From: Woeseiaceae bacterium
GTDB taxonomy: Bacteria > Pseudomonadota > Gammaproteobacteria > Steroidobacterales > Woeseiaceae
Direction of reading: 5' to 3'
DNA: 58,272 bases
Assembly (NCBI GenBank): GCA_013001045.1
Contig: JABDNG010000123.1
Coordinates: 1-58,272 of the forward strand
The first letter of the stretch is position 1. Each line of letters opens with the position of its first letter. Shown here in pieces: positions 1 to 58,272 of the stretch. Both the position numbers and the translations under genes were made by a program. The notes beneath the pieces were generated by a model. The model made no database searches. It had not been told where the DNA came from and saw nothing but the letters and a program-made list of their open reading frames with translations.

Positions 1-3000
1 ATGTCGGTGAACGACAGGTTACCTGCCGGCGGGCTGTCAATTGAGAAGCTGATCGTGAAGTCGGCGTTATTCGGCGCGCCGCCCGGCGCCGCGCAACGCA
101 CGTAGTAGCTATAGCTCTGGCCATCGACCAGGCCGACCACAGTCTCGCTGTGACTGGTGCCGCCGGTACTCGCAAACACCGATGTCATTGCCGTGTAGTC
201 GATTCCCGGCACCGTGTCGTAACGACACTCCGCCGCAACATCGCTGGTCAAACTCATCGTCACCTGTGTGGTGCCTTCCGGCAACACGCCTGTCGGTTGA
301 CCATTGCTGAGTACCGGTGGGTCTGCGGCAAGCGGCGTGGCACTCGCCTCGTCAGACGACGCCGAGTTATTGCCGGCGCTATCCTCGGCGCTGACCACGT
401 AGTAGTAGGTCGTGCCATTAATCACCGCGGTGTCGAGGTAGTCGCTCGCTGTCACCAGGCCCGCGATCTCGCTATACCCACTGCCTTGAGTCTGCGAGCG
501 ATACACCCGGTAGCCGGCCAGATCAGCCTCAACATTATCCAGCCAATCGAGGCTGACCTCGCCGTTACTGCCAGTTGCACCCAGACCCGATGGTGCGGCG
601 GGCGGATCATCGCCGGTAATCGCGGAAGCCTCTTCAGACGAGGCGCCTTCGAGGCCAGCCCCGTTAATCGCCGTGACGTGGTAGTAGTACGTCGTGGCAG
701 CAGCGGTTGAAGTGTCCAGGTAACCGGCCTGTGACCCATCGACCAGTCCGACCTGGCTTTTTGCGCCATTCGCAATGGTGCCCCGATAGATCAGGTAATT
801 GGCAATGCCGCTTTCAGTATCGCTGGCGGCCGTCCACGCAACCTGGACCGACTGTCCGAGGGCGCTCGCCGATGCGCTTGCGGGCGCGCTCGGCGGACTG
901 GTGTCAAGGATGACGCGAGGATTCGGACCCGTTACGTTCTGTTCGACAGCTTCGATCGCTATGCGAACCGGCGTCGGCCAACCCGGAGGATTTCCCGCGA
1001 TCGGCGCGAAATCGCCGTCCAGGATCGCGAGTACGATTCCGAAATCCCGGTTGAAAGCGATGTAGTGACCGCCAACGCCTAACGCCACGGCCCAGTTTGC
1101 CGACGAATTCGGGTACAAGTCGCGATCGGTATTGACCCAGGTCATCAAGCCATAGGGGCTCTCCGGAAAGTCTTCGACCAGAAGTTCCGTCTGGCCATCG
1201 TTCGCATTGTCGTAGTTCGGTGGTATCCCGTAGGTCTGCTTGCTAGCGAGTTGATCAACAAACGAGCTCAGCATCAGGCGGTTGCCATCCCACTCGCCGC
1301 CAGAAACCAACAACAAGCCCGCACGGCCAAGATCCTCCAGATCCATAGACAGGCGGATACCGTCCGCCTGCGCACTCGTTGACCATCCCTGTGCACCGAT
1401 GGCATTGAACAGGGCGTCCGAGATGACGCTATCGTAGTCATCGGTGTAGTCCGCACGACCCCAGGCGCGCGCCAGAGCGCGATTGAGTTGCAGGGGATTT
1501 GCGTCCGAGTAGGCCCACAGCGATCCCGGCGCCAGGGCCGGCTCATCGAACGCCGTGGTCTGCGTCAGCGTTTGGAACCAGGTCGCGTCCGCGTCAAGGC
1601 CGCTTAGCTCGGGATTCCAGACGCTTATCTTTTCATCCAGCGACGGGATAAAACCGCGCTCAATGCCGGCCCCAACGGTCGCGGCGTGGATGGTTTTTCG
1701 AAGCGACTTCACTTCACTATTGGTATTGAAATCGCCAGCGACGTGCACCAGGTAGCCGTGCCGCCATAGTGCCCAGCGACCCGCCGTGATCACCGCGCCA
1801 AGATCAGTAACGATGGAGGCGCTGAGTCCTACTTCCTCAGGGGTCGATGGGAACTGGTTCGCGACGGACTCCCCGGGGGGAGGATAGTACGAACCAGCCG
1901 GCGCTTGCTGGCCCACACTTATCGTAGCCGTTGCCGCGTCAATGGCGCCGTCGGCGTCTGTCACTCGCAGTCCTACCAGAAAGGCACCCGACGCCGCTGA
2001 GTTAAACGTTGTGCTAATGCCGCTGGCGTCGTCGTAGCTGCCGTCGTTATTGAGGTCCCAGTCATAGGCGACAATATCGTTTCCGGGATCGCTCGAGGCT
2101 GATGCATCGAGTACCACGTCAATGCCCACCAGCCCGTCGTACGGACCACCGGCATCCGCCGTCGGCGCAACGTTATTGACTGTAACGGTAGCTGTCGCCG
2201 TATCGCTGGCGCCCGCGCCGTCGGTCACCCGCAGGCCGATCGTGTAAACGCCCGAGGCCACCGCGTTGTACGTCGCGTTTACGCCACTGGCATCGTTATA
2301 GGCATCGTCGCCGTCGAAGTCCCACTCATAAGCGACGATATCGTCATCGGCATCGGTAGAGCCGGAACCGTCCAACGTGATACCACTACCCTCGTCACCG
2401 GCGTAGGGCCCTCCCGCATCGGCAACGGGCGGCGCTTGCAGCGTGGTCAGCGTGATTGCTTCGCTGAACGATGACTCGAGATTCGCGTTATTAACGGCGG
2501 TAACCGTGTAGGTGTAAGAAGTTAAGGCCGTTAAGTTGGCGTCCGTGAACGACAAGCTTGTACTTGTTCCAATCTCGACGCCATATCGATAAACGACGTA
2601 GTGACTGACCCCAGACCTTGGGTCGGTGGCGGCCTGCCAATCAAGCATGATCTCTGAGTCACTCAACGCCGTGCCGCTGAGTCCTTGTGGCACGGAGGGT
2701 GGAGTGGAATCGGTTCGCGTCTGGCCGAAATCACCGACCGCTACCGCCCAGTCGGATACGTACGGCGCCTGCCAGGTCTGGTTGGCAGCAGTTAGCACTC
2801 CGAGGTCGATCTCTTGATAGATACTCGCTGTGTCCACGGCTTTCGCAGATTGCGGCGTAGCCATTGCGGACAAGTCAATCTGAATGCTGTCGGAATCTTC
2901 CTTGTAGAAAATATATTGCTCGTTGCCCGGATAGCAGAGCGCGTAGCCATCGGTAAGATTGTTGCATCGAGTTACGTCCTGACCATAACGCGTTGCAAAA

Positions 3001-5180
3001 AACGTGCTATAGGTTTGAATGACTTCGGGGTTGGGATACGCAGCCGACGGTGCGAATCCGTCGTTGACGGCGGGGTAATTAGGGTCGTGGCCCCAGATAT
3101 TTGCGACGCCACCGGCCATTGTGGAATGCCAGAGACCGCGCCTGGTTAACTCCATCGTGTAATCTTTGAGCGGAAATACATTATCCCGAATGCGAAAACG
3201 GTCCTCCGAGAAAACCGCCTGACCGGGCAGCGCATTCAACGCGTTCACATAGACGTCATAGCTGGGTCGGTGATGTTCATAGCTGGAGTAATCCATCTGC
3301 GCGTTCCAGCCAAGAAACGGCACGTGATCACCGTCGGTATTCGGACCACTCGCGCGTGCACCCAGCAAATGTGGCCAGCCAAGATGCTCGTGCATGAACG
3401 TCACCCAGGTCCCAAGCTCGGCTTCCGTCACCCATTCGTCGAGGTCAGAGCCATATCCCATGGTCCAACCGGGAAGCGGGCCGAGCCGGGCTGCAATGTA
3501 GCGCTGCAGACGCTGATCTTCCGCGCCATTCAGGCCCCAAGGCGTGGGTGTCTGGCCATCGGCCTCATCTCCCCACGCCCAGATGTGTACCGTTCCACCC
3601 GCCTCGTAGACCTTGGTGATGAACATCTCTAACGCTTCGAATGTGCGCGGATCAGGATCAGGTACAACAATATCGTCGGAGTGCTTTTTATCTATATCGA
3701 ACCAGTAGTTGGCCCCTGGAATATGAAAGCCATTGAAGCCGTGCTCAACGATGAATGTGTTTATATCGGCGTCGACTTGTGCCGGATTCTCGAAAAAGAA
3801 GTCGGGCATGGCGTACATGACGAGTTGTGGCACGAATGCATCGCTCGACCCACTCCAGGTCCAGCGCGTGCCATTGTTGCTGACGAATCCGCGAGCTTCG
3901 GGTGCTGAATTGGGGAGGATGTTTACCGTTCCGTTTTCACCGTCAAGATCGATGTCGTCGCTGACAGTGGTGAAGGTCCATTCCCCGACCTCGGTTCCCG
4001 AAAAACGGAACTTCCAGCTGTTGTTGCCGCTGTAGAACATCTCGGTCGTATGCGTCCTGCCACTTGCCGTGTGCACAAATGTCGCGCTGGCGATGACATC
4101 GAACGGATTTCCGGACCAGCTTGTATCTTGCAGCTCCCACTCGAGGTAGGGAATCCAGAGCGTGCCGTCGGCGTCCAGTGGAGGAGACGTGACCGTGATC
4201 GAGACGCTCGCCGCCACACTCGTGAACTCACCGTCATCGACCGTGAACGTGAAGCTGTCGGCACCGACGTAACCACTGTTCGGCGTGTAGGTGACATCCG
4301 GCGCCGTGCCACTCAAGCTGCCATTACTCGGTGCGCTCGCGATCGCAAACGTCAACGGATCGGATTCCGGGTCCGAACCCGTCAGCGTAATCGCCAGCGG
4401 CGTATCTGCAGCCGTCGACACCGCCTGCTCATCCGCCGTCGGCGCCGTGTTCACCCCTGGTGCCATGGCTTCATACAGCGCAAACACCTCTGCATCGCTC
4501 AACGTGAGGTCGTAAATCTGTATCTCGTCGAGCGTGCCCGTGAAAAACCGGCTCATCGAGCCGTTCTTCTCGCGCGCACCGAAGGTGTGCAGCCCGCTGT
4601 TGGCATCGAGACTGCCCTGCACCGCCGTATCGGTCGCCTCGGCCACACCGTCGACGTAGACCGTCAGCCCCTGCGGCGACCAGGCGCAGGCAACGTGCGT
4701 CCACTCGCCGAGAGTGGCAACCGACGTGCTGTCAATCGATCCATTGTTGTGATTGCTGCGGCACTGCCAGCGATTGTTCACCGTAATGAGAACCTGGAAC
4801 GTCCGGAATTTACCGGGAGCGTTCCAATGCCCGTACAAAGTCTGATCATTCGCGGCATTGAGCTGCCCGGGCTTGGCCCACAGTGCCACGGTGGCGCCGG
4901 GCCAGCTGCTGAAATCCAGCGCCGGCGAGTCCGCAATACTCACATAGTCGTTGCTGCCGTTGAAGTCGAGGGCCGCAGCGCTGACCCCTGTGCCCCAGCT
5001 GGTTCCCACCAGCGTGCCGTCGTTGTTTCCGATCGCATCCGCCGTGGTGGTGCCGGCGCCCTCGTCCAGTTGCCAGTATGCCGTCGGAACCGGCTGTGCG
5101 AAGACTGTCGCCAGTGGCACAAGCAAAACGAAAAGCAGCAGCGCAAAACGGACCCCTGTGATTCTTGTCACCGCGGTCAC
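1..5180 (-). CDS. Giant secreted multidomain protein: LamG, glycoside-hydrolase-like, PKD, serine hydrolase and FN3 domains (3' end outside window)
   Basis: The reading frame stays open from about 5219 to the left edge, giving roughly 1726 residues with no stop. There is no ATG, so the start is a GTG at 5180 or 5171; an in-frame TGA lies just upstream at 5222. From GTG 5180 the order is: signal peptide (1-29, ending VFA-Q), LamG-like domain (30-235), cadherin/Ig-like domain (238-330), DUF5060-like beta domain (333-427), TIM-barrel-like glycoside hydrolase region (433-797), FN3 (827-910), two PKD repeats (913-1087), a beta-lactamase-family serine hydrolase (1097-1407) with an SxxK motif (SLRK, S1159 and K1162), a YSD motif in place of YxN and a GGHYI stretch, then FN3-type modules to the edge. 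It is probably exported and acts on a polysaccharide, perhaps the product of this locus. The substrate is unknown. The fold calls rest on motif recognition only. Confidence 0.8.
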   Translation of the reverse strand, partial: MTAVTRITGVRFALLLFVLLVPLATVFAQPVPTAYWQLDEGAGTTTADAIGNNDGTLVGTSWGTGVSAAALDFNGSNDYVSIADSPALDFSSWPGATVALWAKPGQLNAANDQTLYGHWNAPGKFRTFQVLITVNNRWQCRSNHNNGSIDSTSVATLGEWTHVACAWSPQGLTVYVDGVAEATDTAVQGSLDANSGLHTFGAREKNGSMSRFFTGTLDEIQIYDLTLSDAEVFALYEAMAPGVNTAPTADEQAVSTAADTPLAITLTGSDPESDPLTFAIASAPSNGSLSGTAPDVTYTPNSGYVGADSFTFTVDDGEFTSVAASVSITVTSPPLDADGTLWIPYLEWELQDTSWSGNPFDVIASATFVHTASGRTHTTEMFYSGNNSWKFRFSGTEVGEWTFTTVSDDIDLDGENGTVNILPNSAPEARGFVSNNGTRWTWSGSSDAFVPQLVMYAMPDFFFENPAQVDADINTFIVEHGFNGFHIPGANYWFDIDKKHSDDIVVPDPDPRTFEALEMFITKVYEAGGTVHIWAWGDEADGQTPTPWGLNGAEDQRLQRYIAARLGPLPGWTMGYGSDLDEWVTEAELGTWVTFMHEHLGWPHLLGARASGPNTDGDHVPFLGWNAQMDYSSYEHHRPSYDVYVNALNALPGQAVFSEDRFRIRDNVFPLKDYTMELTRRGLWHSTMAGGVANIWGHDPNYPAVNDGFAPSAAYPNPEVIQTYSTFFATRYGQDVTRCNNLTDGYALCYPGNEQYIFYKEDSDSIQIDLSAMATPQSAKAVDTASIYQEIDLGVLTAANQTWQAPYVSDWAVAVGDFGQTRTDSTPPSVPQGLSGTALSDSEIMLDWQAATDPRSGVSHYVVYRYGVEIGTSTSLSFTDANLTALTSYTYTVTAVNNANLESSFSEAITLTTLQAPPVADAGGPYAGDEGSGITLDGSGSTDADDDIVAYEWDFDGDDAYNDASGVNATYNAVASGVYTIGLRVTDGAGASDTATATVTVNNVAPTADAGGPYDGLVGIDVVLDASASSDPGNDIVAYDWDLNNDGSYDDASGISTTFNSAASGAFLVGLRVTDADGAIDAATATISVGQQAPAGSYYPPPGESVANQFPSTPEEVGLSASIVTDLGAVITAGRWALWRHGYLVHVAGDFNTNSEVKSLRKTIHAATVGAGIERGFIPSLDEKISVWNPELSGLDADATWFQTLTQTTAFDEPALAPGSLWAYSDANPLQLNRALARAWGRADYTDDYDSVISDALFNAIGAQGWSTSAQADGIRLSMDLEDLGRAGLLLVSGGEWDGNRLMLSSFVDQLASKQTYGIPPNYDNANDGQTELLVEDFPESPYGLMTWVNTDRDLYPNSSANWAVALGVGGHYIAFNRDFGIVLAILDGDFAPIAGNPPGWPTPVRIAIEAVEQNVTGPNPRVILDTSPPSAPASASASALGQSVQVAWTAASDTESGIANYLIYRGTIANGAKSQVGLVDGSQAGYLDTSTAAATTYYYHVTAINGAGLEGASSEEASAITGDDPPAAPSGLGATGSNGEVSLDWLDNVEADLAGYRVYRSQTQGSGYSEIAGLVTASDYLDTAVINGTTYYYVVSAEDSAGNNSASSDEASATPLAADPPVLSNGQPTGVLPEGTTQVTMSLTSDVAAECRYDTVPGIDYTAMTSVFASTGGTSHSETVVGLVDGQSYSYYVRCAAPGGAPNNADFTISFSIDSPPAGNLSFTD

Positions 5181-5242
5181 AAAGCTACGACTATTTGCAT
5201 TGCTGGTGCGCCCTCGACGTCATCGCTTTTACTCTTCACTAC

Positions 5243-5271
5243 ATAATACACCACCGACATGTGGCCGCCAA
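5243..5271 (-). promoter_or_regulatory. Possible sigma-70 promoter for the giant secreted protein
   Basis: On the minus strand TTGGCG (5271-5266) is followed after 17 bases by TATTAT (5248-5243). These match the -35 and -10 consensus at 4 and 5 of 6 positions. Transcription would start near 5236, leaving a leader of 55-65 bases before the GTG start. Judged by eye only. Confidence 0.3.
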
Positions 5272-5352
5272 AGCACCTACATTGGTTAACATAATGCGTG
5301 AAACGCGATATTGCCGCGATTGCTCAATGACGATTTAGAGGATTCCTGGTAC

Positions 5353-7278
5353 TCAGGCTTTTCGCATGCAGGACTGCAGCATCTCGGAAACCGAATCGAC
5401 TGATTCGCCTTCGAAGTACAGCCGTTGCAGGATTTCCAGGTTCAGCAAAATCCATAATCGGTAACTGTGGTCGACCTTGCCGGCGATGTGCTCACTGACA
5501 ATGTTGTTGACCTGCGCCTGGTGAAAAATACCCAGCTCGGCAAAACGGGAGTTGCCCAGGAGTTGCTCGAGAACGCCTGCAAGGTCCGTTCGCATCCAGG
5601 TACCGAGCGGAAACCCGAAACCCTGCTTGCGTCTTTTGACGATTTCCTTTGGCAAATAGCGACTGCCGACCTTGCGCAGAATGTGTTTCAGGCGCCCGTT
5701 CTTTAGCTTCAGTTTTGCCGGCAGGCGCGCCGCAAACTCGACGACCTGGTAGTCCACGAACGGTGCACGTACTTCGAGCGAGTGTGCCATCGACATGCGG
5801 TCGCCGATCACCAGGTTGTGATCCGGTACCCGCGTCATGAGATCCGTATGCAGCATGCGGTCAACCAGTTCGTTCGAATCGGTTGCATTGAAATGCGTCA
5901 GAATCTTGTCAATCGACTGGTAGTCTTCGATCTGCCCTTTAGCGCTTTCCGTGAACAGCGATTCTTTCGCCTGCGGCGTAAACCGCAGGAAGCTCATGCT
6001 CTCGGCATAGCGTTCGCCCGATGAAAACTGTGACATGGCCTGCACCCACGCGGTCTTTTGCGCGATGCTCTTATAAGCAAACGTCTCAGGGACTGCGTTA
6101 ATAATCGGTTTCATGATCGTGTTTCGAAACCAGGCCGGCAGCAGACAATAAAAATCAACGACGCGTTGCCCCGCGTAGCGGTCATACCCGGCAAAACTCT
6201 CATCCGCGCCGTCGCCGCTTAGGACGACCTTTACCGTTTCCCGTGCAAGCTCCGACACCAGGTACACCCCTACCCCGTACGGATCCGCAGGCTCATCCAT
6301 GTGGTAAAGCATGCGTGGCAGCAAACCGATCAGGTCGGCATGCACAACTTTTTCATGCTGTTCCATGCCGTATTTCTCGGCAACAATTTTCGCGGCCGGG
6401 AGTTCGTTGAAGCTGTGCTCTTGCACGCCGATCGAAAATGTCGGAATCGGCGAATCGGATCTCTGCGCCATCATCGAGGCGATCGTCGTTGAATCGATGC
6501 CGCCGCTCAGGAAACTGCCGACACGAACATCGCTTAGAAGGTGGGCTTCGACTGTCTCGCCCAATACGCTGTCGAGCCGCTCTACCAGTTCGTTTTCGCT
6601 ACCCGGCCACTTCTTGTCAAACGATATCGACCAGTATTTCGACAGCTCGACCTGCCCATTCTTGACGAACAAGGTTGACGCCGCCGGCAATTTTTTCACG
6701 CCTTTGAACAAGGAATACTGGTCCGGCATGAAACGCAATGACATGTAGTGCCACAGCCCTTCGAGACATAGCTCTGGAGTCACGAGCCCCGATGCGAACA
6801 GACCCTTTATCTCGGACGAGAAGACGAACGCATCGCCGTCCGAGTAATAGAACAGGGGTTTCTGCCCCATGTGGTCACGCCCGAGGAACATCGTCTCGGA
6901 GCGTGAGTCCCAGATCGCGAACGCGAACATTCCGCGAAGGTAGCTGACGCAGCGCTGCCCGTGTTCTTCGTAAAGATGCAGTATGACCTCTACGTCCGTG
7001 CGCGTTTTGAATCTGTGACCTTTGGCGATCAGCTCCTGGCGCAGCTGTGGGCTATTGTAAATCTCACCATTGCATACCAGCTGCAGGCTGTCGTCTTCGT
7101 TTGAAATCGGCTGGGCGCCGCCTTCGAGATCGATGATGCTCAGTCTTGTGTGCCCTAATGCAACCCCATCGTTCTCGTAATAGCCCACTCCGTCGGGCCC
7201 CCGGTGCGCGAGCGCTTCGGCCATTCCGCGTATTGAACCGCGATTCTGTTTCGAGACAATCCCTGCGATACCGCACAT
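5353..7278 (-). CDS. asnB: Asparagine synthase-type amidotransferase 1
   Basis: This 641-residue protein has both AsnB modules. The N-terminal class II glutamine amidotransferase starts MCGIAG, so Cys2 is the nucleophile after Met removal, and carries HRGPD and NGEIYN. The C-terminal ATP-pyrophosphatase domain has SGGIDS at residues 258-263. Full length and intact motifs suggest an active enzyme that uses glutamine ammonia to amidate a carboxylate activated by ATP. In EPS loci such enzymes are thought to amidate a uronic acid or related residue rather than make asparagine; the substrate here is unknown. It resembles amidotransferases linked to exosortase A loci. It is the last gene of the minus-strand run that begins at 12595, 18 bases after the epimerase gene. 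Confidence 0.9.
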   Translation of the reverse strand: MCGIAGIVSKQNRGSIRGMAEALAHRGPDGVGYYENDGVALGHTRLSIIDLEGGAQPISNEDDSLQLVCNGEIYNSPQLRQELIAKGHRFKTRTDVEVILHLYEEHGQRCVSYLRGMFAFAIWDSRSETMFLGRDHMGQKPLFYYSDGDAFVFSSEIKGLFASGLVTPELCLEGLWHYMSLRFMPDQYSLFKGVKKLPAASTLFVKNGQVELSKYWSISFDKKWPGSENELVERLDSVLGETVEAHLLSDVRVGSFLSGGIDSTTIASMMAQRSDSPIPTFSIGVQEHSFNELPAAKIVAEKYGMEQHEKVVHADLIGLLPRMLYHMDEPADPYGVGVYLVSELARETVKVVLSGDGADESFAGYDRYAGQRVVDFYCLLPAWFRNTIMKPIINAVPETFAYKSIAQKTAWVQAMSQFSSGERYAESMSFLRFTPQAKESLFTESAKGQIEDYQSIDKILTHFNATDSNELVDRMLHTDLMTRVPDHNLVIGDRMSMAHSLEVRAPFVDYQVVEFAARLPAKLKLKNGRLKHILRKVGSRYLPKEIVKRRKQGFGFPLGTWMRTDLAGVLEQLLGNSRFAELGIFHQAQVNNIVSEHIAGKVDHSYRLWILLNLEILQRLYFEGESVDSVSEMLQSCMRKA

Positions 7279-7296
7279 ACCGTCTATCTCCGGGCG

Positions 7297-8283
7297 TCAA
7301 AGAAGACCTTCGTTGGAGAAATACTTCGCAGTTCGGGCCATTCCTTCGGCGATACTGACTTCGGGGTGATAATCCAGTACCTCTCTGGCCTTTGAAATGT
7401 CAAACGCAGAGGACTCCGTAAAAAACTTCAGGCTTCTCGTCGAGAACGGTGGCTCCTTGCCAAGCGCGCCCCACAATTTTTCCACCACGAAGCATGCTGG
7501 CGCCATGATCGTCAGGGGAATGGTAGGCGGTCGAAAGTCCGTGCCAACAGCCTGCGCGACTTCCGTAATCAACTGGTTGAGCGGCAACGCTTCACTGGCA
7601 CCGATAATCATCGTCTGCCCCGAAGCCTTTGGCCTGGTTGCCGCCAGTTCGAAAGCTGCCAACATGTCCGTTATGTACACGGGGTGCCGAAAAGTCTTCT
7701 TGAAACCAACCTTGATGAACTTTTTGCGTTTGATTGCCTGCAAGAGCTTTAAGGTACGCAGGCATCGCGGGCCATAGACCCACGCTGGCCGCAGAATGAC
7801 GTAGTCCAGGTCCGTCACTGCATCAAGCAGCGCTTTTTCCCCGGCGAGCTTGGTCTTTTCGTAGGCAATCGTCGGGTGGCACTCCGTCGTCTCATCAGCG
7901 GGCAGCGATTTCAATGAACCGAATACCCCGACACTGCTGCAATGCACCAGGCGATCGACATCATGGCGCTGGCAGATGTCGACAAGTTGAGCAACCGCAT
8001 CGACGTTGGTCTCCTCAAAATACGAGGGTGGCTTATTGACCTCGAGATGCGCGCTGGCGAGATGAAACACAATTTGTTGGTCCGACACCAGGGACTCCAG
8101 TTGATCCTTGTCCCTGACATCGCCCGTAACCAGTTTACAGTCTGGGTTGTCTGCCTGATGCACCAGGCGATCGAGGTTGATATCGAAGGCCGTAACGATG
8201 CGCCCCTTGGCAAGCTGGTCGTCGACGAGGTGGCTGCCGATAAAGCCACCGGCTCCGGTCACCAGGACGCGTTCGATACTCAT
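7297..8283 (-). CDS. NAD-dependent sugar-nucleotide epimerase/dehydratase (extended SDR)
   Basis: The 328-residue protein starts with a Rossmann fold (GAGGFIGSH near residue 10), has the extended-SDR serine (CSSVGVFG) and the catalytic YEKTK pair, and a C-terminal substrate domain. It probably interconverts or dehydrates a nucleotide-activated sugar in the cytoplasm; which one cannot be told. The ATG at 8283 overlaps the upstream methyltransferase stop codon by one base (TGATG), showing translational coupling. A TTG at 8286 would extend the frame by one codon but is less likely. Confidence 0.85.
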   Translation of the reverse strand: MSIERVLVTGAGGFIGSHLVDDQLAKGRIVTAFDINLDRLVHQADNPDCKLVTGDVRDKDQLESLVSDQQIVFHLASAHLEVNKPPSYFEETNVDAVAQLVDICQRHDVDRLVHCSSVGVFGSLKSLPADETTECHPTIAYEKTKLAGEKALLDAVTDLDYVILRPAWVYGPRCLRTLKLLQAIKRKKFIKVGFKKTFRHPVYITDMLAAFELAATRPKASGQTMIIGASEALPLNQLITEVAQAVGTDFRPPTIPLTIMAPACFVVEKLWGALGKEPPFSTRSLKFFTESSAFDISKAREVLDYHPEVSIAEGMARTAKYFSNEGLL

Positions 8284-9095
8284 CAAGCAGGGATCCGCCG
8301 CCCTTCAACAACGACCACGTAGCCTTCGGTGAAGAACAGCAGCGCGTCGAGACGTGAGATCAGCCAGTAGATGGGAAAGATCAGGCTGTACATTTTGTAG
8401 GTCTTTTCGACCGACTTGATCTGATCCTTGGTCGCCGGCGCGATCTGCCCTTCTTCTACTTCTGCCTTACTGCGCTTCGCGAGTACCTTGACGTACAGGA
8501 AGTTGATCGTTAACTCGAGCATTTCAGTGAAGAATCGCGAGAACGTACTCGTGACCGTCGGTTCGACCTTGCTTTGGCGCAAGATATCCTGCATCTCCGC
8601 TATCGTCAGTCCGACGCGCGAATGCCCGTATTCTTTCGGCGACATGCCCACGGCATTCTTGATTTTGACCGCGATCTTGTCTTCGTCCCCATTGGGAACC
8701 GTGCAGATCACCTGGGCGTTCGGTTTGGCGATCCTGCCAACCTCGCGGCTGAAGGGCTCACAATCGTCAAGGTGCTCATGCACGTCGATCGTAATGACTC
8801 GATCGAAACTGGCGTCGTCAAATCCCAGGTTGTCGTCGGGCAGAAATTGAACTTCCTGGCCCAGCAATTCGGACATCTCCGCCACGCAGGTATCCTCGAG
8901 GTCTGCAAAGGACCACTTGCCGCCCAGCTCGCGCAGGTAGTGATTCATTGCCCCGTTGTTATCGCCGCAGGTAACCAGCAGACATTTCTCGTCTGCTCCG
9001 ATCGTGCCGAGATGCTTCTTCAGCACACCGTATCGCATCTTCTTCTTTAGCGATTTGTTGAACATCCTGAGCTGCCAGGCTGTTTCTCCACTCAT
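8283..9095 (-). CDS. Class I SAM-dependent methyltransferase
   Basis: A 270-residue protein with a SAM-binding Rossmann core: a degenerate motif I (LVTCGDNNGAMNHYLRE), an acidic motif II (FADLED), and FDRVITIDVHEHLDD as motif IV. A hydrophobic/basic C-terminal segment (about residues 230-260, with FPIYWLISRLDALLFF) could bind the membrane. The ATG at 9095 is chosen because GGAG at 9108-9105 lies 9 bases ahead; the frame stays open to 9146 without a comparable ribosome site. It probably methylates a sugar or lipid-linked intermediate. It is coupled to the epimerase downstream. The acceptor is unknown. Confidence 0.75.
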   Translation of the reverse strand: MSGETAWQLRMFNKSLKKKMRYGVLKKHLGTIGADEKCLLVTCGDNNGAMNHYLRELGGKWSFADLEDTCVAEMSELLGQEVQFLPDDNLGFDDASFDRVITIDVHEHLDDCEPFSREVGRIAKPNAQVICTVPNGDEDKIAVKIKNAVGMSPKEYGHSRVGLTIAEMQDILRQSKVEPTVTSTFSRFFTEMLELTINFLYVKVLAKRSKAEVEEGQIAPATKDQIKSVEKTYKMYSLIFPIYWLISRLDALLFFTEGYVVVVEGRRIPA

Positions 9096-9173
9096 AACTT
9101 CATTCTCCGGCGAAAATATTGCTTTTCGCAAATCCAAACAAAACAAATACTGCTCTCGGGCCCGATCTAGATC

Positions 9174-10736
9174 TCATCGCGAGTCCGGCCTGGCTAGTTC
9201 TTCGCCCAAAGCGGCCAACTCTGCCTCTTTTCGGTCTTCGCGCCAAGCGAACGAGTCACAGATTTTTGGCGCCAGTCGCAACGCCAGGTCCGGACTTTCC
9301 CACAAATCGGTACGGCGAAACACAACATCTCGCAGGTTCATGGGCGATTCGTCCGCGACAAGCCTGCCGAGGCCTTCCCGGTAGCGCTGATTTGCACCGT
9401 CGTCCGAGAAATCAACGGTGCCGGATTGCCAGGCCTGCGCGGCGTGGGGACGCGGAGAGCCGGAACCGCCGCCAGCTCGTTTAGCGCCGAACACCTTGTC
9501 CAGTGTATGGGCAGCGACCCGGCGCGCCGTCGTAAACTTGACGCCGCAGATGCTGACAAGCCCACGAGGACCACCCGATTTCGAATGATCCACTACCGCC
9601 GGTTTCGTCGACAGGCGCGCGGAGTGCGGGCCGGCCGCGGGCAGCAAACCCGCGAATACGCGCTCAACATTGGCGGGGGTCAACGCGAGTCCTGGCACTG
9701 AAGCATTGATGTCGTCTAATGTTGCCTCGATTTGTTCGCCTGAAGTACTGGGATTGTCGACCGCACCGTTCCATGGCGCGTGGCCGGTACCGATTAATAG
9801 CCTGCCCTTCCACGGATGCAGAAAATACGTCGGTCCGCCTGCGCGTGGCGGCGTCAGCGCCAGGGCGCACTCCGACAGTGCGGGTTTGTCTGTAAGTATG
9901 TTCCAGGCCAGAGACGGCCAAAACCAGCGATCGGCTTTGCCGCCCATCTTCTCCGCCATATCTTCCGACCATGGACCCGCTGAATTGATAACGACAGGCG
10001 CACGAAATGACCATTCGGATCCAGACTCCCTGTCCTGCGCCACGACGCCGCCTACGACATTGTCCTTGATCGACAATGCAGAAACCTGCATGTAATTGGC
10101 CGCGTCCGCTCCGTAGTGGGCGGCCCATCGCAGCAGTTCCATAACCACTCGCTGGGAATCCGGGATCGCTGCGTCGTGCCATAGCGCGGCACCCTGTAGA
10201 TTCGTCGCGTCGACGTCTGGAAACGCGGCGACGGTCTCCGCTTTGCTGATGACTTTTCCACGTGGAATTGATCTGTCTTCCCGCACACCGTCATTTCGAT
10301 TGATGGACAGCAAGTCATTAATCAGCATGGCTGCCCGGAAAATCGATTTGCGCCGAACGCCTTTTCCGTACAAAGGCATCAGGCACGGCAACGGACTGAC
10401 CAGATCCGGGAAGTTGGCGAGAAACCAGCGGCGTTCTTGCACCGATTCGACGTGGCGTTTCAAATCAAGCGTCTGCAGGTACCTGAGGCCGCCGTGCACA
10501 ATGCGCAAGCTGTTAAAACTCGTGGCGCCACCGAAATCTTCCCGCTCGAGCAACAGCGGTCGCAATCCGCGCAGTACTGCCTCGAGCGTCAGCATGACGC
10601 CATAGATACCGCCCCCCACGATGATGAGGTCGTAGTCACGCTGACTATATAACTCCGGCTGTCTGACAATTGCGATTTTGTTACACCTTTTTTTGCGATG
10701 GCGCAGAATCAGCGACTTGTGGAAGCACGCAGCCAC
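9174..10736 (-). CDS. FAD-dependent oxidoreductase, glycerol-3-phosphate dehydrogenase (GlpD)-like
   Basis: The protein has the dinucleotide-binding motif DLIIVGGGIYG, then GGATSFNSLRIVHGGLRYLQ, which matches the FAD-contacting segment of GlpD-type enzymes (usually ...SSKLIHGGLRYL). A DAO fold follows, with a C-terminal region that looks like the GlpD cap. In GlpD the reaction is glycerol-3-phosphate to dihydroxyacetone phosphate with electrons passed to quinone. Here, inside an EPS locus, the substrate may be a polyol phosphate or a sugar derivative. The start is unclear: ATG 10772 and GTG 10736 both lie inside the upstream amidotransferase gene, which ends at 10709, and no normal start codon lies between that stop and the FAD motif. 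It therefore overlaps asnB by at least about 28 bases. Confidence 0.75.
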   Translation of the reverse strand: MAACFHKSLILRHRKKRCNKIAIVRQPELYSQRDYDLIIVGGGIYGVMLTLEAVLRGLRPLLLEREDFGGATSFNSLRIVHGGLRYLQTLDLKRHVESVQERRWFLANFPDLVSPLPCLMPLYGKGVRRKSIFRAAMLINDLLSINRNDGVREDRSIPRGKVISKAETVAAFPDVDATNLQGAALWHDAAIPDSQRVVMELLRWAAHYGADAANYMQVSALSIKDNVVGGVVAQDRESGSEWSFRAPVVINSAGPWSEDMAEKMGGKADRWFWPSLAWNILTDKPALSECALALTPPRAGGPTYFLHPWKGRLLIGTGHAPWNGAVDNPSTSGEQIEATLDDINASVPGLALTPANVERVFAGLLPAAGPHSARLSTKPAVVDHSKSGGPRGLVSICGVKFTTARRVAAHTLDKVFGAKRAGGGSGSPRPHAAQAWQSGTVDFSDDGANQRYREGLGRLVADESPMNLRDVVFRRTDLWESPDLALRLAPKICDSFAWREDRKEAELAALGEELARPDSR

Positions 10737-12595
10737 TTGTCCTGCCAGGCCTCGAAAACAATCAACGACCAAAGCACGTGACTGTGGTTTGCCAGACCGG
10801 AAAGATGTTGCTGTTTTAGCGTTTCGATGGTTCCGACATCAAACAAACCCGCATCACGGATGCGCGAGCCGCCGAGCAGCTCATCGAGTAAGGGCCGAAA
10901 TTGCGTGCCCAACCAGTTCTTGATCGGAATACTGAAGCCCTCTTTCTGGCGATAGACGCAGCTTGCCGGAACATGGCGTGCCGCGATTTCTTTCAACATG
11001 ACCTTGGTCTTGCCTTTATTGACCTTCAACGTGTCCGGCACTCGAAACGCCAGTTCAACGAGTTCCTTGTCGAGGTACGGCACTCGTGCCTCCAGCGATA
11101 CGGCCATCGACATTCGGTCGACCTTGGTCAAAATGTTGTCGCTCAGGTAACTCTTGACGTCGACATAGAGACTCCTGTCCAGATCACTACGGTCTCCGGC
11201 GCGATCGAAAAGTGCGACTATGTGCGCATCCGCCGGCGTCCGCAAGTCTTGCAACGCATCGCCGCTAAACAGCGCATCCCGGGTTTTGTTGTCGAGAAAC
11301 TTGCGCCATCTGCAGTGCTGCAGCTCGGGCGACAGCGCCGCGCCCTCGATGAATCGCTTCGCCTTGTTTATCAGGCCCTTTTTCGCGGCCCTGGGCCGCA
11401 GCCGGTTGACCACCGGTTCAATCATGCCTTTGCGCACAGCCGCCGGAATCGCCTCATATCGGTGGGCCATTGCATTTGCGACGTACGTCTCATATCCGCC
11501 GAACAGTTCGTCGGCACCGTCGCCACTCAACGCAACCGTGACATGTTTGCGAGCAAGCCTGGAAACCAGGAACGTGGGAAATATCGAAAAGTCCCCGATC
11601 GGATCGTCCAGGTGAAACATCAGGGAGTCAAAAAGATCGACGACGTGCGGCTGAATGACTTCGGTGATGTGATCGAGACCAAGGTGTTCCGCGACCTCTT
11701 TGGAATAACTCAGTTCATTATAGGACGGATCATCAAAGCCGATGCTAAATGTCTGCGCACGGCCCATCGCCGATGCGACGATTGACGAATCTACTCCGCC
11801 AGATAGAAATGCCCCCAGCGGAACGTCGCTGACCATTTGTGCCCGAACGCTTTCGACGATTTTGTGCTCCACTTCATCCGCCCAGTCCGCGTCGTTTCGC
11901 GCCGAGCCCGGACTCTCAGGAATATCCCAGTACTCGACCAGGCTCGATTGACCCGTGTTCAGGTCGAGGCTCAGCATTTCCCCGGGTTTGAGCTTGTGCA
12001 CGCCCTTCATCATCGTGTCCGCACCGGGCACGTACTCCCAGGTCAGAAACTGGTTTACGGCATCCACATTGAGCTCCGGCCTGAACAGACCGCTGGCCAA
12101 CAAAACCTTGACCTCCGAACCCCAGACCAGAAAGTCATCGGTAAGCATGTAGTAAAGCGGCTTAATGCCCAGGTGATCGCGGACTAGGTGTAACGTGTTC
12201 GCCCTGGAATCGTGCAGGGCGATCGCGAACATGCCGTTGAGGTGGTTCGGGAAATCTGCGCCATACTCCTCGTACGCATGCACGATAGACTCGGTATCGC
12301 TGGACGTACCGAACGTATGCCCCTTGCTGCTCAGCTCCTTGCGCAACTCCCTGTAATTATAAATCTCGCCGTTGAATACGGTGCGAACGCTCCTGTCCTC
12401 ATTGAAGATAGGTTGCTTGCCGCCGGCCACATCAATAATCGACAGGCGTCGCATTCCCAATCCGACGTTATCGGCGATGCCGATACCGTCATCATCGGGC
12501 CCTCGGTGACGGATCACCGAACACATGCGTTCCAGCTGATCGTGCGTGACGCGTGAACTTCCGGAAAGACTTGCGACGCCGGCTATGCCGCACAT
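10709..12595 (-). CDS. asnB: Asparagine synthase-type amidotransferase 2
   Basis: A 628-residue AsnB family protein. The class II glutaminase domain begins MCGIAG (Cys2) with RHRGPD and NGEIYN; the synthetase domain has SGGVDS at residues 265-270 and the later LSGDGADELFGGY motif. All key residues are present. It is the promoter-proximal gene of the minus-strand group 5353-12595, and its 3' end overlaps the oxidoreductase frame. Its sequence differs clearly from the other three copies in the window, so it is probably not a recent duplicate. Its likely role is amidation of a carboxyl group in the EPS precursor; the substrate is unknown. Confidence 0.9.
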   Translation of the reverse strand: MCGIAGVASLSGSSRVTHDQLERMCSVIRHRGPDDDGIGIADNVGLGMRRLSIIDVAGGKQPIFNEDRSVRTVFNGEIYNYRELRKELSSKGHTFGTSSDTESIVHAYEEYGADFPNHLNGMFAIALHDSRANTLHLVRDHLGIKPLYYMLTDDFLVWGSEVKVLLASGLFRPELNVDAVNQFLTWEYVPGADTMMKGVHKLKPGEMLSLDLNTGQSSLVEYWDIPESPGSARNDADWADEVEHKIVESVRAQMVSDVPLGAFLSGGVDSSIVASAMGRAQTFSIGFDDPSYNELSYSKEVAEHLGLDHITEVIQPHVVDLFDSLMFHLDDPIGDFSIFPTFLVSRLARKHVTVALSGDGADELFGGYETYVANAMAHRYEAIPAAVRKGMIEPVVNRLRPRAAKKGLINKAKRFIEGAALSPELQHCRWRKFLDNKTRDALFSGDALQDLRTPADAHIVALFDRAGDRSDLDRSLYVDVKSYLSDNILTKVDRMSMAVSLEARVPYLDKELVELAFRVPDTLKVNKGKTKVMLKEIAARHVPASCVYRQKEGFSIPIKNWLGTQFRPLLDELLGGSRIRDAGLFDVGTIETLKQQHLSGLANHSHVLWSLIVFEAWQDKWLRASTSR

Positions 12596-12707
12596 TAGCG
12601 AAGGCCGTTCCGCAATGTCTTTGCATTATCAAGGAATTGCATAAGCTCAGTATCTGCCTCTTGGTGCCCGGAGGAGCGATCTTACTACTCCCGGCAGCCA
12701 CAAGTTA

Positions 12708-12721
12708 GTGACCAGGGTCAC
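12708..12721. promoter_or_regulatory. Palindromic operator-like site
   Basis: GTGACC and GGTCAC are exact reverse complements separated by AG, a typical dyad for a dimeric regulator. It runs directly into the 44-bp block shared with the wza-like promoter region. It lies about 113 bases upstream of the amidotransferase start at 12595. Confidence 0.5.
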
Positions 12722-12760
12722 CTGATTCGCTGTGAAACTTGTCAAGGTTTTCGATTTCAT
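12717..12760. repeat. Conserved regulatory block, copy 1
   Basis: The block reads GTCAC, nine bases, TGTGAAA, a variable triplet, GTCA, one base, then GGTTTTCGATTTCAT. The last 30 bases match copy 2 (18608-18637) at 27 positions, and GTCAC has the same spacing in both copies. Conservation in two non-coding gaps 5.9 kb apart points to a shared regulator site. Confidence 0.6.
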
Positions 12761-12954
12761 CCTGTATATCGGGCGTCGCACTGACACAGCTCACGCCGGA
12801 AAAGGCATAATCAGGCGCTACCATGGATAGATTGTTCAGAAGTTTCCGGCGGAATTCCAGACCAGTATCACAGCGTAAGGTCACTTAAGCACTTTATAAT
12901 CGCCATGCACTATCATGATTGCGCCACTTTGAACCCGATCTGCACAGTTGTATA

Positions 12955-12988
12955 TCGCATTAGGACGCATGCAAATGAGGTAATGCGA
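12955..12988. repeat. 8-bp inverted repeat
   Basis: TCGCATTA (12955-12962) and TAATGCGA (12981-12988) are perfect complements around 18 bases. This could be an operator or a hairpin. No run of T follows, so it is not a typical terminator. Confidence 0.35.
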
Positions 12989-13264
12989 GCCAATGTTCAG
13001 TGTTTTTTTGAACCTTGGGCAATCGAGCAAAAAGTCTGATAGCCTCGAAATCCGGTTTAGCCGTTTGATAAATAATAGCTATCGTAGATCTTGAGATAGA
13101 TAGATTATGTCGACAGTTCGCCGAAAAGGATTGAGTAAGTGAGTATTGCAAAGCGGCCTGCGAATGCTGGTTGCAGCAGCGATATAGATCATCCTGTATC
13201 GGCTTATCCCGTTCAGCGACGTTATCGACAGGATAGCCGTGGTCAACTTTAGGAATTGATTCGT

Positions 13265-14392
13265 ATGCGAGTTTGTTTAATTTGTGTTGAGTTCTTCATT
13301 AACAAGTCTGGTGGTTTCGGTCGTGCGACGCGTACGATAGGCCGGGAGTTGGCAAAACGCGGAGTCGAGGTTTATGCCATCGTTCCTCGTCAAGGTGATC
13401 AAGGACCAAAAGAGGTTCACGACGGCGTGACGGTTCTCGCTTTTCCAAAAACTCGACCATGGGAGGCGGCCGATCTCGCTCGCGAAGTTAATGCGGATGT
13501 ATATCATTCGTGTGAGCCTTCCATGATCACCGTATTTGCAATGCGAGCAATGCCACTCAAAAGACATGTTGTAACGTTTCGCGATCCTCGAAACTGGGAT
13601 GACTGGGTGAAAGAATTTGAAAAGCCGGCTCGGAGTAAAATGCAGGTCGTATCGAACTGGCTTTTTGAGGCGAATAGCCTGGTGAAGCGGGCAGTTCGTC
13701 GCGCCGACGGTGTTTATAGCATTGGTCATTATTTGGTTCCTAAGATCAAAGGCATTTACGACGTCGACAGTGAGTTTCTTCCAACTCCCGTTGATGTACC
13801 GGCCGCAAGGCAGAAAGCCAGCGTCCCGACCGTCGGCTGGTTGGCTCGCTGGGACCCGGTAAAGCGTCCTGAGATTTTCCTGCAACTTGTGGAAAAGTTT
13901 CCTGACGTGCAATTCAAATTTGCAGGGTCCGCACTCGATCAAGAATGGGTTCGGCATTTGAAGGACACCTACGGCTCGGCGCCCAACCTGGACTGGGTCG
14001 GACGAATCGATCAATTCCGTGATCCCGAAGCGCATTCGGCATTTCTTGACGATGCCTGGATAATGGTCAACGCGTCCACCAAGGAAGCCATGCCAAATGC
14101 ATTTATAGAGGCGGCCGCGCATGGATGCGCAATTCTGTCCGGCCTGGACCCGGATAATTTCGCATCTAAGTTCGGGTATTACGTTGAGCGCACTCACGGT
14201 AGTAAATACCCGGACTCCGATGACTTTGCGCGCGGATTGAAGTGGTTACTCGAGGAGCGCCGTTGGCAAGAACGCGGCGAACTTGCTAGAAATCATGTCA
14301 GGGAAAACTTCGAAACTGAAGTCTCAATGCGGCTTCACATTCAAATGTATAACCATCACTTGAATCGGAAACCTGCGGCCAAAACTGACTAA
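13265..14392 (+). CDS. Glycosyltransferase family 4
   Basis: A 375-residue GT-B glycosyltransferase. The N-terminal domain begins RVCLICVEFF and has the glycine-rich acceptor loop (SGGFGRATR). The C-terminal domain has VGWLARWDPVKRP, typical of the nucleotide-sugar domain, and KEAMPNAFIEAAAHG, matching the E-x7-E donor-binding motif. ATG 13265 is chosen because AGGA (13251-13254) lies 10 bases upstream; a TTG at 13256 is open but less likely. It stands alone on the plus strand and converges with the deacetylase gene. It probably adds one sugar to the lipid-linked repeat unit. Confidence 0.85.
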   Translation: MRVCLICVEFFINKSGGFGRATRTIGRELAKRGVEVYAIVPRQGDQGPKEVHDGVTVLAFPKTRPWEAADLAREVNADVYHSCEPSMITVFAMRAMPLKRHVVTFRDPRNWDDWVKEFEKPARSKMQVVSNWLFEANSLVKRAVRRADGVYSIGHYLVPKIKGIYDVDSEFLPTPVDVPAARQKASVPTVGWLARWDPVKRPEIFLQLVEKFPDVQFKFAGSALDQEWVRHLKDTYGSAPNLDWVGRIDQFRDPEAHSAFLDDAWIMVNASTKEAMPNAFIEAAAHGCAILSGLDPDNFASKFGYYVERTHGSKYPDSDDFARGLKWLLEERRWQERGELARNHVRENFETEVSMRLHIQMYNHHLNRKPAAKTD

Positions 14393-14435
14393 TCCGGCCA
14401 TCGAATACTGCAATTCGAACGCAGACAAACTGAGC

Positions 14436-15356
14436 TCAGAAAACTCTCCGGGACATCAAACGTCGTTCGCGTATCGCATACAGGTGTCTGGTCAGATACG
14501 CATAGATAAACCGTTTAGTGATCCGCGGCAGTCCCGTCAATTGCAAGCGTAGTTGATTCGTCGATATCGCACCCGGGACGTCCGCGACGATAGGCAACTG
14601 GTAGGGGTCTGTGTTCGGACCAACCCAGCCTGGCCGTGTAGTTCGCCCGGTCTTGTATCCGACGGCCCTGACCGCGTTTATCTCACGCTCTGAGTAGTCG
14701 CCGTACGGAAAGCTGAAATGCTCGCATGTCTGAGCTGTCAATTCTTCAATACGCGATCGAGATTCTTCCGCTTCCTTTACTAATTCGGCCTCATTCAAAG
14801 TCACCATGCTGAAGTGATAGCGGCCATGGGACTGATAATCAAATTGATGCGCAATGGCCGATAACTCGCTCTTGCTCAGGGCCTCGCGGCCCTCGTATTC
14901 ACGGTCTGGCGTGTAATCAGCCTCGTCGCGAAGCTTCTCAAGTAGCCTGGTGTTTTCGACTAACCGTAGACGCTTCGATCGACCGCCATCCAGTTTCGAC
15001 CAGAAGCGTCGTTGCGTTCCCACCACATGACTACACAAATATAAAGTCGGTATCACTCCGTATCGTTCACAGATCGCAGCAAGCTCTGTGTTGCGACGAT
15101 AACCATCGTCAAGGTGCAAAACAATTGCATTGCTGGGCATATCCGACCAATCTCGCGATATCAATGCACCGACCAGACGTTCAAAGGGAACGACGTTGTA
15201 GTGCGTCGTCAGATAATCGAGGTGGGTGTCAAAAACCGACGGCTCCGGATCGTGATACAGGAGGATACCGGCTTTACGCTGATTCAAATTTCTTATTACG
15301 GCTGGAATGCCAAGGGCTGCGATGACAGATGAAATTATTTCTTTCGCGGTATTCAT
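14436..15356 (-). CDS. Polysaccharide deacetylase (NodB/CE4 family)
   Basis: The 306-residue protein contains the CE4 motifs in order: LHLDDGY (usual form TFDDG, giving the catalytic and metal-binding aspartates), YQSHGRYH (metal-binding H-x3-H) and FSFPYGDYS. Enzymes of this family remove N- or O-acetyl groups from polysaccharides with a divalent metal. No clear signal peptide is seen; a short hydrophobic stretch (SSVIAALGIPAVI) lies at the N-terminus and could be an anchor. It converges with the GT4 gene at 13265. It probably deacetylates an N-acetylhexosamine in the EPS. Confidence 0.85.
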   Translation of the reverse strand: MNTAKEIISSVIAALGIPAVIRNLNQRKAGILLYHDPEPSVFDTHLDYLTTHYNVVPFERLVGALISRDWSDMPSNAIVLHLDDGYRRNTELAAICERYGVIPTLYLCSHVVGTQRRFWSKLDGGRSKRLRLVENTRLLEKLRDEADYTPDREYEGREALSKSELSAIAHQFDYQSHGRYHFSMVTLNEAELVKEAEESRSRIEELTAQTCEHFSFPYGDYSEREINAVRAVGYKTGRTTRPGWVGPNTDPYQLPIVADVPGAISTNQLRLQLTGLPRITKRFIYAYLTRHLYAIRERRLMSRRVF

Positions 15357-15465
15357 ACGACTCTTAATTAGGTAGTAGGTGGCAATTCGAAGCGCAAATA
15401 ACGGCTCCGAACGCCCACCTTAAGTTAGTTCCGGTTATTCCCACCGTGACTATAAATAATTGATA

Positions 15466-16305
15466 TTAATCAAGCTTTGCAATTAGGCCTATAGGAGTTG
15501 GTTTCGTCTGCTCGACTGCGATCCATTTGCAACTAAAAGACTCGGTGGCTTCAATAAACGCATCGGTGATCAATAGATTTGAAATAAGTACGCCGCCTGG
15601 TCGCATGCTGGCCAGAATAGTGCAAAGGTCGCCTAATTGATTATCGTAGCTGGACGCAGAGTCATACAAAAAAACGTCTACGGACCCGAGTTTCTTTAAC
15701 AGACGCGGAAGCACTATGGCACTCGGGCCAAGTTCAAGGTGCCATCGGGTTCGCAATGACTGTGGTATTTTTTCTCCGACCTGTCGAGTGTAACCAATGT
15801 ATAAGCTCGGCATTTCAATGCTGTAGAGCTCTCCCATGCCATTCCTTTCGAGTGCATCAAGCATGGCGGCGCTCGTAAATCCCTTGGCGACGCCAGTCTC
15901 AATCACGACTTCTGGCTTCAATAAACGACATACAATGTGTACGGCTCGCATCAGTTGCGGCGACGGGCCGTAAAAGAACTCGATTGGTCCCTCATTGTCG
16001 CCATCACTGTCCTCGTCGGAAATCGCGACGACCCATTCCTCGTGAACGCGCATTTTTTCGAGGATCTCGCTGCGCCCGAACTCGGCTACTTCTTCCGCCG
16101 TCGAATTCGTTATTAGCGCGATTGCCGCGTCTATAGCCTCGATGTTTGACTGGTACTCCGCAACTCGATTCTTGTGAAAACGGTTTTTATAGTATCTATA
16201 GTAAAAGGCGCGCGTACGATAATATGCCCACCGGGGTCGGACGAACGTTTCAAGTGCTAGAAATAAAAATGTTCTCGCAACATTGAGCAGTCCTTTCACT
16301 GACAT
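15466..16305 (-). CDS. SAM-dependent methyltransferase-like protein (Methyltransf_24 type)
   Basis: The 279-residue protein has a Rossmann core with VVIETGVAKGFTSAAML as motif I, LYSIEMP as the acidic second strand and VDVFLYDSASSY, typical of the Methyltransf_24/cephalosporin-hydroxylase-like group. The basic N-terminal 50 residues have a short hydrophobic stretch that may touch the membrane. It sits between the deacetylase and a GT4 gene, all on the minus strand. It probably methylates a sugar; the acceptor is unknown and the family is broad. Confidence 0.7.
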   Translation of the reverse strand: MSVKGLLNVARTFLFLALETFVRPRWAYYRTRAFYYRYYKNRFHKNRVAEYQSNIEAIDAAIALITNSTAEEVAEFGRSEILEKMRVHEEWVVAISDEDSDGDNEGPIEFFYGPSPQLMRAVHIVCRLLKPEVVIETGVAKGFTSAAMLDALERNGMGELYSIEMPSLYIGYTRQVGEKIPQSLRTRWHLELGPSAIVLPRLLKKLGSVDVFLYDSASSYDNQLGDLCTILASMRPGGVLISNLLITDAFIEATESFSCKWIAVEQTKPTPIGLIAKLD

Positions 16306-16411
16306 TCACGACTCCCATTTTCTTGAGATCGTTATATCGAAATTCAGCTGTACAAGAGCACTATCCCTACATCCCGCGAATAATTTCACTGCAAATAATC
16401 GACACGCTGCA

Positions 16412-17599
16412 TTAGTCATCCGAGAAAAGTGCGTTTAACAACGTGCCCAATTTCCCTACATACAATTCTCTGGAATATTCTCTTTCGTACAGCCGCTTCG
16501 CGTTTTCCGCTTTCTCTTTTGCAGCACCGTCTGACATTGCCGCGAGCATCGACGCGCCAAACGCGTCCGGATCCGGGTCGGCCAGGAATGCCACGTCGTC
16601 GTTCAGAACCTGCGTATGTGAATAGATGTTTGTCGCCACCTGAGGAATGCCGCTTGCGAGTTGCTGATAGACTTTTAGCGGCGTATTTGTTCCTGCCGTG
16701 CGTGGAGACAATAGTGTGCTCGCCGACTGCATGTACTGATGCGCCTGCCGCTGAGGAACTGTGCCTGTAAAATGGCAATGCTCTTCCAGCCCTTCAGCGC
16801 GCGCGAGGCTCCTGTAATGCTCGACCTGTGCGTCGGTGCCTCCCACAACGAGAAGGAAAGCACGTGGCTGTTGTCGCACTACGTTCGCAAATGACCTGAC
16901 TAGCAAATCGATCCCTTGATAGGTCTCAAGGGTGCCCGCATACACAAAGCAAAAGCGATCGGTCGGCAGCTCGAATGTGCCCGTCGACGATGGCTGTCCC
17001 TCTGAAGGCTCGTCATCTACTTTGAGCTTCACGGGCTCGAAGATGGAGTTTTCGATCAAGAAGTGTTTGGCGGGATCCGTGATGATCTGAGTAGCGTAAT
17101 TCGCGATATCCGGGCAAATGGTGATAACCGCATCAGCTGCATTGATTGAACTATTCTCGAGCTTTTCGAAAATATAGCGAATAATTCGTGAATCCGTGAA
17201 ATCAAAATTGGTTAATTGTTGAGGCAGGCTCGAATGCATGTCGTAAATGAGCTTAAACCTGAAGATCGGCTTCAGGAAACGGCAGAAGAATACAGCCTCT
17301 TCGTGGGCATCGACAAAATCGTAACGATTCCTTAACAGTCGGCCGACAGTGCGTGCCGCTACGAAAACATCCAAAAATAGCTTGAGTAAAGATGGACCGG
17401 TCTTGACTCTTCCGAGCCAGGCTAACCTGGGACCACGAAATATGCGTAGGTTCGGAATGTCCGGGTCCGTGCCTTCCCCGTAGGTCACCAAATCAATTTT
17501 CACGCCAAGCTCAGACAGAACAAGCGTTCGATAATAAACGCTGAGCGGCGTTCCTCTCGGCGTGAAAAACGGTTGTGGGGCAACTACCAGGCAGCGCAT
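16412..17599 (-). CDS. Glycosyltransferase family 4
   Basis: A 395-residue GT-B protein. The N-terminus MRCLVVAPQPFFTPRGTPLS matches the acceptor-side loop of GT4 enzymes in EPS loci. The C-terminal half has FVYAGTLETYQGIDLLV and SPRTAGTNTPLKVYQQLASG, the nucleotide-sugar site (a threonine-rich variant of E-x7-E). Its ATG overlaps the stop of the upstream PHP-like gene by one base (TGATG), so the two are translated together. It probably adds a sugar to the repeat unit on the cytoplasmic face. Confidence 0.85.
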   Translation of the reverse strand: MRCLVVAPQPFFTPRGTPLSVYYRTLVLSELGVKIDLVTYGEGTDPDIPNLRIFRGPRLAWLGRVKTGPSLLKLFLDVFVAARTVGRLLRNRYDFVDAHEEAVFFCRFLKPIFRFKLIYDMHSSLPQQLTNFDFTDSRIIRYIFEKLENSSINAADAVITICPDIANYATQIITDPAKHFLIENSIFEPVKLKVDDEPSEGQPSSTGTFELPTDRFCFVYAGTLETYQGIDLLVRSFANVVRQQPRAFLLVVGGTDAQVEHYRSLARAEGLEEHCHFTGTVPQRQAHQYMQSASTLLSPRTAGTNTPLKVYQQLASGIPQVATNIYSHTQVLNDDVAFLADPDPDAFGASMLAAMSDGAAKEKAENAKRLYEREYSRELYVGKLGTLLNALFSDD

Positions 17600-18477
17600 C
17601 AGATTGCTTGCCGCCGGCTGCTTATTCGCGTTACGTATTGCATAGCGACCTGATTACGCAAGAAGCGTAGGGGCGATTCCAGGGATCCAAAGTGATGAAT
17701 ATCATCATTTTCCTGTTGCAAGATGGCGCGCAGCCCGGTCCATACACTCTCGCCATCGGACACGTTATCAACGTAGAAGCCGAACGACCCGGCTCTATCA
17801 TACTCGGATGAAAAAGGCAGGGGATCGCTGCCTGGCAGGATCCGCATACCGAATCCTTGAGCCAACACGAATTCCGGCGGGTCCGTCATTATACTGGGTC
17901 GCCCGCTATTGTCGCCAAGGTACAACGAGCCGCCACCGAATTTGCGGATAAGATCTTCTACCACGCGACGTCGACGGCCCATCCATTTGCCAAATCCCCA
18001 AGGCAGTACGGGTATCGCACCGGAACTGGCGACCGATTCGACGATGTCCGCAGCTGCCTGTCCGTCCTCCCATTTTTCAAGCGAGCCCAGCGCCAGGATT
18101 TCCAATCTCTCTGCCGTAACAATCTGCCGACCAGCAACGATTTCGATTTCGCCCAGAACCGGGTGACTGGCGATCAGGCACCTGTCGTCACCGCTGTGCT
18201 CAAAACGCCACATGGCTTCAATCGTCCCTACAGCCTCAGACTTGTCGTCCGCGAGTCTTGAAAGTCCCGTAAACTCGTCAACTCCACAGGATTCCGTCAA
18301 ACACAAGACGTATCTTGGCTCGCCACCTGATACGAATCTTTCGGCATGATGCGAAAAGTTCGCCGCAGCCGCGCTGAGGAAGTCCTGAATACTGAAACAC
18401 CCATGAATATGAACATGTGCGTCCACAAACGCTCTAAAGCCGTGCTCTTTACGGATTTCTGGATCTTGACGTGTCAT
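17599..18477 (-). CDS. PHP-like metal-dependent hydrolase
   Basis: A 292-residue protein I assign to the PHP/amidohydrolase-like metal-binding group. It has DAHVHIHG near the N-terminus (HxH metal motif), an internal GAIPVLPWGFGKW strand, LYLGDNSGRP and a late GSDPLP motif. No signal peptide is present. It is translationally coupled to a GT4, which suggests a role in making or editing an EPS precursor, perhaps phosphate-ester cleavage. The exact reaction cannot be told. The gene begins near 18477 and is transcribed away from the wza-like gene. Confidence 0.55.
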   Translation of the reverse strand: MTRQDPEIRKEHGFRAFVDAHVHIHGCFSIQDFLSAAAANFSHHAERFVSGGEPRYVLCLTESCGVDEFTGLSRLADDKSEAVGTIEAMWRFEHSGDDRCLIASHPVLGEIEIVAGRQIVTAERLEILALGSLEKWEDGQAAADIVESVASSGAIPVLPWGFGKWMGRRRRVVEDLIRKFGGGSLYLGDNSGRPSIMTDPPEFVLAQGFGMRILPGSDPLPFSSEYDRAGSFGFYVDNVSDGESVWTGLRAILQQENDDIHHFGSLESPLRFLRNQVAMQYVTRISSRRQAI

Positions 18478-18593
18478 TTAAGTCCGCTCAGATGGGAGCA
18501 CATTCGATCTTGAGTCTTGATATTAGATGTTGGGTTTAGAGCGCGTTTATAGTATCAACAGTCCGGTAAATAGGCACGAAACTGGCCGACTGA

Positions 18594-18637
18594 GTCACTG
18601 AATTATATGTGAAATTCGTCACGGTTTTCGATTTCAT
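18594..18637. repeat. Conserved regulatory block, copy 2
   Basis: This is the second copy of the block at 12717: GTCAC (18594-18598), nine bases, then a 30-base core (18608-18637) with 27 matches. Within it TGAAAT and ATTTCA are inverted repeats, and GTGA-N6-TCAC forms another dyad. It ends 10 bases before a sigma-54-like promoter. Confidence 0.6.
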
Positions 18638-18646
18638 GTTGGGCGT

Positions 18647-18662
18647 TGGGCAATACTTTGCT
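18647..18662 (+). promoter_or_regulatory. Sigma-54-like promoter of the wza-like gene
   Basis: The sequence TGGGCAATACTTTGCT has GG (18648-18649) and GC (18660-18661) separated by exactly 10 bases, the invariant sigma-54 spacing, with a good TTTGCT -12 element. Transcription would start near 18672. This is downstream of an in-frame ATG at 18665 and so supports ATG 18764 as the start. Confidence 0.6.
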
Positions 18663-18763
18663 GCATGAGCCAGTCCAACCCGTCAAAAGCTGTTTTCACT
18701 TCCTGCAAAGGTTTATACTTCGGGGCCCTGGCACTCAATATTGCAGCAAGAGATCCTGACACG

Positions 18764-19345
18764 ATGAAAAAACGAGCTAAATTGTACGTCATAGCCACAC
18801 TCGGAATCGCGTTTCTGACAAGCTTTGGCGAGGGCATTGCCCAGGATTCGAGTGTATCGAGAGCCAGCTACAAGATATTGCCTGGCGATGTCTTGCAGGT
18901 ATCCGTCTGGAAAGAGCCTGATTTGCAGCTTGAGTTGCTCGTACGGCCTGACAACGCAGTCTCGTTTCCTCTCGCTGGCGAAATTTCGACCCACAATCGA
19001 TCCGTTTCGGACCTGCAGGCCGAATTGACAAGGCGCCTGGCTCGCTACATCGCTGACCCGGTTGTGACCGTATCTGTCAAAGAGGTATTGGGCAATAAGG
19101 TCTATGTAATCGGCCAGGTGAAAGAGCCGGGGGCTTTCGTCGTCAACCCGCAGGTCGACGTATTGCAAGCGCTTGCCATGGCAGGTGGTGCCACGCCGTT
19201 TGCGGATCTTGACAACATCAGGATCTTGCGTCGTAAAAACTCAATCCAGACCGCGTTGTCATTCGACTACAAAGATGTCATTCGCGGACGTGATCTTTCT
19301 CAAAACGTGATGTTGGAGAGCGGCGATGTTGTCGTCGTACCCTGA
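18764..19345 (+). CDS. Wza-like polysaccharide export protein
   Basis: The 193-residue protein starts at ATG 18764 with a signal peptide (MKKRAKLYVIATLGIAFLTSFGEGIAQ). No lipobox cysteine is visible. Then come the Poly_export domain (ASYKILPGDVLQVSVWKEP) and a SLBB-type segment (KVYVIGQVKEPGAFVVNPQVD). It lacks the extra SLBB repeats and long C-terminal helix of E. coli Wza, so it belongs to the short export-protein type found in exosortase-linked EPS loci. It probably forms the periplasmic/outer-membrane part of the export channel. The frame is open upstream to 18665, but that ATG lies before the predicted transcription start. Confidence 0.85.
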   Translation: MKKRAKLYVIATLGIAFLTSFGEGIAQDSSVSRASYKILPGDVLQVSVWKEPDLQLELLVRPDNAVSFPLAGEISTHNRSVSDLQAELTRRLARYIADPVVTVSVKEVLGNKVYVIGQVKEPGAFVVNPQVDVLQALAMAGGATPFADLDNIRILRRKNSIQTALSFDYKDVIRGRDLSQNVMLESGDVVVVP

Positions 19346-19401
19346 TCCAATTTATTGAAGATCAACCGATCGTCGCACAGCACTGCCAATACTAACTAAA
19401 T

Positions 19402-20241
19402 TCAATAGTATCCGTACGCGTTGTCGCTGGTGCTCTCGTCGCATCTGTTAACCACGACACCGAGCATGTTTGTCTCCGCCAGCAAGCCCATCGTCTTTTG
19501 GAGTAATACTCGGTCCGTCTGACCCTGTGCGACTACAAGCAGTACAGCGTCGACTTGGGGGCAGAATGCCAGTACGTCGTCGTCGACCATTATCGGCGGC
19601 ATGTCAAATATGACAATTGTTCGGTCCGATTGCTGCCGAATCCATGCCAGCAATTCTTTCATCCGCGGGCCTGATAGCAAATCTGAGGCATGATCAACCG
19701 CCCCGCCGTTTGGAATGATCGAAATCCGTTTCAGACCCGATGGACTGTAGACGATATCCGGGATTTCTGCAGTCCCGTTCAAATACTCTCCAATGCCATT
19801 CTTCATTTCGCTATCGAATCCGAAGTATGTCGCGACCTTGGAGCGCTTCAAATCAAGGTCTACAAGCAATATTGATTGATTGACGTCTCGTGCAAGACTT
19901 ATAGCGAGATTCGAAGCTGTCAGTGTCTTACCCTCACCGGCACCCACGCTGGTAACTACCAATGTGCGCCATTTATGGCTGCGCATTCGCTGCAGCACTC
20001 TCGTTCTCAATACTTTGTATGCGGCGATAGCAGCACGATCTTCGAGTTCCGATACCAGACAACTCTCTTCCATAGCCTCCTTGTCCGTATGGGCGGTCTG
20101 AAATACTCGAAAAATCCCGGAGCTCGGCTCTTCCGGCTGACGCGCTTTATCAGAACTCGCATCCTGTTGCGGCCGTTGCTGGACTGGTTCGCCTCGGGAT
20201 TTTTCAATCGCCTTCTGTATGGAAGTTTGTAATTTGGACAT
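19402..20241 (-). CDS. Cytoplasmic tyrosine autokinase (BY-kinase, CpsD/Wzc-C type)
   Basis: The 279-residue protein has Walker A (SVGAGEGKT), Walker A' (ILLVDLDLKRSKV) and Walker B (TIVIFDMPPIMVDDD), the set that defines bacterial tyrosine kinases. The N-terminal ~90 residues are Q/E-rich and presumably link to the membrane partner. The tyrosine cluster is very short: the protein ends NAYGYY. In this family autophosphorylation cycles control polymer length and export. The partner is the Wzc-like co-polymerase just upstream (11 bases apart), with which it shares a promoter. It matches the separate autokinase found in exosortase-linked loci. Confidence 0.9.
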   Translation of the reverse strand: MSKLQTSIQKAIEKSRGEPVQQRPQQDASSDKARQPEEPSSGIFRVFQTAHTDKEAMEESCLVSELEDRAAIAAYKVLRTRVLQRMRSHKWRTLVVTSVGAGEGKTLTASNLAISLARDVNQSILLVDLDLKRSKVATYFGFDSEMKNGIGEYLNGTAEIPDIVYSPSGLKRISIIPNGGAVDHASDLLSGPRMKELLAWIRQQSDRTIVIFDMPPIMVDDDVLAFCPQVDAVLLVVAQGQTDRVLLQKTMGLLAETNMLGVVVNRCDESTSDNAYGYY

Positions 20242-20252
20242 TTAATAAGGCC

Positions 20253-21899
20253 TTAGGTGAAATAGAACAAGACGATGGCCGCTATAAGGAATATCGTCGT
20301 CCCTCTGATCAGGTTCGCTCGCCGCTGGCGCGTCTTTATCGTCAATGAATTTTCAATTACAGGAATGGTCGCCAATGGCACCATATCCATGGTCACGATA
20401 ACGTCTTTACTTCCACGAACGGTGCTATCGGTCATCTCGGTAAACAGCATCGAGCCGACGCCAACAGTGCCGGCCAAAAACATGCCAAGAACGAAAATAA
20501 CCGCACGAGGCGGACCGCTCGGTGATTGCGGAACGGAGGGCGCCACGATTTGAACCAGGCGGGCCGCGATATCAGTTGACTCAAGAGCCTCGCTCTGTCG
20601 TGCGATGACCGCTCGCCCCTGCAAATCGTCGAAATTTTCCTGGGCGCTCTGAAGTCGACGGGCTATCGCCTGAAATTCGCCTTCGACTTGCGGTGTGCGA
20701 GTCAGTCGGTCTTCGTATTCCGCGATCTTCTGGCGCAGTGCCGGTTGGCGCCTCCTCAGCTCATTCAATTGCGTATCGATAGAATTCAGTTCGGCGCGCA
20801 GTTGAATGTAACGCGGGTTCTCGAGTAACTCGGCCTGCGCCACGCCTCCACCCGGACGTCTTTTTGATTCAAGGGCTGCAAGCTCTCTCTTGTATCGAAT
20901 AACATCGGGGTGCTCACTGGAATACTTCTGTTCTGCCTCACCGAGCTTGATGCGCAGTTCAATTATTTCGAACGTGTCATTGCGCCCAGGGGTTGCGCTC
21001 GCAATCGCGTTGATTTCGCGTCGAATCTTGACCACGTCTGGATGATCCGGCCCATAATTTGCTACAAGCGTCATATATTGCTGCTCGAGCCCCGCAAGGC
21101 GGTCAGTTACTCCACTGTGTTGCCCAATTTCTTCAAGCTGAGCCTGAACGAATGCTCGCTCCTGCGAAAGCGTCCGGATGCGTGGCTGTATGTCTTCAAG
21201 GTCACGTTCCGCACGCTGAATAACCGACGTATTGAGCCCCACCAATTCTGGCAAACAACACGCATGCGTAACCTTAAAATCTGCAATCTGTTTTTCCAGA
21301 TCGAGGATATCGTTCTCCGTAATACTCATCTGTTCCTTCAAGAAGGTCGATGTTGAAGTCGCTCGTTCTGTTCGGGACAGGCGGTCTGCATCCAGAAATA
21401 ACCTGGCCAGATGTTGGGCGACTCGAAATACAAACTCAGGATCTGCGCCAACAGACGCTACTTGAACCCCTGTAATCAAATCCGCCTCACGACCACTGTT
21501 GGGTGAAATCACTTGCTGAGTCACAACCGAGACTTCGACGCTGTCGCGTATTATGTCAATTCTTTCCGATTCCGTTAATGTGTCCTCGCTCGACGGAAAG
21601 ATGGCGGCGTCGTTTGCCATAACAAGCAAATTCTCTCGCTTAAGAACTCGATCTTCCAGTTCTGCGATATATCGATCTGCATAAGCTGTAACATCAATCG
21701 GTTCCAGCGTCCGTATATTGGACCCTTCCAGATTTATGTCCATCTTGGCAAATGAAGTATATTCATCCGGCAAGAACAACGACAACATGAAGGCGACTGC
21801 AATAATAGGCAGTGCAACGACAAGTAATACGCCGAGGCGTCGTCGAAAGGCAGCAATGTAGTCGCTTGCTGTATATTCCAGGTTCGAATCCATATTCAA
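20253..21899 (-). CDS. Wzc/GumC-like polysaccharide co-polymerase (chain-length determinant)
   Basis: The 548-residue inner-membrane protein has a Wzz domain: first membrane segment about residues 20-45, then a long periplasmic part with heptad-like coiled coils (about 175-440), a second segment near 470-490, and a third at the C-terminus ending VLFYFT. It has no kinase domain; this is supplied by the next gene. It resembles the chain-length determinant of exosortase A-linked EPS loci. It should couple Wzy polymerisation to export through the Wza-like channel. A sigma-54-like promoter lies 42-56 bases upstream. Confidence 0.9.
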   Translation of the reverse strand: MNMDSNLEYTASDYIAAFRRRLGVLLVVALPIIAVAFMLSLFLPDEYTSFAKMDINLEGSNIRTLEPIDVTAYADRYIAELEDRVLKRENLLVMANDAAIFPSSEDTLTESERIDIIRDSVEVSVVTQQVISPNSGREADLITGVQVASVGADPEFVFRVAQHLARLFLDADRLSRTERATSTSTFLKEQMSITENDILDLEKQIADFKVTHACCLPELVGLNTSVIQRAERDLEDIQPRIRTLSQERAFVQAQLEEIGQHSGVTDRLAGLEQQYMTLVANYGPDHPDVVKIRREINAIASATPGRNDTFEIIELRIKLGEAEQKYSSEHPDVIRYKRELAALESKRRPGGGVAQAELLENPRYIQLRAELNSIDTQLNELRRRQPALRQKIAEYEDRLTRTPQVEGEFQAIARRLQSAQENFDDLQGRAVIARQSEALESTDIAARLVQIVAPSVPQSPSGPPRAVIFVLGMFLAGTVGVGSMLFTEMTDSTVRGSKDVIVTMDMVPLATIPVIENSLTIKTRQRRANLIRGTTIFLIAAIVLFYFT

Positions 21900-21940
21900 A
21901 ATCGTCTCGTCGTCGCGACAGCAACACGCAGAAGAATGTC

Positions 21941-21955
21941 GCTAATCGCGAGCCA
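21941..21955 (-). promoter_or_regulatory. Sigma-54-like promoter of the wzc-like gene
   Basis: On the minus strand TGGCTCGCGATTAGC has GG and GC separated by 10 bases and matches TGGCACG-N4-TTGC at all but two fixed positions. The start would fall near 21929, leaving a 30-base leader to ATG 21899. Confidence 0.55.
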
Positions 21956-22225
21956 GGAGTGTACTCCTCAGTTTGATCCGGCGAGATAGTTACGGCTTGA
22001 CGACAATATCACCGATTCGTGACACAATATTCTGCGCCATATCAGCACTATTTACAACGGCGATCCCGACACCGGGGCAAGCAGCATCATGGAGCACCGT
22101 GATATTGTGAACCGGATCGCGGATCAAAACGGAACCGTGTCACATTGAAGTTCCAAGCATTGGCAAATTCGTCAGTCCTGTGCTGAACTACCGTGCCAGA
22201 TTGTCCAGATTTGCTTCTATTTTCA

Positions 22226-22229
22226 GGAG
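22226..22229 (+). promoter_or_regulatory. Ribosome binding site deciding a GTG start
   Basis: GGAG lies 7 bases ahead of GTG 22237. This makes 22237, not the upstream GTG at 22180, the likely start of the GT2 gene. Confidence 0.65.
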
Positions 22230-22236
22230 TCCATTA

Positions 22237-23223
22237 GTGTTTATTTCTGTTGTCGTTCCATTGTATAACGAGCAGGAAAGTATCCAACTTCTCTACAGCT
22301 CGATCACCGATGCGATCAGCAACGCACTGCCCGAGTATGAAATCATTTTTGTCGACGATGGCAGCAACGACAATACCTTTCATCTTGCAAAGCAATTGGC
22401 CGCCGAAGATCCGAGATTACGAGTCCTGAAATTTCGACGAAACTACGGCCAGACGCCCGCAATGGCGGCAGGCATAGACCATGCCCGTGGCGAAGTCATC
22501 GTGACAATGGATGGCGACCTGCAAAATGACCCGCAGGACATACCTAACTTAGTTGACAAGGTCTACGAGGGATTCGACATTGTCGTCGGGTGGCGATTCA
22601 ACCGTAAAGATAAGTTGATTACTCGCAAGATTCCTTCGAGAATCGCGAACTGGCTGATTGGCAAAGTGACTGGCGTTCCAATTAAGGATAACGGGTGCTC
22701 ACTCAAAGCCTACCGCGCGGAAACAATCAAGAATATCCCTCTGTATAACGAAATGCACCGGTTCATACCGGCCATGGCGTCGATCGCCGGACCCAGACTT
22801 GCAGAAATCAAGGTCAGACACCATTCCCGGCAGTTTGGTGAGTCGAAATATGGGCTGTCACGAGTTTACAAAGTACTTCTTGACCTTATGACCATCAAGA
22901 TGGTGGGCTCATTTTCGTCAAGACCTCTTTACTGGTTTTCGATGCTTGCATTACCATTCCTTGTCGCATCAATTTTCATCATCACCGGATCACTTATTTC
23001 GGCGATGTTCGGTGGCCAAATATCCATACCCATAGCCGGATCAGGACTAATATTTTTCACCCTTGCAGCTTTCCTGATCGTCGGTGGAGCCATAGGCGAA
23101 CTGATTTATAAAACCGGAACGTTCGATGCGACGCATTATCCGCTACTTACCGCCAAAGTTAGTTCAGATGTAGATTCTGCCGATTTGCAGCTTCCAGTAA
23201 ATCAAAAAGGCCAAATAGAATGA
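22237..23223 (+). CDS. Glycosyltransferase family 2, DPM1/ArnC-like
   Basis: From GTG 22237 the 328-residue protein begins FISVVVPLYNEQES, has the first aspartate pair IFVDDGSND, the DxD motif in VTMDGDLQNDP, and NGCSLKAYR, all typical of polyprenyl-phosphate hexose transferases (Dpm1, ArnC, GtrB). Two C-terminal membrane segments (about 230-255 and 265-290) match the GtrB type. It probably loads a sugar on undecaprenyl phosphate. Its stop overlaps the next GT2 gene (ATGA), so the two are made together. The catalytic aspartates are complete here, unlike in its partner. Confidence 0.85.
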   Translation: MFISVVVPLYNEQESIQLLYSSITDAISNALPEYEIIFVDDGSNDNTFHLAKQLAAEDPRLRVLKFRRNYGQTPAMAAGIDHARGEVIVTMDGDLQNDPQDIPNLVDKVYEGFDIVVGWRFNRKDKLITRKIPSRIANWLIGKVTGVPIKDNGCSLKAYRAETIKNIPLYNEMHRFIPAMASIAGPRLAEIKVRHHSRQFGESKYGLSRVYKVLLDLMTIKMVGSFSSRPLYWFSMLALPFLVASIFIITGSLISAMFGGQISIPIAGSGLIFFTLAAFLIVGGAIGELIYKTGTFDATHYPLLTAKVSSDVDSADLQLPVNQKGQIE

Positions 23224-24161
23224 CCAGCGAAATAGATGTTTCAGCGATAGTTCCTGTCGCGCAACGAATGCAGGATATTGCGGAACTTGCGGAAGAATAC
23301 ATTGCAGCTCTTGACGCGACAGGAAGAAGCTTCGAGATTCTGTTCATCATCGATGGCGACAAGCCCGCAGCATTCGATTCATTGCGGGAGATGGCTGAGT
23401 CAGACAAGCGAATTCGCCTCGTTAAGTTTGCAAAGGCATTCGGTGAGGCGACTGCGGTGTCCGCCGGGTTCCGCCTCTCAAAAGGTCGGGTGATTCTTAC
23501 TTTGCCGGCTTATTACCAGGTTGAACCCGAATCGATAACGTCGCTTATCGACGACCTGGACGATTGCGATATGGCCATCGCTCGCCGATCGCCCAGATCG
23601 CGCAAATCCACCTTCGAAGTTTTTCGACGCAGACTGTTTCACTGGCTAATAAAAGTATCGAGTGGCGAAAGTTTCTCGGATTTAGGCTGCGCTGCACGAG
23701 CGATGCGCCGCGAGGTACTGGACGAGACACCTTTGTACGGTGAACAGCATAGTTTTCTGCCAATCCTGGCTTCCAAACAAGGTTTTCGAGTAAGAGAAGT
23801 ACCGCTCGCACAATCCACGCGTGACTACTTTGAAGGGCGATACAGTGCAAAATCCTACCTGCATCGCATTCTTGATATTTTTTCCGTGGTTTTTCTGGTG
23901 CGATTCACTAAAAAGCCGATACGGTTCTTCGGCATGATAGGCAGCATCACCTTCTTGTTTGGTGGTTTGGTCCTTACCTATATCGTTATTCAGCGCTTGT
24001 TCTTCGGTGTCGGGCTGGCCGATCGACCGGCGCTCCTGGTCAGCAGCCTCCTTACCGTTCTTGGTTTACAAATCTTTGCACTCGGCCTGCTCGGCGAACT
24101 TATTATTTTCACGCACGCGCGGGAAATAAAGGAGTACACGATCGAAAAGATCGTGAACTGA
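23220..24161 (+). CDS. Degenerate GT2 paralogue lacking the DxD motif
   Basis: The 313-residue protein has the same layout as the previous gene: GT-A domain, DLGCAARAMRREV where the partner has NGCSLKAYR, and two C-terminal membrane segments (235-257 and 268-290). At the position of TMDGDLQNDP it reads TLPAYYQVEP, so the metal-binding aspartates are gone, and the first aspartate pair is weakened (FIIDGDKP). It is therefore probably inactive as a metal-dependent transferase, or uses another mechanism. The four-base overlap and similar membrane topology suggest it forms a complex with, or regulates, the active partner. Confidence 0.75.
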   Translation: MTSEIDVSAIVPVAQRMQDIAELAEEYIAALDATGRSFEILFIIDGDKPAAFDSLREMAESDKRIRLVKFAKAFGEATAVSAGFRLSKGRVILTLPAYYQVEPESITSLIDDLDDCDMAIARRSPRSRKSTFEVFRRRLFHWLIKVSSGESFSDLGCAARAMRREVLDETPLYGEQHSFLPILASKQGFRVREVPLAQSTRDYFEGRYSAKSYLHRILDIFSVVFLVRFTKKPIRFFGMIGSITFLFGGLVLTYIVIQRLFFGVGLADRPALLVSSLLTVLGLQIFALGLLGELIIFTHAREIKEYTIEKIVN

Positions 24162-24166
24162 TCGCG

Positions 24167-24937
24167 CTAGCTGTCGGGCCGAGACCTGCCGCGTCCTAGA
24201 GCCCGGCGTCCCAGCTCGGCAATCAGCATCCCGGCAAACGCGGAATTGGTCGTGAAGTAACGCATGAACATCCTTCTCGGCTCCTGGATCACCCGGTAAA
24301 GCCACTCGAGGCCGATTTTTTGCATCCATGCGGGCGCACGGTCTACTTTACCGGCCACGATATCGAACGTCCCGCCAACGCCCATCGCGAATTTCACGCC
24401 CAGCTCTTCACCCCACCGGTCGATAAACTGCTCTTTCATCGGCGTCGAGAAACCGGCAAACAAGAGGTCCGCCCCGGAATCGCGAATACGGTCGACGACC
24501 GTCGCCTCATCGTCCCAGAAATAACCGTGATGGTGGCCGGCAATGTTCAGCCGCGGATATTGCCGACGAATATTCTGGACGGTGACTTCGAGAACCTCCG
24601 ACCTGGCACCCAGGAAATAGACACTTCTGCCACTCGCTTCGGACTGCGCGAGAAGCTCATGAAAAAGATCGATTCCTGTAACGCGCTCGGGGATCGAGAA
24701 CCCAAGAATGCGCCCACCAAACATGACACCAGCGCCGTCGATATTGACGATATCGCAGCCTTCGATCGCCGCACGCAATTCATGATCGCGCTGCATTTTG
24801 ACCAGCTTGGCGACGTTCACGACGACATGCTGGGTAAACAGCCCCTGCCGAAGCCGGCGCTCGATTTCCTCGACGGTACGCCGCATCGTCCACGCGTGCA
24901 TACGAACGCCAAACAGGCAAATCGTGTCCTCTAGCAC
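24167..24937 (-). CDS. WecG/TagA/CpsF family glycosyltransferase
   Basis: The protein matches GT26: LFGVRMHAWTM at the start, VNVAKLVKMQRD, NIDGAGVMFGGRI (the catalytic aspartate region), FLGARSEVLEV and GVGGTFDIVAGKV. Members transfer N-acetylmannosaminuronate, N-acetylmannosamine or glucosyl residues to a lipid-linked N-acetylhexosamine. The frame is open to 25087 inside the heparinase gene; GTG 24937 gives 257 residues, the usual family length, with GVR near residue 10. A TTG at 25000 is an alternative. It is next to the heparinase gene. The UDP-GlcNAc 2-epimerase at 48466 could supply ManNAc. Confidence 0.8.
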   Translation of the reverse strand: MLEDTICLFGVRMHAWTMRRTVEEIERRLRQGLFTQHVVVNVAKLVKMQRDHELRAAIEGCDIVNIDGAGVMFGGRILGFSIPERVTGIDLFHELLAQSEASGRSVYFLGARSEVLEVTVQNIRRQYPRLNIAGHHHGYFWDDEATVVDRIRDSGADLLFAGFSTPMKEQFIDRWGEELGVKFAMGVGGTFDIVAGKVDRAPAWMQKIGLEWLYRVIQEPRRMFMRYFTTNSAFAGMLIAELGRRALGRGRSRPDS

Positions 24938-24989
24938 GACGGTTTGCCGCCTGCCGTACCCGGCGCTTTCAAACTGTGCTCCCTGAGCA

Positions 24990-26966
24990 TCATTGCCCAA
25001 GCTCGCATTGTATCGTCGCCGACAGCGCTGTAATGCCCTCGATGCGATCAACAAAAAAGACGGATGTCGACGGAGTCTTGACATCAAAACGACGCGACAC
25101 CCAGCCGCCGACAGGCTCCTCAGAGCCTTGCAGGCAAATGATCTCCGTGGCGATATCGTTGGCTGTCAACCGCATCGTTATACCATGGTTTTCGGCCAAT
25201 ATTTCGGAGCCCGACATACTTACGCGACACTGTTCCGAAAAATGCCAGCAGCGGGTCGACGTATGAGCCTGGACGCATGTCAGCGTATCGACAATCTCGA
25301 TACGGGTGCCGACCCTATCAATCTGCCTTTCATGAGTGACGGGATCATCCAGTCGCCTGTAGCCGTCGTGCTCGCCAATGAAAGTCTCGTGATCGGTTTC
25401 GATTTTGAATTTCTTACACCGCGCATTCGCATGCTGCCGCCACATGAAATTTCCGGCCTGCACCGACTGGTCCTCATCGTCGATTACGACCGTATTATGC
25501 GCTCGTGTCCCCCTGAAATACCTGCGCCACTCAGGTTTGCCGTGATAGCTGTAGGTTCCAGGATCGACGAGGAATTCACGACCGGCAATCGACAGCCAGA
25601 TCGCCAGTGCGTCTGCGTGGCCATGTGCCGCGATACTCAGGTAGCCCAGCGGACCGGCGTCGATCAGCATCCGGATTTCCTTGTCGGTATCGAAACCGTC
25701 TCCGAGCAGGTAGTAGCCGCCCTCGGGATAGCGGCGCCGAACAGCAGCTCTTGGCATAGCGACCTTGCCCGATAACGCGGCCCAGCCGTTGCTACCGAGC
25801 AGAAAGCGGGTTTTGTCGTCGAGGCCGCCACTTTTTGCAGCGAAATCCGGACGCTGAAACAGTATGGCACCGGTCGCCAGCAGCGAACGGTAGGGACAAA
25901 AATCCGCAGCCTGTGACAGACGAACCGCGAAGCCGTCGTCCGCGTCGCCGATCATCGGGACGTTACCCCGCACGTCCATTATTCCGCAGACATATTCCAG
26001 CATTCGCTCGACGCTCTTCCAGTAATCGTCGGGAAACGTGATGCCGGTACCTCGACCGGCAAGCGCGGCCAGGATGAAAAAGTCCAGCACGAACTGCTGA
26101 TAAGAGACGGCCTGCTCTCTATTTACACCATCCGCGTGCGTCTGCTCATCAGCGGCATCGACAAGAAGCTGCTTTGCGTTCTCGCCCCACTTCTCGAAAT
26201 CCTCCCAGTAAGGCCAGGTGCAACTCGCGATAAAGACGCCGGCCGCTTCGCCGACCAAATGATTGTTGGCGGATGAAAACCGCGAATAATGGCCGTCAAC
26301 GAAATGCACGTGCTGGTAGATGCTTTTCAGCCATCTGTCCCGAAACAGCTTGCCATCGCCGCCCTCGAACATAGGCGAATGCGCCGCACCGATAAGCTCC
26401 CAGACCAGGCTCCAGTTGATCAGCCGAATTGCCAGCTCCAGGCCGCTGGACCAGTTTGGACCCTTCAGGTACGGGCATTGATCGAACCAGGATTCGAGCA
26501 GCGCGCGGATGCCGTGCAGGTATTTCGCGTCGCCGGTCAGCTTGAAGGCTTGTGCAACGACGACGAGGTCGAGGTGCCGATTTGGCTCCCACAGGTACTT
26601 GATGTTGCCCACCTCGGCCTGCGAGTGAACGTCGATCGACGGACCAAATCGCAACGGTGCGACAACGCCGGTCAGCGGATCGCGATTCCACTGCCGTACA
26701 GACCCTGTTTCCGGGTCCGGCAGCGCAAAGACTGAGACCTTGCCAGCGATTACGCGCTCGGCTGCCTCGATACAGCTGTCCCCGTGCAAGCTTGCCTGCG
26801 CGTACAGCCAGGTCGGCGTGCTGCGGATTGCCGGATCAGGAGGTGTTCTGGCGGTACACAGTCCCATGCGCCGTGCCTGACCCATCGCGGCATGGCCGAT
26901 TCGAGCCGAAATCTCGGGAGCCGACATGCCGGTCAGCCGGTTGACATACCAGTATAACGATTGCAT
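24990..26966 (-). CDS. Heparinase II/III-like polysaccharide lyase
   Basis: The 658-residue protein has an N-terminal alpha/alpha-toroid region (about 60-340, with SSANNHLVGEAAG and LWEPNRHLDLV) and a C-terminal beta-sandwich (about 400-650, with AAHGHADALAIWLS, FLVDPGTYSYHG and GTRAHNTVVIDDEDQS). These match heparinase II/III family proteins, whose lyases cleave uronate-containing glycans. There is no signal peptide: the protein begins MQSLYWYVNRLTG, so it seems cytoplasmic unless exported in another way. Similar proteins recur in EPS loci next to WecG-type transferases and amidotransferases. It may edit a precursor instead of degrading finished polymer. ATG 26966 is preferred to GTG 26969. 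Confidence 0.8.
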   Translation of the reverse strand: MQSLYWYVNRLTGMSAPEISARIGHAAMGQARRMGLCTARTPPDPAIRSTPTWLYAQASLHGDSCIEAAERVIAGKVSVFALPDPETGSVRQWNRDPLTGVVAPLRFGPSIDVHSQAEVGNIKYLWEPNRHLDLVVVAQAFKLTGDAKYLHGIRALLESWFDQCPYLKGPNWSSGLELAIRLINWSLVWELIGAAHSPMFEGGDGKLFRDRWLKSIYQHVHFVDGHYSRFSSANNHLVGEAAGVFIASCTWPYWEDFEKWGENAKQLLVDAADEQTHADGVNREQAVSYQQFVLDFFILAALAGRGTGITFPDDYWKSVERMLEYVCGIMDVRGNVPMIGDADDGFAVRLSQAADFCPYRSLLATGAILFQRPDFAAKSGGLDDKTRFLLGSNGWAALSGKVAMPRAAVRRRYPEGGYYLLGDGFDTDKEIRMLIDAGPLGYLSIAAHGHADALAIWLSIAGREFLVDPGTYSYHGKPEWRRYFRGTRAHNTVVIDDEDQSVQAGNFMWRQHANARCKKFKIETDHETFIGEHDGYRRLDDPVTHERQIDRVGTRIEIVDTLTCVQAHTSTRCWHFSEQCRVSMSGSEILAENHGITMRLTANDIATEIICLQGSEEPVGGWVSRRFDVKTPSTSVFFVDRIEGITALSATIQCELGQ

Positions 26967-27248
26967 CACTTTCGCCGTCGACGCATGTCGCGCGACTTAT
27001 AGGAGGTTTTGAGTTGGTCGGATTATAACCACAATGAATGCGCCCTGTTGCGATCAGGCAAAATGAAGGCTATGCCGCATTCAGTTACTGGACGCAGCTC
27101 ACATTTTCGGGATAAGCGAGCAACCCGACCTATCGAATCAATCACCGTTGCAATATGATTGCGCGATGCCCGATTCGATACGCCGCATGCTCTCTAAACG
27201 GACCCACAGGTCGTCTGCCCCCCGGCAAGCGGTCCTTTCTTTCTGAGC

Positions 27249-29150
27249 ATGTGCGGCATAGCGGGAATTGTCGGTACAGGTTCAAGCATGGAACAGCTTG
27301 AGCGCATGGCTGCAAGCCAGGCCCACAGGGGTCCCGATCACACAGGCTTCCTGCTCGATGATGAAGTGGCGTTCACGCATCAGCGCCTATCTATCGTCGA
27401 TCTGGATGCTCGTAGCCACCAGCCGATGACGAAGGGCTCACTGACAATCGTTTTTAACGGCGAGATCTACAATTTCCGCGAACTTCGGGCACAGTTGGAG
27501 CGAGACGCGACGTTCACCACAACCTCGGACACTGAAGTGGTCCTGGAGGCTTGGCGAAAATGGGGCCCCGCATGCCTGCAAAAACTGCGCGGCATGTATG
27601 CCCTGGCAATCCATGATGCGACGATGAAAGAGACGTTCATTGTACGCGATCCGTTCGGTATCAAGCCGCTCTTCTATTCGCCGATAGCCGGCGGTGGATT
27701 GGCCTTCGCTTCCGAGCTGAAGACCCTCGAGGCGCACAACGCCGATCGGCTGAGCGTGAATCCGGAGGCGGTCCTTGCGTCGTTGTTATACGTCTGGATA
27801 CCGGAGAACCTGTGCATATGGAACGAGGTCCACAAACTTGCCCCGGGCCACTACCTGCACGTCGTACGGGGCGGCACGTTTTCCCTGGTGCGCTACTGGC
27901 AGCCACTCGACCATATCGAGGACCAGCCGAGTTTGGTCGATGAAAGCACAGCCATCGATGCGCTGGAACGCTGCCTGAAGTCGTCAGTGGACGCACACCT
28001 GATTGCCGACGTACCCGTTAATTCGTTTCTTAGCGGTGGGCTGGATTCGAGTTTGATTGTCGCCATGGCACGCGAAGAGCTCGACACACTCGACTGTTAC
28101 ACGATCAAATTCACCGAAGAGGCCAAGAAGCACGAAGCAATGCCCGACGACGCGTTCTATGCCACAAAGGTTGCCAACGCGCTCAAGGTCAAACTGAATG
28201 TCATCGAAGTGCAGCCCGATATCACGGAGCTACTGCCAAAGATCGTCCATCATCTTGACGAACCGGTCGGCGACTCAGCCGCGATAAACACCTTGCTGAT
28301 TTGTGAGGCTGCCCACGCGAACGGCGTCAAGGTCCTGCTCTCAGGTATGGGAGCAGACGAGCTTTTCGGCGGCTACCGTAAGCACCTTGCCAATCAATTC
28401 GCCGCCAGGTATCGAATCCTGCCGTCTGCCCTGCGGCGGTCGCTAATCGCTCCGCTCGTCAGACGACTACCTGTTGCATCCGCCAAGGGGGGCTTCCGCG
28501 TCGCCCGCTGGGCACGTCGGTTCGTCGATTTCGCCGACCTCAATGAGGCCGATGCGTTCTTGCGCAGCTACAGTTATTTTAGCCCGGACGAGCTTGCCGA
28601 GCTTGCAGGCTCCCGGTCGACGGCGGCCATCGGCCGTATCGTCGATCATCACCATTCGCTGTTCACGGCATTGGCAGGCCGCAGCCTGCTCGATCGTATG
28701 TGTTATACCGATACACAGCATTTCATGACCTCCCTGAACCTGAGCTACACGGATCGCGCCAGCATGGCGGCGTCGACGGAGGTTCGCGTGCCTTTCATCG
28801 ACAAGGAAGTCATGCAGGTTGCGTTTCAGATTAGTAGCAAACTGAAGATCAAGGGACGTACCGCAAAGTACGTCCTCAAGAAGGTGGCCGAGCGATGGTT
28901 GCCAAAGGAGATTATCTACCGTCCGAAAGCCTCATTCACGATGCCGCTCCGCGCGTGGATCAAGTCCGACCTGCGAGAAATCATCGACGATTATGTCCTG
29001 TCGCCCCAGGGTCTCGCGGGTCGCGGTCTGCTTGATGGCAAAATATTACGGGAAATTGTTGAGGCAGACCGTGCTGGGAAGGCTGACAATGCGCAGCGAA
29101 TCTGGCAATTCCTTACACTCGAACAATGGCTCCGCAACAAGAATGTCTAG
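27249..29150 (+). CDS. asnB: Asparagine synthase-type amidotransferase 3
   Basis: A 633-residue AsnB family protein: MCGIAG start (Cys2), AHRGPD, NGEIYN and SGGLDSS at residues 262-268, with LSGMGADELFGGY further on (the third copy's variant of SGDGADE). All catalytic features are in place. It opens a plus-strand run with a GT4 and the two-domain oxidoreductase, and lies opposite the heparinase gene across 282 bases. The conserved neighbourhood suggests it amidates a uronic acid product of the oxidoreductase, but this is inference. Confidence 0.9.
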   Translation: MCGIAGIVGTGSSMEQLERMAASQAHRGPDHTGFLLDDEVAFTHQRLSIVDLDARSHQPMTKGSLTIVFNGEIYNFRELRAQLERDATFTTTSDTEVVLEAWRKWGPACLQKLRGMYALAIHDATMKETFIVRDPFGIKPLFYSPIAGGGLAFASELKTLEAHNADRLSVNPEAVLASLLYVWIPENLCIWNEVHKLAPGHYLHVVRGGTFSLVRYWQPLDHIEDQPSLVDESTAIDALERCLKSSVDAHLIADVPVNSFLSGGLDSSLIVAMAREELDTLDCYTIKFTEEAKKHEAMPDDAFYATKVANALKVKLNVIEVQPDITELLPKIVHHLDEPVGDSAAINTLLICEAAHANGVKVLLSGMGADELFGGYRKHLANQFAARYRILPSALRRSLIAPLVRRLPVASAKGGFRVARWARRFVDFADLNEADAFLRSYSYFSPDELAELAGSRSTAAIGRIVDHHHSLFTALAGRSLLDRMCYTDTQHFMTSLNLSYTDRASMAASTEVRVPFIDKEVMQVAFQISSKLKIKGRTAKYVLKKVAERWLPKEIIYRPKASFTMPLRAWIKSDLREIIDDYVLSPQGLAGRGLLDGKILREIVEADRAGKADNAQRIWQFLTLEQWLRNKNV

Positions 29151-29303
29151 AGCTCGAGCATTGACCAGGGGCTGTCAGGGCGGCGCACTTCTTGTGCCCT
29201 TTCACGATCTGCAAACGCACCAAATAGATGCGCCGCTGTATATCGTCAGGAACGCTCAATCGAACTTTGTTCGGGGCTGGCTGATCCAGATCGGCTATCG
29301 AAA

Positions 29304-30392
29304 ATGAGCAAGATTAGACGCCATGCGAAGGCAATTTTCGTAGCGCCGGGGCAAGGCTCACAGGGTGGCATCGCTGCTGTTGTGGAGAATTACGGTAAAA
29401 CCTCATTTTGGACGGAGTTCGGCTGCGTAGCTTTTTCCTCTACCAACGATCGCGACTCCCGATGGGCCAAACTACTAAATGACACTCGCAGGTGGGGCAT
29501 CTTCGTCGGCACGCTGATCGCTTCGGCGAAGCCATCGTTCGTATCACTCCACACAGCACAAGATGCCAGCTTTTACCGGAAGTTTTGCTATCTGTTTGTT
29601 TGCTGGGTTTTGCGTGTGCCCGTGGTTCTTCACGTGCACCCTTCATCATTCGCACAATTTTCCCAAGATGGCGGTTGGCTTAGAAATTTCGCAATAAATA
29701 TGACCGGTCGAATGGCAGACCAGATTATTGTGCTCTCCGACTCAATCCGTGGCTCACTTACCAATGTCTTCCCGCCGGCCAAAATGCGTGTCCTAAACAA
29801 TCCCGTGGATATCAGCGAATTCTCCGCGGCACCCCACCCATGCAAATCCGCACGTCCGCACGTTCTTTTTCTTGGATGGATCGTTCAGGAGAAGGGGGTG
29901 TACGACCTTGTAGACGCAATCCCGAATGTCCTCAGCGCAGTTCCGGATGCTCTTTTCACATTTGCTGGAAACAAGGAAGTGGTGGAACTTAAAGAACTAT
30001 TGGCGCGACGAGGCCTCAAGAGTTCCACCGAGGTGCCTGGCTGGGTTGAGGGACAGAAGAAAATTGATCTTCTCCGAACATCCTGGGTCCTGATACTACC
30101 AAGTTATACAGAAGGCGTTCCGAATGTAATTCTTGAAGCCATGGCAAGCCGACTCCCGATAGTAACGACACCCGTTGGAGGTCTACCGGACATACTGAAG
30201 CACAGTCAGACAGCTCTCTTCGTCGAACCCGGAAACGTCGACGCTATTTCCGATGCTCTGATAAAATTACTAACTGTAAGCGAGCTTCGCGATTCACTTG
30301 CGTCTGCGGCATTTCGGCGAGCATTGGATTATTATAGTCTCGAAGAGGTAGGCCGCGGGCTTACGAACATCTACGATCGATATATCAGGTGA
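29304..30392 (+). CDS. Glycosyltransferase family 4
   Basis: A 362-residue GT-B enzyme. The N-terminal loop SQGGIAAVVENYG binds the acceptor side; VLFLGWIVQEKGVYDLVDA opens the donor domain; LPSYTEGVPNVILEAMASRLP holds the E-x7-E motif. It begins with a short basic segment and no membrane span. It lies in the plus-strand run between the third amidotransferase and the two-domain oxidoreductase, and probably adds one residue to the lipid-linked unit. The 153 bases before it show no other gene. Confidence 0.85.
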   Translation: MSKIRRHAKAIFVAPGQGSQGGIAAVVENYGKTSFWTEFGCVAFSSTNDRDSRWAKLLNDTRRWGIFVGTLIASAKPSFVSLHTAQDASFYRKFCYLFVCWVLRVPVVLHVHPSSFAQFSQDGGWLRNFAINMTGRMADQIIVLSDSIRGSLTNVFPPAKMRVLNNPVDISEFSAAPHPCKSARPHVLFLGWIVQEKGVYDLVDAIPNVLSAVPDALFTFAGNKEVVELKELLARRGLKSSTEVPGWVEGQKKIDLLRTSWVLILPSYTEGVPNVILEAMASRLPIVTTPVGGLPDILKHSQTALFVEPGNVDAISDALIKLLTVSELRDSLASAAFRRALDYYSLEEVGRGLTNIYDRYIR

Positions 30393-30489
30393 CCCTTATC
30401 CTGTATCGAATCTTGGCGACCCGAGAGCTACTCCAACGCAAGTGCCTCAAGCTACAGTTCACGCAAAAATTCTTTTTTCCTACTAGCAC

Positions 30490-30496
30490 AAGGAGG
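30490..30496 (+). promoter_or_regulatory. Strong ribosome binding site
   Basis: AAGGAGG stands 10 bases ahead of ATG 30507 and is complementary to the 16S rRNA tail. It fixes the start of the two-domain oxidoreductase. Confidence 0.7.
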
Positions 30497-30506
30497 CTTT
30501 CCGCCG

Positions 30507-32666
30507 ATGAAACAACTTGCGCAACAGCTCGGTGATGGTTCAATGCAAGTTCTCGACGTGGCTCTGCCGGTGGCAGGGGCTGGCATGCTTGTTGTACAGA
30601 ACCACTATTCATTGATCAGCGCCGGCACCGAAGGCGGTACGGTTACCGCAGCGCGCAAGAGTCTGCTTGGAAAAGCCAAGGAACGTCCTGAGCAAGTTAA
30701 GCAGGTTATCGATTCGGTAAAACAACAGGGTATCGTGCAGACCTACAGGGCGGTGTCCAAGAGGCTGGACGCGTATTCGCCGCTCGGATACAGCTCGGCT
30801 GGCGTCGTTCTGGAGGTCGGCTCCAACGTCCAGGGCTTCTCTGTAGGCGATAGCGTCGCATGCTCCGGCGCAGGTTATGCGTCTCATGCGGAGGTTATCG
30901 CGGTCCCTGAGAACCTCTGCGTCAAGCTGCCTGCAACCGCGGACCTGGCCTGTGCCGCGTACAACACGCTGGGTGCCATAGCGTTACAAGGCGTGCGGCA
31001 GGCAGATCTCAGGCTCGGAGAAACCTGCGTCGTGATTGGGCTCGGGCTGCTCGGGCAACTCACCTGCCTGATTCTCAGGGCCAGCGGGATCAAGGTGATT
31101 GGTCTTGATATAAACGGCGGCGCCGTAAAGACCGCGCGACAATACTGTGCCGACGGCGCATACGAGATCACGGATCCAACCATCGCGGATGCTGTACACC
31201 GGGCAACTGGTGGCATCGACGCCGACGCGGTAATTATTACAGCCGCGACCAAAAGCTCTCAGCCCATAAACCTTGCAGGTCGGCTACTGCGCAAGCGAGG
31301 AACCGTTGTCGTGGTCGGCGATGTACCAACAGGATTTGAGCGGGAACCTGATTATTATAAAAAAGAGCTGTCCCTGAAAATGTCGTGCTCCTACGGCCCG
31401 GGGCGCTATGATCTGGGTTACGAAGAAAAAGGTTTCGACTATCCACCAAGCTATGTACGTTGGACCGAGAATCGTAACATGCAGGCGTTTCAAGACCTGA
31501 TCCACTCCGGAGCGATCAACCTCGACTACATGACCACACACCGCTTCTCGATCGATATGGCGCCCGACGCCTACGACCTCATCCTGAACAGGTCAGAGGC
31601 GTTTCTCGGCATCATCATCGAGTATGACGCTGGAAAAGGTCAGCCTCGAAAGCAAATCACGCTTGAGAGCGCCGATCGGGAGGCACGATCCGACTCCATT
31701 GGAATAGGATTCATCGGCGCAGGTAGCTATGCAATGAGCCATCTGTTGCCGAACCTGCCACGCGACGGCAGTGTCAGCCTTACAGGAGTAATGACCTCTT
31801 CGGGCACAAGTTCAAGATCGGTCGCCGAGAAATTCAAGTTCAACTATGCCGCAGCATCTCACCAAGAGATTATTGATGACGACAGCACCGGGACGGTTTT
31901 CATCGCGACACGACATGACTCCCATGCCGGCTATGTGCAGGAGGTTCTAAGGGCAGGCAAGAATGCTTTTGTCGAAAAACCCCTGTGCCTGACTGCCGAT
32001 GAACTTGAAGATGTTGTCGACGCCTGGGATCGCTACAAGCCCCTCCTGATGGTCGGCTTCAACCGACGGTTTTCGCCATTGGCAAGACAGATAAAGACCA
32101 CACTGGGCGACGGCCCGATGTCCATGCTCTATCGAGTCAACGCCGGCTCAATCCCGAAGGACTCCTGGATCCAGGACGCCGACATCGGTGGCGGCCGTAT
32201 CATCGGTGAGGTCTGCCACTTTATTGACTTCATGACTTTCATGAATGAGTCCATGCCCACCACCGTTTTTGCGCATGCCCTACAGAATCCATCCAACCTG
32301 CAGGATACCGTGAGTATCAGTCTCGAATTCGAAAACGGATCGATTGGCACAATTTGTTATTTCGCAAACGGCCCGAAGTCCCTTCCAAAGGAATATGTGG
32401 AAATCTACAAGGGCGGAATCGCAGCGAGACTCATGGACTTCAAGGAGATGGAAATACTTGGCGGCACGAAGCCAGTTCGCAAAAAACTCTTTAGCCAGGA
32501 CAAGGGGCAAAAAGCCATGCTCGAAGCCTTCCTTGTCGCTGTCAAGAATGGCGATGCAAGTCCGATCCCATTGCGGGAATCTTTGGCATCCACAATTACG
32601 ACGTTCGGTATCCTGGATTCGCTGCAATCGGGTCGGGCAATCAATCTGGCCCTGCCGACCGGTTGA
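30507..32666 (+). CDS. Two-domain oxidoreductase: MDR-type dehydrogenase fused to Gfo/Idh/MocA dehydrogenase
   Basis: The 719-residue protein has two NAD(P)-binding enzymes in one chain. Residues 1-375 form a medium-chain dehydrogenase with a Rossmann motif CVVIGLGLLGQLTCL and a zinc-type fold, but without a clear set of structural-zinc cysteines. From about 395 a Gfo/Idh/MocA domain begins (IGIGFIGAGSYAMSHLL) with the family EKPLCL motif and NRRFSPL. Similar bi-domain oxidoreductases occur in capsule loci beside heparinase-like genes. The substrate is probably a UDP-sugar or a sugar intermediate. The start is set by the strong ribosome site 10 bases upstream. It converges with the lyase gene at 32738. 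Confidence 0.85.
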   Translation: MKQLAQQLGDGSMQVLDVALPVAGAGMLVVQNHYSLISAGTEGGTVTAARKSLLGKAKERPEQVKQVIDSVKQQGIVQTYRAVSKRLDAYSPLGYSSAGVVLEVGSNVQGFSVGDSVACSGAGYASHAEVIAVPENLCVKLPATADLACAAYNTLGAIALQGVRQADLRLGETCVVIGLGLLGQLTCLILRASGIKVIGLDINGGAVKTARQYCADGAYEITDPTIADAVHRATGGIDADAVIITAATKSSQPINLAGRLLRKRGTVVVVGDVPTGFEREPDYYKKELSLKMSCSYGPGRYDLGYEEKGFDYPPSYVRWTENRNMQAFQDLIHSGAINLDYMTTHRFSIDMAPDAYDLILNRSEAFLGIIIEYDAGKGQPRKQITLESADREARSDSIGIGFIGAGSYAMSHLLPNLPRDGSVSLTGVMTSSGTSSRSVAEKFKFNYAAASHQEIIDDDSTGTVFIATRHDSHAGYVQEVLRAGKNAFVEKPLCLTADELEDVVDAWDRYKPLLMVGFNRRFSPLARQIKTTLGDGPMSMLYRVNAGSIPKDSWIQDADIGGGRIIGEVCHFIDFMTFMNESMPTTVFAHALQNPSNLQDTVSISLEFENGSIGTICYFANGPKSLPKEYVEIYKGGIAARLMDFKEMEILGGTKPVRKKLFSQDKGQKAMLEAFLVAVKNGDASPIPLRESLASTITTFGILDSLQSGRAINLALPTG

Positions 32667-32737
32667 GATGACGTTCCCGGGCGGCTGCCAGAACTATGGT
32701 CTTGCATCCGCTTATTAGTGAGCGAAAGAGGTCACTA

Positions 32738-33982
32738 CTACTCGCCCGCAACGAACGAAGGAGGCAATGGCCTCACCGTTTGCGGAATTGAATCCGGAGA
32801 GGAGCCGTCTGGAGACATATCAGAAAACTCCGTATTCTGATCGCCGACCTTTACGTTTGCAAAATAAACAACCTTATTGTGCGCGTCGTTCCAGACTTGC
32901 TCTTTGGCCATATATAGTTGTAGCTTGACGCCGTAGCCACCATTGTTACTTGTAGCCCGAACGTCATACCCTATGCCGTGGTCAAAGTTCATTCCACCAC
33001 GCGACATCTGACCTGGAAAAACGTCTAGAACGAAAATCCACGGACCATTATCTTCACGCTTCCAGATCTTCAGAAACCCTCGACCACCACTAGCGGCGCC
33101 ACGCGAATCAGAATTGAGCTGAACAACCCAATCCGTCCAGCCACCCAAATTGACGCTCTGCAATGCGGCATGTGACGTTGCTACATCAGGAAAATGCACC
33201 AATCCTTCAGGCCAAGAATCCGATCTCGGATAGGGACCGCCGCCCTCATTACCCGTATAGAACATCCCATGTTGCCACGGGTGATCGGTTAACGGTATCA
33301 ACGGAAATTCGTCGATCCAGCGGTTCCACAACTTCCACCCTGCAGTGCCATCAAGAACAATCGCGATAGCATCTGTGTTGCCAGAGCCGCCCGCTTCGTT
33401 CTTTGGCTTTAGTCCGAAGCGCGGTCCACCGTATCCCGAACTACCTGCAATGTAATCGCTCGGCAAATACACGCTGAATGACAACCAACGCGTTGCATGG
33501 TTTGGAATCGCATTATAATAATCTGAGTGCGTGGCCTGCATCGAAAGTGCCGTTCTTCGTCGGTTGCATAGCCCTCTGTCGCAATCGTCAGGCTCTACGC
33601 CACCGCCGGCGCGACTCTTTACGGTAAATTTCGCTGAGTATTCTTGTCCGCGTATCGGACCTTGAGGAAAATAGACGCCGTCCACGGTTCTTTCTGTGCT
33701 TGCGACTAATGACAGAAAATCGCCGTTGCCGACATGAAGCGGATTCTGTGAGCCGTATTGAATTGGCCTACCATATGGCTCCATATGCTGGAATCGAATA
33801 TCCTGGATTGGTGGCGGTCCATCATAGTGGTGCCATTGCGTAAAATCCCCTGTTGCGAAGTCACCAGACCAGATAATTTCGGCCGAACTGACCGCGGGCA
33901 ATGCAGCAAGGAGAGAAGCCAGCATGCCGACCTTTACGCCGGCGCAAAAATCAGAAATCTTCGGGTGTATTGTAGGAAACAT
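32738..33982 (-). CDS. Secreted polysaccharide lyase-like protein (jelly-roll, PF14099 type)
   Basis: From ATG 33982 the protein has 414 residues and a signal peptide with a long n-region (hydrophobic core MLASLLAALPAVSS then A-EIIW). The mature part is a beta-sandwich with RWLSFSVYLPSDYI, characteristic of the Polysacc_lyase family, followed by a conserved aromatic-rich region (WPEGLVHFPDV, GGWTDWVVQLN). Relatives cleave glucuronan, alginate or heparin-like polymers. The frame is open to 34090; ATG 34030 with AGGA upstream is an alternative start. It is transcribed towards the oxidoreductase, with 71 bases between the stops. It may release or remodel the EPS. Confidence 0.75.
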   Translation of the reverse strand: MFPTIHPKISDFCAGVKVGMLASLLAALPAVSSAEIIWSGDFATGDFTQWHHYDGPPPIQDIRFQHMEPYGRPIQYGSQNPLHVGNGDFLSLVASTERTVDGVYFPQGPIRGQEYSAKFTVKSRAGGGVEPDDCDRGLCNRRRTALSMQATHSDYYNAIPNHATRWLSFSVYLPSDYIAGSSGYGGPRFGLKPKNEAGGSGNTDAIAIVLDGTAGWKLWNRWIDEFPLIPLTDHPWQHGMFYTGNEGGGPYPRSDSWPEGLVHFPDVATSHAALQSVNLGGWTDWVVQLNSDSRGAASGGRGFLKIWKREDNGPWIFVLDVFPGQMSRGGMNFDHGIGYDVRATSNNGGYGVKLQLYMAKEQVWNDAHNKVVYFANVKVGDQNTEFSDMSPDGSSPDSIPQTVRPLPPSFVAGE

Positions 33983-35512
33983 GTCAATAAATCCAGTTAT
34001 AGAAGGACAATCGCTGTAGTTTTGGTCCATCGTCAACATTCCTGTACGACAATTTGTTGGGCGGCAAACCCGAGTCTGGACGCGTAACAATCACTATCGA
34101 TCTAACGCCGCTAAGCGGCTTGGCAAGGAAGTTGCAAAGAGTGCGTCGAATCGGCGCAAGAACAATCGCATTGAAAGCGTGTTCTTAGGTCCTGGCAACC
34201 CCGCTGTCATAGGACCTTGTGCCCCTTAGACCGGTAATTTTGCGTCTCCGCCTTTCGACGGATTTGCCTTTTTCAGCCGACTTGATTATGGGCAGAAATT
34301 CGTGAATAACGCAAGTGCACCGCTCATTGATCTTTTCATTTAACTTAAGCAAAGCGCCCAGCATTGATAGTTTCTTAAATTAGGTCTCATTGCGCCCCTT
34401 GGTAACTTTGAATTAACAAGTCTGGAGGAGTTCCCCATAACGATAATCGAAATGGGAATGGCCAACGTATATTGACTGCACATCCCGTACCAGAATACGG
34501 ATTATATTTCAAATTCAAATACTTATGAGCTCCCACGCTCGATCGATGTTGTTTGTTTGGACCAATGTTGTCGGTAATCGCGGACGGCTATTTAAAATCA
34601 CCGCAAGTAAGTTGACATAAACTGTTGATATTGTTGTACGCGACACGAGTCTCTGTTTTGCGACAGCGGCCTGAACGAAATCCGGACGAAGCCTCACGGT
34701 CTTAGGCGGCTCTTATTCCGACTGTACAGGTCCCCCTGTCCTTTGGCGTATCCAGACAGACTGCGGGTCAGGACAATTTCTTCTTCGGCACCATGTGTGC
34801 CCACAGGTGCCGGCCAAGAAAACCCGACAATGAAAGATATTTTGCTGGGAGCGGTGGCGCGCGCATAAACTCTTTGTGGATGTGAACTACATAGAAGTCA
34901 CTAGATGCTGCCCTATCATCGCACTGTGCCTTGAACCAAGTTTTTGTACGGCAATTCTTTCACGTCAAGTCTCACCCGAACGCGGTCGATCGACCCCGCA
35001 GTGAGGTTGGCGCCTGACCATTTTCCGCCGCGACGGATAATTTGCTCAGCGTCACCGCCTTGGCCAAGGCCGATTTCGAGCGTCTGCTTTTAGGCTAAAT
35101 TGATTTTGTCCAAGCACGTAAGAATATGTCTTTCCTTATCGTAGCGGAATCGATCGTATCCATTGAACAACGTCCCGTATTCAATTAGAAAGTTTACCAA
35201 TCCACCTACTTTCGTTTCACCATTAGGATGATGTTGCCAAGAGACCCGCGCATCAGTTCTCATTCATTTTACAAAACTGCAAATTTGGATTCGACTTGGC
35301 CAGTTGCATAGGTCGGGGATGTCGAATTTTCTTTCCAGGCCGCACTCTCGACGGAGTATCGAACGAAGTACACTAGGGCGCAAAGGATTCCGATAATACT
35401 ACCTTCTATCGGTACATTCGGAAATTCTGCCTGTCCCTCTTTGCCTCGTGTATGATCTGGCCTTCTCGACAAATGCTCCTTTATTGCAGTCACTTTACCC
35501 GTAGGCGCTCGT
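33983..35512. other. 1.5-kb region without an intact gene
   Basis: This is one of the largest gaps in the window. The right part (34768-35263) is a methyltransferase pseudogene on the minus strand. In the left part, 33983-34767, no homology was recognised; short frames there look random. A clear promoter for the amidotransferase at 35513 was not found. Confidence 0.6.
34768..35263 (-). pseudogene. Decayed class I SAM-dependent methyltransferase
   Basis: Translation of the minus strand from ATG 35263 gives RTDARVSWQHHPNGETKVGG and, after 57 codons, an in-frame TAA (35092-35090). Directly after it the same frame reads TLEIGLGQGGDAEQIIRRGG and then SGANLTAGSIDRVRVRL, the SAM-binding motif of a known methyltransferase group (typical form LEIGLGQGADSEQLIRRGA). 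The frame then stops again near 34919; a shifted frame gives GFLGRHLWAHMVPKK, which resembles the family C-terminus, before a TGA at 34768. About 100 codons of the middle are missing. The gene is thus truncated by at least one stop, one frameshift and a deletion. It marks a lost modification step. Confidence 0.75.
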
Positions 35513-37417
35513 ATGTGCGGAATCGTCGGTATCTGGGCGAAAAATTATGGCAAGGATCGCCTTCAGGGCGACCTTGAGAATGCGGTTGCATCTCTGCGAC
35601 ACCGAGGCCCGGATGACCGAGGCATCTGGATGAATGAGTCGGGGCTGGGGCTTGGTCACACCCGGCTATCCATTCTTGATCTCTCTCCTTCCGGCCATCA
35701 GCCGATGGTTTCGACAGACGGACGTCACGTTATTGTCTTCAATGGGGAAATCTACAACTTTGCCGAAATTCGGCAGAAGCTTGCATCTGCAGGGCACACG
35801 TTCATCGGCAGTGGTGACACCGAAGTAATGCTTCACGCATTCAAGGAATGGGGATCTGATGCGATCAAACAATTCATCGGAATGTTCGCGATCGCGCTCT
35901 GGGATGAACAGGAGCAAACCTTAGAACTTTATCGAGACCGGGTTGGCGTAAAGCCCCTGTATTTCGGCTGGGACGGAAATAATTTATGTTTTGCTTCCGA
36001 ACTCAAGGCCCTGCGAGCTTTCCGACATTGGGCTCCGGAGATCGACCAGCAATCGTTGGGCGAGTTCCTCCAATACGGGTATGTCCCGGACGATCGCAGC
36101 ATATACAAGGATGTCCACAAACTGAGGCCCGGCCACCGGCTGAGATTTAAGGCGAGACAGCAGCCGGCCGTCGAACCATACTGGTCGGTGGTTGACGCTC
36201 TGGACAGTCCCCTCAAGGGCAGCGACCGGGAGATCGAGGCAGAGCTTGAGGCATTGCTCATCGACGCGTTCCAGTATCGCATGGTCTCTGACGTTCCGGT
36301 TGGAGTTTATCTGTCAGGAGGTATCGATTCGTCGCTGGTCACCGCGATGCTCGCAAAGCACCATGATCAAGAAATTCGAACCTTCACTATCGGATTTACG
36401 GAAGAGAGTCACGATGAATCGCGGTGGGCCCGCAAAGTAGCAGATCATTGCGGTACAGATCATACCGAGTATATTCTCGAGCCTCGCGAGGCACTCGACA
36501 TTGCCCGTGACTGGGGCAGCTTATTCGATGAGCCATTCGCTGATTCATCCAGCATCCCGACATTGCTCGTTTCACGGCTCGCAAGCCAGGAGGTGAAAGT
36601 CGTTCTTTCCGCCGACGGTGGCGACGAGTTGTTCAGCGGCTACAACACCTATGCCACCGCGCTGGACAGAATTGACAGGCTGACTCGAATCCCGAAATGG
36701 ATTCAGCGCGCTTCACGAACGGGCCTGGACCTGCTTTCGCCAAGATTCGTTGACACGATGCTTTCCGGAATCCACTTTCCTGATACGAAACGGGACGCCC
36801 TCGTGCGAAGTATTCGTGAGTTCCGAGAGATGCTCAAGGACCCAACGCCTGGCGGGCTCATGAACAATCTGATGTCCCATTGGTATCCAGACCAAATCAA
36901 CAGCCTGCTCGGACACTACGACCGTCCTGAATCGAGCGGTATCTCATATGCGGCAGATCCAGCGATCCAGATCAGTCTCCGGGATTTTCATCACTATTTG
37001 CCCGGTGACATCCTCACCAAGGTAGACCGAACTACCATGGCTGTCAGTATCGAAGGTCGAGAACCACTATTGGATCATCGCCTGGCGGAGTTCGCGTTCC
37101 GCCTTCCCTCGCACTTGCGGCAGGGCGAGCTGGGAACGAAGCACATACTCAGGAAAATCCTCTACCGTTATGTCCCTCGAGAATTCGTGGACCGCCCCAA
37201 AAAAGGTTTCTCCATTCCCAAGCATGCCTGGCTCGAGAGCGACCTTAGGGAATTGGTCGGCGACTTCCTGTCACCGGAGCGCATTCGGAGTGCTGGCATT
37301 ATGGATCCGCGTCTGGTCAGTCGAGTGATCAGCGATTTTTACGGGGGCAACAAATCCCTGGCAAATCCCCTGTGGTTCCTACTGACCTTCGAAATGTGGA
37401 GGAATCGCTGGGCTTGA
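35513..37417 (+). CDS. asnB: Asparagine synthase-type amidotransferase 4
   Basis: A 634-residue AsnB family protein: MCGIVG start (Cys2), RHRGPDD, NGEIYN, SGGIDSS at residues 268-274, and LSADGGDELFSGYN in the synthetase domain. All catalytic motifs are present. It is an isolated plus-strand gene between the methyltransferase pseudogene and the kinase-methyltransferase fusion, which points the opposite way. It is the fourth such enzyme in the window and, like the others, is likely to amidate a carboxyl sugar; the acceptor is unknown. Confidence 0.9.
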   Translation: MCGIVGIWAKNYGKDRLQGDLENAVASLRHRGPDDRGIWMNESGLGLGHTRLSILDLSPSGHQPMVSTDGRHVIVFNGEIYNFAEIRQKLASAGHTFIGSGDTEVMLHAFKEWGSDAIKQFIGMFAIALWDEQEQTLELYRDRVGVKPLYFGWDGNNLCFASELKALRAFRHWAPEIDQQSLGEFLQYGYVPDDRSIYKDVHKLRPGHRLRFKARQQPAVEPYWSVVDALDSPLKGSDREIEAELEALLIDAFQYRMVSDVPVGVYLSGGIDSSLVTAMLAKHHDQEIRTFTIGFTEESHDESRWARKVADHCGTDHTEYILEPREALDIARDWGSLFDEPFADSSSIPTLLVSRLASQEVKVVLSADGGDELFSGYNTYATALDRIDRLTRIPKWIQRASRTGLDLLSPRFVDTMLSGIHFPDTKRDALVRSIREFREMLKDPTPGGLMNNLMSHWYPDQINSLLGHYDRPESSGISYAADPAIQISLRDFHHYLPGDILTKVDRTTMAVSIEGREPLLDHRLAEFAFRLPSHLRQGELGTKHILRKILYRYVPREFVDRPKKGFSIPKHAWLESDLRELVGDFLSPERIRSAGIMDPRLVSRVISDFYGGNKSLANPLWFLLTFEMWRNRWA

Positions 37418-37484
37418 ACGGATTCGATCATGAACAATGACCCCATCCGATATTGCGCACTGTCACTCGCGGGTAATCCTGCAA

Positions 37485-39122
37485 TCAGCGCGGCTGACGA
37501 CCGATCAGCAACGGTCGCTCATAGCCCGATGGCGAAATCACTTCAATGTCGCTGAAATTCGCGTCCGAAAGGATTTTTCGGGCATACTCGACAGATGCTT
37601 TCTCGTAGGTATCCGGATCAGATCTTCCGATTCGGCGCGACGTATTGCATTGAAGTACGAAGGTGTCGGTGATCGTCGACAAATGGCGAGCTATCGCGGC
37701 AATGTCGTCGCGATCAAGGTAGTAGATACAGCACAGCGCCATTACGAAGTCGAATTTTCCCAAGTCCATCCTGATGATGTCCATCATATTCGAGTGCAGA
37801 TATTGGAAGTCGTAATTCGCATTATCAGAATACTCGAAAGCTGCGCGTAAAAACTCCCCTTGCTCGAAGAATTTGTCGTCGAGTTCGACGCCCAGAACTT
37901 CGCGCGCACCGTTGCGCAGCAATTGTAGCGAGTTGAATGCGTTATTCGCGCCGAGGTCGAGGACCCTCGCTCCCTGCAGCGGCGGTAAGGCATGCTTCAG
38001 TAGAAAGCGCCAGCGGCCATAGCCGTTGCTGTTATCCCACAGATTGCCGATCGAAACGCCCGCAGCGAAGCAAGCCGGCGCATAGACCTCGCTTTCTGGA
38101 ATCGCTATCGCTCGCTCGCGAAGCGAGTCTGTCGTCAGCTTATTTGTCCCGAAGTGCAAATTAAATTTCTCGATGTCGCAATCCGCCAGGCGCCGGAAGG
38201 CACGATCTCCCAGTTTCGGATGATAGGAGGCACTATTGAAATCGATGACATACGGTTTGCCGGAGTCCTTCTCGATAACCACGTTGCCGAATTTAATGTC
38301 GCCCCATACGATGCGCTGGCTGTGCATAATCCGAAGCTGGCGAAAGAGATCCTCGATAAATGCATCGTCGACGACAGTTGCAAGTCGCGTTCGCCCTTCT
38401 TGAATTCGCGCTAGACGCCTCTCCTCGGGGTCGACATTGGCGAGTTCGTGACGCTCAACGTCTCGGTCGCGCACGATGGCGCCACGGCGAGCGAGCGCTT
38501 CGCGAAGGACGGTGCCCGCGACGTACGACATTTCGATCTGCAAGCGGTCGAAATCGATATCGAGAAGGGCGGGCACATTACAATTCGCACGAGCGAGCGT
38601 GTCGAGAGCATGGACCTCTGTAAGAAATGCCTGCTGATTGCCGCGATAATCTTTACGTACCGCAAGTATTCCATTTCGAGCGACCAGAGTCAGTCCGAAA
38701 CGTTTTCTGGGAACAAAGTTCTCCGGGGTGACCGTGGCAATGTCCTCCAGCGCACCCACATCCGATCGCAAAAATCCGTCCTGATCAAATTCACCAACTT
38801 CCAGTACCGATGCCGCAGCGATTTCCGCCGATTTCGCATCGTCCGCGTTAAGTACGTCTGTTTCTGCGCGATAGCCACTTTGCCCATGCGTCAACATCGC
38901 ATCCCGATTCTCGCGAAGACCGCTCAGCGCCGCTGAATCGGACGACGAGAACATCATCCGAATGCGATTATGAATGATCACTCGGGGCGCGCTTAGGCGG
39001 GTCGCGAACCGCTCCCAGTAGACATCACGCGCAGTGGCTAGCGCGTTGGCGATCCCTATGTGGCGTACAGATAAGACAATTCTGACTATTCCACGCAGGC
39101 GCGGAAAATTCGAAGTAGACAT
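37485..39122 (-). CDS. Kinase-methyltransferase fusion protein
   Basis: The 545-residue protein joins two enzymes. Residues about 135-320 form a protein-kinase-like fold: lysine in AVRKD (K157), glutamate E169, catalytic loop IVWGDIKFGNV (D275, N280) and metal-binding DFN (D294), in the style of LPS kinases (WaaP/RIO-like). Residues about 380-545 form a class I methyltransferase with VLDLGANNAFNSLQLL as motif I and VELDD as the acidic second strand. The first 130 residues show no clear domain. It probably phosphorylates and methylates a sugar or a lipid carrier. The 380 bases before the sulfotransferase stop contain no other clear gene. Confidence 0.8.
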   Translation of the reverse strand: MSTSNFPRLRGIVRIVLSVRHIGIANALATARDVYWERFATRLSAPRVIIHNRIRMMFSSSDSAALSGLRENRDAMLTHGQSGYRAETDVLNADDAKSAEIAAASVLEVGEFDQDGFLRSDVGALEDIATVTPENFVPRKRFGLTLVARNGILAVRKDYRGNQQAFLTEVHALDTLARANCNVPALLDIDFDRLQIEMSYVAGTVLREALARRGAIVRDRDVERHELANVDPEERRLARIQEGRTRLATVVDDAFIEDLFRQLRIMHSQRIVWGDIKFGNVVIEKDSGKPYVIDFNSASYHPKLGDRAFRRLADCDIEKFNLHFGTNKLTTDSLRERAIAIPESEVYAPACFAAGVSIGNLWDNSNGYGRWRFLLKHALPPLQGARVLDLGANNAFNSLQLLRNGAREVLGVELDDKFFEQGEFLRAAFEYSDNANYDFQYLHSNMMDIIRMDLGKFDFVMALCCIYYLDRDDIAAIARHLSTITDTFVLQCNTSRRIGRSDPDTYEKASVEYARKILSDANFSDIEVISPSGYERPLLIGRQPR

Positions 39123-39502
39123 AACGACTCAATGATATCAACTAGTTGGCGTGTCGCATGAACGACGGTTGCCGTCCATACAACGAGAATATCATAGCAT
39201 GCTTCCGAACTTTTTCAGCAGTAATGACAGCGTCACCCGCACGGACCTATCATTTGGATCCCTTGGGCCGACCCGCCGCAACCAACTTACATTCAATAAT
39301 TTCAGCATGTCCTGAGACCTCGTTATTCAATGTGAATTTCTCCATGACTTGTTGCTACTCAATGAATTTTCGCCTGATATTTCAAATGGCAATTGACGGA
39401 AGGGTGCATGCGGTAAAATGATTGGATAACTCGAGATACCTGTATCAACGAGGCTTACTTTCGATTGCTAACGTGGCAGTACTCAAGACTAAACCAGGCG
39501 AA
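39123..39502. other. 380-bp gap, no gene recognised
   Basis: On the minus strand a 31-codon frame (MEKFTLNNEVSG... ending GRPKGSK) is open but matches nothing I know. No RNA gene, terminator or clear promoter is seen. It may be leftover from a lost gene. Confidence 0.4.
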
Positions 39503-40405
39503 CTAAATATACCCGAAGTGTTTCATGCTCGGACCAGCAGACTCTAGAAAACTCTCTCTAATTTCCTTGTGTTCACTCATATACTCTACTTGTTCCATAT
39601 TCATTTTGGGAGTTACAACTTCAGCGAATTCGTTCCATGAGTACCATTGTAATTCCGTCGCCTCACCACCGGTTCGCTCAGTGGATCCTTTTCCTTTATT
39701 GATAACCAGTCGAAATTTCTCGACCAACGATTTGTCGAGATCTGCCAACTCAAAAACCGTTGCCGATGCTTGCGCGGTATCAGAAACAATATCTTCATAC
39801 TTCACCAGGTGGAAATTGGGATACTCTTCTGCGTCTCGAATCATTCTTTCACAAACGGCTTTATAAAGTGCCCCCACTTCATGTGCCGGTTTTCCCCACC
39901 GACGAATATGACTCTCACAAATAGCGAATCCGTTTCTGACCAGACCAAAAAAGGTCGCGTCCGGATACATCTTGGCGAATTCCACAGTCAGGAAGGCCAG
40001 ACCATTCAGATTCTTACAGAGGAGCCTGGATCGTAGAATTTCATCGTTAGAATACTTGACGGCTTCCGACTTAAATAAGTTCTGTGTTTGCCCCAGCGCT
40101 TGGCACTTGTCGTCAAACAATACTCTATCTATAGTGCGTCTACTAAACGCCGAAAACGCTCGACGTGGCTTCAAGCTTCGGATTGAAAAGACATCTTGTC
40201 GCTGCGCAATAGCCACAGGTGCGTATCGCAAAAGTTTTGTCACGCGCGTATGAAAATTCTCATCGGGCTTGCCGTGGAATACTTGTTGTGTTTCGCCACG
40301 CGGGGAACAGACATCCGGGTGCGAGCGCAAAATGTTAAGCAGAATACTGGAACCACCTCTTCCGAATCCGACTATGAAGATCGGTCTCTGGTTCAGCATT
40401 GTCAT
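39503..40405 (-). CDS. Sulfotransferase
   Basis: A 300-residue protein with the 5'-phosphosulfate loop GFGRGGSSILLNILRSHP near residue 13, and the later LVKYEDIVSDTAQASATVFE segment that matches the downstream end of the cofactor site. Such enzymes move sulfate from PAPS to a hydroxyl or amine of a sugar. It is cytoplasmic with no membrane span. It is coupled to the GT4 upstream by a four-base ATGA overlap. Sulfation would make the EPS acidic. No PAPS synthesis genes lie in the window. Confidence 0.85.
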   Translation of the reverse strand: MTMLNQRPIFIVGFGRGGSSILLNILRSHPDVCSPRGETQQVFHGKPDENFHTRVTKLLRYAPVAIAQRQDVFSIRSLKPRRAFSAFSRRTIDRVLFDDKCQALGQTQNLFKSEAVKYSNDEILRSRLLCKNLNGLAFLTVEFAKMYPDATFFGLVRNGFAICESHIRRWGKPAHEVGALYKAVCERMIRDAEEYPNFHLVKYEDIVSDTAQASATVFELADLDKSLVEKFRLVINKGKGSTERTGGEATELQWYSWNEFAEVVTPKMNMEQVEYMSEHKEIRESFLESAGPSMKHFGYI

Positions 40406-41595
40406 AAATCTCTAGATCGTTCAATTGTGTGCATTGTAGTTATCAGAACACGCTCGCTCCCCGCCACCATCTTTTCGAACGTAAATTCTTCGGAAACTTT
40501 TCGCTCTGCAGACTGACCCATCCTGGCTGCCTCCGAGTCATTTTCCACAACAGACTGTATACAGGTGGCCAAAGCCGATGAATCCCCGACCGGAAAAAGA
40601 AGACCGGTTTCTCCATCAATTATCGCCTCTGGCAAGCCACCTATTCTTGGCGCGATCATCGGAACTCCCAGAGCCATTGACTCAAGCATAGCCATTGAGA
40701 ACGTCTCGACCGCGGTAGAAGCAAGTACCGTGGCGTTGCTTGCAACAATAAGAGGGCGAGTATCCGGGATATTGCCGAGGAACCTAGTGCGATTCGTTAG
40801 TCCGGCCGCTTCTGCGTAGGCTTCCATCTCTGGCCGCAGATCGCCATCACCAGCAAAAACCAAGCACGTATTCTCATGATTCCTTGAAAACGCGTCGATA
40901 AGGAGCTTATGCCCCTTTTCCGGGCGAAAACCTGCAATGCAGGAAATTACAAAAGTATCCGCCGATATACTCAAATCGGCTCGCAACTGACGCGCCTGCT
41001 CAGCAAAATCAACGCGACGGAAACTCTCCGGGGACACCCCATTATGTACCACGGTTGAGGTACGCAATAGCTCCGGATACTTCTTAATCCAATGATCTCG
41101 CTGGTGTTCGCACACGAAGACTACGGCGGGCAGGCGGCGTAGCATTCTCCGGTACACCAATCGGCCGTGCATCTCCTGCTTTGGCCCACGGTTGATGGTC
41201 GTATGAATTGCAGCGACGACCGGTGGCTTGCTGTCAGATAGTTTCGCTGCAAGCCACGCAACCAGCGTCGCGAATTCCATAACACCTTGCACGACGTTAA
41301 TCCCTTCCCTGTCGATAATCCCGGCGACCTTGCTAATCAAAGACAGGTCAAATTTGAACTTGCGTTGCACGTGGTGAAACTGGACCTCGTCAGACAAGCG
41401 GCCCCGCTGATCAATCTGTGGCTCGAAGCTGCATAGGTGGATTGTATGGCCCCTGGCCGCCAGGCCGTTGGCAAGGTCCACGGCCTGCGTCTCGGCGCCA
41501 GCACGTATCAATGATGGCACGACCAAAAGGCACCTCATCCTATTTCTTGGATTCTTTGATTGCGGGTCCATCTGGATACTTCCATCATCATTCAT
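40402..41595 (-). CDS. Glycosyltransferase family 4
   Basis: A 397-residue GT-B enzyme. After a short polar leader comes RMRCLLVVPSLIRAGAETQA, the glycine-rich acceptor loop. The donor domain has SCIAGFRPEKGHKLLIDAF and STAVETFSMAMLESMALG, the E-x7-E motif. It starts immediately after the stop of the GT4 upstream (41598-41596) and overlaps the sulfotransferase start, so the three form one unit. It probably adds a residue that the sulfotransferase may then modify. Confidence 0.85.
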   Translation of the reverse strand: MNDDGSIQMDPQSKNPRNRMRCLLVVPSLIRAGAETQAVDLANGLAARGHTIHLCSFEPQIDQRGRLSDEVQFHHVQRKFKFDLSLISKVAGIIDREGINVVQGVMEFATLVAWLAAKLSDSKPPVVAAIHTTINRGPKQEMHGRLVYRRMLRRLPAVVFVCEHQRDHWIKKYPELLRTSTVVHNGVSPESFRRVDFAEQARQLRADLSISADTFVISCIAGFRPEKGHKLLIDAFSRNHENTCLVFAGDGDLRPEMEAYAEAAGLTNRTRFLGNIPDTRPLIVASNATVLASTAVETFSMAMLESMALGVPMIAPRIGGLPEAIIDGETGLLFPVGDSSALATCIQSVVENDSEAARMGQSAERKVSEEFTFEKMVAGSERVLITTMHTIERSRDL

Positions 41596-42726
41596 TCAGG
41601 CGTACCTCGTGACTAATTCACCGAAGAATTCTTCATAAAGATCAAGTACTCGCTCAGGCGAGTGGTTGCTCGCGAAATATCTTCGGCACTTTTCCCCCTC
41701 CGAAGTTCGTTCAGTATTATTCCGTAGCCACGCGGCCACACAGTCCGCCATCTCCTCAACCGTATTAACCTGGCGGCCCAACGGATCTCCTTCGGCACGC
41801 GCTCCGCTGTCAACGAAAGATACGGTAGGAATACCGCGCGACCAAGCTTGTAGAAAGGTATTCGGAAAACCCTCGCTGTCTGACGTGTTGACAAATATCG
41901 AAGCCTCGTCAAAGTGACCCTCAACCTTTGAAAAAGGTACGAACCCAAGAAACTCGACATTTGGAATCGTTTCCGCACGCGCCTTGATCGAATCGAATAA
42001 TTGTGCCTCTCCAATACCGGGCCCACCTATCATTTGAAAACGATAAGCCGGCAGCGCCTCCGCAACGTCAAGAAATAACTCTGGCCTTTTGAGTTTTCTA
42101 ATTGTCGACACCCAAAGAACGTGTCGGTTAGCGGACGCGGCTTGATTCGCAGCAGCCGCGTAGCAATTCGGAATCTGCGTAGAATCTCGCTCGAAATTAA
42201 GGCGACAAAGGCGTGCCTGCTCTTCGTTCTGCGTTAGTATCCTGGCAACGTGCCGCAATCCATACTCGTAAATCCAGCGATCTCTCGCGTATCGAATTCT
42301 AGGTGTTTTTCGCTCAAAATCAGGATTTCCTGCCGCCGCAAACACAGACTTTTTGGCATGCCGACGCGCAAATGCCGCGACAACTCCAGTAAGCATCCCC
42401 GCCGCGCGCTGGTAGTAGATATCCGCATCGCAACGCTTGAGACAGCTCCAGATGCTCGCAAGCCGTGGCCAGACAAACCGCAGAATCGGAATCCCCTCAT
42501 CAGGCCTGCAAGCCCGAAATACCTTGACGCCATCAATCTCGACCCGGTCTTGCTGGCCGAAGTTGAGACAAATCATGGATACCGGGTAGCCGCGTGCCGC
42601 GAGACCTTTGGCTATCGTGACCTGTTGTAGCTCCGCTCCGCCTATCACAGGAGTCTCTTCGTCCCTGGCGAGCAACGGAAACGCATTTGGCGCTACAAAA
42701 CAGATACTTGGACGTCGATCACTCAT
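41596..42726 (-). CDS. Glycosyltransferase family 4
   Basis: A 376-residue GT-B enzyme. The N-terminus PSICFVAPNAFPLLA and the loop PVIGGAELQQVTIA form the acceptor side; VSTIRKLKRPELFLDVAE opens the donor domain; SDSEGFPNTFLQAWSRG carries the donor motif with the second glutamate replaced by glutamine (E-x7-Q). It lies 8 bases after the P-loop kinase gene and directly before the next GT4. The E-to-Q change is seen in some GT4 enzymes and need not abolish activity. Confidence 0.85.
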   Translation of the reverse strand: MSDRRPSICFVAPNAFPLLARDEETPVIGGAELQQVTIAKGLAARGYPVSMICLNFGQQDRVEIDGVKVFRACRPDEGIPILRFVWPRLASIWSCLKRCDADIYYQRAAGMLTGVVAAFARRHAKKSVFAAAGNPDFERKTPRIRYARDRWIYEYGLRHVARILTQNEEQARLCRLNFERDSTQIPNCYAAAANQAASANRHVLWVSTIRKLKRPELFLDVAEALPAYRFQMIGGPGIGEAQLFDSIKARAETIPNVEFLGFVPFSKVEGHFDEASIFVNTSDSEGFPNTFLQAWSRGIPTVSFVDSGARAEGDPLGRQVNTVEEMADCVAAWLRNNTERTSEGEKCRRYFASNHSPERVLDLYEEFFGELVTRYA

Positions 42727-42734
42727 GTCGCGAT

Positions 42735-43385
42735 TCAGCCGTGCGAGCGTTCGGCGGATTTCAAGGCAGCGACGATATCCGCTACGGCAACCTCGCCACC
42801 CTCTTCTTCTGCATTGACCCGAACCACCCGCATTGGAGGGTGCAAAGATTGCTTGATGCGTGCCATCACTTCAATCATCTCAGTAATGATTTCTACGTCG
42901 GCCCTGACAGATTTGCGGGTGAAATGGTCGTTGGGTCTGTTTCTTGCGGACCTCCTGGCAAAGGCCGTCTGTGCACTGACCTCAACAACAATGACAACGT
43001 CAGGTGGCTTGATCCTCCGGAACAACATATCTGCAAGCTGGTCCATTTCGAGCCCTCTGCTGTTCCTGTAGAGCGAGATTATTTTGTGGAATAGCCCTTC
43101 GCAGGTTATCTGTATGCCTCCGGCTTGCTCGCATAATTCGCGCCTTATGCTGTAACTGGCTATTACAGCAAAAGCGCGCTTGGCACGAAACAGCGTTATC
43201 GGTCTCGTCATCACACTCAAGTAGACCGCCCTTGTCGCCAAAAAAAGATTTCGTGGGGCGGCCTTATGGATCTGAATAAGGTCGAAGTTTTGGGCGGCCA
43301 GTCCTTCGTCCTTCAGGGTGCCACGCACCCGTTCAGACAAAAACGTCTTTCCCGCGCCAGCGGCACCGATGAACTCAACCAGCAT
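42735..43385 (-). CDS. P-loop kinase-like protein
   Basis: A 216-residue protein with Walker A (EFIGAAGAGKTFLS) at the N-terminus and PDVVIVVEVSAQTAFARR, which looks like Walker B plus a lid in thymidylate- or dTMP-kinase-like proteins. It has no membrane span. Its place at the head of the GT4-GT4-sulfotransferase run suggests phosphorylation of a sugar or of a small EPS precursor, or an APS-kinase-like role, but no specific motif confirms this. The target is unknown. Confidence 0.6.
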   Translation of the reverse strand: MLVEFIGAAGAGKTFLSERVRGTLKDEGLAAQNFDLIQIHKAAPRNLFLATRAVYLSVMTRPITLFRAKRAFAVIASYSIRRELCEQAGGIQITCEGLFHKIISLYRNSRGLEMDQLADMLFRRIKPPDVVIVVEVSAQTAFARRSARNRPNDHFTRKSVRADVEIITEMIEVMARIKQSLHPPMRVVRVNAEEEGGEVAVADIVAALKSAERSHG

Positions 43386-43517
43386 TCCGTCAGATCTCGC
43401 TTACTGCCTGCGAATTGCACGACGAACAACAAAGGGACTTGCCTACATATGGCAGTCGCCCCGTCGCCCGGCAACAGCTACACTTAGCGTCGTGTTCCAT
43501 GTGAGGGATTCAACACT

Positions 43518-44966
43518 ATGTCGGGACTAATGTCACGAGGCGTCATTCTAACTGCCTCCCGACTATCCAATTTCGCAATTCTTATGTTAAGCCCCTTACT
43601 GCTGGTACGCATCCTCGATGTCGCGGACTACGGCGCATACCAGGAGTTCATGATCTATGCGACGGTATTCACCACGATCTGTGGACTCGGAATCGATTCG
43701 AGCCTGACGTACTTTCTTCCGCGTTACCCAAACCAGGAGCGCGAGTATGTATCACAAAACTCCGCTCTGATCCTTGTCTACAGCTCCGTATGCCTAACTG
43801 TTTTTATAATTGCACGCAAAGCTTTCCTCGAAATCGCGAGCTACGATTTTGTTTTACCGCTAGCCACCTACGTCTTTTGCTTCGTAAATCTCAACTGGCT
43901 GGAGTATTTCTGGATCGCCAAGCGGAGGACCGACCTCGTTCTCTATTATTCGGCCGGCCGCCTGATATTGAGAGTCACTATCCTGCTTACTGTGGCGTAT
44001 GTTACCCGTGACGTGGAAAAAATTATATGGTCGGTTGCCGGCGCGGAAGCCCTGCGACTATCCCTCGTCGCCATTTACCTTTTGAAAGCGAACCTGCTGA
44101 CGGTCAGCATTAGTCCTGCGCGCATACGTCAGCAACTGCGATTCGCCGCTCCGGTCGGCCTGGCCGGGCTGATGCAGCAAGGTAGCCGGAATATCGGCAA
44201 GCTGTTTGTCGGTAGCGTGCTGGGACCGGTTGCGCTGGCGTATTATGCGGTTGCCAGTTACGTGTTGCCCATGGTCCTGGTCATTCGCGGCTCGATCGCG
44301 GATGTAGTCTTTCCGGAAATGGTGAGGACGAAGAGTAACGCACACGGCGCTTTGCGCCTTTGGCAACGTTCCAACATCGTGTTCTGCTTCCTCCTGTTTC
44401 CTCCGTTCGTGTTGTTGACGCACTACGCCGAGCTTTTCGTCACGACGCTATTCACGGAGGAATACAGACCCGCCGTACCCGTATTTCAGATTTATCTGCT
44501 CTGGCTAATCCGGCGCTGTTTCAATATGGACACGCTGCTTCGGACCAGGGGCAAGACTGGATTCATGCTCTCTGGAACCGGACTTTCCGTCATCATGAAC
44601 CTCGCGCTCATGGTCGTGTTATACAAGTGGCTGGGGCTTATCGGCCCGGCAATCGCTTACATAAGCGCGGAAGTCCTGCTCGAACTTTATTACGCGATTC
44701 TTGTTAAAAGAGAGTTCGGTCTAAGTGTTGGTACACTGGTGGATTGGAAAGGAATCTGGCGTGTCGGCGCCGGTTGCCTCGCAGGCATCCCACTGTTGTT
44801 CGTTGCCGATCAACTTCCCGGCCCGGAGCTCGCACGGGCGGCGGTCGCATCTCTTGCCTTTGTTGCTATCAGCTGGCTTGTGGCCTACCGTTTGGGCGTT
44901 ACCGATATCGGTCGCCTGGTGAGCTACGCGCGATCGATTGTCGGCAAATTCACACCGTTAAAATAA
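43518..44966 (+). CDS. wzx: Wzx-type polysaccharide flippase
   Basis: A 482-residue membrane protein with about 12-14 hydrophobic segments, in the MOP/Wzx family. It begins RGVILTASRLSNFAILMLSP and has the conserved loop FAAPVGLAGLMQQGSRNIGK near the middle. Wzx flips the undecaprenyl-linked repeat unit from the cytoplasmic to the periplasmic face. It ends 6 bases from the convergent polymerase gene. Some residues in mid-protein are basic, fitting an anionic cargo. Confidence 0.85.
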   Translation: MSGLMSRGVILTASRLSNFAILMLSPLLLVRILDVADYGAYQEFMIYATVFTTICGLGIDSSLTYFLPRYPNQEREYVSQNSALILVYSSVCLTVFIIARKAFLEIASYDFVLPLATYVFCFVNLNWLEYFWIAKRRTDLVLYYSAGRLILRVTILLTVAYVTRDVEKIIWSVAGAEALRLSLVAIYLLKANLLTVSISPARIRQQLRFAAPVGLAGLMQQGSRNIGKLFVGSVLGPVALAYYAVASYVLPMVLVIRGSIADVVFPEMVRTKSNAHGALRLWQRSNIVFCFLLFPPFVLLTHYAELFVTTLFTEEYRPAVPVFQIYLLWLIRRCFNMDTLLRTRGKTGFMLSGTGLSVIMNLALMVVLYKWLGLIGPAIAYISAEVLLELYYAILVKREFGLSVGTLVDWKGIWRVGAGCLAGIPLLFVADQLPGPELARAAVASLAFVAISWLVAYRLGVTDIGRLVSYARSIVGKFTPLK

Positions 44967-44972
44967 ACAGGA

Positions 44973-46274
44973 CTAGATTGGCGCCGTATCGATTTTTTTT
45001 GCGACTCTAATCGACGCCCGTCGCGTGTCGGCAGGCTGATTCCCGGTCTCCGCTATTGCCAGGCGAAGTGTAATGCCCACATATGCCCATATGTAGAGCC
45101 ACGGTTGGTGAAGCTCCCCAAAGAAAATCGAAACCAACAATGCCAGGAAACCGAACACTAACGCGATCAGCCAAGATCTGGACTCGGATGAGGCGCGACG
45201 CAATCCAATCCGAGCCACTCTTAGCACATTGGCTGCTATCAGGCCAAAAAGAGAGACGCCAATCATGCCAAGATTGAACAAAATATTAAGGTAGGAGTTG
45301 TGGGTTGCAAAAGTGAAGTTTCTGGATGACTCATAAGCGTACCAACCAAACCCAGTCGCAAAAGACACTGGATAATCGAGCATTTTATCCAATGCTCGCC
45401 CCCAAATCATTGTTCGTCCCGAACTCGCCTCGTAGCCGCTTGATTCCAGAATTCCGAAGCGATGAATCAGGAGGTCACCATAACCGACAGCGAACGCACC
45501 AATCACTACGACAACACTCAGGAGCAATATGGCGAACGCAGCACGCATAAGTATACGAGGTGGAATATTGTCCCGCAGGTAAATGGCACCGACTACTCCG
45601 CCGACAAGCAAACCAACGACCGCGCCCCTTGACACTGCCATCAAAAACGCAATTCCGGAGAGGAACCCACCAATGCCAGCCAATAATTTTTTGAAGCCAC
45701 TCGCATTCCAGTAGATTACGGCGATCCCAGGTAAGAACAGCGCCAGGAATGACGCGTACTCATTTGCATTACCTATAGGTCCTACCGTCCTGCCTGCTTC
45801 ATCCGATTTTTCCCCAATTAAGCCGAGATCCGGAATATTCAACATATCGATGACGGTTACGACATTTCCTACGATAACCAACCATACGATACTGCGAAGC
45901 AGCCAAATAGCACGTTGAGCATCGCTTACGCCGTAAAAAAATATTAGTAAAACCATTAGATTTTCTATCGGTCCTGCTTTGAGCGTCATTGCTGTTCTGA
46001 TAGGGCTATATCCTGGATATTTCATGACCAGTAGAATTACAACCCAGCTGAATATCGCATAGCCGACATAGATGACGAACGGCGTAATGACCGATAACAG
46101 TTCCAGCTTACGCCGTCGAGTCAACGCGGTCTCCACCGCAAGCGCAAAGAAAATCAGATATAAGAAGCCATTCTTGACGCTTAAACCGGGTGCCAAGCTC
46201 AAATCGAAACCCAGCACGCGCGAGGTAAATAGAACGAAAAATAGCGTGAAGAGGAGGTAGTGCATTACTGACAA
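44973..46274 (-). CDS. Wzy-type polymerase / O-antigen ligase family protein
   Basis: A 433-residue membrane protein with about 10-12 segments and a periplasmic loop holding EASSGRTMIWGRALDKMLDYP, typical of the O-antigen ligase (WaaL/Wzy, PF04932) family. It begins MSVMHYLLFTLFFVLFTSRV. It probably polymerises the flipped repeat unit. WaaL and Wzy share this fold, so ligase activity cannot be excluded, but the nearby flippase and Wzc-like protein favour Wzy. Confidence 0.75.
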   Translation of the reverse strand: MSVMHYLLFTLFFVLFTSRVLGFDLSLAPGLSVKNGFLYLIFFALAVETALTRRRKLELLSVITPFVIYVGYAIFSWVVILLVMKYPGYSPIRTAMTLKAGPIENLMVLLIFFYGVSDAQRAIWLLRSIVWLVIVGNVVTVIDMLNIPDLGLIGEKSDEAGRTVGPIGNANEYASFLALFLPGIAVIYWNASGFKKLLAGIGGFLSGIAFLMAVSRGAVVGLLVGGVVGAIYLRDNIPPRILMRAAFAILLLSVVVVIGAFAVGYGDLLIHRFGILESSGYEASSGRTMIWGRALDKMLDYPVSFATGFGWYAYESSRNFTFATHNSYLNILFNLGMIGVSLFGLIAANVLRVARIGLRRASSESRSWLIALVFGFLALLVSIFFGELHQPWLYIWAYVGITLRLAIAETGNQPADTRRASIRVAKKIDTAPI

Positions 46275-46320
46275 CCGATTTCGCTGAAACAGGCTGGCTT
46301 CCTAATCAGTTCAGCCCAGA

Positions 46321-48252
46321 TCAACGAACGAGTTTCCATATCTTTGTCTTGCCGTCACGACCGATGTAGACTTCTTGCAAGCGGTCCGATTCCAGGACCT
46401 GGGCGATACCTTGGCCCCGAAACAAAGTTGCCTCCGCAAGGATGTTTGCTCCACTTCCAATGACGAATACGTCAACTTCCGTGCCCTGATCCAACACCGC
46501 TTCCAGCTCCGCGCCTGTACCAATAGTCACGGCACCAGTGTACTGATCTACCAACTGTCCATGCCTCATGATTGAATATTTGTGCGAGTTATCTATCTCG
46601 CGCAGCCAATAATCTACGCTGCCGAGATAATAAGTTTGCTGTAACACGTCCTCTGCGATCAGGATCGCATCTGCCCCAAGATTTAAACTCTGAATATATT
46701 CTGCCGCACCTTTATGATCGGGGTGCACCTCGTATCCTGCATTCACCGTGCGGGTAAGGGCAATTGGATTAATGATCGCCGCGGAAATAAGCAGAAGCCC
46801 GGCTATCGTCGACCGTGACATCCTTGAAGTATCGGGAGCACCCGCGAGTTCGCGAGCAGTGTACGCAACGCCGGCGAAGGTACATAGCAGGAAAAAGCCA
46901 AGTTGTCCCTGCGCATAACGCGGTGGCGTATCCCACGCAAAAAACCCGAGAATCAGCAACGGAGCCCAAACCGCCATCAGGAAGAAGAGGAAATGAACGG
47001 GTAGACGCCGCCCTTTTGCAAAGAGTGTCAGCATAAACAGCACAGCCACGCCGTACATCACACCGGCGACTGGACTGTACTCCAAGAACCTCAGGACAGG
47101 CCAGATGCTGGGTGTCCCAATCAACGGTCCTATCAATTTGCGACCAGGGTAGAGTCCCGACTCGTAGAATATCGTCAGATGAGCGGCGGTCATTATTGCC
47201 GCGAGCAGTAAAGGCACAAGCAACCAGGATCGTGGCAGATCGGCCACGCGCAACCAGAACACGACACCCAACATAAGCAGAATGCCGCCAACATGGTAAT
47301 GGAGCACTGCCATTGCGAGCAGTCCGAATCCAAGCAATATCACGGGCACTGTTTTCGACCAATCTGCCCGATAAACGAATCTGAACAGCAGCAACAGAGA
47401 TAGTGCAGCAATCGCGACGATACTGGCCGCCAAAAGCCACTCATTGCCAGATGTAAGCGTATCGAAAGCCGTTTGAGGAACATCGGCTTTCAATGACGGC
47501 GGTCGCTCCGAACCCTGCGGATACTTGGTCGATATCCAATTATCATAAAAATTGAAGAACAGCCCGCCAACTGCGAACGCGATGCCCCCCTGAATAAGCT
47601 GCGCCCAAGACTGTCGGCTTAGTCCCGGAAACAAGAATAGCGGGGCGGCGAAAATCGCAAGGGTGTGAAAGTGCAAACAGAGGACCCAAACAAGAAGCGC
47701 CAGAATGAGTGAGAAAATACGTTGGTCGCGCTCCCATCGAAACAAACATGCGGCGAACCAGATCACGCAGGTGACAAAAAAAACATACATGCGTGCGGTT
47801 TGTGAAATTTCGATCATTCCTGGCAGAAGCGCAATCGTCGCAACGAAAGCAAGGTTGACCTGTGGCGAAAGAAATCGGCGCCCCATGAAAAATGCTGCCA
47901 ATCCGGTAAGCGAACCCACAATTGCAGACGGCAGACGGAACGCCCATTCGGATTCTCCGAATATCCAGACCGATCCTGACATTAAGTAGACATTTATCAG
48001 GGCTCGGGCATAGTACATTCCACTTGGCAGAATTGGCTGCCCGGTCTCGAGGATCGCCATTGCGGGCATCGCCATCGTTTCCTCGTCCCCGTGCAGGCCG
48101 ACGTTCCCAAGGCCCCAGAAGCGCAGCACGGCGCCGATGCCCAGAATCAGCCACAGCAACGCATATTCCGCGCGCCGGTACTCGCGGGCGGGGGTAACTG
48201 GCTCGAACCAACGCGAAATCAGCGCGAGGGGGTCTGCGATTTTGATAGGCAT
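46321..48252 (-). CDS. GT-C glycosyltransferase (ArnT/GT39-like)
   Basis: A membrane protein of about 643 residues from ATG 48252 with some 12 segments. The first periplasmic loop has LHGDEETMAMPAMAI, matching the catalytic acidic motif of ArnT/PMT-type enzymes that use polyprenyl-phosphate sugars. It may use the sugar made by the GT2 pair at 22237. The C-terminal 130 residues are soluble. The frame is open to 48279, but TATAAT at 48268-48263 on this strand would put the transcript start near 48256, favouring ATG 48252 with almost no leader. Confidence 0.75.
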   Translation of the reverse strand: MPIKIADPLALISRWFEPVTPAREYRRAEYALLWLILGIGAVLRFWGLGNVGLHGDEETMAMPAMAILETGQPILPSGMYYARALINVYLMSGSVWIFGESEWAFRLPSAIVGSLTGLAAFFMGRRFLSPQVNLAFVATIALLPGMIEISQTARMYVFFVTCVIWFAACLFRWERDQRIFSLILALLVWVLCLHFHTLAIFAAPLFLFPGLSRQSWAQLIQGGIAFAVGGLFFNFYDNWISTKYPQGSERPPSLKADVPQTAFDTLTSGNEWLLAASIVAIAALSLLLLFRFVYRADWSKTVPVILLGFGLLAMAVLHYHVGGILLMLGVVFWLRVADLPRSWLLVPLLLAAIMTAAHLTIFYESGLYPGRKLIGPLIGTPSIWPVLRFLEYSPVAGVMYGVAVLFMLTLFAKGRRLPVHFLFFLMAVWAPLLILGFFAWDTPPRYAQGQLGFFLLCTFAGVAYTARELAGAPDTSRMSRSTIAGLLLISAAIINPIALTRTVNAGYEVHPDHKGAAEYIQSLNLGADAILIAEDVLQQTYYLGSVDYWLREIDNSHKYSIMRHGQLVDQYTGAVTIGTGAELEAVLDQGTEVDVFVIGSGANILAEATLFRGQGIAQVLESDRLQEVYIGRDGKTKIWKLVR

Positions 48253-48262
48253 AGACCGCCAT

Positions 48263-48268
48263 ATTATA
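48263..48268 (-). promoter_or_regulatory. TATAAT -10 element before the GT-C gene
   Basis: A perfect TATAAT on the minus strand lies 10 bases upstream of ATG 48252. No good -35 is found at 17 bases. If used, the mRNA would be nearly leaderless. Confidence 0.25.
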
Positions 48269-48465
48269 CGGGCAGGCACACGACCGAAGTGTGATTTTGC
48301 TCACGGGCAAAAACGGAACGTGCGCCGTAGAATAACGCGGAGTCCGGCAACGCTCTGGCTTGCCAGTCCCCAACCTTGTACTCTCTCGCCCTCGCAAGCT
48401 GGAAAAGACGCGTTTCGGCGCCGCTGCCGGACGCAAGAACTACCCATCGGAGACCCGACACCGCA

Positions 48466-49566
48466 ATGTCGAAGACAGTCGTACACCTGATTGCCGCCGC
48501 GCGGCCAAATTTTATGAAGATAGCGCCGCTGTACCACGCTTTGACCGCGACGGATTGGTGCGATCCACAGGTCGTGCACACGGGTCAACATTATGACTTC
48601 AATATGTCGGACGCGTTTTTTCGCGATTTGGCTCTGCCGGCCCCGGCTCACAACCTCGGCGTCGGTAGTGGCTCGCACGCGGAGCAAACAGCCGGCGTCA
48701 TGCTAGCGTATGAAAAACTGTGCCTGAATAGCCGGCCGGACTGGATCGTCGTCGTTGGCGACGTCAATTCTACAGTGGCCTGTGCCATGGTAGGCAGCAA
48801 ACTCTGGATTCCAGTAGTGCACCTGGAGGCTGGACTACGCAGCGGCGACCGGCGTATGCCGGAAGAGATCAACCGGCTCGTCACCGACGCGATTGCTGAT
48901 GTCCTCTGGACACCGTCTGCCGATGCTGACGAAAATCTCGATCGCGAGGGCATACCTGGCTCAAAAATCGACTTAATCGGCAACATTATGATTGATTCGT
49001 TCGAGCTGCTTCGCGACAGAATTGAAGGATCTGCGGCTCGCCGTGAACTCGGCCTGATCGATTCCAAATATGCTTTGCTGACCCTGCACCGACCCTCGAA
49101 CGTCGACGAGGCCGAAACGCTGACAGCGATCATCGACGCGCTCGAAGTCATCGCCGGGAAAATACGCCTTGTGTTCGTATCGCACCCGAGAACGATGAAA
49201 AACCTTGACGAATTCGGGTTGACCGAAAGGCTCACGGGGATCACCAATATCGATCTGCTCGAACCGCTGCCGTACATCGATTTCATGAACATAGTCACCG
49301 GCGCCCAACTGGTCATTACCGACTCGGGCGGTCTTCAAGAGGAAACGACGTATCTCGGCATACCCTGCCTTACTATGCGGGAAAACACCGAACGACCCGT
49401 CACGGTGACGCGGGGCACCAACTTGCTGGTTACGGCTGCCGACCTGCCGGCACAGGTTGATGACATACTGAAGGGCAACTGGAAAAAGGGCCAATGCCCG
49501 CCCTTATGGGACGGCAAGACGGCGGAGCGAGCGGTTCGCAGCCTGGCGAGTCGCGCCTTGAAATAA
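48466..49566 (+). CDS. wecB: UDP-N-acetylglucosamine 2-epimerase
   Basis: From ATG 48466 the protein has 366 residues, the family length. Motifs: RPNFMKIAPLYHAL, VVHLEAGLRSGDRRMPEE, LTLHRPSNVD, and SDSGGLQEETTYLGIPCLTMRENTERP, which are typical of hydrolysing/non-hydrolysing WecB. It turns UDP-GlcNAc to UDP-ManNAc. The start is chosen by homology; the frame is open to 48376. No UDP-ManNAc dehydrogenase (WecC) is in the window, so the sugar is either used as ManNAc or oxidised by an enzyme encoded elsewhere. Confidence 0.9.
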   Translation: MSKTVVHLIAAARPNFMKIAPLYHALTATDWCDPQVVHTGQHYDFNMSDAFFRDLALPAPAHNLGVGSGSHAEQTAGVMLAYEKLCLNSRPDWIVVVGDVNSTVACAMVGSKLWIPVVHLEAGLRSGDRRMPEEINRLVTDAIADVLWTPSADADENLDREGIPGSKIDLIGNIMIDSFELLRDRIEGSAARRELGLIDSKYALLTLHRPSNVDEAETLTAIIDALEVIAGKIRLVFVSHPRTMKNLDEFGLTERLTGITNIDLLEPLPYIDFMNIVTGAQLVITDSGGLQEETTYLGIPCLTMRENTERPVTVTRGTNLLVTAADLPAQVDDILKGNWKKGQCPPLWDGKTAERAVRSLASRALK

Positions 49567-49641
49567 CGGTAAAACTGGCTCGAAATGAGCAGCGATGACA
49601 GGTCAAACTGGCCCGCGCGAGTTCGCGATTTTTGTCAAATT

Positions 49642-49671
49642 ATGAACACATTATGTATAAGTTGCATTAGA
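49642..49671 (+). promoter_or_regulatory. Possible sigma-70 promoter upstream of the sugar transferase
   Basis: TTGTCA is followed after 18 bases by TATAAG (5 of 6 matches to each consensus) between about 49636 and 49666. It could give basal expression of the gene at 49771. Coordinates are approximate. Confidence 0.3.
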
Positions 49672-49688
49672 CTGATTAGCGGTGTGCG

Positions 49689-49705
49689 AGGCGTCAATTT
49701 TGCTT
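49689..49705 (+). promoter_or_regulatory. Sigma-54-like promoter of the initiating sugar transferase
   Basis: AGGCGTCAATTTTGCTT has GG (49690-49691) and GC (49702-49703) exactly 10 bases apart with a good TTTTGCTT -12 element; the -24 is weaker (AGG for TGG). The start would be near 49715, 56 bases before ATG 49771. Confidence 0.45.
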
Positions 49706-49770
49706 GCACGCACTTGATTCAGACTTAATTCTGAAATCCCGACTTCATGAGAATTCTATAAGCGACGTCT

Positions 49771-51177
49771 ATGTTACTTGGCGCTCAATCTAGACAAAAT
49801 ATCCCGTATCTTCTGTTGCTTGCATTGCGCCGGGTTTCCGCCGCGGTCATAACAGTGGCCGCATTGCGTTGCACGATGTGGGTCTATGATATCGCCTTCA
49901 CCGAACCTTACCAGGCCCTGTTTATTATCGCGGCGCTGCTGGCCTTGATGCTGTTCCCGAGCAGGACGGAGGATGCCGATGTCCTGCCGCCAAAGGTCGT
50001 GAATCTGTCGATCGCGATCATTGCTTCCTGGTTTCTGCTCGTCGCGCTGCTGCTGATCTTTGGCTATGCCACCAAGACTTCGTCGATATTTTCACGCAAA
50101 GCCCTTTTTACGTGGATGCTGGTCACACCGCCGCTGCTTATAAGCGCGGACATCGTCGCGAGAATCATCATATCCCGCGTACTGCTGTCCGTTGGCAACC
50201 GGCGACGCGTCATTATCGCTGGCGCAAGTGAACTTGGACATCAACTGGCAACGAAAATCCAGTCATCGCCTGTGTCAGGCATGCAGATACAAGGATTCTT
50301 TGATGATCGAGGCATGGAGCGGCTTAATAACCACCCGTCGGGACCGCTGCTCGGTAATCTGAAGGAGCTTCCCGCATACGTACGCGAAAACGGCATAGAC
50401 CTGATATTCATCGTTTTGCCAATACGCAACATACAGCGCGTCACCGAGCTACTGGATGCACTGCATGACACGACCGCTTCGATCTATTATGTACCCGATG
50501 TCTTTGTCTTTGACCTGATCCAGTGCCGCACGAGCAGTATCGATGGAATGCCCGTCGTTGCACTGTGCGAGACGCCGTTTCAAGGTACACAGGGCATCGT
50601 CAAGCGCGTCAGCGACTATGTCATCGCATCGATCATCCTCATACTGACCAGCCCATTAATGATCGCCATCGCATTGGCGATCAAATTGACGTCGCCCGGT
50701 AAAGTGATCTTCAAGCAGCGGCGTTATGGGCTCGACGGCCGCGAAATTATTGTCTACAAGTTTCGCACGATGACGGTCGCAGAAGATTCCGACGTCATCC
50801 GGCAAGCGACCAAGGATGACGACAGGATCACAAAAGTTGGCGCGATACTGCGAAAATATTCACTGGACGAATTGCCGCAGTTCATCAACGTGCTGCAAGG
50901 CCGAATGAGCGTCGTCGGGCCCCGGCCGCACGCCGTCGCTCACAACGAAGAGTATCGGCCATTGATCAAAGGCTACATGGTGCGCCACAAGGTCAATCCG
51001 GGTATTACCGGGCTTGCCCAGGTCATGGGCTATCGCGGCGAAACCAGCACTGTCGATGCCATGAAGAAACGCGTGGAACTCGATCTGGAGTATTTGCGCA
51101 ACTGGTCGCTAGCGCTCGATTTACGAATAATTCTCCGCACCGTTCAGACCGTCTGGAACGACAAGATGGCCTATTAG
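49771..51177 (+). CDS. Undecaprenyl-phosphate sugar transferase (WcaJ/PglC type), initiates the repeat unit
   Basis: A 468-residue protein: N-terminal membrane segments (about 15-140), a Rossmann-like domain (VIIAGASELGHQLATKI), one more membrane span near 280-300 and the C-terminal bacterial sugar transferase domain with KQRRYGLDGREIIVYKFRTM, LDELPQFINVL and GPRPHAV. It puts the first sugar-1-phosphate on undecaprenyl phosphate. The long N-terminal part places it with the WcaJ/GumD-like enzymes. Its end is 8 bases from the convergent PrsK gene. A sigma-54-like site lies upstream. Confidence 0.9.
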   Translation: MLLGAQSRQNIPYLLLLALRRVSAAVITVAALRCTMWVYDIAFTEPYQALFIIAALLALMLFPSRTEDADVLPPKVVNLSIAIIASWFLLVALLLIFGYATKTSSIFSRKALFTWMLVTPPLLISADIVARIIISRVLLSVGNRRRVIIAGASELGHQLATKIQSSPVSGMQIQGFFDDRGMERLNNHPSGPLLGNLKELPAYVRENGIDLIFIVLPIRNIQRVTELLDALHDTTASIYYVPDVFVFDLIQCRTSSIDGMPVVALCETPFQGTQGIVKRVSDYVIASIILILTSPLMIAIALAIKLTSPGKVIFKQRRYGLDGREIIVYKFRTMTVAEDSDVIRQATKDDDRITKVGAILRKYSLDELPQFINVLQGRMSVVGPRPHAVAHNEEYRPLIKGYMVRHKVNPGITGLAQVMGYRGETSTVDAMKKRVELDLEYLRNWSLALDLRIILRTVQTVWNDKMAY

Positions 51178-51185
51178 CCGACGCG

Positions 51186-53237
51186 CTAATCGGCAACGGG
51201 CAGCCGCAGCGTGAATGTCGTGCCCTCGCCCACATCTGAATTGACGTCCATCTGTCCGCCCAACTGTCGCACATAGTCGCGTGCCTGATACGCACCGATT
51301 CCCATGCGCTGATCGCCCTTGGTGCTGTCGAACGGACGGAACAAGCGCTCGCGGATGAACTCGGCGCTCATCCCCTGGCCATCGTCGGTCACAGACACCC
51401 TTACCCAGTGGTCGTCCAAGGTGGTAGCCGCGACCTGTATGTGCCCGGTCTCATCGGTTGCGTCCTGGGCATTCCTTATCAGGTGCTCGAACACGCCGGT
51501 GAGGCGTTCCGGATCTGCCGCCAGCATTACCGCGTCAGCCGGCAATTCGAGGGCCGGCAGCGGCGATCGCGAGCGACAGCGGTCAACTGCTTTCTTCAGC
51601 GCATCGCGAAGATCCGTCTTTCGCGTCGTCGGGGCTTTGGTCGCGCTCGTCAGCTGTTCCATTAGCCGATTCATCCTGGCTACGGAGTGCGCGATCGTGT
51701 CGATCGTGTCGTCAATGAACTTCGGGTTGTCGCGGAACTTCTCCGCGTTCTTGACGACCAGGGATTGCTGGGCGATCAGATTGTTCAGGTCGTGCATGAG
51801 AAACGCCGTCAGTCGATTGTACGCGCCGAATTGCCGGCTTTCGGCCAGGCGCTTGTCCGACTCGGCCTGGTTGATGTGCATCGCCACATGACGGCCTACC
51901 GTGCGCAACAGGTCATGGTCTTCGAAATTCAAGCTGGGAACGACACGCGGTTCCAGCAAGACAACGAAGCCGTACAAGCGCTTGCCGAGAAAGAGGGGCA
52001 CAACCAGCCACCAGTTGCCGCCGCCAATCAACCAGCTGTCGAGCTCGAGGTTCTCGTAACGATCGGGATGATTGCGCATCTCTTCGAGATCGACGATCCA
52101 TTGCCGCTCCTGCAGGAACCGCACAAGCTCTGAGTCTGCGGCGATCTGGGCCGCGTCCGGAATTGAACAACGCCACGATCCCGCCGGCAGATACGCTGTG
52201 CTGGCCCGCTCCTTTATCCAGACCACACCTCCCGGACTGTTGACGATCTGTGCCACGGCGCGCACGGCAGCCTCGCCGACATCGTCGAGTCCAAATTTGG
52301 ACAGGGTCGCGATAAAGCGCAGCCATTCCTTGCGATAGTCGTATTTGTACTGCAGGAAGGTCTTCATTAGCGTCACTCGTACGCGCGCACGAATGCGCGC
52401 TGACGCGAAGAGAACGACGGCAGCTACGATTGCGGCCACGACCAGCACGATGGCCGCCACCTGGCTCCAGGATCCGCCATAGCTCTGCACATAGCGATGA
52501 CCGATGGCGACCAGCACGATGTACACAGCGACGACCGTTGCACCGAACAGATGAAACGCGATTTGCCGCGGTACCTGCCCTTCTGGCGACAAATGAGACC
52601 TGCGCCAGATGCCGAGCGCCAGCGGCACCGCCAGCAACGCGTTCACAAAGCCTCGGGCGGCCCAGTACTCGGGCCCGGTGGAGGGGCCCGCGAGCACCAG
52701 GCCGTACATAACCAGGTCGAACAGGAAGACGCCGGCTATCGCGATGCACAGATAGGCGACATCGGAGCGTGCGTCATGCGGAGCGCTGCGGTACAGCTGC
52801 TCCGCGGCCAGCACGATCAGCAGGGAAAGCACGTAGCCGCCGCTGACCCACACCAGTGTCGACGGCGGGTCATCGGCTCGCAGCAGGAAATAGACCACCG
52901 GCAGTCCGGCCAGCAGGAGAACGAGTACGCCGTAGCCCGAGCGTAGCTTTTCCATGAGGCCGGTTGCGGCGACCTCCCGCAATATTGCAAGCGACGCGAT
53001 CAGCCATGCCAGGCCTCGAGCCCATTCGAGTGCGGTAACAAGCGCAAACGCCCGCGTGAGATCCAGAAAACCGGCAATCCAGACGCCCGCCCAAACGAGG
53101 CTGATGCCGGTAGCCAGCGCCGGCAGACGGGACTGATCGCTGCGCTGCCAGCCGCTCAACAGCAAAATGGTCAGCAAGGCATAAACGATCATCGCAATCG
53201 CGTAGCCCAGCGCGCCAATCTCGTTCGTGTCCATCAT
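51186..53237 (-). CDS. prsK: PrsK-type membrane histidine kinase
   Basis: A 683-residue sensor kinase: N-terminal membrane part with about 8-10 segments (1-280), a GAF-like domain (310-455), then the histidine box AFLMHDLNNLIAQ with H482, and a HATPase domain with NAQDATDETGHIQ (N box), VTDDGQGM (G1), FRPFDSTKG (F box) and MGIGAYQ (G2). This layout matches PrsK of PEP-CTERM/exosortase EPS systems, which acts with the sigma-54 activator PrsR. No response regulator gene lies next to it. The 161 bases before it contain no other gene. Confidence 0.85.
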   Translation of the reverse strand: MMDTNEIGALGYAIAMIVYALLTILLLSGWQRSDQSRLPALATGISLVWAGVWIAGFLDLTRAFALVTALEWARGLAWLIASLAILREVAATGLMEKLRSGYGVLVLLLAGLPVVYFLLRADDPPSTLVWVSGGYVLSLLIVLAAEQLYRSAPHDARSDVAYLCIAIAGVFLFDLVMYGLVLAGPSTGPEYWAARGFVNALLAVPLALGIWRRSHLSPEGQVPRQIAFHLFGATVVAVYIVLVAIGHRYVQSYGGSWSQVAAIVLVVAAIVAAVVLFASARIRARVRVTLMKTFLQYKYDYRKEWLRFIATLSKFGLDDVGEAAVRAVAQIVNSPGGVVWIKERASTAYLPAGSWRCSIPDAAQIAADSELVRFLQERQWIVDLEEMRNHPDRYENLELDSWLIGGGNWWLVVPLFLGKRLYGFVVLLEPRVVPSLNFEDHDLLRTVGRHVAMHINQAESDKRLAESRQFGAYNRLTAFLMHDLNNLIAQQSLVVKNAEKFRDNPKFIDDTIDTIAHSVARMNRLMEQLTSATKAPTTRKTDLRDALKKAVDRCRSRSPLPALELPADAVMLAADPERLTGVFEHLIRNAQDATDETGHIQVAATTLDDHWVRVSVTDDGQGMSAEFIRERLFRPFDSTKGDQRMGIGAYQARDYVRQLGGQMDVNSDVGEGTTFTLRLPVAD

Positions 53238-53398
53238 TGAGTGAAACTACCTGGCCGCAGTATGGCTATGGTAGCAATTAGTTACGGTGTTAGGGATCGC
53301 CTTCCAGACGAGCTGCCGGCTCAGGACGGACCCGCGACGGCTCTCGCTTCACATGAGCTCTGTGTAGTACGCAGCCTACCTCTAGCTAAAGCGATTTG

Positions 53399-54628
53399 TC
53401 AGAGCTTCGGAACCGTCTTTGGTTGATAGACAAACCACAGATTCACCTGGTTGGAGTTTGCGCTTTCTCCGAGATTCTCGCCGCGATCTTGTACCGTGTA
53501 GCGATAATCAGCTTCGATCACGAACGACCTCGTCAAGTACCAGACGAGGGACGAGCGGAGCTGAACGTAATCCCTCTCCACGAGTGACGTTATGCCACGG
53601 GCACCCTTTGTCTGGTACGCACGAACACCCAGTCCGGCCGATATTTTCTCGTTCAGCCGCCGCCGGAAATTAAGATTCAGAGCGTCGCGAACTGACCCTG
53701 CCCCCGAACCACCAGCACTGACCGAGCGCCTATACTGAGCTAGAAGACGAATTGTCTGCAATGTGCGTGTGAGCGTGACACCACCAACTAATTCGGCATC
53801 GCTCTCGGAGCCGGGAATGTCAGTGTCCTCAAATCCAATGGTAACCCGGACTTGCGTCTTTTCGGACAGCTTCCGTCCGATTACCGCCGATACCCCGTAT
53901 GCATCGGTCTCCAGCGGCGAATCTTCTGCTTCATACCTGCGACCCGTCAGCCAGATCGCCCAGTCGGTGACATTCGAGAATGTTCGCCCGTACTTGAGAC
54001 TAAGCCGAGCGTCCGAGTAATCGGTCAAGAGCCCTGAAAAAACATCGTCATATTCGGCATCGACGTAGTTGAAAGCCGCGCCGATTGTCGACACATCTGA
54101 CAGCTGATAATCCCAGTAAGGCGACACTCGCCATTGCGTGCGATCACCGAAAATCTGAACCCGACCGGTATCATCGTCAGTGATTTCATCAGGATCCTCG
54201 ATTTCGAGATCAGAATCCGCACGTTCAGCTCTTCTCACTGATTCCTGCTCAAAGTTGACGCGGAATCCGACAGTGCCCAGATTCCCCCGGCTACGAAAAT
54301 CGGATCGCAGGAAATAATCGTCCGAATCGAATGCGGCTTCGGCATCGTAGTTTCTGCTTACAACTCTCGGCTGCAATGAAAACGACGTTGTTGGAGAGGC
54401 GTACTTGATATTGACCCTCGCATCCAGGAGCAATCCCGACAGATTCACTTCTTCGTCAGTTCGAGTGGACAGCCTGGCGTTATCGTCGCTTTCACCACCG
54501 ACTTTGAAAACAGGCTCAAATTGCCATGCCTGGGCCAGTGCCGAACTGGCCGACGCGAAGCCGAAAATCGCTACGCACAGCGCACAGAGTGTTGGCGGAC
54601 GGAGGAGTCGTAATCTATTGTTTTTCAT
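53399..54628 (-). CDS. EpsL-like outer-membrane beta-barrel protein
   Basis: A 409-residue protein with a signal peptide (basic start, then LCVAIFGFASASSALA-QAW) and a long run of alternating hydrophobic/polar strands ending in VNLWFVYQPKTVPKL. Many strands have a Tyr/Asp-rich pattern (FNYVDAEYDDVF, FVIEADYRYTV) typical of EpsL/BBP2-type outer-membrane proteins of EPS operons. It may serve as the outer-membrane exit or a scaffold, since the short Wza-like protein lacks the outer-membrane helix. It lies between PrsK and the phosphomutase, all on the minus strand. Confidence 0.7.
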   Translation of the reverse strand: MKNNRLRLLRPPTLCALCVAIFGFASASSALAQAWQFEPVFKVGGESDDNARLSTRTDEEVNLSGLLLDARVNIKYASPTTSFSLQPRVVSRNYDAEAAFDSDDYFLRSDFRSRGNLGTVGFRVNFEQESVRRAERADSDLEIEDPDEITDDDTGRVQIFGDRTQWRVSPYWDYQLSDVSTIGAAFNYVDAEYDDVFSGLLTDYSDARLSLKYGRTFSNVTDWAIWLTGRRYEAEDSPLETDAYGVSAVIGRKLSEKTQVRVTIGFEDTDIPGSESDAELVGGVTLTRTLQTIRLLAQYRRSVSAGGSGAGSVRDALNLNFRRRLNEKISAGLGVRAYQTKGARGITSLVERDYVQLRSSLVWYLTRSFVIEADYRYTVQDRGENLGESANSNQVNLWFVYQPKTVPKL

Positions 54629-54688
54629 CGTATTTTTCGCATAATTTCAGAGAGATACAGCATAATACTACCAGAACGCCTGTGGGCA

Positions 54689-56047
54689 TCAGGGCAGCCC
54701 GTCGATCAACGCAAGGATCTCGGTGACCTTTTGTTGCATCAATGCCGTGTCGCTTCGACTTTCGATGTTCAGCCGAATGACGGGTTCGGTATTCGATGCA
54801 CGCAAATTGAAGCGCCAGTCTTCGAACTCCAGACTGACGCCGTCTGTTTCGTCAACCGATTTTGCGTTTGCTTCGTAAGCGTTTCGGATCATGCCGATTG
54901 CTTCCGCAGCGTCCGTTACCTGCCGATTGATTTCGCCACTGGCGGGATATGCCTGCATGAAGGCCTCGACGAAAGAAGACAACGGTTTCCCGGATACCGA
55001 GACCATTTCCGCTACGAGCAACCACGGAATCATGCCGCTATCGGCATATGAAAAATCACGGAAATAATGGTGTGCGCTCATCTCACCGCCGTACACGGCG
55101 TCAACCTCACGCATTTTTTCCTTGATGAACGAATGCCCGGATTTACTCTGCACCGCCTCACCGCCGCCCGCTTTGACGACGTCCAACGTGTTCCACGTCA
55201 GGCGCGGGTCGTGGACGATCTTTGCGGCTGGATTTTTTCGCAGCAGACTTTCTGACAGCATGCCGACGATGTAATAGCCTTCGATGAAATCGCCCTTTTC
55301 GTCGAACAGGAAGCATCGGTCGAAATCACCGTCCCAGGCGATGCCCATGTCCGCGCCCTGTGACACGACAGCCTCTGCCGTTGAGGCTCTGTTCTCTGGC
55401 AACAAGGGATTCGGTATGCCGTTCGGAAAGGTGCCATCGGCCTCGTGATGTACTTTGATGAACTCAAACGGCAAGTGTGGTTCCAGCGCATCAATCGCCA
55501 GTCCCGCGACACCATTGCCCGCATTCACGACCAATTTGAGGGGCTTCAGCTTTTCGATATCGACACAAGAGAGGATATGGCTGCTGTACTCAGCAAGGAT
55601 GCTGGTTTCGACCCTTTGGCCCTTCTTGGCCACACTTCGCCGATCATCTTGCTCAGCCAGCGCTCTGATCTCGGTCAGGCCCGTATCAGCGCTGATTGGC
55701 CGGGCATCCTCTCGTACGAGTTTCAATCCGTTGTAGTCCGCCGGGTTGTGGCTGGCCGTCACCATTATTCCGCCATCCGTCTTCAGATGCGCCGTCGCAA
55801 AGTACACCATCTCGGTGCCGCAGAGGCCGATATCGAGCACCTCGACACCGGCATCAGTGAGGCCCCTTACAACTGCGTCGGTTAGCTCGCCACTCGACAA
55901 GCGCATATCGCGGCCGACCACGATGCGTTTGGCGCTCAGAAACACCGCCGTCGCGTTACCAATTCGGTACGCGATGTCAGTGTTGAGCTGGTCGGGAATC
56001 CGGCCACGAATATCATACGCTTTGAAGCAGTCGATATTAATCGTCAT
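54689..56047 (-). CDS. Phosphomannomutase/phosphoglucomutase
   Basis: From ATG 56047 the 452-residue protein has the alpha-phosphohexomutase domains: [11 protein letters not shown] at the start, [11 protein letters not shown] with the catalytic phosphoserine, WDGDFDRCF as the metal loop, [13 protein letters not shown] for sugar recognition, and [12 protein letters not shown] as the phosphate-binding loop. It converts mannose-6-P or glucose-6-P to the 1-phosphate, feeding GDP-mannose or UDP-glucose synthesis. This matches AlgC/ManB-type enzymes. The frame is open to 56101, but homology starts at [12 protein letters not shown]. Confidence 0.9.
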
Positions 56048-56104
56048 TCTGTACCGTCCGTGTAGGGTCTCAACATCCTGGGCCCTGTAACCCGGATGCA
56101 ATTA

Positions 56105-56806
56105 TTATTCGTCGAGATCGAGGCGGAATCCGATGTTCCAGTTACTGAATTCTCCGGATTCATAATCGCCGGTAATCGACAAGCCTTTGACCAGTTCGAA
56201 ACCGAATCCCACGCCGAAGAGAGTATCCGTGTCAAACAGACCAGTATTCAGGTCGACATCGCCAACGCCGGAGTAGCGGGCGTGTGCCCTGAGTTCGACA
56301 CGCGTTCTGACCAAGGAGCGAATACCCAGTGTGACGCCCACGCCCTGGTCATCGCCGTCAAAATTTTCGCCGGCGAAACTACCGAAATCGAAATCCGTAC
56401 TGTCATACGACAGAGCGCCGTACACATCCGTTTTAGGTGTTAGGGACCACTTGAGGCCGATGCCGCCACGGACAGTGGCAAAGTCAAACTCGTCTTCGGC
56501 TGGAAACTGCCCCTGTGCATTGCTGACCAACGCACTAACATCGATATCCGACGAACTGTAATCCATGAAGGCAAACAGGTTCTTCCACGTGCCAACAGAG
56601 CCGCGGAACTTAATGCCATTTCCGTCTTGTCCAGAGACATCAACCGTCTGGCCGAGCACGGTATCGGTCAGTGATCCGCTCCTGTCGACATCCTGACCGA
56701 CGTATGAAATTTCAAACCAAGAATAACGAACATCCTGCGCCAATGCGGGCGACGAAGCTGCCATAAGCAGTAACGCTGCGACAATTTTTGCAGACGAATT
56801 AGACAT
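56105..56806 (-). CDS. Small outer-membrane beta-barrel protein
   Basis: A 233-residue protein with a signal peptide (VAALLLMAASSPALA-QDV) and about 8-10 predicted beta strands, ending in GFRLDLDE. It resembles OmpA/Ail-like or OmpW-like small barrels but no family can be fixed. Its ATG overlaps the last codons of the FG-GAP gene upstream (8 bases), so the two are coupled. A GGATC-like ribosome site is just ahead of the ATG. It may anchor or sense the FG-GAP protein or the EPS. Confidence 0.65.
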   Translation of the reverse strand: MSNSSAKIVAALLLMAASSPALAQDVRYSWFEISYVGQDVDRSGSLTDTVLGQTVDVSGQDGNGIKFRGSVGTWKNLFAFMDYSSSDIDVSALVSNAQGQFPAEDEFDFATVRGGIGLKWSLTPKTDVYGALSYDSTDFDFGSFAGENFDGDDQGVGVTLGIRSLVRTRVELRAHARYSGVGDVDLNTGLFDTDTLFGVGFGFELVKGLSITGDYESGEFSNWNIGFRLDLDE

Positions 56807-58272
56807 TTTCGGATCCTCGTTGATTTTGTTTCTGCACGGCGACCTGAATTATCGCACGGTTCGCCTGCCATGCGGCCAGGTAGGCTGCGAGTGCGAGAAA
56901 GAACAACAGTAACGGGCCTGTCGCGCCGCCACCACCGCCGCCGCCGCCGCCGCTTCCAGTCGCCGGTGTGACATTCACGGTACGCGTGATCGGCGCCGCC
57001 TCATTGCCCGCAGAGTCCGACACATTATACGTAACCGTATAGCTTCCAACGAGGGCTGTATTCACCGCGGCGGATACGACAATCGCGGCGCTGATATCGC
57101 CGTCGATGTTGTCCTCCGCAACCGCGCCCTGATCGACGTAGTTGCTGCCTGCGGGGACGTCCACCGATGCGGCGCCATTGAGTGTCAGTACCGGCGACAC
57201 CGCGTCACCGCGCCCCAGGTTGCCGAAGCCATCGTTCAGGTACACGCTGCTTCCGGCCTGCGGTGCACCCCCCAGCGCGAGATCAACGCCGCCCGGATCG
57301 CCGACATCGGTGAAGCCGAGTTCGGCGAGCACACCAACGACAGCGCCGCCGTCCACGATTTGTTCGCCGTGCAGTTCGAAGCCATTACCCGTCGCCGTCC
57401 AGATCTGGTGCACGCCGCTTGCGTTGATGAAGACGAGGTCGGTCAGTCCGTCGCGATTCACGTCCCCGGCATGAATGTCATTGGTCGCCGAAGTTCCCAG
57501 CAACGCGAACGGATTTCCAAAGCCCCCGGAACCGTCGTTGATCAACACCGGGTTTGCCGGCAGGTCGCCGTTTGTCGTCGGAACCCTGCCGAAGGCCAGG
57601 TCAGGCGCCGCATCGCCACCAAACTGACCGACCGTCACGGCTACGGCGTCGCCAATCGACAGGGAATCACCCGTATCGAATCCATCAACGCCATTGTTGA
57701 GCCAGACCTGGCTGTCGCTACCCACGTTGGCAAATACGATATCCGGACCAGAGGCACCGTCGAAATCAGCGACAGCAATTCCGTGGCTGTCCGCGGCGCC
57801 CAATGTCGCATAAAGACTGAAGTTGCCAAGACCATCCCCCAGGTACACCGGGTTCCCGTCAATTGTCGCGAAGACAATATCCATGTTGCCGTCGCGATTA
57901 AAATCAGCGGCAGCAACGTCGTGACTCGATGTCGGGGCCAGCACTGCATTCACCGCGACTTTGCCTTCAACGCTGCCCGCGCCCGGCGCGGATCCGGGTT
58001 GCGCCACCAGCGTGAAGTTTCCGGCACCGTCATTGCCGTAGACCCCGTCCGGCTGCCCGTCACCGTTTGCAACAGCCAGATCGAGCGTGCCGTTATTGTC
58101 GAAGTCGGCTAATTCGATGCCTTCGTTCGCGGAATTGTCGGGCAGCGAGATCGGAGGCGTCACAAAGGCCCTGAAGCCGTCGCTCAAATAGATCTGAACG
58201 GGCTGCCCGGCGACGGTGCCAATGACAAGGTCTGCCGCGCCGTCTCCATTGACGTCACCGGTGGCCATTGAC
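56799..58272 (-). CDS. FG-GAP/VCBS repeat protein with Gly-rich linker and C-terminal membrane anchor (5' end outside window)
   Basis: The frame runs off the right edge, so the N-terminus is missing; about 490 residues are visible. They hold at least five FG-GAP repeats with calcium-binding-like loops (DVNGDGAADLVIG, DFDNNGTLDLAVA, DFNRDGNMDIVFA, DVNRDGLTDLVFI), a DUF5011-like Ig domain (VDVPAGSNYVDQGAVAED to TRTVNVTP), a run of nine glycines, then the hydrophobic span PLLLFFLALAAYLAAW followed by a tail of 22 mostly polar residues. The Gly-run plus hydrophobic tail recalls C-terminal sorting signals (GlyGly-CTERM-like), but the long tail after it is unusual. It is probably a surface protein. 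Confidence 0.75.
   Translation of the reverse strand, partial: SMATGDVNGDGAADLVIGTVAGQPVQIYLSDGFRAFVTPPISLPDNSANEGIELADFDNNGTLDLAVANGDGQPDGVYGNDGAGNFTLVAQPGSAPGAGSVEGKVAVNAVLAPTSSHDVAAADFNRDGNMDIVFATIDGNPVYLGDGLGNFSLYATLGAADSHGIAVADFDGASGPDIVFANVGSDSQVWLNNGVDGFDTGDSLSIGDAVAVTVGQFGGDAAPDLAFGRVPTTNGDLPANPVLINDGSGGFGNPFALLGTSATNDIHAGDVNRDGLTDLVFINASGVHQIWTATGNGFELHGEQIVDGGAVVGVLAELGFTDVGDPGGVDLALGGAPQAGSSVYLNDGFGNLGRGDAVSPVLTLNGAASVDVPAGSNYVDQGAVAEDNIDGDISAAIVVSAAVNTALVGSYTVTYNVSDSAGNEAAPITRTVNVTPATGSGGGGGGGGGATGPLLLFFLALAAYLAAWQANRAIIQVAVQKQNQRGSENV

Follow-up and report, generated by a model that had tools for sequence, protein, structure and literature searches.

The 44-bp block that occurs twice in the window, a 58,272-nt stretch of DNA from a Woeseiaceae bacterium, most likely serves as a docking site for CRP, a common bacterial nutrient sensor. 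Among the readings considered, an extended CRP (Vfr-like) operator with a short adjoining GTGAC element, acting leftward, probably explains the block best. The regulator is thus likely to be CRP rather than PrsR together with sigma-54, and the probable targets are the two gene units to the left of the copies. The block is a real, functional-looking operator of an already known kind and belongs to an ordinary class of regulatory sites.

Two copies of the block in non-coding gaps

The coordinates and letters of the two copies in the preliminary description are correct (Table 1). Their 30-bp cores (12731-12760 and 18608-18637; TGTGAAAnTnGTCAnGGTTTTCGATTTCAT) agree at 27 of 30 bases, with a GTCAC 14 bases upstream of the core in both cases, as had been described. 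Identity over the whole block is 35/44 (80%), and the likeness between the two window copies ends at the 44-bp limits. On the plus strand, copy 1 reads GTCAC-N9-TGTGA-AACTTG-TCAAG-GTTTTCG and copy 2 GTCAC-N9-TGTGA-AATTCG-TCACG-GTTTTCG. Both indeed lie within non-coding gaps (12596-13255 and 18478-18763, with 18764 as the likely start of the export gene), and the GTGACC/GGTCAC palindrome said to abut copy 1 is present (GTGACCAGGGTCAC, 12708-12721).

Table 1. Features of the window that bear on the block
Feature	Position	Strand	Remarks
Block copy 1	12717..12760	-	CGAAAACCTTGACAAGTTTCACA-N9-GTGAC toward amidotransferase gene; profile 37.6 bits
Block copy 2	18594..18637	-	CGAAAACCGTGACGAATTTCACA-N9-GTGAC toward 17599-18477 gene; profile 39.2 bits
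Operator B of copy 1, CRP-type	12731..12746	-	TGTGAAACTTGTCAAG on + strand; 8/10 to TGTGA-N6-TCACA
Operator of copy 2, CRP-type	18608..18623	-	TGTGAAATTCGTCACG on + strand; 9/10
Second CRP-type dyad beside copy 1	12707..12722	.	AGTGACCAGGGTCACC; inner GTGA-N6-TCAC perfect, 8/10
Sigma-54-like sequence	18647..18661	+	TGGGCAATACTTTGC; judged a chance match
Sigma-70-like promoter, export gene	18690..18721	+	CTGTT..CACTTCC.GCAAA.GT.TATACTTC kept in window and G002; TATACT at 18714-18719
Polysaccharide export (Wza/EpsE-type) gene	18764..19345	+	possible divergent target of copy 2
DAHVHIH-motif gene	17599..18477	-	PHP/amidohydrolase-like by motif alone; likely first target of copy 2
GT4-family glycosyltransferase gene	16412..17599	-	second gene of unit; directly before amidotransferase in G040 and G054
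Asparagine-synthase-like amidotransferase gene	10709..12595	-	TIGR01536 above cut-off, XrtA model TIGR03108 below; likely first target of copy 1

In 100 shuffled versions of the window that preserved dinucleotides, the core was never matched at three or fewer mismatches. The search for further copies proposed earlier was run on the organism's own draft genome (2.6 Mb, 78% complete) and returned these two only, with no third in the draft even for a looser pattern, so that a mobile or dispersed repeat was rejected. With up to three mismatches allowed, the core was absent from all 98 relatives scanned. A wide family built on the 3' half of the block (GTCANNGTTTTCGATTTCAT) was rejected as well: a scan of 84,980 species genomes with this shortened pattern gave 14 scattered exact matches in unrelated phyla, a chance-like result, with ~7-8 expected by our own estimate.

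A CRP-type operator inside the block

Read leftward, the core takes the form CGAAAACC-(G/T)TGA-N6-TCACA. It fits the CRP operator TGTGA-N6-TCACA plus A/T flanks, a consensus derived from 269 experimentally identified sites of E. coli (PMC2633013), and since the core is a CRP-type site, its GGTTTTCG portion can be read as an A/T flank. The dyad matches the consensus at 9/10 positions in copy 2 and in the related blocks of the congeners G002 and G032, at 8/10 in copy 1, and at 10/10 at the corresponding promoters of G040, G054 and G100. The second dyad next to copy 1 is centred 24 bp from the centre of operator B, upstream of the dyad of copy 1.

The genome also encodes a CRP orthologue, which scores 319.6 bits against NF008732 (NCBIfam cut-off 266), aligns over its full length with the structure chains of E. 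coli CRP and P. aeruginosa Vfr, and has the recognition helix GCSRE..GR.LK in common with E. coli CRP. The block thus shares with the CRP/CAP/Vfr operators of gammaproteobacteria the TGTGA-N6-TCACA dyad, the A/T flanks, an intergenic site and a CRP orthologue in the genome, as well as the placement of the dyad centre ~80-145 bp before the start codons of the 17599-gene and amidotransferase units. It differs from them in that four of the sites add a GTGAC 9 bp away and a strictly kept CGAAAA flank. As a counter-point to the CRP reading, operator B of copy 1 reaches just 8/10 of the consensus, with one half degenerate.

Conservation of the site in relatives

The closest congener that has an export-gene orthologue, G002 (77% identity), carries GTCAC-N9-TGTGA-N6-TCACGGTTTTCG between this orthologue and a divergent gene for a LamG-type surface lipoprotein. 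When a strict composite pattern was run over 73 genomes of the genus, mismatch-free matches were found only in the two window copies and in G002, and a three-mismatch form in G032, where the block likewise precedes an orthologue of the LamG lipoprotein (58% identity, 309 aa). The dyad centre lies 225 bp from the start of the lipoprotein gene in both species. In a profile made from these four blocks, the members score 37.6-39.3 bits and the runners-up in the genus at most 19 bits; among the latter are CRP-type sites flanked in the same way, such as GCCGAAAATGTGACGTACCTCACAGTTTTCGGC in G037. Many one-mismatch matches to the pattern in the genus fall within coding sequence.

The operator is also conserved at the promoter of the 17599-type gene. 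This gene was found in six genomes, in five of which its upstream region is on the contig, and a CRP match of at least 9/10 lies within 300 bp upstream at 4/5 of these testable promoters, compared with ~0.4-1.3% of such promoters in resampled sequence. The operator is thereby kept as a 9-10/10 match in four species, including perfect sites 101 bp (TGTGAACTGTGTCACA, G040) and 73 bp (TGTGACCCCGGTCACA, G054) before the first gene and upstream of the orthologue in G100 (TGTGACGCAAGTCACA). In G005, whose orthologue is the most distant one (34% identity), the promoter has no CRP site.

CRP-type sites also appear enriched in EPS regions. In gaps picked by export-gene or amidotransferase matches alone, with the motif unused, there were 4 sites of at least 9/10 in 6.7 kb, where random regions would give 0.62 (Poisson P 0.004, Fisher 0.02), and at 24 export-gene loci, with the window excluded, the count was 3 in 4.3 kb for an expectation of 0.39 (Poisson P 0.008, Fisher 0.02); the baseline behind these figures is small (3 sites in 32.4 kb), and the Fisher values (~0.02) are weaker than the Poisson ones. 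Half-site spacings other than 6 yield 0-1 matches in the EPS set. A larger count, 12 sites of at least 9/10 in 14.6 kb of gaps, gives no valid test because the regions were partly picked by profile matches.

Two further places in the window carry such sequences. A CRP-type site (TGTGATTTTGCTCACG, 9/10) at 48290-48305 occupies the gap between an ORF at 46321-48279 (minus strand) and a wecB-like gene at 48376 (plus strand). At 5158-5181, two overlapping CRP-like dyads coincide with the start region of a gene (1-5180, minus strand) for a secreted LamG-type protein, whose GTG start lies near 5171 or 5180; this protein is related to the block-adjoining lipoproteins of G002 and G032.

Probable leftward targets and a proposed operon split

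The preliminary description held that the copies stand next to unrelated genes and that common ancestry does not explain them. The first statement does not hold for the units to the left of both copies, which are parts of one operon in G040 and G054: there, the 17599-type gene, the GT4 glycosyltransferase gene, the amidotransferase gene and genes for an SDR and an FAD protein form a run on one strand, with a CRP site in front. The second is probably wrong for the promoters. In the window, genes at 13256-16305 break up this run. The first half has copy 2 ahead of it, the dyad centre lying 138 bp from the start, and the second half has copy 1, at 143 bp. Because the operon is split in the window and each half carries the block, the arrangement suggests that the units are halves of one operon whose promoter block was duplicated. 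A split operon with a copied promoter block would be the simplest account, although the duplication event is deduced from a stretch of just 44 bp. The 17599-18477 gene, conserved in the EPS operon, has no Pfam or NCBIfam match.

A recent short duplication that is functionless at one of its two places appears highly improbable: the copies do match beyond the operator (ATGAAAT, 7 bp), as a copied stretch would, and are just two in the genome, but two other species retain the block, their differences falling outside the invariant positions, and in relatives the genes that follow the two window copies belong to a single operon preceded by a CRP site.

The earlier idea that one regulator governs both the export gene and the amidotransferase unit stands in part. 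A shared binding site is supported, with the amidotransferase unit as one of its places of action, but the export gene is doubtful as the second. Its start is probably at 18764, followed by a signal peptide (MKKRAKLYVIATLGIAFL), rather than at 18665, and it has its own conserved sigma-70-like promoter, whose distance from the block differs greatly between the window and G002. The block could also act rightward on the export gene; the leftward 17599-18477 gene, followed by the GT4 gene, is favoured because of orientation and conservation.

The EPS region of the window contains four asparagine-synthase-like amidotransferases (5353-7278, 10709-12595, 27249-29150 and 35513-37417), all of which score below the XrtA-specific cut-off of TIGR03108 and above that of TIGR01536.

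The GTGAC element and a possible composite operator

Each of the four full blocks, two in the window and one each in G002 and G032, has the GTGAC element 9 bases from the operator. The element falls outside the CRP site proper and is missing from G040, G054 and G046, so control of the operon in G040 and G054 does not require it. The element may represent the site of a second factor, a weak second CRP half-site or a trace of shared descent. One elaboration, which we regard as possible but rather doubtful, is a composite operator at which CRP acts with a second factor bound at GTGAC, defining a small regulon of EPS and surface-protein genes in one clade that would have reached the split operons and the LamG lipoprotein gene as the operator was copied whole.

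The fixed spacing of GTGAC across the four blocks could also point to a dedicated EPS regulator that recognises the entire 44-bp composite (CGAAAACC, dyad and GTGAC), perhaps with CRP as a partner, so that the CRP-like core would be part of a co-operative site; the second perfect GTGA-N6-TCAC dyad at the GTGAC position of copy 1 fits this reading too. However, plain CRP sites stand at the orthologous promoters of G040, G054 and G100, and the four blocks may share GTGAC by descent, so that we consider such a regulator unlikely.

Sigma-54 and PrsR

The preliminary description placed a sigma-54-like promoter beside copy 2 and suggested a PrsR-type regulator. PrsR, the enhancer-binding response regulator of the PEP-CTERM system, would then bind the block and drive the export gene from that promoter. 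The PrsK/PrsR system exists in the genome (PrsR, 696 bits to TIGR02915, cut-off 502.6; PrsK at 51186-53237 of the window, 603.5 bits, cut-off 300), and a GG-N10-GC sequence lies ~10 bp from copy 2. Yet this sequence is one of 546 matches of equal or better quality in the window, where 486 are expected, and it is not conserved in G002; we have therefore rejected it as a promoter. By visual inspection, copy 1 is without an obvious sigma-54-like counterpart. Furthermore, motif 1 of the published PEP-CTERM box has TTTACA at its end, with the sigma-54 motif following after ~63 nt (Haft 2006, PMC1569441), whereas neither TTTACA nor its complement occurs in the gap regions 12501-13256 and 18301-18800. 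The block thus resembles the PEP-CTERM box as a regulatory element amid XrtA-like EPS genes, with PrsK encoded in the window itself and PrsR elsewhere in the genome, but differs from it in position and sequence, in the missing TTTACA and in the lack of a conserved -24/-12 element. Control of the block by PrsR is accordingly very unlikely in our view.

PrsR is encoded on another contig, beside another NtrC-type regulator, so that prsK and prsR, usually a pair, are separated in this assembly. Two other readings were dropped after inspection by eye: a simple promoter inside the block (TTGTCA as -35) is found in copy 1 only, and a FleQ-type site (GTCA..TGAC) agrees weakly with copy 2 and not at all with copy 1.

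Proposed mechanism and implications

Returning to the CRP operator, we propose that, upon carbon limitation, CRP-cAMP would bind CGAAAACC(G/T)TGA-N6-TCACA and, as an activator rather than a repressor, help sigma-70 RNA polymerase start leftward at two units, with copy 2 serving the 17599-18477 gene and the GT4 glycosyltransferase gene and copy 1 the amidotransferase unit. In evolutionary terms, an ancestral single operon with one CRP site would have been split by inserted genes, and duplication of the block would have left both halves under the same control.

Candidate -10 elements lie at varying distances from the dyad centre. TATAAT is found 53 nt away in G002 and in G046 (in the latter before its own export gene), TAAGAT (copy 1) and TAAATT (G032), each a 4/6 match, 55 nt away, and CATAAT, common to G040 and G054, 41 nt away; the candidates of copy 2 lie at 60-65. 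Promoter architecture thus appears not to be uniform, and some cases are compatible with class-I-like activation, activation as such being a guess.

Control by cAMP-CRP is reported for the Klebsiella capsule (PMC3569464) and for Shewanella biofilm (PMC8938473). These systems are alike in tying surface polysaccharide or biofilm output to cAMP-CRP, whereas the present case concerns an XrtA-like cluster in a different genus and is predicted from sequence alone. The CRP reading predicts carbon-status (cAMP-CRP) control for an XrtA-like polysaccharide cluster in this genus, beside or in place of PrsK/PrsR and sigma-54. The window would offer a readable example of a split operon whose two halves have kept a common operator. 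The biology is familiar in kind, and the presumed history, an operon split and an operator copied, is modestly interesting.

Other candidate sites in the genus

In two congeners, a block of the form GTGAC-N5-TCAAGGTT(T/C)TCG lies upstream of orthologous GGDEF (diguanylate cyclase) genes (positions 1501-1522 of both loci, L057 and L071) and is more conserved than its immediate flanks. These promoters looked like further members, but with the gene present in two genomes only and profile scores of 13-14 bits, which is background, they stand as no more than a lead.

Three of the weaker profile matches, in G041, G107 and G058, lie near genes of one small secreted-protein family with the motif ..NGKSYHxNSSYxWNENN.., and a CRP-type site lies near the gene in all three genomes. 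The family may be a second CRP target in this genus. In G021, a CRP-type site precedes a gene with a similar-looking N-terminal region (NGRSHHLG).

Follow-up and report, generated by a model that had tools for sequence, protein, structure and literature searches.

Analysis of a 58,272-nucleotide stretch of a Woeseiaceae genome (hereafter the window) points to a bifunctional glycan-modifying enzyme in which a RIO/Bud32-like kinase domain is fused to a class I SAM methyltransferase domain (Table 1). As an analogue of WbdD, to which it appears unrelated as a fusion, the protein would methyl-phosphorylate a lipid-linked repeat unit as a decoration, a reading that we consider about evenly poised between right and wrong. 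In the proposed route, the kinase domain would phosphorylate a sugar hydroxyl on the lipid-linked repeat unit at the inner membrane face, and the methyltransferase domain would next methylate that phosphate to give a methyl phosphodiester. The product is likely to be a methyl-phosphorylated sugar within the repeat unit and, given the Wzx/Wzy-type cluster, would more probably decorate the unit before flipping than act as a stop signal.

The gene opens with an ATG and runs as a single frame of 545 codons without internal stops. Pfam matched both halves of the product weakly, just above curated cut-offs: APH in the kinase half (27.0 bits, cut-off 23.2), and Methyltransf_25 (27.4 bits, cut-off 27) and Methyltransf_9/DUF1698 (27.2 bits, cut-off 23.8, which places the domain in that superfamily) in the methyltransferase half. 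Pkinase also matched the first half, under its cut-off, and the best NCBIfam matches, the TIGR04290 methyltransferase and Bud32, both fell far under theirs. AlphaFold modelled the whole chain from a 16-row alignment with a pLDDT of 78.2 and a pTM of 0.72 (residues 1–94 lie below 50), and the kinase domain alone, from nine rows, with a pLDDT of 87.4 and a pTM of 0.84. The initial annotation, which had read a kinase fused to a methyltransferase from five kinase-fold residues and a SAM motif in the second half, is borne out on these points: both folds are modelled within one frame, that of the kinase included, and in the family alignment K157, E169, D275, N280 and D294 all occur at those numbers, as does VLDLGANN. 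A coiled coil looked for in the first 130 residues was not found, the best heptad score there being 0.35 against a shuffled mean of 0.42, whereas the same score, home-made rather than taken from a published coiled-coil program, gave 0.82 against 0.48 for WbdD residues 460–708. Residues 1–104 contain no transmembrane window either (best KD19 1.38). Because aligned two-domain homologues occur in other phyla, the fusion is no artefact of the assembly of this contig.

Table 1. Features of the fusion protein and of the surrounding cluster (window positions).
Feature	Coordinates	Strand	Basis or remark
Kinase-like/methyltransferase fusion protein, 545 aa	37485..39122	-	ORF call, Pfam, AlphaFold
N-terminal region, residues 1–104	38811..39122	-	Helices modelled at low confidence (AlphaFold)
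RIO/Bud32-like kinase domain, residues 105–345 (about)	38088..38810	-	Pfam, NCBIfam, AlphaFold, fold comparison
Class I SAM methyltransferase domain, residues 345–545	37488..38090	-	Pfam, NCBIfam, structure model
K157, ATP-binding Lys	38652..38654	-	Lys in 6/6 family rows covering the site
E169, C-helix Glu	38616..38618	-	Alignment
Catalytic loop WGDIKFGN, residues 273–280	38283..38306	-	D275/N280 match WbdD D351/N356
D294, metal-binding Asp	38241..38243	-	Aligned with WbdD D369
SAM-binding motif VLDLGANN, residues 387–394	37941..37964	-	Sequence, alignment
Y467-Y468	37719..37724	-	Aligned with WbdD H132-H133
R536 in GYxRP, possible WbdD R203 counterpart	37515..37517	-	By-eye match
Sulfotransferase	39503..40405	-	Upstream, same strand; Pfam
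GT4 glycosyltransferase	40402..41595	-	Same strand; Pfam
GT4-like glycosyltransferase	41596..42726	-	Same strand; Pfam
Wzx-type flippase (Polysacc_synt)	43518..44966	+	Pfam, NCBIfam
Wzy/WaaL-type protein (Wzy_C)	44973..46274	-	Pfam
WcaJ-type undecaprenyl-phosphate glucose phosphotransferase	49771..51177	+	Above NCBIfam cut-off
XrtA-type polysaccharide chain-length determinant	20253..21899	-	Best match, under NCBIfam cut-off
XrtA-associated tyrosine autokinase-like	19402..20241	-	Under NCBIfam cut-off

Judged by its genes, the window looks like an XrtA/Wzx-Wzy-type exopolysaccharide cluster, with an export protein, also under its NCBIfam cut-off, in addition to those tabulated. This setting bears on the earlier proposal that the enzyme controls chain length here, that is, that a WbdD-like methyl phosphate caps the non-reducing end. 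We regard such a terminator as improbable. The same two activities are predicted for it, the clusters of two relatives (L095 and L088) include a Wzt that bears a Wzt_C domain, and the same genome (G000) carries a Wzm/Wzt ABC exporter pair on contig C85 (L100:4009-5978). However, no ABC exporter was found among the 38 ORFs scanned of the 56 listed in the window, where Wzx-, Wzy-, WcaJ- and XrtA-type genes occur instead, along with the cluster's own chain-length protein and tyrosine autokinase; the 14 kb of contig C85 that were read contain no kinase motif, and no coiled coil was found in residues 1–130. Moreover, chains made by the Wzy route grow at the reducing end, so that capping the non-reducing end would not work here as it does in WbdD. 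WbdD itself presents the capped chain to an ABC exporter, which reads the cap (PMC3482155), so that a terminator in the window would be without its partner.

Several other genes in the cluster deserve mention. Directly upstream of the glycosyltransferases, on the same strand, positions 42735-43385 encode a 216-residue P-loop protein (GAAGAGKT) with weak AAA/dTMP-kinase similarity. Four asparagine-synthase-like amidotransferases (5353-7278, 10709-12595, 27249-29150 and 35513-37417), a Heparinase II/III-like protein (24990-26969) and a weak polysaccharide-lyase match under its cut-off (32738-34090) also lie inside the cluster. A sulfotransferase gene is found near the kinase-methyltransferase both in the window and in the relative L090 (3395-4426).

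Among the best 50 matches of a fold comparison, Rio1 comes nearest to the modelled kinase domain (Z 15.5, rmsd 2.4, 164 aligned), followed by PRPK/Bud32 (Z 14.7); eukaryotic-type kinases come next at Z 13–14, so the lead of the RIO/Bud32 group is small. The modelled similarity to the RIO/Bud32 fold extends over the kinase domain, and the score of 40.9 bits, against an NCBIfam cut-off of 125, places the protein outside the Bud32 equivalog. These fold matches would suit a regulatory RIO/Bud32-type protein kinase or ATPase that methylates a protein, but the glycan-synthesis context of the window and of most family loci seen leaves that alternative very improbable. In an hhalign comparison with WbdD, D275, N280 and D294 fall on D351, N356 and D369, within a domain-level match that is weak (probability 21). 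In WbdD, D351A/E abolishes kinase activity (PMC3482155).

Across the nine kinase-domain rows covering the catalytic loop, the catalytic Asp is kept in only two, this protein and L049, and is replaced by Ser in six (L050, L051, L053, L087, L088 and L090) and by Arg in one (L054). Since the kinase pattern of the family scan favoured Asp, the Ser majority is no product of that scan. The Asn is kept in five of the six Ser forms and the metal-binding Asp likewise in five of six, so these forms may still bind nucleotide. The tree unites the four methyltransferase rows that lack this Asp in one clade (100/99), and a single ancestral change could thus account for the loss. Such a pattern speaks for a sugar O-methyltransferase whose kinase-like domain, being a pseudokinase or a structural element, serves mainly to bind nucleotide, a glycan or a partner, with any phosphorylation by this protein secondary, and the sugar methyltransferase EvdMO1 is indeed among the fold matches of the methyltransferase domain. 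Retention of the Asp in the fusion protein and L049, together with the Asp-bearing kinases adjoining both unfused relatives, argues against this possibility, which we hold to be unlikely, if still a serious one. Outside the Asp-keeping members, the pairing of kinase and methyltransferase may persist for another reason.

Those unfused relatives bear directly on the preferred reading, in which phosphorylation and methylation of a glycan follow one another. In L095 the methyltransferase gene is followed, after 5 bp, by a kinase gene on the same strand (ABC1-like, HLDFHPGN); in L097, the kinase gene lies 3 bp away, again on the same strand (APH, HGDFCHAN). The catalytic Asp is intact in both neighbours (2/2). 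Both belong to kinase families other than that of the fused domain: against the family kinase profile, the L095 kinase gives a weak match (E 1e-4) and that of L097 none. The L095 pair also adjoins Wzm and a Wzt_C-bearing Wzt. In contrast, among 32 control loci of TIGR04290/CmoB-type methyltransferases, inspected with a flank of only about 1.5 kb per side, a single kinase motif occurred, in an ORF whose match seems coincidental. Most family loci seen sit among glycosyltransferases or other glycan synthesis genes. The repeated pairing of this methyltransferase family with different kinases in glycan clusters argues for a phosphorylated substrate and is consistent with a glycan being first phosphorylated and then methylated; we consider it the best evidence for such a substrate, though two of two is a small number.

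The fusion appears from these searches to be rare, and the family small and patchily spread across several phyla. Its members were recovered by a scan steered with artificial alignment rows, after single-protein searches had failed, and those named here are a minimum. At least six further fused proteins were found: L049, the closest relative (48% identity), at a contig edge; L050, full length, from Anaerolineales; L051, partial; L053, from Verrucomicrobiales, containing an assembly gap; L054, from Acidobacteria, in which a remnant of the kinase is left; and L087, encoded as a second copy in the same genome as L053. The last (L087:12731-14473) combines a degraded SAM motif (NLNPRNG) with a Ser-variant kinase, and both its active sites look lost. 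L090 consists of a kinase half and lies at the edge of its contig, and L088 (7356-8348) is a Ser-variant kinase-like protein without a methyltransferase, in a cluster holding NeuB, an ABC exporter with Wzt_C, Wzy_C and GT61 genes. L052 (L095 with its context) and L097 are methyltransferases only, the latter clearly of the family (30.7% identity over 251 aligned positions, E 2.5e-39).

Single-protein searches, run with patterns other than the catalytic motifs, found no full-length homologue in genome_contigs, nor was one found in viral contigs or plasmids; with L050 as query, the plasmids returned only TIGR04290 matches. In overlapping sets of 99 relatives and 369 class, 398 phylum and 73 genus genomes, the only full-length match was the window's own copy, the class and phylum sets having at most three candidates per genome scored among the matches listed, so that weak relatives could be missed. 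The family profile A6 recovered one further family protein in 298 genomes of the class of G854 and one in 193 genomes of the class of G858, and nothing beyond the own copy in 145 relatives of G853 or in 236 genomes of the class of G857. A 502-residue frame in L021, considered as a fusion, proved to be TIGR04290 plus an upstream frame, and L008, L009 and L018, considered as close relatives, are kinase only. An APH search of the own genome gave 11 matches, the fusion protein among them, and profile A12 found no useful match in the PDB.

The methyltransferase is, on its sequence, closer to the TIGR04290/CmoB group than to WbdD. The family profile matched TIGR04290 proteins at E ~1e-16, CmoB-like proteins at E ~1e-11 to 1e-14 and WbdD at E 1.5e-8; 11 of 13 controls outscored WbdD, and the two that did worse were other methyltransferases of the window. 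At 47.4 bits against an NCBIfam cut-off of 300, the protein nevertheless lies outside TIGR04290 itself. In a tree of 17 rows, a branch (92/91) separates the seven family rows from the others, and the six fused methyltransferases, drawn from several phyla, group together (100/98). WbdD lies beyond the family at the end of a long branch, its own placement unsure. The position of R536 is Arg in seven of nine family C-termini, and by eye its strand, RPLLIG, resembles the WbdD R203 strand RPMYLV, although MAFFT left the two unaligned. CmoB-like controls also carry an Arg near this strand, so the residue is non-specific, and we dropped it as proof of phosphate methylation.

In a limited collection judged from titles and abstract openings, we found no literature on this family. 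Two studies link the methyl phosphate of bacterial glycans with the ending of chains in O antigens that leave through ABC exporters (PMC3482155, PMC11231755). If the reading holds, a kinase-methyltransferase of separate origin in a cluster of the Wzx/Wzy type would show methyl-phosphate chemistry to be more widespread, and the family would give a sequence-based means of detecting it in other phyla. Its natural series of active kinase, Ser variant and unfused pair is suited to probing the need for the kinase domain. More tentatively, the family might represent a third, independently evolved class of glycan kinase-methyltransferases, in which a RIO/Bud32-type kinase, joined in the opposite order to a distinct methyltransferase clade, places methyl phosphate within the repeat units of the Wzx/Wzy route and not on chain termini, and one branch without the catalytic Asp keeps a fused pseudokinase; we find this possible but doubtful.

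Comparison with known systems places these features in perspective. Like WbdD of E. coli O9a (compared here through the sequence from E. coli HS, L096), the fusion protein unites a kinase and a class I methyltransferase in one glycan-cluster protein, and the WbdD-like reading stands as regards the two domains, their residues and the methyltransferase-kinase pairing in glycan clusters; a grouping with WbdD does not. WbdD runs methyltransferase-kinase-coiled coil, whereas here the kinase comes before the methyltransferase, and the two domains have their nearest kin elsewhere; BLASTP between the proteins gives E 6.8. WbdD is absent from the best 50 matches of both fold lists, kinase and methyltransferase, which is uninformative on its fold. 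H132/H133 of WbdD, tied to phosphate methylation in its description (PMC3482155), are Tyr-Tyr in the fusion protein, and WbdD works with an ABC exporter, which the scanned ORFs of the window lack. The N-terminal module of K. pneumoniae O7 ORF6 likewise pairs a methyltransferase with an APH-like kinase to give methyl phosphate, showing that such enzymes arise in unlike sequences (PMC11231755). Its order of methyltransferase-kinase-CBM-coiled coil-GT2, as described there, sets it apart, since the order here is reversed and Pfam finds no CBM domain in the 545 residues. The fusion protein most likely acts in the manner of both enzymes, but it is a member of neither group and apparently arose independently of the known kinase-methyltransferases. 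RIO/Bud32 kinases offer the nearest predicted fold for its kinase domain, which differs in being joined to a methyltransferase within a glycan cluster, and TIGR04290 and CmoB/DUF1698 proteins, the nearest sequence relatives found for its methyltransferase domain, differ in having no adjacent kinase motif at 31 of 32 loci.
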